36,997 nucleotides of DNA from Desulfovibrionales bacterium (GTDB lineage Bacteria > Desulfobacterota > Desulfovibrionia > Desulfovibrionales > Desulfomicrobiaceae), in assembly GCA_012729655.1 (NCBI GenBank), contig JAAYCS010000124.1, positions 1 through 36,997 of the forward strand, given 5' to 3'. This document shows, in pieces, positions 1 to 36,997 of the stretch. The notes below the pieces were generated by a model. It saw nothing but the letters and a program-made list of their open reading frames with translations. It ran no database searches and was not told the DNA's origin. The stretch's first letter is position 1. Every line of letters begins with the position of its first letter. Both the position numbers and the translations under genes were made by a program.

Positions 1-70
1 GCGGTACAGGGATCGAACCTATGACATTCGGCTTGTAAGGCCGACGCTCTCCCAGCTGAGCTAACCGCCC
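1..70 (-). tRNA. tRNA-Val (anticodon UAC), 3' end cut by window edge
   Basis: Read on the minus strand, the sequence starts GGGCGGTTAGCTCAG and folds as a cloverleaf. The D arm has GAGC pairing GCTC, the anticodon stem is TCGGC/GCCGA around loop CTTACAA, and the T loop contains TTCGATC. The anticodon TAC reads valine GUA codons. The acceptor 3' strand is present only as ACCGC, so the last acceptor bases and any encoded CCA lie outside the window. A TTGACA / TATAGA promoter lies just upstream. Confidence 0.93.
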
Positions 71-93
71 TGCCCGTCCAACGAGAAACTGTC

Positions 94-120
94 TCTATAG
101 ATTCGGCACCTGCCTGTCAA
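94..120 (-). promoter_or_regulatory. Candidate sigma-70 promoter of tRNA-Val
   Basis: On the minus strand TTGACA (120-115) is followed by TATAGA (99-94) with a 15-bp spacer, about 25 bp before the mature tRNA 5' end. The hexamers are good but the spacer is shorter than the usual 16-18 bp. Confidence 0.5.
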
Positions 121-191
121 AGGGTTTCTGGACATCTTCCGAAACCCGACCCAGGCGGGAGGCCCTAAAAAAGGCCACTTCCCGGTCAGAA

Positions 192-206
192 GCAGCCTTT
201 TGCTGC
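192..206 (-). terminator. Small hairpin downstream of the selenoprotein gene, possible weak terminator
   Basis: GCAGC and GCTGC form a 5-bp stem with a 5-nt loop 18 bp past the selenoprotein stop codon. On the minus strand only TTCT follows, with a T6 run about 25 nt further on. It is a weak candidate; transcription may run on into the tRNA. Confidence 0.25.
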
Positions 207-224
207 CCAAGCAGGGGGCATGGG

Positions 225-530
225 CTAGCCGCAGGACGTGCAGGAACTGCACCCCGAATTCGTTACTTTCAGGCCTGACTTGATGTTGAAGCCCATGTGC
301 GGATGAAACTCCACGGAAATGGGCTGGACCTCCTGCATGAGGCCGGTTTCGATCAGAAAGGTGTACCCGTCGATCTGCTGTACCACGTCACTGTCCTTTT
401 GCTCATCCAGAGCAAGCGCCAGGCGAGGCCCGCCTCAGCCAGCCGCCATGTACACCCGGATCGGGGATACGTCCTTGCCCGAAAAATGCATATCAAGCTG
501 CTCTTTGGCAGCCTTGGTGAGTTCAAACAT
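225..530 (-). CDS. HesB/IscA-like selenoprotein (UGA-encoded Sec32)
   Basis: Translating through one in-frame TGA (437-435) gives a 101-residue A-type iron-sulfur carrier-like protein beginning MFELTKAAKEQL and ending at TAG. The UGA falls at residue 32 inside AAG-U-GGPRLALALDE, where IscA/HesB proteins carry their first conserved cysteine. The C-terminal cysteines are Cys94, Cys97 and Cys100 (CSSCTSC). Homology continues cleanly past the UGA, so this is read as selenocysteine rather than a stop. A hairpin 25 nt after the UGA fits a bacterial SECIS. AAAGGAGG precedes the ATG. HesB-like selenoproteins are a recognised bacterial family. The expected role is Fe-S assembly or a redox function, but the exact job is unknown. 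Automated callers would probably truncate the gene at residue 31. Confidence 0.88.
399..437 (-). promoter_or_regulatory. Candidate bacterial SECIS element with Sec UGA
   Basis: The UGA is at 437-435. The hairpin TTGCTC (415-410), loop TGGAT (409-405), GAGCAA (404-399) has six perfect base pairs, starts its loop 25 nt after the UGA, and has a G near the start of the loop. This agrees with the general bacterial SECIS layout of an apical loop roughly 16-37 nt downstream with an early loop G. It would bind SelB. Confidence 0.7.
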
Positions 531-555
531 GGAAATCCTCCTTTGTGTGGAGAGT

Positions 556-584
556 GTGGTAGTTATTGATGATATCGATGTCAA
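556..584 (-). promoter_or_regulatory. Candidate sigma-70 promoter of the selenoprotein gene
   Basis: A perfect TTGACA (584-579) is followed after 17 bp by TACCAC (561-556) on the minus strand, about 26 bp before the start codon. The -35 is strong and the -10 is poor. Confidence 0.45.
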
Positions 585-725
585 TTGCCTTGCATGCACA
601 ATTTTCCAGATACATTGGCGTCGCCCAGTTCCTGCCATTGCACTTTTTTAAGCATCCGCGCCTGTCCTGGCCAGGGCTGCCGGAAAGTTTTTTTGCCGGT
701 CGCGACCCGCAGCGCTGGCCAGCAG

Positions 726-1628
726 CTAGGGGGTCACGCCCATCAGATCCTTCAGTCGGCACACCCCGCATTCCCCGGCCGAGGTCGGGTAGCCGCACCT
801 CTGGCAGGGCTGGACCAGGGCGTCTTTTTCGCCCTGGGCCGTAAACCCGCCCTGTCCGCGCTTCAGAAAACCGTCGTAAAAATGGATTTTACGGCCTGGC
901 TGCCTGTCCTCCAGCTCTGCCAGAAGGTTTTTGTAGACGGGAAAGCTGGCCTTGGAGCTGTAGGGGCAGGGGGCGTAGCCGTAGTCGATGCCGGCCAGGA
1001 AGCAGAGGTTGGCGGTTTCGAATTCGGACATGCGGAACAGGGGCTTGACCTTCTTGGCGAATCCGTTCTGTGCCGGCATGACCGGCCCCTGATCGCTCAG
1101 AAATTCCACGTCCCAGCGCATGATGTTGGCCAGGAGGCGCGAGGTTTCGTCATCGAGGTTGTGGCCGGTGGCCAGGACCGTGAAGCCGTTTTCCATGGCG
1201 AATTTGTTGAAAAAATAGCGCTTGGTCTGACCGCAGACCGAACAGATGGGCCGCCTGGCCCGGCGTTTCACCTCGCACATGGCCAGCCCCTCCGCGGCCA
1301 TGTCCAGGACATGGAGCGGAATGCCGCGGGTTGCGCAGAACCGCTCGGAGTACTGTCGGGCAATGGGAGAGGATTCAGGGATGCCCAGGTCTATGTGCAG
1401 GCCGGCGATGTTGTAGCCGAGTTCCTTCAGCTGCCAGGACAGGGCCAGGGAATCCTTGCCCCCGGAAATGGCCACGAGGATGCGGTCCTCCGCCGTGAAC
1501 ATCTGGTGTTCCTCGATGGCCCTCTCCACCAGCCGGCGGGCGAAGAGCAGGAAACAGTCCCTGCAGAAAGCGGCGTGGTGGCTGGGCAGGGCCACAACGG
1601 CCGGGATTTTACAGCGCGTGCATTTCAT
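726..1628 (-). CDS. TtuA/Ncs6-type tRNA 2-thiouridine synthetase (PP-loop ATPase)
   Basis: The product is 300 residues. An N-terminal zinc ribbon (CTRC at 3-6, CRDC near 22-25) is followed by the PP-loop SGGKDS near residue 55, a central CSVCGQTKR segment that should hold Fe-S or catalytic cysteines, and a C-terminal second zinc ribbon (CQRCG...CGVC). This order is typical of TtuA-type enzymes, which adenylate a tRNA uridine and replace its oxygen with sulfur; TtuA acts on U54 in thermophiles and Ncs6 on U34 in eukaryotes. The gene sits 2 bp after a MoaD/ThiS-like ORF, matching the TtuA-TtuB enzyme/sulfur-carrier pairing. The modified position in this mesophile-like organism cannot be told from sequence. 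Alternatives are TtcA-like C32 thiolation or another PP-loop thiolase. Confidence 0.8.
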   Translation of the reverse strand: MKCTRCKIPAVVALPSHHAAFCRDCFLLFARRLVERAIEEHQMFTAEDRILVAISGGKDSLALSWQLKELGYNIAGLHIDLGIPESSPIARQYSERFCATRGIPLHVLDMAAEGLAMCEVKRRARRPICSVCGQTKRYFFNKFAMENGFTVLATGHNLDDETSRLLANIMRWDVEFLSDQGPVMPAQNGFAKKVKPLFRMSEFETANLCFLAGIDYGYAPCPYSSKASFPVYKNLLAELEDRQPGRKIHFYDGFLKRGQGGFTAQGEKDALVQPCQRCGYPTSAGECGVCRLKDLMGVTP

Positions 1629-1630
1629 GT

Positions 1631-1828
1631 CTAGCCCCGGGAGCCCACGTCCCGCACAACGACGATGTCGTTGTCGCGCAGGTTCAGGTCCGGCGTGAGC
1701 AGCTGCCCCTCGCGGATGACCAGGGCCCGGCCGGGCTTGCGTTCCACTTTGTGCAGGAGCTGCATGACCGTGCGCACGCGCTCAAAGGTCAGTTCCCGGT
1801 TTTCGGGTTCCAGGCGGACAGTGATCAT
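1631..1828 (-). CDS. Ubiquitin-like sulfur carrier (MoaD/ThiS/TtuB family)
   Basis: This 65-residue protein has the beta-grasp pattern of ThiS/MoaD: MITVRLEPENREL at the start, then a helix around RTVMQLLHKV, and PDLNLRDNDIVVVRDV near the end. The family donates sulfur from a C-terminal Gly-Gly thiocarboxylate. Here the tail is GSRG, so only a single terminal glycine is present. AAGGAA lies before the ATG. It is immediately upstream of, and almost certainly cotranscribed with, the PP-loop thiolase at 1628-726, which suggests that it supplies sulfur for tRNA thiolation. The family call is good; the partner is inferred from adjacency. Confidence 0.75.
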   Translation of the reverse strand: MITVRLEPENRELTFERVRTVMQLLHKVERKPGRALVIREGQLLTPDLNLRDNDIVVVRDVGSRG

Positions 1829-2193
1829 GGCAGTTCCTTGTCGCAGGGTGTTGGGGCCGGACCTGCGGGCGCACGGCCGGGAAGGCGAGCCCTAAAACGA
1901 TGCGCGCGGAAATTCAAGGCCTACGAGGACCGACCTTGCCGGATTTTCCGGGCGCGCAACCCAGGGCACACGGAACGCCCTTCGGGTTCCTGAAAGCACG
2001 CCAGGCGTGCGTTGCATATCATGCCGCTGGGTCCGCGCCGGGAAAACAGGTCCCGCGTCTGCACAAGGATCTCTCCACGGCATGGCGTTCCTGCACGGCC
2101 ATGCCTGCAACGGCCCTTGCCCGGCGTGGGCATGCAGGAGGCAGGGGCATTCCGGGCCTGGATGAGGGGGCAGGGCCGCGGCCAGGGATCCGG
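1829..2193. other. 365-bp gap with no recognisable gene
   Basis: The stretch lies between the truncated aas stop and the sulfur-carrier start. I translated the minus strand in search of the missing C-terminal domain of the acyl-ligase and found none. The only visible structure is a short dyad GCACGCC-A-GGCGTGC at 1996-2010 with no T-run. A promoter for the thiolase pair presumably lies near its right-hand gene but no convincing -35/-10 pair is seen. Confidence 0.5.
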
Positions 2194-5100
2194 CTACGCG
2201 TTTTCCAGAACCAGGAAACCGTCCCCGTCCAGCCATCCCCTGTCCCCGGTCACGTACCAGGTGATCCCGTCTCGCTCCAGCACGACCTCGGCCGTGTGTT
2301 CCGGATGGTTCAGATATCCCTGCATGATCTGGGTGCCGCCGATGAGGATGAGCCCGCTTTGCCCCTGTTCCACATCCTCCATGGTTTCCGGATGGACGAT
2401 GCGCAGGGCCGACCCGGGCAGGGGCAGTCCGGCGGTCCCGGCCTTGCGCCCCTGCTGGACGCTCAAGTCCGTGGGGTTGAGCACGTCCGGGGCATTGAGG
2501 GTGGCCACGGGGGTGGTTTCGGTGGTGCCGTAGCCTTCGTGGACGATGAGGCCGAATTTGTGTCGGAAGGCCTGGAAACATGCGTCCGAGAGGCCTGCGG
2601 CAGCCGAAAGCACGAAGCGCAGGGAGGCGAACATGAGTGGATGCACGGTCTGGCTTTGGACCATGGTCAGGAGCATGTCTGGGTTGGCGCAGAGGACCGT
2701 GGCCTCGAATTCCACGCATAACCGGCCCAGGGTGCGGGTGTCGGAGGGGTCGTGGTGGCAGACCACGGGCACGGATTCCAGGAGGGGCAGGAACATGGTC
2801 ATGGTCAGCCCAAGGGCATGATGCAGGGGCAGCGCGGCCAGCAGCACGTCGCTGGCCTTGGGCGGAAAGAGACAGGCCACCTGCCGGGCATTGGTGATGA
2901 TGTTGGCGTGGCTCAGGCGCACGCCCAGGGGCGCGGACGCATGACGCGGGACAAAGAGGATGGCTGCAGTGGCCTCGGGTTCGGGCCTGGGCGCGAGGAT
3001 CACACCCAGCAACCATCCGGGCAGGATGCGGATCATGGCCCGCAGCAGGAGTTCTTCCCGCCGGGAGGGCCGCATGCCATCAAGAAAAACAAGGCCCTGG
3101 CCCAGGATGTCCTCGGCCACGCCCTGGTCCCGGAGCTTTTCCAGGTGGGGCTGGGAGACGAGGAAAGTGGTGATGCTGGCCTCTCGCAGGCAGGCAGCAA
3201 AACTCGCGTCAGGCAACAGTGGGTCGAGGTTGACGGCTGTTTTGCCGGCCAGGAGCACGGCCATGTTGGCCACTGTTCCCAGCCAGCCCGGGGGCAGGAG
3301 GATGCCGACATTCTGGCCGGGCAGGTTCTTGAGCCTGCGGGCCAGGTGCAGGGCCATGCCCAGCAGCTCTTCGCCCGCCCGCTGTGTCCCGCTGGAATCG
3401 GCAACGGCCAGACGGGCCGGGGACCGCTTCACGGCCCTGATCCAGTTCCGGCTGATGGAAATCTGGGTGCGGGCGAATTCCTGCCAAGCCCGGATGGACT
3501 GGCGGTGTACCGCTTGCTTGACCTCCAGGGGAGATGCTTCCGGTGGCAGGACCGGGCCGAAGCAGATGGTGATGTCGCGAACCCTGGCCCCGGTGGTGGT
3601 GTTCTGGAAATGCCGGCTCGCCGCGGACCAACGGCTGCCCCACAGTCCGCGCAGGTAGAAGGGAACGATGGGGCTCTTGGTCTGGGTTGCCGGAATGGAA
3701 TACCCCCGCCGGAAATGCCCGAGCTGTCCGTTGCGGCTGAGGGCACCTTCCGGGAACAGCACCACGCAGTCGCCGTTGCGCAGGGACGTCATGACCGTGC
3801 GCAGGGCCGAACTGCTGGCCGTGGAGGATATGGGAATGACCCGGTACAGGTCCAGGAACCAGCGCAGGTACCAGAGATCGTAGTATTTGCGGGACATGAC
3901 GAAGCGCACGGGCCGGGGCACGGCCAGATGCAATACGGCCCAGTCGATCCAGCTGGTGTGATTGCCCAGCAGGAGCATTCCTCCGCGGGAAGGGATGTGT
4001 TCCAGACCGCTGACCACCAGACGGTAGCGCTGGGCAAAAAGCACCCGCAGCAAAAAGCGCATAAAGGACTGGGGCAGCTTACGCAGGGTGTAGGCCGACC
4101 CCAAGGCCACCACGGCGGCCAGGATCAGGATGATGGGCACGCTGCCCAGGCCGACCAGGGACGCCAGGACCGTGCCGCACAAAAACGAGAGCATGAAGAC
4201 GTTCTGCACGAAATTGTTCCCGGCCAGGATGGTACCCAGGTCGGAATCCGCTGCATTGAATTGGATCAGGGCGTTCAGGGGAACCACGAACAGGCCGCCG
4301 AAAAATCCGTACACGGTCAGCAGGCAGCCCAGGACCACAGGCTGGGTCAGACCTGGGATGAGGGTCAGGCAGAGGGTCATGCCCACTGCGGCCAGAGGGA
4401 TGATCCCGGTCTCGATGTAGGTTCGGGACAGACGTCCGGCCGTGATGGATCCAACCATGATGCCCACGCCGCCGATGGCCAGCAGGCCCTGGGCGACCAC
4501 GGTGGAGGTCACGCCGGCGACTTCCTTCAGATGTGCGCCGAAGGCAGCGAAAAGGACCTGGTTCACGGCCCAGAACAGGGACAAACCCAGGACAGACATC
4601 CAGATGGTTTCATGCCTGTAGAGATTCTTGAGGTTGTTCTTGAGGTATTCCCCGCGGACATAGGCCCTCCGGTCCAGGCGCAAGGAGGCCTCGCCCTGCT
4701 TGAATTGCGGAATGCGCAGGCTGGCCAGGGTCTGGGTCATGGCCCCGGCCATGAGCAGCAGGCCGCACGGGGCCACGGACCGCAGGATGTCCTCGCGGGT
4801 CTGGGCCTGACCGATCAAGGCCTCGAAGACCACTGAAAAAAGCACCCCGCCGAGCAGGATGGCGATGATGGTCACGGCCTGGACCACGCCGTTGGCCATG
4901 CCCAGGTTGTCCTTGCCGGCCATCTCCTTGATGTAGCCATACTTGGCCGGGGAATAGAAGGCGGACTGGGCCGCCAGGATGAGGGTCAGAGCGAAAGCTG
5001 CCTCGAACCACCCCAGAAGGTAGCTGGCATAGATGAGCACGGTCAGGGGGATGGCGAATCCAGCCGCGCAGCGGATGACCACGTTCTTGGCGAAACGATC

Positions 5101-5313
5101 GGCCAAGAATCCCGCCGGGGTGAAGAAGACGATGAAGGGGAGCAGGATGCAGGCGTTGACCAGGGCGGTCAGGGCGATCTGGGTGGAGCCGTCATAGCAT
5201 TTGAAGACGGTGTTCTGGATGACGATCTTGTGTCCGAGGTCAATGATGGCATTGACGAGGACGACAAAAAGGTAGGGGAAAAACCCGCGGATGCGCAGAA
5301 GGCGATGCTGCAT
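2194..5313 (-). CDS. aas: Lysophospholipid transporter / acyltransferase / acyl-ACP synthetase fusion (Aas-like), C-terminally truncated
   Basis: The 1039-residue protein has three parts. Residues 1-410 form a multi-helix major facilitator domain like the lysophospholipid flippase LplT. Residues 430-620 form a PlsC acyltransferase with GNHTSWIDW (HX4D) and LFPEGALSRNG. Residues 640-1039 form an AMP-dependent ligase-like domain with GYGTTETTPV and YVTGDRG. The expected role is import and re-acylation of lysophospholipids at the inner membrane. The ligase part looks damaged: the glycine-rich nucleotide loop is replaced by VPRHASAPLGVRLSH, and the protein ends in DGFLVLENA just where the hinge and roughly 100-residue C-terminal subdomain with the catalytic lysine should begin. 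The acyltransferase part looks intact. It follows the TetR gene by 17 bp, so the two are probably an operon. Confidence 0.85.
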   Translation of the reverse strand: MQHRLLRIRGFFPYLFVVLVNAIIDLGHKIVIQNTVFKCYDGSTQIALTALVNACILLPFIVFFTPAGFLADRFAKNVVIRCAAGFAIPLTVLIYASYLLGWFEAAFALTLILAAQSAFYSPAKYGYIKEMAGKDNLGMANGVVQAVTIIAILLGGVLFSVVFEALIGQAQTREDILRSVAPCGLLLMAGAMTQTLASLRIPQFKQGEASLRLDRRAYVRGEYLKNNLKNLYRHETIWMSVLGLSLFWAVNQVLFAAFGAHLKEVAGVTSTVVAQGLLAIGGVGIMVGSITAGRLSRTYIETGIIPLAAVGMTLCLTLIPGLTQPVVLGCLLTVYGFFGGLFVVPLNALIQFNAADSDLGTILAGNNFVQNVFMLSFLCGTVLASLVGLGSVPIILILAAVVALGSAYTLRKLPQSFMRFLLRVLFAQRYRLVVSGLEHIPSRGGMLLLGNHTSWIDWAVLHLAVPRPVRFVMSRKYYDLWYLRWFLDLYRVIPISSTASSSALRTVMTSLRNGDCVVLFPEGALSRNGQLGHFRRGYSIPATQTKSPIVPFYLRGLWGSRWSAASRHFQNTTTGARVRDITICFGPVLPPEASPLEVKQAVHRQSIRAWQEFARTQISISRNWIRAVKRSPARLAVADSSGTQRAGEELLGMALHLARRLKNLPGQNVGILLPPGWLGTVANMAVLLAGKTAVNLDPLLPDASFAACLREASITTFLVSQPHLEKLRDQGVAEDILGQGLVFLDGMRPSRREELLLRAMIRILPGWLLGVILAPRPEPEATAAILFVPRHASAPLGVRLSHANIITNARQVACLFPPKASDVLLAALPLHHALGLTMTMFLPLLESVPVVCHHDPSDTRTLGRLCVEFEATVLCANPDMLLTMVQSQTVHPLMFASLRFVLSAAAGLSDACFQAFRHKFGLIVHEGYGTTETTPVATLNAPDVLNPTDLSVQQGRKAGTAGLPLPGSALRIVHPETMEDVEQGQSGLILIGGTQIMQGYLNHPEHTAEVVLERDGITWYVTGDRGWLDGDGFLVLENA

Positions 5314-5330
5314 GATTGCTCTCCCAGGGT

Positions 5331-5903
5331 TCAGGCAACGCCGAGCATGCGCAGGCAGCCTTCCGTGACCTGGGCGTGGGTTTGGGGAGTGATGTCCAGT
5401 TTGCCGTAGCGGTGCAGGACCAAGGGTTGCAGAATGGCTCCCATGAGCAGTCCGGCATAGAGGTCGGCGTCGCAGGGCGGAATTTCGCCCGCTCCGACGG
5501 CCTGGCCCACGAACCGTTCAGTCATGCCCAGGGGGTCCGTCTCCCGGGTCAGCAGTTTTTCCTGCGGGAATCCGTGCTGGGTCAGCAGAATGAAGGCAAA
5601 CTGGTCGCTGTTGTAGGTATAGTAGTCATAGATGGTCTGGATGGCCAAACCCAGGCGCAGATTGAAGGACATGCGGTCGTCGTCGAGCACTTCCGAGAGC
5701 AGGTGGGTGAATTTGTCCAGCTCCCGGTTGAAGAGCTTCCAGGCCATTTCTTCCTTGCCCTCGTAGTAGCGGTACAGGGCCCCTTCGGTCACACCGGCGG
5801 CGGCTGCGATGTCCTTGATAGTGGTCCGGGCCAGCCCTTTGGTGGCGAAGATCCGGATGGCCGCGTCTTCGATGACATCACGTTTGAGCAGGGGTCGAGA
5901 CAT
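5331..5903 (-). CDS. TetR-family transcriptional regulator
   Basis: The 190-residue protein has an N-terminal TetR DNA-binding domain: residues 1-55 include FATKGLARTTIKDIAAAAGV, then TEGALYRYYEGKEEM. A helical ligand-binding domain follows. The gene lies 17 bp upstream of the phospholipid fusion gene on the same strand, so it probably controls that gene and itself. GGAGGAAGC precedes the ATG. An AGCGT-N6-ACGCT dyad overlaps its likely -10 region. By analogy with TetR regulators of fatty-acid genes the ligand may be an acyl-CoA or fatty acid; this is inference. Confidence 0.9.
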   Translation of the reverse strand: MSRPLLKRDVIEDAAIRIFATKGLARTTIKDIAAAAGVTEGALYRYYEGKEEMAWKLFNRELDKFTHLLSEVLDDDRMSFNLRLGLAIQTIYDYYTYNSDQFAFILLTQHGFPQEKLLTRETDPLGMTERFVGQAVGAGEIPPCDADLYAGLLMGAILQPLVLHRYGKLDITPQTHAQVTEGCLRMLGVA

Positions 5904-5922
5904 GCTTCCTCCGTTGTATGTA

Positions 5923-5955
5923 AGCGTTTATTTACGCTCCTGGAGCGATGGTCAA
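5923..5955 (-). promoter_or_regulatory. TetR/aas promoter with overlapping operator dyad
   Basis: On the minus strand TTGACC (5955-5950) and AATAAA (5932-5927) are 17 bp apart. The dyad AGCGT (5923-5927), 6-nt spacer, ACGCT (5934-5938) covers the -10 region about 20 bp before the start codon. This placement suggests autorepression by the TetR protein. Confidence 0.5.
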
Positions 5956-5956
5956 G

Positions 5957-5984
5957 AAAAAAAAGCGCACCCCAAAGGGCGCGC
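5957..5984 (-). terminator. Rho-independent terminator of acs
   Basis: On the minus strand GCGC-G-CCC, loop TTTG, GGG-T-GCGC is followed directly by T8, 30 bp beyond the acs stop codon. The stem has one mismatch. It separates acs from the TetR operon downstream. Confidence 0.8.
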
Positions 5985-6013
5985 CTGCAAAACGTGATCG
6001 GCCAGATTGATGG

Positions 6014-7987
6014 CTAGGTATGCCGTCCGGCGATGAGATCCTGGATCACGGACGGATCGGCCAGGGTGGAGGTGTCTCCGAAGTCCTCCAAGGACGTGGA
6101 CCCAGCGGTGATCTTGCGCAGCACGCGGCGCATGATCTTGCCGCTGCGGGTCTTGGGCAGTCCCGGAGTGAATTGGATGACTTCCGGAGAGGCCAGGGGG
6201 CCGATCTCCTTGCGCACATGGTTGCGCAGGGACTTGACTAGGTCCTCGGTCTCGTCCACGTCGTTGCGCAGGGTGACGTAGGCGTACACGGCCTGACCCT
6301 TGATCTCGTGGGGCATGCCGACCACCGCGGCCTCAGCCACGGCCGGATGGGAGACCAGGGCGGACTCGATCTCAGCTGTGCCCAGGCGGTGTCCGGAAAC
6401 ATTGATGACGTCGTCCAGCCGTCCCATGATCCAGAAGTATCCGTTTTCATCCACCCGGGCCCCGTCTCCGGCCTCGTACCGGCCGGGGAAGCGTTCGAAA
6501 TACTGCTGGCGGAACCGTTCAGGGTCTCCGAACACGCCACGAAGCATGCCCGGCCAGGGCCGTTCAATGACCAGGTGCCCGCCTTCGTTGGGCGCAGTGG
6601 GGTTCCCATCGGCATCGACAATGCGGGCATGCACCCCGGGCAGGGGGCGGGTGGCCGACCCGGGCTTCAGGGGGGTGGCAAAGGGTAGGGCCGAAATGAG
6701 GATGCCGCCGGTTTCAGTCTGCCACCAGGTGTCGACGACGGGCAGCCGCGACTTGCCTATGTTCTCATGATACCACATCCATGCCTCGGGGTTGATGGGC
6801 TCTCCGACGCTGCCCAGGACCCGCAAGGAGGACAGATCGTTCTTCTGGGTCCAGCCCGCTCCGTCGCGCATGAGGGAGCGGATGGCCGTGGGAGCGGTGT
6901 AGAAGCTGGTGACCTTGAATTTTTCCACAATTTTCCAGAACCGCGACGGGTCCGGATAGGAGGGCACGCCCTCGAACATGAGGGAGGTCACCCCCAGGGC
7001 CAAAGGGCCGTAGACGATATAGGTGTGTCCGGTGATCCACCCGATGTCCGCAGTGCAGAAATGGATGTCGTCGTCAAAAAGATTGAACACCAGCTGCGCG
7101 GAATGGGCCGCGTAGGTCAGGTACCCGCCCGTGGTGTGCACCACGCCCTTGGGCTTGCCCGTGGAGCCGCTGGTATAGAGGATGAAGAGCATGTCCTCGG
7201 CATCCATGGCCTCGCAGGGGCAGGTGTCCTCGATGTCGGGATCGGCCATGACGTCATGCCACCACATGTCGCGGTCCATGACCATGGTGATATCGATGCC
7301 GGCCCGCTTCAGGACCACGCAGCTGGTCACGGAGGGGCAGTTGGTCAGGGCCTCGTCCACATTGGGCTTCAGGGGGATCTTTTTCCCGCCGCGCAGGACA
7401 GCGTCGGCCGTGACCAGGACCTTGGCCTCGCAGTCCTGGATGCGGTTCTGCAGACTCAGGGCGGAGAATCCAGCAAAAACGATGGAATGGGTGGCCCCGA
7501 TGCGCGTGCAGGCCAGCATGGCCACGGCCAGTTCGGGGACCATGGGCATGTACAGGGCCACGCGGTCACCACGGCGCACTCCGAGCTTCTTCAGGATATT
7601 GGCAAAGCGGATCACGTCGTCCAGCAGCTCGCGATAGGAGATATGGCGCACGTCATCCTCGGGTTCGCCCTGCCAGATGAGGGCTGTCTTGTCGGCCAGT
7701 CCCCGCTCCACATGCCGGTCCAGGCAGTTGTAGCTGACGTTGACCTTTCCGTTCACGAACCATTTGATGTCGGGTTTGCGGAAATCGCAGTCCATGACCT
7801 TGTCCCAGGGTTTGAACCAGGTGATGAGGGATCTTGCCCGGTCGGCCCAATATCCTTCGGGATCCGCGTCGGCCCGGCGATAGTGCTCCTCGTAGGTGGC
7901 CATGTCCGGAATGTGGGCCCGTTTGGTGGCCGGGGGTTGAAAAAGACGCTCTTCCTGCATCAGGCTTTGGATATTCTCAGGTGTCAT
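6014..7987 (-). CDS. acs: Acetyl-CoA synthetase (AMP-forming)
   Basis: The 657-residue protein activates acetate with ATP and CoA through acetyl-AMP. It shows the N-terminal ACAS segment (YEEHYRRADADPEGYW), the phosphate loop YTSGSTGKPKGVVHT, DTWWQTETGG, YEAGDGARVDENGYFWIMGRLDDVINVSGHR, and the C-terminal TRSGKIMRR with the catalytic lysine near residue 617. That lysine is the one acetylated by Pat-type enzymes. The chosen ATG at 7987 follows AGGAGG and begins MTPENIQSL; the reading frame stays open much further upstream, but that part is not conserved-looking. A 29-codon leader ORF overlaps its start. A terminator follows. The gene is divergent from a Pat-like acetyltransferase, which implies post-translational control. 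Confidence 0.96.
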   Translation of the reverse strand: MTPENIQSLMQEERLFQPPATKRAHIPDMATYEEHYRRADADPEGYWADRARSLITWFKPWDKVMDCDFRKPDIKWFVNGKVNVSYNCLDRHVERGLADKTALIWQGEPEDDVRHISYRELLDDVIRFANILKKLGVRRGDRVALYMPMVPELAVAMLACTRIGATHSIVFAGFSALSLQNRIQDCEAKVLVTADAVLRGGKKIPLKPNVDEALTNCPSVTSCVVLKRAGIDITMVMDRDMWWHDVMADPDIEDTCPCEAMDAEDMLFILYTSGSTGKPKGVVHTTGGYLTYAAHSAQLVFNLFDDDIHFCTADIGWITGHTYIVYGPLALGVTSLMFEGVPSYPDPSRFWKIVEKFKVTSFYTAPTAIRSLMRDGAGWTQKNDLSSLRVLGSVGEPINPEAWMWYHENIGKSRLPVVDTWWQTETGGILISALPFATPLKPGSATRPLPGVHARIVDADGNPTAPNEGGHLVIERPWPGMLRGVFGDPERFRQQYFERFPGRYEAGDGARVDENGYFWIMGRLDDVINVSGHRLGTAEIESALVSHPAVAEAAVVGMPHEIKGQAVYAYVTLRNDVDETEDLVKSLRNHVRKEIGPLASPEVIQFTPGLPKTRSGKIMRRVLRKITAGSTSLEDFGDTSTLADPSVIQDLIAGRHT

Positions 7988-8066
7988 GGTTCCTCCTAGG
8001 TATGAAAATAAGGGTGTTGCTGTTCTCGGCAGACTCGACCTGCCAAGGGGTGTAGAAGAAATGCAT
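7977..8066 (-). CDS. Putative 29-residue leader ORF overlapping the acs start
   Basis: An ATG at 8066, preceded by a strong GGGGAGG with 7-nt spacing, opens a 29-codon frame (MHFFYTPWQVES...) that ends at TGA inside acs codon 4. It overlaps acs by 11 nt. The acs ribosome-binding site lies within its last codons, so translational coupling or attenuation is possible. The peptide has no recognisable family. The ORF could be fortuitous; the strong ribosome site is the main argument for it. Confidence 0.4.
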   Translation of the reverse strand: MHFFYTPWQVESAENSNTLIFIPRRNHDT

Positions 8067-8158
8067 TTTGTTTTCCTCCCCTTTCTGGTAAATGGCTGAT
8101 ATTGGCGGTTAACGGACACCCGGCCCGCTTCACGTCGGTAAACGGAGTATTTCGGACG

Positions 8159-10849
8159 ATGAGTGTCAAGCACCTTGAGCTGCTGTTCAAACCCAATTCC
8201 CTGGCCATAATCGGCGCTTCCCGCGATCCGGAATCCATCAGCGCCATCCTCATGCGCAACCTCATGAGCGGAAAGTTTTTGGGGCCTGTCCTTCCCGTTT
8301 CCGGGGCTCAGGAGGCGATCTTCGGGGTCCTGTCCTATGTGGACGTGAAAAGCCTGCCATTGACTCCGGACATGGCCATTCTCTGCTCCTCGGTCTTCGA
8401 TGCCCCGAAACTGCTGGCCGAGCTGGCCGACAACGGCACTCACGTGGCCATGATCATGCACTGGGGATATTCCAACCTGGACTCCAAGGAGAGGGAACAG
8501 GTGGAGGAAAAGATCCGGGCCGTGGTCCGGGAAAAGCAGATCCGCGTTCTGGGTCCCGGGGGGGTGGGCATGATCGTTCCCTCTTCCGGGGTCAATGCCA
8601 GTTTGTCGCGGTTCGGGGCCAAGGAAGGACGCATCGCCTTTGTGACCCAGTCCGACAGCCTGTTCGAATCGGTGCTGGACTGGGCCAAGACCAACAGTGT
8701 CGGCTTTTCCCTTTGCGTCTCCCTGGGCCGTCAGCTGGATGTGGATTTCAGTTCGGTGCTGGACTATCTCGGCTCAGACCCGGCCACCAAAGCCATTCTC
8801 CTCTACGTGGAAACCATTCAGGACGCCCGGAGGTTCATGTCCGCGGCCCGGGCCAGCGCCCGCAACAAGCCCATCCTGGTCATTCGGCCGCGCCGTCTGC
8901 CGTGCAGCCTGCGGGACGCCGCGGCGGAACTGACGGAATCCGATCAGGACCTTATCTACGACGCGGCCTTCCGCCGCGCCGGCATGGTCCGCGTGCACGA
9001 CATCGACTCCCTGTTCGAGGGGGCCAGGACCCTGGCCAACTACAAGCCGTTGCGCGGCAACACCCTGGCCATCATGAGCAATGGCCAGAGTATCGGCCTC
9101 TTGGCGGCCGATGCCCTGGTCAGCGGCGGGGGGGAGCTGGCCACCATCACCGAGGAGACCCAGCTTAAGCTGGAGGAAATCCTGGGGCCGGAGCGCTGCT
9201 CGGACAATCCCATCACCCTGCCGTACAACGCCACGGCCGACATGTACGCTCGGGTGCTGGGCATTCTGGTCCGGGCCAAGGACGTGGGCTGTGTGCTCAT
9301 CCTGCACGTGCCGTTTCAGGGCGCGTCCAGCCTGGAGATCGCCCAGTCCGTCAGCCAGGTGGCCAAGACCAGTCGTTGTCTGGTGCTGGCCAACTGGCTG
9401 GGCGAGGAGACGGTGCGGGAGACCAAGGACATTTTCGAGGAGGCGAACATCCCTATTTTTGACCGGCCAGGAAGGGCTGTCCTGGCCTATCTGCACATGC
9501 TGAGCTACAAGCGGACACAACAGATCCTCATGCAGACGCCCGACTCACTGCCGGCGGATTTCTTTCCTGACACAACCCGGGCCCAGGGGGTGATCAAGGC
9601 CGCACTGGAGCAGGGACGGACCATGCTTTCGGAAGAGGAGGCCCGTCAGGTTCTGGAGTCCTATGGCGTGCCGGTCGTGGAAACCAGAATCTGCAGATCG
9701 GCCATGCAGGCCGTGGATGCGGCCTCGGAAATCGGCTTTCCCGTGGCCCTCAAGATCAGATCCCCGCAGATCGTCCACCCCTTCGACATAGGTGGTGTGG
9801 CCCTGGACTTGACCACGCCGGACCTGGTTTTCGAAGCAGCGGCCAACATGTCTGCCCGCGTCCACTCCCAGGTGCCCAACGCCTACATCGAGGGTTTCAC
9901 GGTGCAGAAGATGGGGCGTCGTCCCGGGGCCCACGAACTCTTTATTTCCGTCTTCACGGACAAAACGTTTGGGCCCATGCTGCGCTTCGGGCATGGCGGA
10001 GTTGCCGCGCCGATCATCAAGGACGAGGCCGTGGCCTTGCCGCCCCTGAACATGGGGTTGGCCAGGGAACTCATCTTCCGCACGCGCATCTCCAAACTGC
10101 TGGCAGGCTCCAAGCGGCATGCCGGCGCCGACATCGAGGACATCTGCCTGGCCTTGATCCAGGTCAACCAGCTGGTCATCGATGTGCCCCAGATCGTGGG
10201 CCTGGAAATGAATCCGCTCTTTGCCGACGACAAGGGGGTGTTGGCCCTGGGGGCCCGAATCTGGATCCAGCCTGCCCACGGGACCGGTCCGGAGCGTCTG
10301 GCCATCCGGCCCTACCCGCGCGAGCTGGAGGAATGCGTGCGCCTCAAAACCGGCGAACAGGTCCTGCTGCGGCCCATCCGACCCGAGGACGCCGTGGCCC
10401 ATTTGAATTTCATCCACAGCCTGTCCGAGGAGGACCTGCGCCTGCGTTTCTTTGGGCTGGTGCAGAACTTTGTGTTGAGCGACATGCCCAAGTTCACCCA
10501 GATCGACTATGACCGGGAAATGGCCTTCATCGCCACGCGCACGGTGGGGGACACGCCCGAAACCCTGGGCGTGGTGCGCACATCGACCAAGCCAGACAAT
10601 TCCTCGGCCGAATTCGCCATCATCGTCCGTTCGGACATGAAAGGAACTGCCCTTGGATCCCTTCTGTTCGAGAAGATGATCCGCTACTGCAAAAGTCGCG
10701 GAACCCGTTACCTCGAAGGCCAGACCATGCCCCGCAACAAGGGCATGATCGGCCTGGCCAAACGTTTTGGGCTGAGCGTGACCCACAACTACGAGGAAGA
10801 GCTGGTGGAAATGCGCCTGTCCCTGTGGGAGTGGGAACCCGGGCGGTAA
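8159..10849 (+). CDS. pat: Pat-like protein lysine acetyltransferase (acyl-CoA synthetase-like + GNAT)
   Basis: The product is 896 residues. Residues 1-450 resemble the CoA-binding alpha half of NDP-forming acyl-CoA synthetases (SLAIIGASRDPESI, later MSNGQSIGLLAADAL). Residues 480-700 resemble the ATP-grasp beta half (EEEARQVLESYGVPV, then FGHGGVAAPIIKDEAVALPPLN). Residues 730-890 are a GNAT domain with RSDMKGTALGSLLFEKM. The catalytic histidine of active synthetases, normally in a SHTGAL-like motif, is replaced by AELTES near residue 255, so the synthetase part is probably a sensor rather than an enzyme. Pat proteins acetylate the catalytic lysine of acetyl-CoA synthetase, and acs is the divergent neighbour. 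The start is the ATG beginning MSVKHLELL; GGAG lies 12 nt upstream. An upstream TTG in frame is less likely. Confidence 0.85.
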   Translation: MSVKHLELLFKPNSLAIIGASRDPESISAILMRNLMSGKFLGPVLPVSGAQEAIFGVLSYVDVKSLPLTPDMAILCSSVFDAPKLLAELADNGTHVAMIMHWGYSNLDSKEREQVEEKIRAVVREKQIRVLGPGGVGMIVPSSGVNASLSRFGAKEGRIAFVTQSDSLFESVLDWAKTNSVGFSLCVSLGRQLDVDFSSVLDYLGSDPATKAILLYVETIQDARRFMSAARASARNKPILVIRPRRLPCSLRDAAAELTESDQDLIYDAAFRRAGMVRVHDIDSLFEGARTLANYKPLRGNTLAIMSNGQSIGLLAADALVSGGGELATITEETQLKLEEILGPERCSDNPITLPYNATADMYARVLGILVRAKDVGCVLILHVPFQGASSLEIAQSVSQVAKTSRCLVLANWLGEETVRETKDIFEEANIPIFDRPGRAVLAYLHMLSYKRTQQILMQTPDSLPADFFPDTTRAQGVIKAALEQGRTMLSEEEARQVLESYGVPVVETRICRSAMQAVDAASEIGFPVALKIRSPQIVHPFDIGGVALDLTTPDLVFEAAANMSARVHSQVPNAYIEGFTVQKMGRRPGAHELFISVFTDKTFGPMLRFGHGGVAAPIIKDEAVALPPLNMGLARELIFRTRISKLLAGSKRHAGADIEDICLALIQVNQLVIDVPQIVGLEMNPLFADDKGVLALGARIWIQPAHGTGPERLAIRPYPRELEECVRLKTGEQVLLRPIRPEDAVAHLNFIHSLSEEDLRLRFFGLVQNFVLSDMPKFTQIDYDREMAFIATRTVGDTPETLGVVRTSTKPDNSSAEFAIIVRSDMKGTALGSLLFEKMIRYCKSRGTRYLEGQTMPRNKGMIGLAKRFGLSVTHNYEEELVEMRLSLWEWEPGR

Positions 10850-10856
10850 TGTTCCT

Positions 10857-10892
10857 GGCGTCTGGTGCATCGGCGGTCTTCCGGCAGACGCC
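10857..10892 (+). repeat. Perfect 8-bp inverted repeat after pat
   Basis: GGCGTCTG (10857-10864) and CAGACGCC (10885-10892) can form an 8-bp stem with a 20-nt loop, 7 bp after the pat stop. No T-run follows on either strand, so it is not a classical terminator. Confidence 0.5.
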
Positions 10893-10981
10893 TGCGTGCC
10901 GCATCGTCGGCCTGAGGTTTGTGGGAGAACGGCCAGTGCAATCCTTTGTCCTGAGCTGAGTGAACTGGAAGGGGAGAATCT

Positions 10982-12268
10982 ATGCATAAATCCGAAACGG
11001 CCACGTTGATCATCGACGGGCAGACATACGAGTTGCCTGTGCTCCGGGGTACGGAGGACGAGGTGGCCCTGGACGTGAGCAACCTGCGCAGCCAGGCCGG
11101 GGTGATCACGTTCGATCCGGGCTACGCCAATACAGGGGCGTGTTACAGCGCCATCAGTTTTGTGGACGGGGAAAAAGGAATCCTGCGCTATCGCGGCTAC
11201 CCCATCGAACAGCTGGCCAAATTCAGTTCCTTCGTGGAAACAGCCATGCTGCTGGTTTTCGGGGAACTCCCTTCCAGGGAAGAGCGCGAGGCCTTCCGGA
11301 CCATGCTCGGAGATCAGGCCCTTCTGCATGAGGATCTCATGCACCACTTCGAGGGCTTCCCGCCCCACGGGCATCCCATGGCCATTCTCTCGGCGGTCAT
11401 CAATTCCCTGGGGGCCTATCATCCGGACCTGCTGCAGATCGAGACCGTGGAGGAATTCCGGCAGGCCGTGGCCAAACTGATGAGCAAGGTGAGGACCATC
11501 GCGGCTTTCAGCTACCGCAAGTCCATGGGCCGTCCCATCATCTATCCGGATCCGAGCCGTTCCTACTGTGAGAATTTCCTGCACATGATGTTCACCGTGC
11601 CTTACAAGGAGCACGTGCCTTCGCCCGAGGCCCAGAAGGCGCTGGATCTCTTCCTGCTGGTCCATGCTGACCACGAGCAGAATTGCTCCTGCTCCACGGT
11701 GCGCATGGTTGGATCCTCCGAAGCCAACCTTTTCGCCTCGGTTTCTGCCGGCATCTGCGCGCTGTGGGGACGGCTGCATGGGGGCGCCAACTCCGCCGTG
11801 GTGCACATGCTCCAGCACATCCGGGAAGGGGATTTCACCGTCAAGGACTGTATCGAGAAGGTGAAGAAGAAGGAGTTCCGGCTCATGGGTTTCGGCCACC
11901 GGGTGTACAAGAATTTCGATCCCCGGGCCAAGGTCCTGAAGGAATGCGCCACCGAGCTCCTGAATTCCCTCAGAATCAATGACCGGCTGTTGGACATTGC
12001 CCAGGAACTGGAGGAGATCGCCCTGAAGGACGAGTTTTTCCTCTCCCGCAGGCTCTACCCCAATGTGGACTTCTATTCCGGACTCATCCTGCGCGCACTG
12101 AACATTCCGGTGAACATGTTCCCGGTCATGTTCGCCATGGGCCGCATGCCTGGTTGGATCGCCCACTGGCATGAACAGCACATGGAAGAGAGCACGCGCA
12201 TTCATCGTCCGCGGCAAGTCTATGTTGGACCGAACATACGGGACTACGTCCTCATGAAGGACCGCTGA
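10982..12268 (+). CDS. gltA: Citrate synthase (Si-type)
   Basis: The 428-residue protein condenses acetyl-CoA with oxaloacetate. It follows the hexameric bacterial enzyme along its length: an N-terminal beta segment, then TFDPGYANTGACYSAISFVDGEKG, LRYRGYPIEQLA, the histidine region LWGRLHGGANSAVVHML, MGFGHRVYKNFDPRAKV, and VDFYSGLILRALNIP. The DHEQN segment is followed by CSCSTVR, a small variation on the usual STSTVR. GGGGAG precedes the ATG. It lies 130 bp after pat on the same strand, consistent with an acetyl-CoA-handling neighbourhood. Many sulfate reducers of this group use the unrelated Re-type enzyme, so a Si-type enzyme is worth noting. Confidence 0.95.
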   Translation: MHKSETATLIIDGQTYELPVLRGTEDEVALDVSNLRSQAGVITFDPGYANTGACYSAISFVDGEKGILRYRGYPIEQLAKFSSFVETAMLLVFGELPSREEREAFRTMLGDQALLHEDLMHHFEGFPPHGHPMAILSAVINSLGAYHPDLLQIETVEEFRQAVAKLMSKVRTIAAFSYRKSMGRPIIYPDPSRSYCENFLHMMFTVPYKEHVPSPEAQKALDLFLLVHADHEQNCSCSTVRMVGSSEANLFASVSAGICALWGRLHGGANSAVVHMLQHIREGDFTVKDCIEKVKKKEFRLMGFGHRVYKNFDPRAKVLKECATELLNSLRINDRLLDIAQELEEIALKDEFFLSRRLYPNVDFYSGLILRALNIPVNMFPVMFAMGRMPGWIAHWHEQHMEESTRIHRPRQVYVGPNIRDYVLMKDR

Positions 12269-12368
12269 CCAAGGGGGGGTGGTCGACTCCCCTGCGCAGG
12301 TGCCGTGCGCGTTGCCGCGAAACGGCCCCGGTTTTTGTCTTTATCCCGCGACTGCGCCAGGTAGTTTC

Positions 12369-13397
12369 ATGCACCCCCACGCCCTTCGAACCATGCTTTC
12401 CGCTGTCTTGCCTGTAGGCAGGAGGGAACTTGACTCCCGGCTGGTGCTGGCCCCCATGGCCGGGCTTGGTCATGTGGCGTTCAGGGAGGTCCTGGCCGGG
12501 TTCGGGGGATTTGGGTTCATGGTCACGGAAATGTGCAACGCCCTGGCCGTCCCGTCTGAGAACAGGCACTCTTCCGCGGTCTTTCGCTGGCGGGACGAGG
12601 AGGCCGGACGACTGGTCTGCCAGATTTTCGGGGGCGAGCCGCAGTCCATGGCCCGGGCCGCGAGCAGGATCGAGGCCGAAGGCTTCATGGGGGTGGACAT
12701 CAACATGGGCTGTTCCGTGGCCGCCATCTGCAAGAGGGGATATGGCGCGGCCCTGCTGAGGGATCCCCAGCGGGCCGTGGCCATTGTCCGCGCCGTGCGC
12801 CAGGCCGTTGGCTGTCCGGTAATGGTCAAGTTCCGCAGCGGGTGGGGAAATTCGCCCGACTTGGCGGTGGATTTGGCCCAGCGCTTCGAGGAGGCAGGCG
12901 CTGACCTGCTGACCTTCCATCCGCGCGTGGCCCCGGACCGCCGGTCCAGGCCGCCCAGACAGGAGCATATCCGGGCCGTGGTCGAGGCGGTGTCCATCCC
13001 GGTTCTGGGCAATGGGGACGTCTTTTCCGCCGCCCACTGCAGCCGCATGCTTTGCGAGACCGGGTGCGCCGGGGTGTCCATCGGCCGCATGGCCGTTGCC
13101 CGGCCGTGGATATTTGCCGAGCTGACCGCCGGATTCGTTCCGGACCAGGGCATCTATCTGCGCACCGCCCTGGCCATGATCGAACGCATCTGGCACTGGT
13201 TCGAGCCAACGCGGGCCATCAAGCTGTACAAAAAATACGCGGTCTATCTGGCGGCCAACTTTGTCCACGGCCACAGCCTCTGGCCGGAGCTGGTCCGGGG
13301 GCACACGCGGGAGGCCATGGCCGACAATGCGTGGCGGATCCTGTCCAGGTTTCCGCAAGTGGCTTCGACCCCCAACGCCTTCCTGTTTACCGCCTGA
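12369..13397 (+). CDS. dus: tRNA-dihydrouridine synthase
   Basis: The flavoprotein reduces uridines in tRNA D-loops. The 342-residue product has a TIM-barrel Dus domain: LVLAPMAGLGHVAFR, then INMGCSVAAICKRGYGAALLRDP with the motif cysteine (usually GCP, here GCS), VMVKFRSGW, LTFHPRVAPDR, and VLGNGDVFS with GVSIGRMAVARPWIF. The ATG at 12369 gives MHPHALRTML; an in-frame ATG at 12393 is equally possible, and the ribosome-binding site is weak for both. It is the first of four closely packed genes with a membrane protein, pyrC and a J-domain protein. Which D-loop position it modifies cannot be told. Confidence 0.9.
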   Translation: MHPHALRTMLSAVLPVGRRELDSRLVLAPMAGLGHVAFREVLAGFGGFGFMVTEMCNALAVPSENRHSSAVFRWRDEEAGRLVCQIFGGEPQSMARAASRIEAEGFMGVDINMGCSVAAICKRGYGAALLRDPQRAVAIVRAVRQAVGCPVMVKFRSGWGNSPDLAVDLAQRFEEAGADLLTFHPRVAPDRRSRPPRQEHIRAVVEAVSIPVLGNGDVFSAAHCSRMLCETGCAGVSIGRMAVARPWIFAELTAGFVPDQGIYLRTALAMIERIWHWFEPTRAIKLYKKYAVYLAANFVHGHSLWPELVRGHTREAMADNAWRILSRFPQVASTPNAFLFTA

Positions 13398-13401
13398 GTC
13401 A

Positions 13402-13845
13402 GTGGAACAATTTTTTTTGGAGTACGGCCTGCACGGCCTTTTCGGGTTGTCCTTCGTGGCGGCCTCGTTTTTTCCCGCGGCGTCCGAAGCGGGCCTGGCG
13501 GCCTTGATCCTGGCAGGAGGGGAGCCCATGCTTTGCGTGGCGGTGGCCACGGCGGGCAATACTCTGGGGGCGGTGACCACCTGGGCACTGGGGCGGTGGG
13601 GGAGCGAAGCCTTTCTGGCCAGGCTGCTGCGCCTGTCCGCACAGGATCGGGACCGGGCCAAACGCATCTTCGGCCGTTACGGTCCGTGGAGCCTCTTCCT
13701 GGCCTGGGTTCCGGTCATCGGCGACCCTCTTTGCGCCATAGCCGGACTTCTCGGCCTGCCCCTGACCGCGTTTCTCCCCCCAGTCCTGCTGGGCAAGCTG
13801 GCTCGCTACGCGGCCCTTGCCTATCTTGTTTCCGGACCTAATTGA
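13402..13845 (+). CDS. DedA/YqaA-family small inner-membrane protein
   Basis: This 147-residue, strongly hydrophobic protein starts at a GTG 4 bp after the dus stop codon, so translation is probably coupled. It begins VEQFFLEYGLHGLFGLSFVAASFFP (shown in parts), followed by GNTLGAVTTWALGRWG and a late VPVIGDPLCAIAGLLGLPL. This matches short YqaA/VTT-domain proteins with about four membrane segments. DedA-type proteins are linked to lipid flipping and proton-dependent membrane homeostasis; the function of the short forms is unclear. The GTG start is chosen because earlier codons overlap dus and no other start is near. Confidence 0.75.
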   Translation: MEQFFLEYGLHGLFGLSFVAASFFPAASEAGLAALILAGGEPMLCVAVATAGNTLGAVTTWALGRWGSEAFLARLLRLSAQDRDRAKRIFGRYGPWSLFLAWVPVIGDPLCAIAGLLGLPLTAFLPPVLLGKLARYAALAYLVSGPN

Positions 13846-13862
13846 GGTGTTCAGGAGGTTTC

Positions 13863-14855
13863 ATGCTCATCCTGCATTCCCCTGTCGACATGCATGTTCA
13901 TCTGCGCCAGGGCCCGATGCTCTCCCTGGTGGCCCCGTATACGGCCCGTGATTTTGCCGCAGCAGTGGCCATGCCCAACCTGACCACGCCGGTGACCGAT
14001 GCAGAGCAGGTCCTCTCCTACCGTGAGTCAATCCTGGCCGCTGTGGCCGGACATGTTTTCGAGCCCCTGATGACGCTTTTTTTCCGACCGTTTTCTCGTC
14101 AGGAACTGCAGGCCGTCAAGCCGCACATTCTGGGGGTCAAGCTCTACCCTTCCGGGATGACGACGCATTCCGAAACCGGAGTGGCCGAACTGGACCAGGC
14201 CGAACCGACCCTGGCGCTTATGGAGGAACTGGACATCCCCCTTCTCGTGCATGGGGAGGCGTGCGGGTTCGTCATGGACCGTGAGGCCTTGTTCCTGCCT
14301 GTCGCGGAACGCTGGGCCCGCAACTTTCCCCGCTTGCGCATCGTCCTGGAGCACCTCACCACCCGCCAGGCCGTAACCCTGCTGGACAGGGTCGACCGGA
14401 TGTACGCCACCATCACCCTGCACCACCTGCTGCTGACCCTGGACGACGTGCTGGGAGGGCTCATGCAGCCCCACCTTTTCTGCAAGCCCATCGCCAAGCG
14501 CCCCGAGGACCGGGACGCCTTGCAGCAAGCGGCACTTGCTCACCCCAAGGTCTTCTTCGGCAGCGACACGGCGCCCCACCCTGTCGAGGCAAAGGAGGCG
14601 CCAGGCTGCGCGGCGGGAATTTTTTCCGCACCCGTGGCCCTGCCCGCCCTGGCCGATTTTTTCGAGCAGCACAAGGCCTTGGACCGTCTGCAGGGGTTTG
14701 TTTCGGACCAGGCCTGCGCTGCCTACGGCCTGCGCCCTCCGCGCAAGGAAGTGCGCCTGGTGCGCGAAACCTGGACCGTGCCGCGCCGAATCGGCACCGT
14801 GGTGCCCTATCTGGCCGGCAAACCTCTGAACTGGCGGGTGGACGCATGTACATAG
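13863..14855 (+). CDS. pyrC: Dihydroorotase
   Basis: The 330-residue enzyme cyclises carbamoyl-aspartate to dihydroorotate in pyrimidine synthesis. Zinc ligands are visible in order: DMHVHLRQG (HxH), GVKLYPSG with the carboxylated lysine, LLVHGEA, LEHLTTR, and the catalytic aspartate in FFGSDTAPHP. Length and motifs fit the PyrC class with a short chain. AGGAGG lies 5 nt before the ATG at 13863; the frame is open upstream but unsupported. The next gene starts inside its last codons. Confidence 0.95.
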   Translation: MLILHSPVDMHVHLRQGPMLSLVAPYTARDFAAAVAMPNLTTPVTDAEQVLSYRESILAAVAGHVFEPLMTLFFRPFSRQELQAVKPHILGVKLYPSGMTTHSETGVAELDQAEPTLALMEELDIPLLVHGEACGFVMDREALFLPVAERWARNFPRLRIVLEHLTTRQAVTLLDRVDRMYATITLHHLLLTLDDVLGGLMQPHLFCKPIAKRPEDRDALQQAALAHPKVFFGSDTAPHPVEAKEAPGCAAGIFSAPVALPALADFFEQHKALDRLQGFVSDQACAAYGLRPPRKEVRLVRETWTVPRRIGTVVPYLAGKPLNWRVDACT

Positions 14856-15820
14856 CCGCATTGAAGGAGACGAGGGGCACGCGGTATGAACTGCGCAGGA
14901 CAGTTTCCCGCGGGTCAGGGCTGGACTATGAGGTGCTTGCCGATCTGGGGGGAGATCCGGCCCGCTTGGTCGCGTTCACGCGCTTTGGCATCGTCTATGC
15001 GGAGGAGCTTCTGGAAGCACTGGCCTGCCATGACCTGGACATGGACGAGCTGGATGAGGTGTTCGGGTTCCTGGCGCCCAGGGGATTTGAGCCCCGCGCT
15101 GCGCGGCCCAGACCATGGACCCGGACCACAATGACCCTTACCCAGGAGCAGCTCATCCTGGAACTTCCGGCTTTTGACCGCCGGCGGATGGCGTATCTGC
15201 GTTCCGGGGAGGTCAATTTGAGCCGCATTGACGAGGTCAATCCCAAGCTTTTCCGCATTCTGGTCGGAAAATGTCGGGACGAGGTGGAGCAGATGTTTCT
15301 GCGCATGGAACGGGAGCTTCCCGTGCACGAGGCGCGCACCTATGTGTACGCGGTTTTCAACCTGCAACGACACTTTGCGTCGCTTTCGGCCAGGATCATG
15401 CCCGAGGCCCTGGAGGAAAGACTCGTGGACGAGGCCTTTCTGTGTGAATACTGCGCTCTGGAGAAGAACTCAGAAATATGGGGCGGACATGAAGGTGCGG
15501 CCCGGGTCTATCTCAGGCGGTACGCAATCATGCACTATGACCACGCATTCGGTCCTGATCCGACGTTTGCCCGCATCTTTCAGAATTTTATGAATGATTT
15601 CAGGCGTCACAAGCCCAGGGCGAAGCCCGTGACCCCGGAGCGGGTGCATGCGCTTTTCGGCCTGAGCATGGGTCAGATCCGGGCCCTGTCCCGTCGGGAA
15701 TTCGCCCGGATTTTCCGCAGGAAGGCCATGTCCATGCATCCGGACAAAGGTGGGGACCATGACGCCTTTGTGGAACTTCTGGAAACCTACAAGCAGATCG
15801 TGAGCAGCAAGGGGGAATAG
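14846..15820 (+). CDS. Protein of unknown function with C-terminal J-domain
   Basis: The 324-residue product overlaps pyrC by 10 nt. Residues 1-250 match no family I recognise; they are charged and soluble, with no signal peptide or membrane segment. The last 60 residues form a J-domain: FGLSMGQIRALSRREFARIF, then RRKAMSMHPDKGGDHDAF with the HPD motif needed to stimulate DnaK ATPase. A J-domain at the C-terminus suggests that the N-terminal part brings a specific client to DnaK. Its link to pyrimidine synthesis is only positional. The J-domain call is firm and the rest is unknown. Confidence 0.8.
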   Translation: MYIAALKETRGTRYELRRTVSRGSGLDYEVLADLGGDPARLVAFTRFGIVYAEELLEALACHDLDMDELDEVFGFLAPRGFEPRAARPRPWTRTTMTLTQEQLILELPAFDRRRMAYLRSGEVNLSRIDEVNPKLFRILVGKCRDEVEQMFLRMERELPVHEARTYVYAVFNLQRHFASLSARIMPEALEERLVDEAFLCEYCALEKNSEIWGGHEGAARVYLRRYAIMHYDHAFGPDPTFARIFQNFMNDFRRHKPRAKPVTPERVHALFGLSMGQIRALSRREFARIFRRKAMSMHPDKGGDHDAFVELLETYKQIVSSKGE

Positions 15821-15860
15821 CGGATGCCCCTGGTCCGGCATTTCAGGTCCTGCCCAGGGA

Positions 15861-16769
15861 TCAGGCCGAGCTTTCGTTCCTGTTCAATATGGCCAAGGCC
15901 ATGTCCCTTTCAATGTTCATCCGACCCCGCACGCTGCTCTGCACCGCGGCCGTGGACGAGGCAAAGTTGCGTTTCCTGTCCTCGTAAACCAGGTCGATCA
16001 ACTTCTGGGCGAACGGGGTTCCATGGGCTTTGTTCCCTGCTGCTGATATGGCCCGGCTGAAAATGCCTGCCGCACCAGCCGCGCCGTGCTGTACCGCAGT
16101 GCTCCACAAGGCCTCCTGCACCGCGGCCGGAAGAGTGTTCACATCCACCCCGGTATTTGCCAAAATCTTGTCGCGAGCAGGCTCGTAATGCGTCTCGGCA
16201 ATGAATTCCCGTTGCATGCGCTCGAATTGTTCAGGAGCGCGGTCTGCAATCTTCTTCCAGGCCGCAGGCATGCCCCCCTGGGTTGATCCAGTATTGGCCG
16301 GGCCAGCGGATTTGAGCGCTGAAGCCCATTCCGGGGCTTTTTCCTCCAGATATTCGATGAACCGGCTCATGGTTCCTGGCTTGGAGGCAATTTGATAGGT
16401 CCCGTAAGACGTGCCGCCGTTCCTGTCGTAGCCTATGGCGCCCACTCCCCCCGCACCAGACTCGAATCTCGCCGACAGGGCGCCAATGCCTTCGTGATCT
16501 GGTGTGGTCGAGGCGTCTCTGGCGGTGGATCGCCTGGAACGCTGGGGCAAGAGGGAGGCCAGGCCGTTCAGGGCGTTGTGCATGAGGGCGTTTTCCAGGA
16601 CCGATCCGCCCGCTTCCGCGTTCAACGTACGCGCAGCCGCGTGCAGGGCGACGTTCATTTCCTGCGCGAATCCCGCGTCCTTCGGTGAAACCGGATCCGC
16701 CATACGGTACTGGCGCTCGGGTGCGGTGCCCATGGTGGTCATCAGTTGCATGCGGTCAAGAAGGCTCAT
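15861..16769 (-). CDS. Lysozyme-like/chitosanase-like putative peptidoglycan hydrolase
   Basis: The 302-residue product has a variable N-terminal part (about 1-95) and a conserved-looking domain from RFESGAGGVGAIGYD through GGTSYGTYQIAS, then FIEYLEEKAPEWA, and WSTAVQHGAAGAAGIFSRA. The ES-G...SYGTYQI arrangement recalls the catalytic glutamate and substrate-binding strand of lysozyme-like muramidases, and similar domains occur with phage tail and VgrG proteins. There is no signal peptide or membrane segment, so export would need a partner such as a phage-like, type VI or flagellar apparatus. None is visible in the window. ATG at 16769 is preferred because GGAGA lies 8 nt upstream; a TTG at 16787 is in frame. 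It converges on the J-domain gene with a 40-bp gap. Confidence 0.6.
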   Translation of the reverse strand: MSLLDRMQLMTTMGTAPERQYRMADPVSPKDAGFAQEMNVALHAAARTLNAEAGGSVLENALMHNALNGLASLLPQRSRRSTARDASTTPDHEGIGALSARFESGAGGVGAIGYDRNGGTSYGTYQIASKPGTMSRFIEYLEEKAPEWASALKSAGPANTGSTQGGMPAAWKKIADRAPEQFERMQREFIAETHYEPARDKILANTGVDVNTLPAAVQEALWSTAVQHGAAGAAGIFSRAISAAGNKAHGTPFAQKLIDLVYEDRKRNFASSTAAVQSSVRGRMNIERDMALAILNRNESSA

Positions 16770-16921
16770 GGGGTGTCTCCATGTCAAAAACCTGGCTGAA
16801 AAGGATGCCAGTCCAGTTCATAGCAGCTTTTGGGCCACCCTGACCTTCCTGGCCGTTTTTGAGCCCAGCCCGGCACGAAAAGCAGCAGGCAGCGGCTTTT
16901 CATTCTGTACATGCCCGTTCG

Positions 16922-17239
16922 CTATTTGCGCATGCTCTTGTTAAGGGATTCCACAAGTTCGGCAGCGGCCTGCACAGATGCTCCCAAGGCGGATTGATCC
17001 TCCAGGAGTTGTGCTTTGGGCCATCGACATCTATGATATGAAATTGTGGCTTTCTGGGACAGTTGCTCGACCTTGGTCAGCATGACGCCCATGGCTTCTT
17101 CGGTGATGATCACATGCCCGCATTCAGGGCATTTGGGGGCAGGAACATCCTCGAAACAAAACAAATGGTTTCGACATTCCATCTGGTAGGATATGGATTC
17201 TTCAGCGACACTTTCGCATCCGCATTTTTGGCAGATCAT
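16922..17239 (-). CDS. YgiT-type zinc-finger protein (MqsA N-terminal-like), no HTH
   Basis: The 105-residue protein has CQKCGCESV at the start, then the strand FCFEDVPAPKCPECGHVIITEEA. This is the zinc-binding pattern of YgiT/MqsA antitoxin N-termini (VPAxxCxxCGE). The C-terminal 50 residues look helical and hold no helix-turn-helix, unlike full MqsA. No toxin gene is adjacent: upstream is the divergent reductase gene and downstream is the lysozyme-like gene. AGAGG lies 6 nt before the ATG and a good promoter is upstream. It may be an orphan or a non-toxin-antitoxin zinc protein. Confidence 0.65.
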   Translation of the reverse strand: MICQKCGCESVAEESISYQMECRNHLFCFEDVPAPKCPECGHVIITEEAMGVMLTKVEQLSQKATISYHRCRWPKAQLLEDQSALGASVQAAAELVESLNKSMRK

Positions 17240-17278
17240 GGCAACCTCTTTTTATGGAGCTTCAAAACACAGTTCTTC

Positions 17279-17307
17279 AATATAAGCATGTCAGGCGGAT
17301 TTGGCAA
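17279..17307 (-). promoter_or_regulatory. Sigma-70 promoter of the YgiT-type gene
   Basis: On the minus strand TTGCCA (17307-17302) and TATATT (17284-17279) are separated by exactly 17 bp, about 40 bp before the start codon, in an AT-rich stretch. This is a good match to the consensus. Confidence 0.65.
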
Positions 17308-17346
17308 TTTTTTTTGTAATATGTTGAAATCAATTTTCTTACTGCA

Positions 17347-17357
17347 ATTTTTCAGAC
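17347..17357 (-). promoter_or_regulatory. Possible half-site related to the por enhancer dyads
   Basis: The minus-strand sequence GTCTGAAAAAT is identical to the first 11 bases of the dyad at 23970-23985, but the second arm (TGCAG) does not match. It lies in the divergent region before the reductase gene. It could be chance in AT-rich DNA. Confidence 0.25.
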
Positions 17358-17433
17358 TTTTTCGACACAGGCCCGGAAGACAAATCGAGATTTTTGCCTG
17401 CATTGAGCGCAGTTGGGAAAAATCGGAGGAATC

Positions 17434-18312
17434 ATGAGCAGCATAGGCTGGGTTGGTATCGGAGTGATGGGACGTTCCATGTGCGGTCATCTTTTGCAGG
17501 CCGGGCATTCGGTCAAGGTGCACACCCGCACAAAGTCCTCGGCGCAAAGTGTCCTCGCTGTCGGAGCAGAGTGGTGCGAGCGCCCCGGAGACGTGGCCAG
17601 GGGATCGGAATTTATCTTTACCATTGTCGGCTACCCAGCGGACGTGCGATCCGTGTACCTGGATCAAGGCGGAATTCTGGACCAGTCCGCTTCGGGAAGC
17701 GTGGTGATCGACATGACCACATCGGAGCCGTCCTTGGCCCGGGAAATCTATGCCGCGGCCCGGAAACGGGGTGTGTTCTCCCTGGATGCGCCGGTTTCCG
17801 GCGGCGATCTGGGAGCCCGCAACGCCACCCTGGCCATCATGGCTGGCGGAGACGAAGACGCCTTTGACCGGACGTTGCCTCTGTTTGAGAAAATGGGGAA
17901 GAACGTCCGCCTTATGGGTCAGGCCGGAGCAGGCCAGCATACGAAGATGAGCAACCAGATCCTCATCGCCGGGACCATGGTCGGAGTGGTGGAATCGTTG
18001 CTCTACGCCGTGCGTTCCGGCCTGGACATGGACGCCGTCATCGATGTCATCGGCAGCGGGGCGGCCGGGTCGTGGTCCATCAACAACCTGGGGCGGCGCA
18101 TTGCCAAGGACGACTACAACCCGGGATTCTTCATCAAGCACTTCGTCAAAGACATGGGTATTGCCCTGGCCGAGGCCAGGAGAATGGGGATTGCCCTGCC
18201 TGGGTTGGCCCTGGTGGAGCAGTTGTATGTGGCGGCCATGGCCCAGGGACTGGAAAATATGGGGACCCAGGCCCTGTACAGGGCCTTGAAGCATGTGAAC
18301 GGGATGCGCTAG
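17434..18312 (+). CDS. NAD(P)-dependent beta-hydroxyacid dehydrogenase (3-hydroxyisobutyrate dehydrogenase family)
   Basis: The 292-residue protein starts with a Rossmann motif (IGWVGIGVMGRSMCGHLLQAGH). It has the family signature DAPVSGGDLGARNATLAIMAGG and the catalytic lysine region GAGQHTKMSNQI, and ends in the all-helical dimer domain. This fold includes 3-hydroxyisobutyrate dehydrogenase, tartronate semialdehyde reductase and glyoxylate/succinic-semialdehyde reductase. Substrate cannot be assigned. CGGAGG precedes the ATG at 17434. The sensor kinase gene begins about 100 bp later on the same strand; cotranscription is possible. Confidence 0.9.
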   Translation: MSSIGWVGIGVMGRSMCGHLLQAGHSVKVHTRTKSSAQSVLAVGAEWCERPGDVARGSEFIFTIVGYPADVRSVYLDQGGILDQSASGSVVIDMTTSEPSLAREIYAAARKRGVFSLDAPVSGGDLGARNATLAIMAGGDEDAFDRTLPLFEKMGKNVRLMGQAGAGQHTKMSNQILIAGTMVGVVESLLYAVRSGLDMDAVIDVIGSGAAGSWSINNLGRRIAKDDYNPGFFIKHFVKDMGIALAEARRMGIALPGLALVEQLYVAAMAQGLENMGTQALYRALKHVNGMR

Positions 18313-18408
18313 TCTATCATGCAGCCTCTGCGCGATAGGCGGACACCGTTTGGCTGGCCGGGATGGACTCATGGACATCCCCCACGGCCAAGGGATGCTG
18401 CAGGGGAA

Positions 18409-21400
18409 ATGGCCTTGGAATTGCGGGGAGTGGCGGTGCTGAGATTCTGCCTGGTTCTGCTTGCCGTTCTGGTCCTGGCCTGCCCAGCCCTTGGGCAGGA
18501 GGGTCGCAAGATCAACGTGCTTTACCTCAATTCGTACCATAACGGATACGCATGGTCGGATACGATTCTTGAGGGAGCGCGTCAGACATTCGAGCGCAGT
18601 GGCAAGAACATCTATCTGCAGATCGAATACATGGATTCCAGGCGGTATTTCGGGGACAAGATCATCGAAGTGTTGCTCAACTACTACCGTTTCAAGTTCC
18701 GCAACACCCGCTTCGACCTGATCGTCGCAGCTGACAACAATGCGTACAGCTTTGTCTCGGAGCACGGGGACGACCTCTTCCCAGACGTGCCCATCGTCTT
18801 TTGCGGGGTCAACGACGTGCCGCCCGAAGAGGTGCCCATGCGCCACCGCATGACCGGGGTGCTGGAAGACTTTGACATGCTGAACAACATCACCATGGCC
18901 ATGCGTTTTCATCCGGGGAAGAAACGTTTGGTGGTCATCGGGGACCAGAGCATGACCGGCGTGGCCATCGCCAATCAGGTCCGGGCCCATATTCCGGAGT
19001 TGCCCAAGAACATGCAGGTCGAGTTTCTGGACGATTTCAGCCTGGATGAACTCCTGGACAAGGTTCGTTCCTCGGCAGGTGACAGCATTTTCTTTTTCAT
19101 CCCTTTCTACAAAGAAGTGGGAGGATGGGTGTACTCCGCCCAGGATTTGCTGGAGATAGTGTGGAGAAACACCGGCGTGCCCCTGTACGGGGCATGGGAA
19201 TTTCTGCTTGGGCACGGCCTGATCGGCGGCAAGATGATCAGTGGGTACGACCATGGCCAAGCCGCTGCGGAAATGGGTTTGCGCATCCTGGCCGGGGAGT
19301 CGCCGGCCGCCATTCCAGTCATCTTTAGCCCCGACGCACCTCCCAAGTTCGACTATCAGGTTCTGCTGCGCCTGGGTATCGACCGGAAACTTCTTCCCCC
19401 GGACAGCATCCTGATCAACGAGCCGTCCCCCTTCTATTCCATCAACCGCCATCAGTTCTGGACCATCATCATCAGCCTTGTCGTCCTGAGCCTGGTCCTG
19501 GTCCTTCTGGTCATCAACATCTGGGAGCGCAAGCAGATTGAGGTTCGCATCAAGAACCAGCTTTCCTTCCTGCGCACCCTGATGGACACCCTGCCCATTC
19601 CCATCTACTTTACGGATAAAAGCGGAACCATTTCAGGCATCAACAGGGCTTTTGAGCATTGGTTCGGGTCTATCTGGCGGGAAGTGGGGCAGTCGGGTTT
19701 GCCTGTTCCGGCACCCTTGGGTTCCGGATATGCCGCACTTCTGGACAACCGTTTGGAATCCTTTGAGACTCAGATTCAGCACAGAGACGGGTCCTTGAGA
19801 TCCGCTGTGTTGCACAAAGCGACCTACAGCGATGTGCAGGGCCAAAAAGCAGGCATTGTGGGCGTGATTTACGATATTTCCGACCGCAAGAAGGCCGAGA
19901 ACGACCTGCGCGCGGCCGAAGAGAAATATCGCGAAATTTTTGAAAATTCCGCTCTGGGAATTTTCCGGACTGCACCTGACGGAACCTGGCTGGTTGTCAA
20001 CCCGTCCATGGCCCGCATGCTGGGCTACGCCAGCCCAGAGGAACTGATGGCCTCGAATCCCAACATCTCTTCAGTCTATTACCAGCAAAGCGACCGGTTC
20101 AGGATTCTTGAGCTGTACCAACAGACCCGGGACAGCATCGAACTCGAAGTGCTTTTCAAAACCCGGGACGGATCTGTCATCACCGCCAACCTCAATGCGC
20201 GGGGAGTGTATGGATCCGACGGGGATTTCTGCCATTTCGAGGGGTTCGTGGAGGACATCAGCGACCGCAAGGCTGCTGAACTGGCCCTGGCAGCCTCCGA
20301 GGCCATGCTGCAGCTGGTTTTGGATACCATTCCCCAGCTCGTGCACTGGAAGGATCGCAACCTGAATTTTCTCGGGGCCAATCGCAATTTCCTCGTCTAT
20401 GCCGGCCAATCTGATCTCGCCGCCATCATTGGTAAAACCTATGCCGATGTCGTCCGGAATCAGGACGAGGTCGAACAGATCTCCCTTCTGGACAAGGAGG
20501 TGGTCGAAAGCGATGAACCACGCTACCGGATGCGGTTGGAGACCTCCAATGCAGTGGGAGAACGCATGTGGCTTTCGATCAGCCAGGTGCCCTTGCATGG
20601 CCCCCACGGCGAGGTGGTGGGCGTGCTGAGCACAGCTGAAGACATCACCCAGAATGTGAATCTGGAAAAGCAACTTCTGCAGTCCCAGAAGATGGAGGCT
20701 ATCGGCACGTTGGCGGGAGGGATTGCCCACGATTTCAATAATATATTGACTTCCATCATGAATTCCACGGAATTGGCCATGGAGGATATTCCTGAGGACA
20801 GCATGGCCTGGAAGGACCTGAAACGTTGTCTCAAGGCAGCGGTCCGGGGCAGTGGCCTTATCAAGCAGATTCTCACGTTCAGCCGCCCGACCCAGGAAGG
20901 ATTCGTCCCCACGGACCTGAGCGAGGTGGTCAGGGAGGCCGTTGCCCTGATCAAAGTTTCCGTGCCCCGCAACATTCACGTCGCATCACAGATTGACGAG
21001 GAGCTTCCCTTTTGTCTGGCCGACCCGACCCAGGTGCACCAGATCGTCATGAATCTAACGACCAACGCCTTTCAGGCCCTGGGTGAGGGCAGAGGCACCA
21101 TTTCCATCCGGCTTGCGCGTTTTGTTCTGGATCGGGATGACCCGCATTTTGGGAGGATGGAACCAGGAATCTATACCCTGCTGTCCATCGAGGACGACGG
21201 TCCCGGCATCGACGAATCCATCCAGGACAAAATTTATGACCCGTTTTTCACCACCAAGGGCAAGGGAGAGGGAACCGGACTTGGCCTTGCCGTGGTGCAC
21301 GGCATTGTCCGCAACCATGGAGGCGAGATCCGGCTGAGCAGCAGTCCCGGGTGTACCCGCTTCGAAATCCTGTTGCCGACCATGCGCGATTTCTGTCTCC

Positions 21401-21804
21401 TGCCAGGAGAATGTGCCCATGCCCTGAGCATGGGCACCGAAAGTGTGGCGTTTGTGGAAGACGACGAGGACCAGCTGGCCCTCATCCCGCGTGTGCTCAC
21501 GCAACTTGGCTACACCGTGCATCCGTTCCATGGCGGCAGGGAGGCCCTGCAGGCCATTGGCGAGGGCCGGCAGCATGTTGATCTGGTCATCACCGACTAC
21601 GACATGCCGGATCTGAATGGGCTTGATCTGGCCAGGGCCCTGGGAGAACTTCGACCGGATCTGCCAGTCATTCTGGTTTCCGGCCGGAAGCGTGCTGCTG
21701 CATTTTCTGCCCGATCGAACAACATCAAGTTGTTTCTGGACAAACCCTACAACAAAAACATGGTCGGACGAGCCATCCGCGACGTTCTGGACAAGGAAGA
21801 CTGA
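18409..21804 (+). CDS. Hybrid sensor histidine kinase with periplasmic ABC-substrate-binding-like sensor
   Basis: The 1131-residue protein has, in order, a signal peptide (about 1-30, LLAVLVLACPALGQ), a periplasmic domain like ABC transporter substrate-binding proteins (about 32-340), one membrane helix (about 347-370, FWTIIISLVVLSLVLVLLVI), three PAS domains (about 385-500, 505-630, 630-750), a HisKA domain with phospho-acceptor His774 in GGIAHDFNN, and a HATPase domain with NLTTNAFQAL, DDGPGID and GEGTGLGLAVV. A C-terminal receiver holds the phospho-acceptor Asp1063 in VITDYDMPDLNG. The start at 18409 is chosen for the signal peptide; AGGGGA sits very close to it. Its stop overlaps the response-regulator start (TGATG). 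It probably senses a small organic ligand and controls the downstream lactate/pyruvate cluster. Confidence 0.93.
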   Translation: MALELRGVAVLRFCLVLLAVLVLACPALGQEGRKINVLYLNSYHNGYAWSDTILEGARQTFERSGKNIYLQIEYMDSRRYFGDKIIEVLLNYYRFKFRNTRFDLIVAADNNAYSFVSEHGDDLFPDVPIVFCGVNDVPPEEVPMRHRMTGVLEDFDMLNNITMAMRFHPGKKRLVVIGDQSMTGVAIANQVRAHIPELPKNMQVEFLDDFSLDELLDKVRSSAGDSIFFFIPFYKEVGGWVYSAQDLLEIVWRNTGVPLYGAWEFLLGHGLIGGKMISGYDHGQAAAEMGLRILAGESPAAIPVIFSPDAPPKFDYQVLLRLGIDRKLLPPDSILINEPSPFYSINRHQFWTIIISLVVLSLVLVLLVINIWERKQIEVRIKNQLSFLRTLMDTLPIPIYFTDKSGTISGINRAFEHWFGSIWREVGQSGLPVPAPLGSGYAALLDNRLESFETQIQHRDGSLRSAVLHKATYSDVQGQKAGIVGVIYDISDRKKAENDLRAAEEKYREIFENSALGIFRTAPDGTWLVVNPSMARMLGYASPEELMASNPNISSVYYQQSDRFRILELYQQTRDSIELEVLFKTRDGSVITANLNARGVYGSDGDFCHFEGFVEDISDRKAAELALAASEAMLQLVLDTIPQLVHWKDRNLNFLGANRNFLVYAGQSDLAAIIGKTYADVVRNQDEVEQISLLDKEVVESDEPRYRMRLETSNAVGERMWLSISQVPLHGPHGEVVGVLSTAEDITQNVNLEKQLLQSQKMEAIGTLAGGIAHDFNNILTSIMNSTELAMEDIPEDSMAWKDLKRCLKAAVRGSGLIKQILTFSRPTQEGFVPTDLSEVVREAVALIKVSVPRNIHVASQIDEELPFCLADPTQVHQIVMNLTTNAFQALGEGRGTISIRLARFVLDRDDPHFGRMEPGIYTLLSIEDDGPGIDESIQDKIYDPFFTTKGKGEGTGLGLAVVHGIVRNHGGEIRLSSSPGCTRFEILLPTMRDFCLLPGECAHALSMGTESVAFVEDDEDQLALIPRVLTQLGYTVHPFHGGREALQAIGEGRQHVDLVITDYDMPDLNGLDLARALGELRPDLPVILVSGRKRAAAFSARSNNIKLFLDKPYNKNMVGRAIRDVLDKED

Positions 21805-23210
21805 TGGCCAAAATCCTGATTATCGACGATGACCCGCAGGTCAGTGAAACCCTGCAGAGTTTGGCCGTGCGCCTGGGTCATGAATGTTTCGCCGCCTTGA
21901 CCCTGCAGGAGGGGCTGGCGCGCATCCGGCAAACGGATATGGATATTGTGTTTCTGGACGTGCGTCTTCCAGACGGCAACGGATTGGATGCCCTGGGGTG
22001 GATCAGGGGACTGGCCGCCCCTCCGGATGTTATCGTTCTGACCGGCCAAGGCGATCCCGACGGCGCAGAATTGGCCATCCAGGGAGGGGTGTGGGACTAT
22101 CTGGTCAAGCCATCGCCGATCAAGCAGATCAAGGAGACGTTGAACAGGGCCCTGGCCCATCGGCTGGAAAAGCAGGCCGACATCGGCGTTGATCTGGATT
22201 TGACGGATGTCATCGGCGACAGTGCGGCCATGCGCCAGTGCTATGAGCGCATCGCCCAGGCCAGCAGATCCGATTCCACAGTGCTGGTCACCGGCGAAAT
22301 CGGGACCGGAAAGGAGCTGTTGGCCCGCACCATCCACCGGAACAGCCAGCGCTCGGCTCTGAGTTTCGTGGCTGTGGACTGCGCCTCCCTGACCGAGACC
22401 CTGCTGGAGAGCATCCTTTTCGGACACGTCAGAGGGGCGTTCACCGGAGCGGACAAGGATCGTTCAGGCCTGATCAAGCTGGCGCACCAAGGCACTCTTT
22501 TTCTGGACGAAATAGGGGAGCTTCCCCTCTCGGCCCAAAAGACCTTTCTGCGCGTTCTTCAGGAACGCAGATTCAGGCCCGTGGGTTCCAACCAGGAGTT
22601 GAAGAGCGATTTCCGTCTTATTTCCGCGACCAACAGAAATCTGGAATCCATGGTTCAGGAGGGTAATTTCAGGCAGGACCTCTATTACCGGATCAATACG
22701 ATCCATATTGTGCTGCCCCCGCTGCGGGCGCGGGGGGGCGATATCGCTGTACTGGCCCGTCACCATATCAACAAGCTCTGCCGGCAGCGAAATCTGCCCG
22801 GCAAGGAACTGGACCCTGAATTCATCGAAGTGCTCAAATCATATGATTGGCCTGGAAATGTGCGCGAGTTGTTCAACGCCATCGAGCAGGCCTTTGTGCT
22901 GGCAGGGGGAGAGCGGAAGATCTATGCCCAGCATCTACCCCACGCCCTGCGCATTCGCGTGGCAAAATCCATGTTGGGCAAGGGCAGGGACGATCTGGTT
23001 CCGGCGAGGGAGGATATTCTTCCGGCCTTCAACTTGGAGGAAGGCGCGGGTTGGCCGTCGCTCAAGGAGTACAAGACAAGAATGGAAAAAACATATCTGC
23101 TCACCCTGATCAGGGCCTGCAGAAATGATGTGCAAAAAATGCTCGCTATTTCAGGTCTTTCCAGGTCTCATTTCTATGCAGTGCTGAAGAAGCATGATCT
23201 TGACGCCTGA
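21804..23210 (+). CDS. NtrC-family sigma-54 response regulator
   Basis: The 468-residue protein has a receiver domain (1-120, phospho-acceptor Asp52 in FLDVRLPDGNG), a sigma-54-activating AAA+ domain (about 145-370) with Walker A GEIGTGKE (usual serine is isoleucine here), the intact GAFTGA loop that contacts sigma-54, Walker B GTLFLDEIGEL, and a C-terminal Fis-type HTH (about 425-465, MLAISGLSRSHFYAVLKKH). It overlaps the kinase gene by one base, so the two form a cognate pair. In Desulfovibrio vulgaris, as I recall, the equivalent lactate cluster also follows a kinase/NtrC-type pair. The likely targets are the -24/-12 promoters at 24329-24344 and 23479-23494 through the TCTGA dyads between them. 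Confidence 0.95.
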   Translation: MAKILIIDDDPQVSETLQSLAVRLGHECFAALTLQEGLARIRQTDMDIVFLDVRLPDGNGLDALGWIRGLAAPPDVIVLTGQGDPDGAELAIQGGVWDYLVKPSPIKQIKETLNRALAHRLEKQADIGVDLDLTDVIGDSAAMRQCYERIAQASRSDSTVLVTGEIGTGKELLARTIHRNSQRSALSFVAVDCASLTETLLESILFGHVRGAFTGADKDRSGLIKLAHQGTLFLDEIGELPLSAQKTFLRVLQERRFRPVGSNQELKSDFRLISATNRNLESMVQEGNFRQDLYYRINTIHIVLPPLRARGGDIAVLARHHINKLCRQRNLPGKELDPEFIEVLKSYDWPGNVRELFNAIEQAFVLAGGERKIYAQHLPHALRIRVAKSMLGKGRDDLVPAREDILPAFNLEEGAGWPSLKEYKTRMEKTYLLTLIRACRNDVQKMLAISGLSRSHFYAVLKKHDLDA

Positions 23211-23211
23211 G

Positions 23212-23406
23212 TTACTCATCGTCCTGTTCGAGGCCAAGCCAGAATTCCTTCCAGGAATCGAGGAGGTATTCAGTCTTGACCAGAACGCTGTTCCCTTCGT
23301 GCATGCTCTGATATTGAATGGGTGTGAGCAATTGTGACAACTGCATTGTTTCTTTTTGGGACAGAACGCGGATCACACCGCTTTTGGTTATTGTTTTCCC
23401 CTTCAT
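23212..23406 (-). CDS. Uncharacterised 64-residue protein under a sigma-54-type promoter
   Basis: The protein begins MKGKTITKSGVIRV and ends EFWLGLEQDDE. It has no cysteines, no membrane segment and no signal peptide. It seems to be a small soluble alpha/beta protein with a positively charged start and acidic end. AGAGGG lies 5 nt before the ATG at 23406; an upstream in-frame start at 23469 would fall at the predicted transcription start and is unlikely. The stop is 1 bp from the stop of the response-regulator gene, convergent. A -24/-12 element lies 73 bp upstream. I do not recognise the family. Its placement suggests a small regulator or accessory protein for lactate/pyruvate metabolism. 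Confidence 0.65.
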   Translation of the reverse strand: MKGKTITKSGVIRVLSQKETMQLSQLLTPIQYQSMHEGNSVLVKTEYLLDSWKEFWLGLEQDDE

Positions 23407-23478
23407 GGTAACCCTCTGATTTTTCTCCTGTTTACTGCGGAAATCAAGTTTGTGACGGGTTCGAGTCATACACTGTTT

Positions 23479-23494
23479 AGCAAGAACGTTGCCA
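23479..23494 (-). promoter_or_regulatory. Sigma-54 (-24/-12) promoter for the 64-residue gene
   Basis: The minus strand reads TGGCAAC-GTTC-TTGCT, which matches TGGCAC-N5-TTGCW at 10 of 11 defined positions with correct spacing. The predicted start is near 23468, leaving a leader of about 60 nt before the ATG at 23406. Confidence 0.7.
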
Positions 23495-23905
23495 AGTTTT
23501 ATACGTGTCCTCCCATAGAATGTCTAGACTTTTTGTTCGTGCGCGACATATACGGGCCGTACCTGTACCTTTTTCAGTTCGCAGTTGCTGGATACGGCGG
23601 GTCCTGACTCTTGTCCGGGACTTGCCCTTTCATCGGGATGAAGCGCCAAAGGCCGTTGGCCGCCCCTGAGTTCATTTCTGCGCGGGCCAAGAGTTCAAGG
23701 TATCTTCGTTTTTCGCAATGATTTTGCACAGCCATCAGCAATGGGAAATTCCTGAATTCCCTCTTCGGGGTTCCGGTTTATGCTGCCGCGAAGAGGTTCC
23801 CTCTCTGTCCCATACATGTGCCCGGATCCACGCGCAGCAGCTGCAGGAGAGGCCGCGGGAAAGTCCGTTCCCGGCCAAGAGGTTATGGCTTTGGTTTTTT
23901 GTGTT
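23495..23905. other. About 410 bp without a recognised gene, with several strong hairpins
   Basis: No supported protein gene is seen here. Structures include GCCAA...TTGGC around 23647-23668, a perfect 8-bp stem CCTCTTCG/CGAAGAGG (23760-23767 with 23789-23796), and GGCC-GC-GGGAA / TTCCC-GGCC (23851-23876). The last is followed about 20 nt later by T6. A plus-strand structured RNA ending near 23905 is possible but not recognised as any known family. Confidence 0.3.
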
Positions 23906-23947
23906 TTGCATGCGTTTGGTCCATGAGTATTGTTTATTCAACCAACA

Positions 23948-23963
23948 ATTGTGCATACACAAT
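23948..23963. promoter_or_regulatory. Dyad ATTGTG-N4-CACAAT
   Basis: A perfect 6-bp inverted repeat with a 4-bp spacer lies 7 bp left of the first TCTGA dyad. It resembles operators of dimeric regulators in general. The spacing does not fit the Rex consensus (TTGTG-N8-CACAA), so no regulator is assigned. Confidence 0.4.
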
Positions 23964-23969
23964 CGGACA

Positions 23970-23985
23970 GTCTGAAAAATCAGAC
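23970..23985. promoter_or_regulatory. Enhancer-like dyad 1 (GTCTGA-AAAA-TCAGAC)
   Basis: A perfect 6-bp inverted repeat. The core TCTGAAAAATCAGA recurs identically at 24099-24112 and in diverged, reverse form at 24231-24244. Its centre is about 360 bp upstream of the por -24/-12 element. It is a likely binding site for the sigma-54 activator encoded at 21804-23210. Confidence 0.65.
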
Positions 23986-24098
23986 AAAATCCTTGTGGTG
24001 TTCGCTGAAGTGGGTGGGGGCCAGAATCTGTGATCCCTATGGCCTTTCTGCGGGCGTCGGCGTTGTGGAGTGGGTCTGTTGGCAGATCGCGTGCTGAA

Positions 24099-24112
24099 TC
24101 TGAAAAATCAGA
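24099..24112. promoter_or_regulatory. Enhancer-like dyad 2 (TCTGA-AAAA-TCAGA)
   Basis: The 14-bp core is identical to dyad 1. Its centre is 128 bp downstream of the first dyad and about 230 bp upstream of the por -24/-12 element. Confidence 0.65.
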
Positions 24113-24171
24113 CGGTTCCCCAGATATTTGTATTCTGCCTTTAACCGTTGAATTCCTTGCGTTAGCCGGAT

Positions 24172-24199
24172 TTGAGTTGTCTGTTTCCACCCATATAAT
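24172..24199 (+). promoter_or_regulatory. Candidate sigma-70 promoter in the por leader
   Basis: TTGAGT (24172-24177), a 16-bp spacer and a perfect TATAAT (24194-24199) point towards por. The predicted start near 24206 places dyad 3 at about +25 to +39, where a bound protein could block early elongation. Confidence 0.5.
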
Positions 24200-24230
24200 A
24201 ACGTGCTACGGATTTCATAAATCTCGACTA

Positions 24231-24244
24231 TCTGGTTTTTCAGA
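24231..24244. promoter_or_regulatory. Enhancer-like dyad 3 (TCTGG-TTTT-TCAGA)
   Basis: Read in reverse it is TCTGAAAAACCAGA, one base different from the core of the other two dyads. Its centre is 132 bp after dyad 2 and about 100 bp upstream of the por -24/-12 element, a usual distance for an enhancer-bound activator. Confidence 0.6.
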
Positions 24245-24328
24245 CTGAATCCAAAAAAGGGGGAGAAGGATGGCATGCAGACTATAAAAAAATCTTTTAT
24301 TACGGGTTATTGATTCTAATCTTTAGGC

Positions 24329-24344
24329 TGGCATGAAAATTGTT
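24329..24344 (+). promoter_or_regulatory. Sigma-54 (-24/-12) promoter of por
   Basis: TGGCATG-AAAA-TTGTT matches TGGCAYR-N4-TTGCW except for T in place of the -12 C, with correct spacing. The predicted transcription start is near 24355, about 60 nt before the por ATG. The upstream dyads and the adjacent NtrC-family regulator support it. Confidence 0.7.
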
Positions 24345-24385
24345 AAAGCGATGTAATCGGCATGTGTACGTGCCGCGATCGCTGA

Positions 24386-28060
<3,675 letters not shown>

Positions 28061-28070
28061 GTAAAGGCAC

Positions 28071-28110
28071 GCTGGCGGCACGGAGGATGGGGTACCTCGG
28101 GGCCGCCAGC
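28071..28110 (+). promoter_or_regulatory. Intercistronic hairpin between por and lctP
   Basis: GCTGGCGGC (28071-28079) and GCCGCCAGC (28102-28110) form a perfect 9-bp stem with a 22-nt loop. A T5 run comes 11 nt later, too far for a standard terminator. It may stabilise or process the long transcript, or attenuate it. Confidence 0.6.
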
Positions 28111-28139
28111 CCAATCATCAGTTTTTAGAGGAGGGAGAT

Positions 28140-29852
28140 ATGTCAATTCCTGTCTTGGCAATGGTAGCACTGTTGCCCATCCTGGTGGCTCTGGTGCTCA
28201 TGGTCGGCATGCGCTGGCCTTCGACGAAAGCCATGCCCCTGGCGTGGCTCGTCTGTGTGCTCGGCGCCATCGGCGTCTGGAATCTGCCTGTCGCTTACAT
28301 CGCGGCCCTTTCGGTCAAGGGTGTCATCGACGCCATCGGCGTGCTGATCATCGTCTTCGGCGCCATACTCATCCTGTACACCTTGCAGTACTCGGGGGGC
28401 ATGGAAACCATCCAGTACGGGATGCAGAACATCAGCCGCGACAAGCGCATCCAGGCCATCATCATCGGCTACATGTTCGCGGCCTTCATCGAAGGTGCGG
28501 CCGGTTTCGGCACGCCCGCCGCCCTGGCAGCCCCGCTGCTCCTGTCCCTGGGCTACCCGCCCCTGGCCGCCGCGGTCATCTGCCTGGTCTTCAACTCCTT
28601 CTGCGTGTCCTTCGGCGCGGTGGGCACCCCCATCCTCATCGGCCTGACCCCGCTCAAGCAGCTGGTGGCCGATGCCGCGGCCTCAGGCGTGACAAATCTG
28701 AACTTCACCGATTTCACTACCTTTGCCAAAGTCATCGGCGAGCTGGTCACCCTGATGCACGGCCCCATGGCCGTCATCCTGCCCATCTTCATGCTCGGCT
28801 TCCTGACCCGCTTCTACGGCAAGAACAAGTCCTGGTCCGAAGGCCTCGCCGCCTGGAAGTTCTGCGTCTTCGCCGCCGTGGCCTTCCTGGTTCCTTACGT
28901 CGGCTTTGCCTGGTTGGTCGGACCGGAATTCCCGTCCCTGATCGGCGGTCTGGTGGGTTTGGGCGTCATCGTGGCTGGTGCCAAGGCCGGTTTCTGCGTG
29001 CCCAAGGACACCTGGGATTTCGGCCCCCAATCCACCTGGGACGCCGAGTGGACCGGCAGCATCGCCACGTCTGCAAGTACGGAGTTCAAGGCGCACATGA
29101 GCCAGTTCAAGGCCTGGCTGCCCTACATCCTCATCGGTGCCATCCTGGTCGCGACCCGCATCCCGGCCCTGGGCCTGAAGGCCATTCTGTCCGGCGTGTC
29201 CATCCCCTTCGACAACATCCTGGGCTTCGCGAGCGTCAAGACCTCCCTGCAGTACCTGTACCTGCCCGGCACCATCCCCTTCATGCTGGTCGCCATCCTG
29301 ACCGTCGCCATCCACGGCATGAAGGGTGAGGCCGTCAAGAAGGCCTGGACCGAATCCTTCGTCAAGATGAAGGCCCCGACCATCGCGCTTTTCGCCGCCG
29401 TGGCCCTGGTCTCCGTCTTCCGCGGCTCCGGCATCGCCGACGCGGCCCTGAACCCGAACAGCTACCCGTCCATGCCCCTGGCCATGGCCAAGGCCGTCGC
29501 GGCCCTGGCCGGCAACGCCTGGCCCATGCTGGCCTCCTACGTGGGCGGCCTCGGCGCCTTCATCACCGGTTCCAACACGGTCTCCGACCTGCTGTTCGCC
29601 GAATTCCAGTGGGGCGTGGCCCAGCAGCTCAACCTGTCCCGACAGATCATCGTGGCCGCCCAGGTTGCCGGTGGCGCCATGGGCAACATGGTCTGTATCC
29701 ACAACATCGTGGCTGTCTGCGCCGTGACCGGCCTCATCGGCCGCGAAGGCATGATCCTGAAGCGCACCTTCTGGCCCTTTGTCCTCTACGGCATCGTCGT
29801 GGGCATCATCGCCAGCCTGATGTGCTTTGTGTTCATGGCCAACCGCTTCTAG
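28140..29852 (+). CDS. lctP: L-lactate permease (LctP family)
   Basis: The 570-residue inner-membrane protein has about 12-14 hydrophobic segments and family motifs such as YTLQYSGGMETIQYGM, FIEGAAGFGTPAALAAPLL, FGAVGTPILIGL, and late SYVGGLGAFITGSNTVSDLLF with AGGAMGNMVCIHNIVAVCA. LctP proteins import lactate or glycolate with protons. GAGGGAG precedes the ATG. It follows por by 79 bp that contain a strong hairpin, and is followed by the dehydrogenase genes, so its substrate is most likely lactate. Confidence 0.95.
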   Translation: MSIPVLAMVALLPILVALVLMVGMRWPSTKAMPLAWLVCVLGAIGVWNLPVAYIAALSVKGVIDAIGVLIIVFGAILILYTLQYSGGMETIQYGMQNISRDKRIQAIIIGYMFAAFIEGAAGFGTPAALAAPLLLSLGYPPLAAAVICLVFNSFCVSFGAVGTPILIGLTPLKQLVADAAASGVTNLNFTDFTTFAKVIGELVTLMHGPMAVILPIFMLGFLTRFYGKNKSWSEGLAAWKFCVFAAVAFLVPYVGFAWLVGPEFPSLIGGLVGLGVIVAGAKAGFCVPKDTWDFGPQSTWDAEWTGSIATSASTEFKAHMSQFKAWLPYILIGAILVATRIPALGLKAILSGVSIPFDNILGFASVKTSLQYLYLPGTIPFMLVAILTVAIHGMKGEAVKKAWTESFVKMKAPTIALFAAVALVSVFRGSGIADAALNPNSYPSMPLAMAKAVAALAGNAWPMLASYVGGLGAFITGSNTVSDLLFAEFQWGVAQQLNLSRQIIVAAQVAGGAMGNMVCIHNIVAVCAVTGLIGREGMILKRTFWPFVLYGIVVGIIASLMCFVFMANRF

Positions 29853-29862
29853 TTGTCAACGT

Positions 29863-29895
29863 GGTCCCGAAAGCATGCGCAAGGCTTTCGGGACC
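29863..29895 (+). promoter_or_regulatory. Intercistronic hairpin between lctP and the FAD dehydrogenase gene
   Basis: GGTCCCGAAAGC (29863-29874) and GCTTTCGGGACC (29884-29895) form a perfect 12-bp stem around a 9-nt loop, 10 bp after the lctP stop. No T-run follows. The structure is very stable and unlikely to be chance. A role in mRNA processing or differential stability is the best guess. Confidence 0.7.
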
Positions 29896-29931
29896 GCTGC
29901 ACATAATCGCATCTCACGCAAGGAGAGAACC

Positions 29932-31320
29932 ATGATTTCGACGAGTCTGCTCACTGAATTCAAAAATCTGCTGGGTAAAGAAAACGTCATGGATAGCGAG
30001 TCCGATCGGCACGCCTATTCCTATGATGCCGCAGTGCTCGATGCGGTCATTCCGGAACTGGTGCTGCGGCCGACCAACAGTGAACAGTTGGGCAAGACCG
30101 TGGCGTTGTGCAACGAGAACAAACTGCCCATGACCGTACGCGGCGCCGGCACCAACCTGAGCGGCGGCACCATCCCGACCAAGGAACATGGCGTGGTCAT
30201 CCTGACCAACGGTCTGAACAAGATCCTGGAGATCAACGAGCAGGATCTGTATGCCGTGGTTCAGCCCGGCGTGGTCACGGCCAAGTTCGCGGCCGAGGTG
30301 GCCAGGCGCGGCCTGTTTTATCCGCCGGATCCGGGCTCCCAGGCCGTGTCCACCCTGGGCGGAAACGTCAGCGAGAACGCTGGCGGCCTGCGCGGCCTGA
30401 AGTATGGCGTGACCAAGGACTATGTCATGGGCGTGAATTTCTGGAACGCCGAGGGCGAGTACGTCAAATCCGGCGGGAAGACGGTCAAGTGCGTGACAGG
30501 TCTGAATATTTCTCAGCTCATGGTCGGTTCCGAGGGCACCCTGGGTGTGTTCGACGAGATCATCTTCAAGCTTGTCCCGCCGCCTGTGGCCTCCAAGGCC
30601 ATGCTGGCCGAGTTCGACGACATCAACAAGGCTTCCGAGACTGTGGCGGCCATCATCGCCAACAAGATCGTGCCCTGCACCCTGGAACTCCTGGACAACG
30701 CGACCATCAACTATGTCGAGGATTTCACCAAGGCCGGCCTGCCCTGTGACGCCGCGGCCATCCTGCTGATCGAGGTCGACGGCGGCCACATCGCCCTGGT
30801 CGAGGACGACGCCGAAAAGGTCGTTGAGATCTGCAAGAAGAACGGCGCCCGCCGCGTGCAGATGGCCAAGGACGCCGCCGAGAAGAACAAGCTGTGGGAG
30901 GCCCGTCGCAACGCGCTGCCGGCCCTGGCCCGCGCCCGTCCGACCACGGTGCTGGAGGACGCCACCGTGCCGCGCAGCCAGATCCCGGCCATGATCAAGG
31001 CCATCAACGACATCGCCGCCAAGTACAAGCTGCAGATCGGCACCTTCGGCCACGCCGGCGACGGCAACCTGCATCCGACCATTCTGACGGACAAGCGCGA
31101 CAAGGAGGAGTTCCATCGCGTGGAGCAGGCTGTCGACGAGATCTTCGACGTGGCCCTGTCCCTGGGCGGGACCCTGTCCGGCGAACACGGCATCGGCACG
31201 GCCAAGTCCAAGTGGCTGGAAAAGGAAACCACCAAGGCGACCATCATCTACTCGCGCAGGCTGAAGAAGGCGGTTGACCCCAACTACCTGCTCAATCCCG
31301 GCAAGATCATCGGAGGCTAG
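29932..31320 (+). CDS. FAD-linked lactate/glycolate dehydrogenase subunit (GlcD-like)
   Basis: The 462-residue flavoprotein belongs to the FAD-binding 4 / vanillyl-alcohol-oxidase family. Motifs are VRGAGTNLSGGTIP, PDPGSQAVSTLGGNVSENAGG and GSEGTLGVFDEI in the FAD domain, and GTFGHAGDGNLHPTI and LSGEHGIGTAKSKWL in the C-terminal domain. It has no membrane segment. With the next gene it probably forms a membrane-associated complex that oxidises lactate (D-lactate is common for this type) to pyruvate. AAGGAGAG precedes the ATG at 29932. Glycolate is an alternative substrate, but permease and por neighbours favour lactate. Confidence 0.92.
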   Translation: MISTSLLTEFKNLLGKENVMDSESDRHAYSYDAAVLDAVIPELVLRPTNSEQLGKTVALCNENKLPMTVRGAGTNLSGGTIPTKEHGVVILTNGLNKILEINEQDLYAVVQPGVVTAKFAAEVARRGLFYPPDPGSQAVSTLGGNVSENAGGLRGLKYGVTKDYVMGVNFWNAEGEYVKSGGKTVKCVTGLNISQLMVGSEGTLGVFDEIIFKLVPPPVASKAMLAEFDDINKASETVAAIIANKIVPCTLELLDNATINYVEDFTKAGLPCDAAAILLIEVDGGHIALVEDDAEKVVEICKKNGARRVQMAKDAAEKNKLWEARRNALPALARARPTTVLEDATVPRSQIPAMIKAINDIAAKYKLQIGTFGHAGDGNLHPTILTDKRDKEEFHRVEQAVDEIFDVALSLGGTLSGEHGIGTAKSKWLEKETTKATIIYSRRLKKAVDPNYLLNPGKIIGG

Positions 31321-31322
31321 TC

Positions 31323-32612
31323 ATGCACGAAGATCTCCATCAGCTCGCCAAGATGCTGCACGAGCTCGACGACCAGATGGTCGCCTGCATGAAGTGCGGC
31401 CTGTGCCAGTCCGTCTGTCCGGTGTTCGCCGAGACCATGCGCGAGGGCGATGTGGCCAGGGGCAAGATCGCTCTGCTCGAGAACCTGTCCCATGAAATGA
31501 TCAAGGATGCCGAGGGCGTGCAGGAAAAGCTGAACATGTGCCTGCTGTGCGGATCCTGTGCCGCCAATTGCCCCAGCGGGGTGAAGGTCCTGGACATCTT
31601 CCTCAAAGCCCGGGTCATCGTGAACACCTATATGGGGTTGCCGCCGGCCAAGAAGGCCATTTTCCAGGGTCTGTTGACCAAGCCGGCGCTTTTCAACACC
31701 ATCCTGGACGTGGCTTCCAAGTTTCAGGGCATCTTTACCAAGCCGGCCAGCGAGGTCATCGGTTCGTCCTGTTCGCGCATCAACGCCCCGATCATTGGCG
31801 ACCGTCATTTCATGCCGCTGGCCAAGAAGCCTTTGCGCAAGCTCGAATCGGCCCGCAATACCCGCCCCGGAAAGGGTGGATACCGGGTGGCTTTTTTCCC
31901 AGGCTGCGTGGTGGACAAGGTCTATCCCAAGGTCGGTCAGGCTGTGCTCAAGGCCCTGACCCATCATGAGATCGGCGTCTACATGCCTGCGGGTCAGGCC
32001 TGCTGCGGCATCCCTGCCCTGGCTTCAGGAGACAAGGAGTCCTTCGACAAGCTCGTGCAGCATAATCTCGAACTCTTTGAAAAGGAGAATTTCGATTATC
32101 TGCTTACCCCTTGCGCCACGTGCACCGCGACCATGCATGAGATCTGGCCGCTCATGTCCGGTAACCAGACACAGAGCATGCAGGAGCGCATAGCTTCCCT
32201 GTCCGCCAAGGTCATGGACATAACCCAGTTTATGGTCGATGTGCTGAAGGTGGCCCTGCCTGTCAGCGGAAGCGGGATAAAAGTGACCTATCACGACCCA
32301 TGCCATCTCAAAAAATCCATGAAGGTTTTCGAGCAACCCAGGGCACTTCTCAAGTCCAACCCCAGGGTCCAGTTCGTGGAGATGGCGGAAGCTGACCGGT
32401 GCTGTGGCTGCGGGGGCAGCTTCAACCTGCAACATTACAACGTGTCCAAGGAAATAGGCCAGCATAAGCGGGACAATATCGTGGCTTCAGGCGCCCAGGT
32501 CGTGGCTACGGCTTGCCCGGCGTGCATGATGCAAATGTCCGACATGCTGTCCCAGAACAAGGACCAGGTAGCAGTCAAGCACGTCATGGAACTCTACGCG
32601 GAAACCCTTTGA
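31323..32612 (+). CDS. Fe-S/CCG-domain partner of lactate dehydrogenase (GlcF/LldE-like)
   Basis: The 429-residue protein starts 2 bp after the FAD subunit stop, so translation is coupled. Two 4Fe-4S motifs are near the N-terminus (CMKCGLCQSVCP and CLLCGSCAANCP). They are followed by two cysteine-rich CCG domains (FFPGCVVDKVYP with AGQACCGIPA, and YHDPCHLKK with CCGCGGSFN). Such proteins pass electrons from the flavin subunit to the quinone pool or a heterodisulfide-reductase-like partner. Its place between the flavin subunit and a terminator makes it the last gene of the por transcript. Confidence 0.92.
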   Translation: MHEDLHQLAKMLHELDDQMVACMKCGLCQSVCPVFAETMREGDVARGKIALLENLSHEMIKDAEGVQEKLNMCLLCGSCAANCPSGVKVLDIFLKARVIVNTYMGLPPAKKAIFQGLLTKPALFNTILDVASKFQGIFTKPASEVIGSSCSRINAPIIGDRHFMPLAKKPLRKLESARNTRPGKGGYRVAFFPGCVVDKVYPKVGQAVLKALTHHEIGVYMPAGQACCGIPALASGDKESFDKLVQHNLELFEKENFDYLLTPCATCTATMHEIWPLMSGNQTQSMQERIASLSAKVMDITQFMVDVLKVALPVSGSGIKVTYHDPCHLKKSMKVFEQPRALLKSNPRVQFVEMAEADRCCGCGGSFNLQHYNVSKEIGQHKRDNIVASGAQVVATACPACMMQMSDMLSQNKDQVAVKHVMELYAETL

Positions 32613-32620
32613 TGCATTGA

Positions 32621-32660
32621 CGTCGGCGGATATCGGTCTTTCGGTCCGCCGACGTTTTTT
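32621..32660 (+). terminator. Strong rho-independent terminator after the Fe-S subunit gene
   Basis: CGTCGGCGGA (32621-32630) and TCCGCCGACG (32645-32654) form a perfect 10-bp stem with a 14-nt loop, followed at once by T6. It lies 8 bp after the stop and should end or strongly reduce the por transcript before pta. Confidence 0.92.
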
Positions 32661-32662
32661 CA

Positions 32663-32692
32663 TTGGAAGAACGCGCGTGAATCGTCTACAAT
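32663..32692 (+). promoter_or_regulatory. Candidate sigma-70 promoter of pta-ackA
   Basis: TTGGAA (32663-32668), an 18-bp spacer and TACAAT (32687-32692) follow the terminator directly, leaving a leader of about 110 nt before the pta ATG. It would allow pta-ackA to be made when the por promoter is off. Confidence 0.55.
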
Positions 32693-32809
32693 AAATAAAA
32701 TGATGGGTCTTTTTGGGCAGTTTTGAGCGTGTTATGAACCAACCAGGTGGCTCGACCGTGAACCTTGGGGGACATGTCGGAGTCTTCACCGGCAGATGAA
32801 GGAAACACA

Positions 32810-34912
32810 ATGGCCAACAATCTCTACATCACGGCGACGGAATCCCGGAGCGGAAAATCCGCAATCACCTTGGGTGTCATGCAGATGCTTCTGCGGGACA
32901 TCCGCCGGGTCGGTTTTTTCAGACCGATCATCAGCGACGATACGGATCGCAAGGACCACGATATTGATCTGGTCCTGTCCCAGTTCTATCTGGGGCTCCA
33001 GTACCACGAAACCTATGCCTTGACCATGCGCCAGGCCAAGGAACTGGTCAACGCGGGCCAGCATTCCCTTCTCATTGAAAAGGTCATGAATAAGTACAAG
33101 GAACTGGAGTCCAAATGCGATTTCATTCTGTTGGAAGGGACGGATTTCGAGGGAACCAGTCCGGCCTTTGAGTTCGACATCAACGCCGACATCGCCGCCA
33201 ATCTGGGCAGCCCGCTGCTGATGATTTCCAATGCCTGCCAGAAGACCGAACACGAGATCATCAGCTCCACCAAACTGGCCGTGGAATCCATCGCCGACAA
33301 GGCTGTGGACATAATGGGCGTCGTGGTCAATCGCACCGATGTCGCCGATCGCAATGCCTTGCGCGTGGCTCTCAAGAAGACCCTGAACAAGCCCGATCTC
33401 CTGCTGTACATCATTCCTGAGGTGGCCATCTTGGGCAAGCCTACCATGGCCGACGTCATGAAGTGGGTAGGTGCTGAGGTGCTCTATGGCAAGGACGGTC
33501 TCGGCGCCCAGGTAGATGACATCGTCGTGGCGGCCATGCAGATCGAAAATTTTCTGAACTACATTGAACAAGGCAGCCTGGTGGTCTCACCTGGTGACCG
33601 TTCGGATGTCATCGTCACCAGTCTTGCTTCCCGGCAATCCTCGTCCTTTCCGGACATTGCCGGCATTCTGTTGACCGGAGGCATATCCCCGGGCAAGAGC
33701 GTGGCCCGCCTCATCGACGGGTGGACCGGTGTACCCCTGCCTGTGCTGCTGGGCAAGGAGGCCACATTCCAGACAGCACGCCGTCTCTACAACATGTACG
33801 GCAAGATCGAACCCGGAGACCAGAAGAAGATAGCCTCGGCTCTGGGCGTGTTTGAAGAGAGCGTGGACACGGATGAACTGCGCCAGCGTCTGAACACCCG
33901 CAAGTCGACCAAGGTCACTCCGCAGATGTTCGAATACAGTCTCATCGAAAAAGCCAAAAAACACAGGCAGCATATCGTCCTGCCCGAAGGGAACGATGAG
34001 CGCATTCTGCGCGCGGCCGACATCCTGCTCCGCCGGGGCGTCGTCGATCTGACCGTTCTCGGGGACCCGCGGGCCATCAGCTCCATGACCTCGCAGATGG
34101 GTCTCAATCTTTCCGGGGTGAATATCGTGGATCCCGCCAAGTCGCCTGACTTTGCCGAATATGTCGAAACATTCTTCGAGCTCCGGAAGAAAAAGGGAGT
34201 ATCCAAGGAAGTGGCCCGCGACACCATGGTCGACCCGACCTATTTCGGGACCATGATGGTCTTCAAGAACCAGGCAGATGGCATGGTTTCCGGGGCTATC
34301 AACACCACAGCGCACACCATCCGCCCTGCCTTCCAGATCATCAAGACCAAGCCCGGCGCATCCATCGTGTCCAGTGTCTTCCTGATGTGTCTCAAGGACC
34401 GCGTCCTGGTCTTCGGCGACTGCGCCGTCAATCCGAACCCCACCGCGCAGCAACTTGCTGAGATCGCCATCAGTTCAGCCGAAACTGCCCGCATCTTCGG
34501 CGTTGAGCCACGTATCGCCATGTTGTCCTATTCCACCGGTGACTCCGGTGCCGGCGGCGATGTGGACGTGGTCATCGAGGCCACCCGCATCGCCCGCGAG
34601 AAGGTTCCGGGTCTCCTGCTGGAAGGGCCGTTGCAGTACGACGCGGCCATCGATCCCGACGTGGGCGCCAAGAAGCTTCCGGGCAGTCAGGTCGCCGGTC
34701 GGGCCACCGTGTTTATCTTTCCGGACCTGAACACCGGCAACAACACCTACAAGGCGGTCCAGCGCGCCGCCAACGCCGTGGCCATCGGCCCGGTCCTGCA
34801 GGGACTGAACAAGCCAGTCAACGATCTGAGCCGCGGCTGCACCGTACCCGACATCGTCAACACCGTAGCCATCACGGCCATCCAGGCCCAGGCAGAAAAA
34901 GGATTAATATAG
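32810..34912 (+). CDS. pta: Phosphate acetyltransferase (long form with DRTGG domain)
   Basis: The 700-residue enzyme converts acetyl-CoA and phosphate to acetyl phosphate. Residues 1-370 form the N-terminal P-loop-like region (ATESRSGKSAITLGVMQML) and DRTGG domain, thought to be regulatory. Residues 380-700 form the catalytic PTA domain: VLPEGNDERILRAAD, MVSGAINTTAHTIRPAFQ, LSYSTGDSGAGGDVD, and EGPLQYDAAIDP with VFIFPDLNTGNNTYKAVQR. AAGGAAA precedes the ATG at 32810; the in-frame start further upstream is not supported. ackA follows after 10 bp. Confidence 0.97.
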   Translation: MANNLYITATESRSGKSAITLGVMQMLLRDIRRVGFFRPIISDDTDRKDHDIDLVLSQFYLGLQYHETYALTMRQAKELVNAGQHSLLIEKVMNKYKELESKCDFILLEGTDFEGTSPAFEFDINADIAANLGSPLLMISNACQKTEHEIISSTKLAVESIADKAVDIMGVVVNRTDVADRNALRVALKKTLNKPDLLLYIIPEVAILGKPTMADVMKWVGAEVLYGKDGLGAQVDDIVVAAMQIENFLNYIEQGSLVVSPGDRSDVIVTSLASRQSSSFPDIAGILLTGGISPGKSVARLIDGWTGVPLPVLLGKEATFQTARRLYNMYGKIEPGDQKKIASALGVFEESVDTDELRQRLNTRKSTKVTPQMFEYSLIEKAKKHRQHIVLPEGNDERILRAADILLRRGVVDLTVLGDPRAISSMTSQMGLNLSGVNIVDPAKSPDFAEYVETFFELRKKKGVSKEVARDTMVDPTYFGTMMVFKNQADGMVSGAINTTAHTIRPAFQIIKTKPGASIVSSVFLMCLKDRVLVFGDCAVNPNPTAQQLAEIAISSAETARIFGVEPRIAMLSYSTGDSGAGGDVDVVIEATRIAREKVPGLLLEGPLQYDAAIDPDVGAKKLPGSQVAGRATVFIFPDLNTGNNTYKAVQRAANAVAIGPVLQGLNKPVNDLSRGCTVPDIVNTVAITAIQAQAEKGLI

Positions 34913-34922
34913 AGAGGATAGC

Positions 34923-36128
34923 ATGAAAATCTTTGTCATCAATTCCGGGAGTTCCTCCCTCAAATATCAGCTGCTGGACATGGAGAGCGGCTCGGTCATG
35001 GCCACCGGTCTGGTGGAGCGCATCGGTGAACCCACCGGCAAGCTGACCCAGAAGAACTGGCCCGGCGAGGCCAAGCAGGCGGAAGTGGAGCGGGAAATGC
35101 CATTCCCCAACCACCACGCGGCCATGCACACCGTGGTGGACCTGGTCGCGGGACAGGACACAGGCGTCATCGCCTCGACCTCCGAAATCGACGCCATCGG
35201 CCATCGTGTGGTCCAGGGCGGGGAGACTCTGTTCACCAGCGTTCTCATCGATGACGATGTGGTGGCGAAGATCCGCGCCAACTGCCCCCTTTCTCCGCTG
35301 CACAACCCGGCCAACCTGGTTGGGATTGAAGTGGCCCGCGAACTGTTCGCCGGAGTGCCACAGGTTGCCGTTTTCGATACGGAATTTCATCAGACCATGC
35401 CTCCGCACGCATTCACGTACGCCATTCCGTATGAACTCTACACGGAACTGAAGATCCGCCGGTACGGGTTTCATGGCACCTCGCACCGCTATGTGACCGA
35501 GCAGGCGGCAGGCCTGCTCGGCAAGTCACTCAACGAAGTCAACCTGATCACCCTGCATCTGGGCAACGGATGCAGCATGGCTGCGGTACGTGGAGGAAAG
35601 TGCATCGACACCTCCATGGGATTGACCCCCCTGTCCGGGGTGATGATGGGTACCCGCAGCGGCGACATCGACCCGGCCATTCTGCCGTTCCTGATGAAGG
35701 AAAAGAAGTGGAGCATGGAGCAGGTCGATGCCGTTCTGAACAAGCAGAGCGGCCTCAAAGGCATTTGCGGCATGAACGACATGCGCGACATCCATGCCGC
35801 TGTGGCCAAGGGGGACAAGAGGGCGGCCCTGGCCCTGGACATGTTTGTGTACCAGATCAAGAAATTCATCGGGGCCTTCTATGCCGTGACCGGTCCGCTG
35901 GACGCCCTGGTCTTCACGGCCGGTATCGGTGAAAACGATGATGTGACCAGGTCCCGCATTTGCGCCGACCTTGAACACCTGGGTATTCAGATCGATCAGA
36001 AGCGCAATGCCGGCCGCAAAAAATCGGCCACTGCCGTGCATGCCGATCAAAGCAAGGTCTCCATTCTCGTCATCCCCACCAACGAGGAACTGGCCATTGC
36101 CCGGGCGACCCTGGGCGTATTGAAATAG
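34923..36128 (+). CDS. ackA: Acetate kinase
   Basis: The 401-residue enzyme makes ATP and acetate from acetyl phosphate, the substrate-level phosphorylation step of lactate oxidation. Motifs include NSGSSSLKYQLLD at the N-terminus, RYGFHGTSHRYV, LGNGCSMAAVRGGKCIDTSMG, GVMMGTRSGDIDP and FTAGIGENDD. Length is standard. AGAGGA precedes the ATG, and the gene is 10 bp after pta, so the two are cotranscribed. A strong terminator follows. Confidence 0.97.
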   Translation: MKIFVINSGSSSLKYQLLDMESGSVMATGLVERIGEPTGKLTQKNWPGEAKQAEVEREMPFPNHHAAMHTVVDLVAGQDTGVIASTSEIDAIGHRVVQGGETLFTSVLIDDDVVAKIRANCPLSPLHNPANLVGIEVARELFAGVPQVAVFDTEFHQTMPPHAFTYAIPYELYTELKIRRYGFHGTSHRYVTEQAAGLLGKSLNEVNLITLHLGNGCSMAAVRGGKCIDTSMGLTPLSGVMMGTRSGDIDPAILPFLMKEKKWSMEQVDAVLNKQSGLKGICGMNDMRDIHAAVAKGDKRAALALDMFVYQIKKFIGAFYAVTGPLDALVFTAGIGENDDVTRSRICADLEHLGIQIDQKRNAGRKKSATAVHADQSKVSILVIPTNEELAIARATLGVLK

Positions 36129-36149
36129 GGTTGACCCTTCCCTTTTTGC

Positions 36150-36186
36150 GCCCTTTCAGAACCCTGGTTTTGAAAGGGCTTTTTTT
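36150..36186 (+). terminator. Rho-independent terminator after ackA
   Basis: GCCCTTTCA (36150-36158) and TGAAAGGGC (36171-36179) form a perfect 9-bp stem with a 12-nt loop, followed by T7. It is 21 bp after the ackA stop. Confidence 0.93.
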
Positions 36187-36197
36187 GGCTCATCCGG

Positions 36198-36373
36198 TTA
36201 AAGCGTACTTGCCTCGTCAATTCCCAGAATCCTGAGTTTGAAGAACTCCTGATCCCGGTAGCCGTCGCCTGCCTTTTGAGCGTCTTTATTTTGTTGTTGG
36301 TTCCTTCCATGGGCCCGGAGGATATGGGATGGTCGTACCAGGCCAGGATGCCAGGGACTGATTCGGAAGGGTT
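36198..36373 (-). pseudogene. ISL3-family transposase, C-terminal fragment with frameshift
   Basis: On the minus strand one frame reads GILAWYDHPISSGPMEGTNNKIKTLKRQA. It continues in the next frame as GYRDQEFFKLRILGI up to TAA at 36198-36200. These are the hallmark last residues of ISL3 (IS204/IS1001/IS1096) transposases, including the catalytic glutamate of EGTNN. A one-base loss near 36266 breaks the frame between KRQA and GYRD, and a stop lies just upstream of 36373. The rest of the gene is missing, so it is a dead remnant. Confidence 0.8.
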
Positions 36374-36483
36374 TTAGACCAAGGTGGGAATATACGGCAT
36401 CCTGGCGGTCAACACCATAACCGCGAGTGGATCTACACACCCATTGATGCGGCCATGGAAGCCCTGTTCTGACGAGGGCACAA

Positions 36484-36514
36484 ACAAAAAGCCCTCAGCG
36501 ATTGCCAAGGGCTT
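36484..36514 (-). terminator. Terminator after the PEP-CTERM remnant
   Basis: On the minus strand AAGCCCT (36514-36508) and AGGGCTT (36495-36489) form a 7-bp stem that runs into T5, about 30 bp past the remnant's restored stop codon. Confidence 0.65.
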
Positions 36515-36542
36515 AGGGGGCTTCTACCTAGAGTAAAGACGG

Positions 36543-36778
36543 TTAGTTTCGGCGCACTCTACGGAATCCGGCAAGGCCAACAGCGCCACGCCAAGCATAA
36601 ACGCGGTGGAAGGTTCGGGCACAGGGTTGGTAGGATTGAGTTTAATTGAAGTTTGAACCTGAATCCGTGAATAAGTGTTGCCAACGTTGTTGGCTCGAAA
36701 TTTCAACCATATTTTTCGGAAATCCAGGCGACTTTCGACCTGAAAATTTTCAACTGAAGGACAATTGTCGCTTCGCAA
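36543..36778 (-). pseudogene. 3' remnant of a PEP-CTERM protein gene, frameshifted in the sorting signal
   Basis: On the minus strand the frame contains NPVPEPSTAFMLGVALLAL, the PEP motif plus the start of the membrane segment of an exosortase sorting signal (VPEPST at 36622-36605). It then runs into an unrelated PDSVECAETN tail. In the adjacent frame the same DNA reads GLAGFRRVRRN followed by TAA at 36545-36543, exactly the expected end of a PEP-CTERM domain. So one base is missing near 36575. Upstream residues (KIWLKFRANNVGNTYS) match no family I know, and the frame starts without a credible start codon close to a transposase gene. The gene was probably cut by an insertion. A sequencing error in place of the frameshift cannot be excluded. 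Confidence 0.7.
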
Positions 36779-36848
36779 GCTCCGAGAACCGACTTTTTGC
36801 AGTTTTCAGGCGCACTACTCCTAGGAATGCAGCCTAATGACCATCTCG

Positions 36849-36997
36849 TTACGCCGTCTTGAGACGATAGAACAGGTCAGAGACCACCTTGAACCATGGC
36901 TCCGGGCAGGAGACATGCAGGATTACCTTGCGTGCATGGCGGGTGATCCGAGCGCAAATGCTCATCATGCTCCGCATGACCGTCTTGGTTCTGCGAC
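36849..36997 (-). CDS. Transposase C-terminus (IS1380-like), cut by window edge
   Basis: The last 49 codons of an ORF on the minus strand end at TAA (36851-36849). The translation has SICARITRHARKVILHVS and ends DLFYRLKTA. The pattern of an arginine/histidine-rich RHARKVILHVS followed by a short amphipathic tail is typical of IS1380-type DDE transposase ends. Most of the gene is outside the window, so family and intactness are uncertain. It lies right upstream of the broken PEP-CTERM gene. Confidence 0.6.
   Translation of the reverse strand, partial: RRTKTVMRSMMSICARITRHARKVILHVSCPEPWFKVVSDLFYRLKTA

Follow-up and report, generated by a model that had tools for sequence, protein, structure and literature searches.

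A LurR-type sigma-54 enhancer at the Desulfomicrobium lactate operon, its nearly fixed proximal dyad distance and a very likely divergent promoter for an orphan small gene

These sulfate reducers gain their energy mainly by oxidising lactate, and the way this process is switched on affects sulfide production. In the genome studied here, a 1.0-kb intergenic region separates por, the first gene of the lactate operon luo, from a small divergent gene. The first-pass annotation had seen two outward-pointing -24/-12 elements in this region, with three regularly spaced dyads between them, and had suggested that one enhancer block could switch both transcripts. Does a single block serve both promoters, and which parts of its geometry are under constraint?

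The window, by which we mean the whole analysed stretch of 36,997 nucleotides, is part of a Desulfomicrobium sp. metagenome-assembled genome, as placed by its relatives. Its arrangement is the lurSR-luo order published for D. vulgaris (PMC6456213), and its relevant features are as follows.

17413-18312: 3-hydroxyisobutyrate-type dehydrogenase gene, preceding the lurS-type kinase gene
18319-21804, plus: lurS-type sensor histidine kinase gene (Pfam; gene order as published for lurSR, PMC6456213)
21804-23210, plus: lurR, NtrC-type response regulator gene
23212-23406, minus: small divergent gene, 64 aa, ATG at 23406
23479-23495, minus: very likely sigma-54 -24/-12 element of the small gene, TTGGCAACGTTCTTGCT, start predicted near 23468
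23928-23945: degenerate copy of a conserved palindrome (GGTTGTTTAGTCAACCAA in relatives), just upstream of LurR site 1
23970-23985, plus: LurR site 1, GTCTGAAAAATCAGAC, exact dyad matching the published LurR 16-mers
24098-24113, plus: LurR site 2, ATCTGAAAAATCAGAC, exact dyad
24138-24207: conserved block between sites 2 and 3, kept in 12 of 13 Desulfomicrobium
24230-24245, minus: LurR site 3, promoter-proximal, GTCTGAAAAACCAGAT on minus, one mismatch to TCTGA-N4-TCAGA
24328-24344, plus: luo sigma-54 -24/-12 promoter, CTGGCATGAAAATTGTT, same form as the mapped D. vulgaris promoter, start predicted near 24355
24416-28060, plus: por, pyruvate:ferredoxin oxidoreductase gene, first luo gene (domain matches)
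28140-36128, plus: remaining luo genes (domain matches)

The lurS-type kinase has a substrate-binding-like N-terminus, PAS domains, HisKA/HATPase and a C-terminal receiver (Pfam). The gene that follows it was correctly recognised from the start as an NtrC-type activator, with a receiver, a sigma-54 activator AAA+ domain carrying GAFTGA, and a Fis-like HTH at its C-terminus; lurR orthologues adjoining por are 70-72% identical in Desulfomicrobium and about 55% in Nitratidesulfovibrio. After por come genes for a lactate permease, an FAD-linked lactate dehydrogenase, an Fe-S/CCG subunit, phosphotransacetylase (pta) and acetate kinase (ack). A member of the LurR regulon is expected to have a LurR orthologue encoded beside the luo/por operon, at least one 16-bp LurR site upstream of por and a sigma-54 promoter downstream of the sites; the window has the orthologue, three sites, and the promoter at 24328-24344. 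Elsewhere in the window, an ORF on the minus strand (15861-16787) matches a type VI VgrG3-like C-terminal/lysozyme-like domain (PF21277), and a search of 23000-24600 for RNA families found none.

Exact TCTGA-N4-TCAGA dyads lie at 23971-23984 and 24099-24112, two in the window against 0.04 expected, and no shuffle reached two. The third, at 24231-24244, reads TCTGGTTTTTCAGA on the plus strand and TCTGAAAAACCAGA on the minus strand; it carries one mismatch and is oriented opposite to the others, so the initial description of three like dyads stands for the first two (starting at 23971 and 24099) and needs correction for the one at 24231. TCTGAAAAAYCAGA without mismatch occurs only 3 times in the 2.84-Mb genome, all in this region, where about 0.01 would be expected from base composition. 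In D. vulgaris the published LurR sites read, on the opposite strand, ATCCGCTTTTTCAGAC, GTCCGCTTTTCAAGAC and GTCCACTTTTTCAGAC; EMSA on wild-type and substituted DNA served to test the motif, and one to four such sites, mostly three, lie upstream of luo in most lurR-bearing genomes (PMC6456213). The 16-mers of the window match these published 16-mers on the reverse strand. Given this match to an EMSA-tested motif, the three dyads are LurR binding sites by sequence and context, and we infer that LurR binds them in this species as well. Among further motif matches in the same genome, the nearest lie within coding sequence or beside a capsid-like gene (L004, L005), and no further LurR target emerged from them. 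An A-rich match to dyad plus promoter was rejected as a LurR target since it belongs to the promoter of the ammonium transporter gene amtB. Promoters of this amtB type in Desulfomicrobium (L274; also L270, L272, L280 and L283) have a conserved -24/-12 element, TGGCACCGTCCTTGCT, with AAAAAACGACAATTTGTC-type upstream elements, which are unrelated to LurR and probably serve nitrogen control.

Both outward -24/-12 elements were confirmed, the minus one at 23495-23479 and the plus one at 24328-24344. The -12 of the latter reads GT rather than GC, as it does in the D. vulgaris luo promoter ATTGGCACATTTCTTGTTA, whose start has been mapped 12 bp downstream of the -12 (PMC6456213, PMC4481167). Since the 16-mers agree with a LurR site validated by EMSA, and the plus promoter corresponds to the luo promoter already on record, the core of this region has been described before (Rajeev 2019, Vita 2015); the sigma-54 enhancer that had been proposed for the adjacent activator at the lactate operon is the LurR-luo system.

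We therefore read the region as the LurR-dependent sigma-54 enhancer and promoter of luo in Desulfomicrobium, accompanied by a lineage-specific minus-strand sigma-54 promoter for a 64-aa Desulfomicrobiaceae orphan, and we give this reading a probability of about 0.88. LurR binding and activation and the luo start are known from D. vulgaris, where LurR binds its sites and activates on lactate (PMC6456213); the sites, promoters, conservation and fixed distance described here come from the present analysis. Phosphorylated LurR from the adjacent lurSR two-component system would bind the three 16-bp dyads. The proximal dyad, centred about 118 bp upstream of the predicted start, would present the AAA+ assembly to sigma-54 polymerase at 24328-24344, and the two distal dyads probably raise the local LurR concentration and help the oligomer to form. 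The minus -24/-12 element would drive the 64-aa orphan, fired either by LurR or by another enhancer-binding protein.

Two other readings of the dyads have to be considered. Dyad identity alone does not name the regulator, because in D. vulgaris NrfR shifts the same sites as LurR (PMC6456213), and a paralogous response regulator (NrfR- or DVU0539-like) might be what mainly occupies the dyads. We consider this improbable, since disruption of nrfR in D. vulgaris caused no significant change in por under nitrite, whereas deletion of lurR lowered por on lactate, and since lurR is linked to the sites in the window and its relatives. The other reading, in which the dyads are merely structural or accidental repeats and chance accounts for the -24/-12 matches, would draw on how common two-mismatch matches to TGGCAC-N5-TTGC are (36 in the window, with 49 expected). 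The exact dyads, however, are far above expectation, both promoters keep their position in 13 genomes, and shuffled upstream regions match as well as the minus element in 0.6% of cases; such a reading, already contradicted by the conservation data, is barely credible.

To follow the geometry of the block we compared 13 Desulfomicrobium loci, the window included. All 13 have three LurR sites, oriented as a rule plus, plus, minus; in L013, site 1 is near-symmetric and scores on the minus strand. The dyads and both promoters are kept, and the regular dyad spacing is not. The spacings in the window are indeed 128 and 132 bp, as first reported, but they amount to 12.2 and 12.6 turns at 10.5 bp per turn rather than to nearly 12, and in relatives the spacing between sites 1 and 2 ranges over 108-148 bp in the genus and that between sites 2 and 3 over 64-176 bp between genera. 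Regular spacing is thus not the constrained feature, and the idea of helical regularity as a design principle has to be given up. Within Desulfomicrobium the spacing between sites 2 and 3 is nearly constant (132-135 bp), because the two sites flank a conserved block of about 60 bp. In relatives this block reads TTAACC...GTTAACCGGATTGAAGTTGT.TGTTTGCAT, with TTAACC repeated about 21 bp apart, and in the window the 24138-24207 block contains the sigma-70-like hexamers TTGAGT-16-TATAAT. It is possibly a sigma-70 promoter or the site of another regulator. The palindrome just upstream of site 1, GGTTGTTTAGTCAACCAA, is found in most Desulfomicrobium (L010-L020; L157, oriented to por). G052, with decayed LurR sites and no small gene, still has it intact, and in the genomes searched it occurs essentially once per genome, at luo.

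What is constant is the distance from the proximal dyad to the luo promoter. In the window, the centre of site 3 lies 90.5 bp from the 5' end of the -24/-12 element. We scanned the por upstream regions of other genera with a PWM trained only on Desulfomicrobium LurR sites, which recovered dyads at por in 12 further genera. Among the 64 loci that have both a sigma-54 promoter and a LurR site, 62, in 12 of 13 genera, place the nearest dyad centre 80.5-94.5 bp upstream of the 17-bp -24/-12 element; the two exceptions are L211 (160.5 bp) and L224 (207.5 bp). The distances fall into classes of 89.5-94.5 bp in ten genera, 80.5-82.5 bp in g21 and 83.5-84.5 bp in g3, with none at 85-89 bp. With the g35 exception left out, genus medians have a standard deviation of 3.5 bp for this distance; the corresponding figures for the next spacing and for the distance from promoter to ATG are 33 and 71 bp. 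The spacer between dyad and promoter is 28% identical between genera, compared with 27% for shuffles; because identity is at the shuffled level, the length of the spacer is kept and not merely inherited with its sequence. In 10 of 12 genomes this geometry, with a T-rich dyad, has a single occurrence, which is the one at luo.

Whether the distance is also phased is less clear. The g21 class, about one helical turn closer, fits phasing, and g3 does not fit cleanly. A 10.5-bp periodicity is not established: periods from 9.5 to 11.5 bp all give a Rayleigh R of about 0.70, so periodicity is not separable from clustering, which alone suffices. If both refer to 5' ends, the published D. vulgaris coordinates (LurR site at -250, promoter at -136) would correspond to about 106-114 bp, a misfit to the fixed distance. 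The words "spacing", "distance" and "helical" do not appear in the main text of the LurR paper (PMC6456213). In the sister genus g3 (L111, L112, L022-L024), lurR is not beside por, yet LurR-type sites remain there; regulator and target have separated. G052 likewise keeps lurR elsewhere in its genome and has only degraded sites at por.

The minus-strand element also bears the marks of a sigma-54 promoter. It is conserved with the small gene across Desulfomicrobium, occurring in all 13 loci that have the gene, 85-89 nt before the ATG, in the form TTGGCA-N6-TTGC (TTGGTT in L021). It has a -24 GG, a -12 GC and 10-bp spacing at a position conserved relative to the gene, and its core columns are 98% conserved compared with 53% in the 100 nt upstream (13 genomes). 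In the sister genus g3 a variant, AGGAACGTTTTTTGCT, precedes the ATG by 56-57 nt. No comparable minus element was seen in three Nitratidesulfovibrio/Desulfovibrio loci (L030-L032). Because of its core conservation, fixed position and rarity in shuffles, the minus element is very likely a true sigma-54 promoter. An alternative 85-aa ORF start at 23469 coincides with the predicted transcription start.

Of 16 Desulfomicrobium genomes, 13 carry the gene itself, as do all three sister-genus genomes; it was not found elsewhere among 348 genomes of the order, where matches outside Desulfomicrobiaceae were only partial (E>0.003) and were rejected as relatives. Its 64-aa product is 66-78% identical in 12 other Desulfomicrobium and 62-65% in g3. 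No match was found in Pfam (window protein) or in NCBIfam or PDB sequences (family alignment). An AlphaFold2 model predicts a compact beta-beta-alpha-alpha-beta-beta fold with a pLDDT of 89, although the five models disagree (46-89), and the fold has no convincing structural match (best Foldseek E 0.62, best VIA Z 3.9). One Desulfomicrobium genome also encodes a diverged paralogue, 48% identical, away from por (L025, G064:C35:6429-6593).

Is this gene fired by the same LurR block as luo? That both promoters are of the sigma-54 type and are conserved together next to lurR speaks for it, as does the fact that LurR dyads are the only recognised enhancer-binding-protein sites in the intergenic region of the window. 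The gene and two LurR sites persist in g3 though lurR lies elsewhere in the genome, and G067, for which a search found no lurR orthologue, has neither the small gene nor recognisable dyads; its por comes immediately after the dehydrogenase gene (73% identical) that lies ahead of lurS in the window. A shared bidirectional enhancer, however, should have a dyad 80-95 bp from both promoters. Such a dyad is found for luo, and for the minus promoter in none of 13 Desulfomicrobium; the nearest lies at 225, 268-274 or 304-308 bp in relatives and at 482 bp in the window, with no constant distance. In 10 of 13 Desulfomicrobium (L010-L012, L014-L020) the minus promoter is preceded, at 127-132 bp, by a different element, TGTTTCNAANNNGCACA (TGT-N11-ACA), and because the scoring matrix was built from the same sequences that it scored, only this near-constant position counts as independent evidence. 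Several genomes have a second copy at 172-174 bp, about 42 bp from the first. A position some 130 bp upstream is typical for an enhancer-binding protein, and TGTTTCNAANNNGCACA is a candidate small-gene enhancer. With no dyad at the standard position and this other element near 130 bp, joint switching of both transcripts by LurR is unproven; we regard it as conceivable at somewhat worse than even odds. That a different enhancer-binding protein fires the small gene, the two promoters merely sharing an intergenic region, falls just short of an even chance: a search for TGTTTCNAANNNGCACA came up empty in the window, in L013 and L021, and in the sister genus.

What this analysis adds is modest but testable. 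A conserved orphan gene beside the lactate operon, very likely with a sigma-54 promoter to itself, emerges as a candidate for a new participant in lactate metabolism, and one easily overlooked because the ORF in the same place in D. vulgaris was judged unconserved. The 64 natural enhancers from 13 genera show that evolution fixes the distance of the proximal site and lets the distal sites and the sequence drift, and this geometry could aid the search for LurR targets alongside the motif. We may speculate, as a tentative idea that we would sooner bet against, that one rule holds across the order, with the proximal dyad about 91 bp (about 82-84 bp in two genera) from the -24/-12 element and the intervening sequence wholly turned over, and that next to this enhancer Desulfomicrobiaceae gained an outward-facing sigma-54 promoter whose product, an orphan small protein, may modulate lactate metabolism.

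The closest known system is LurR-luo of D. vulgaris Hildenborough (DVU3023-DVU3025; PMC6456213, PMC3333781, PMC4481167). Like the window, it has lurSR alongside, an operon that begins with por, three 16-bp sites that share one sequence type with those here, and a sigma-54 promoter of the form TGGCA(C/T)...TTGTT. The site spacings differ, reported as 39 and 100 bp in D. vulgaris compared with 128 and 132 bp here, and the D. vulgaris region carries a PhoB box together with a predicted sigma-70 -10 overlapping its sigma-54 promoter. DVU3024, the small ORF in the same place, was reported to be unconserved and to lack a Shine-Dalgarno sequence; the Desulfomicrobium gene, by contrast, is conserved and preceded by a -24/-12 element. 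For natural sigma-54 enhancers, sensitivity to distance has a published precedent in the Vibrio qrr enhancers (LuxO; PMC4740811), in which the distance from enhancer to promoter is apparently constrained as well; those enhancers are helical-repeat-sensitive and involve another regulator and other genes, and in luo the proximal dyad alone is constrained. The type III secretion operons under DVUA0100 (PMC4641369) resemble the window in having outward sigma-54 promoters around a common upstream region with activator motifs, but the second promoter of the window is lineage-specific and has no activator dyad at the standard distance. Set beside these systems, the core of the locus is a known regulatory module in a new species, to which this work adds a conserved divergent promoter, the orphan gene that goes with it, and a proximal distance that stays fixed.
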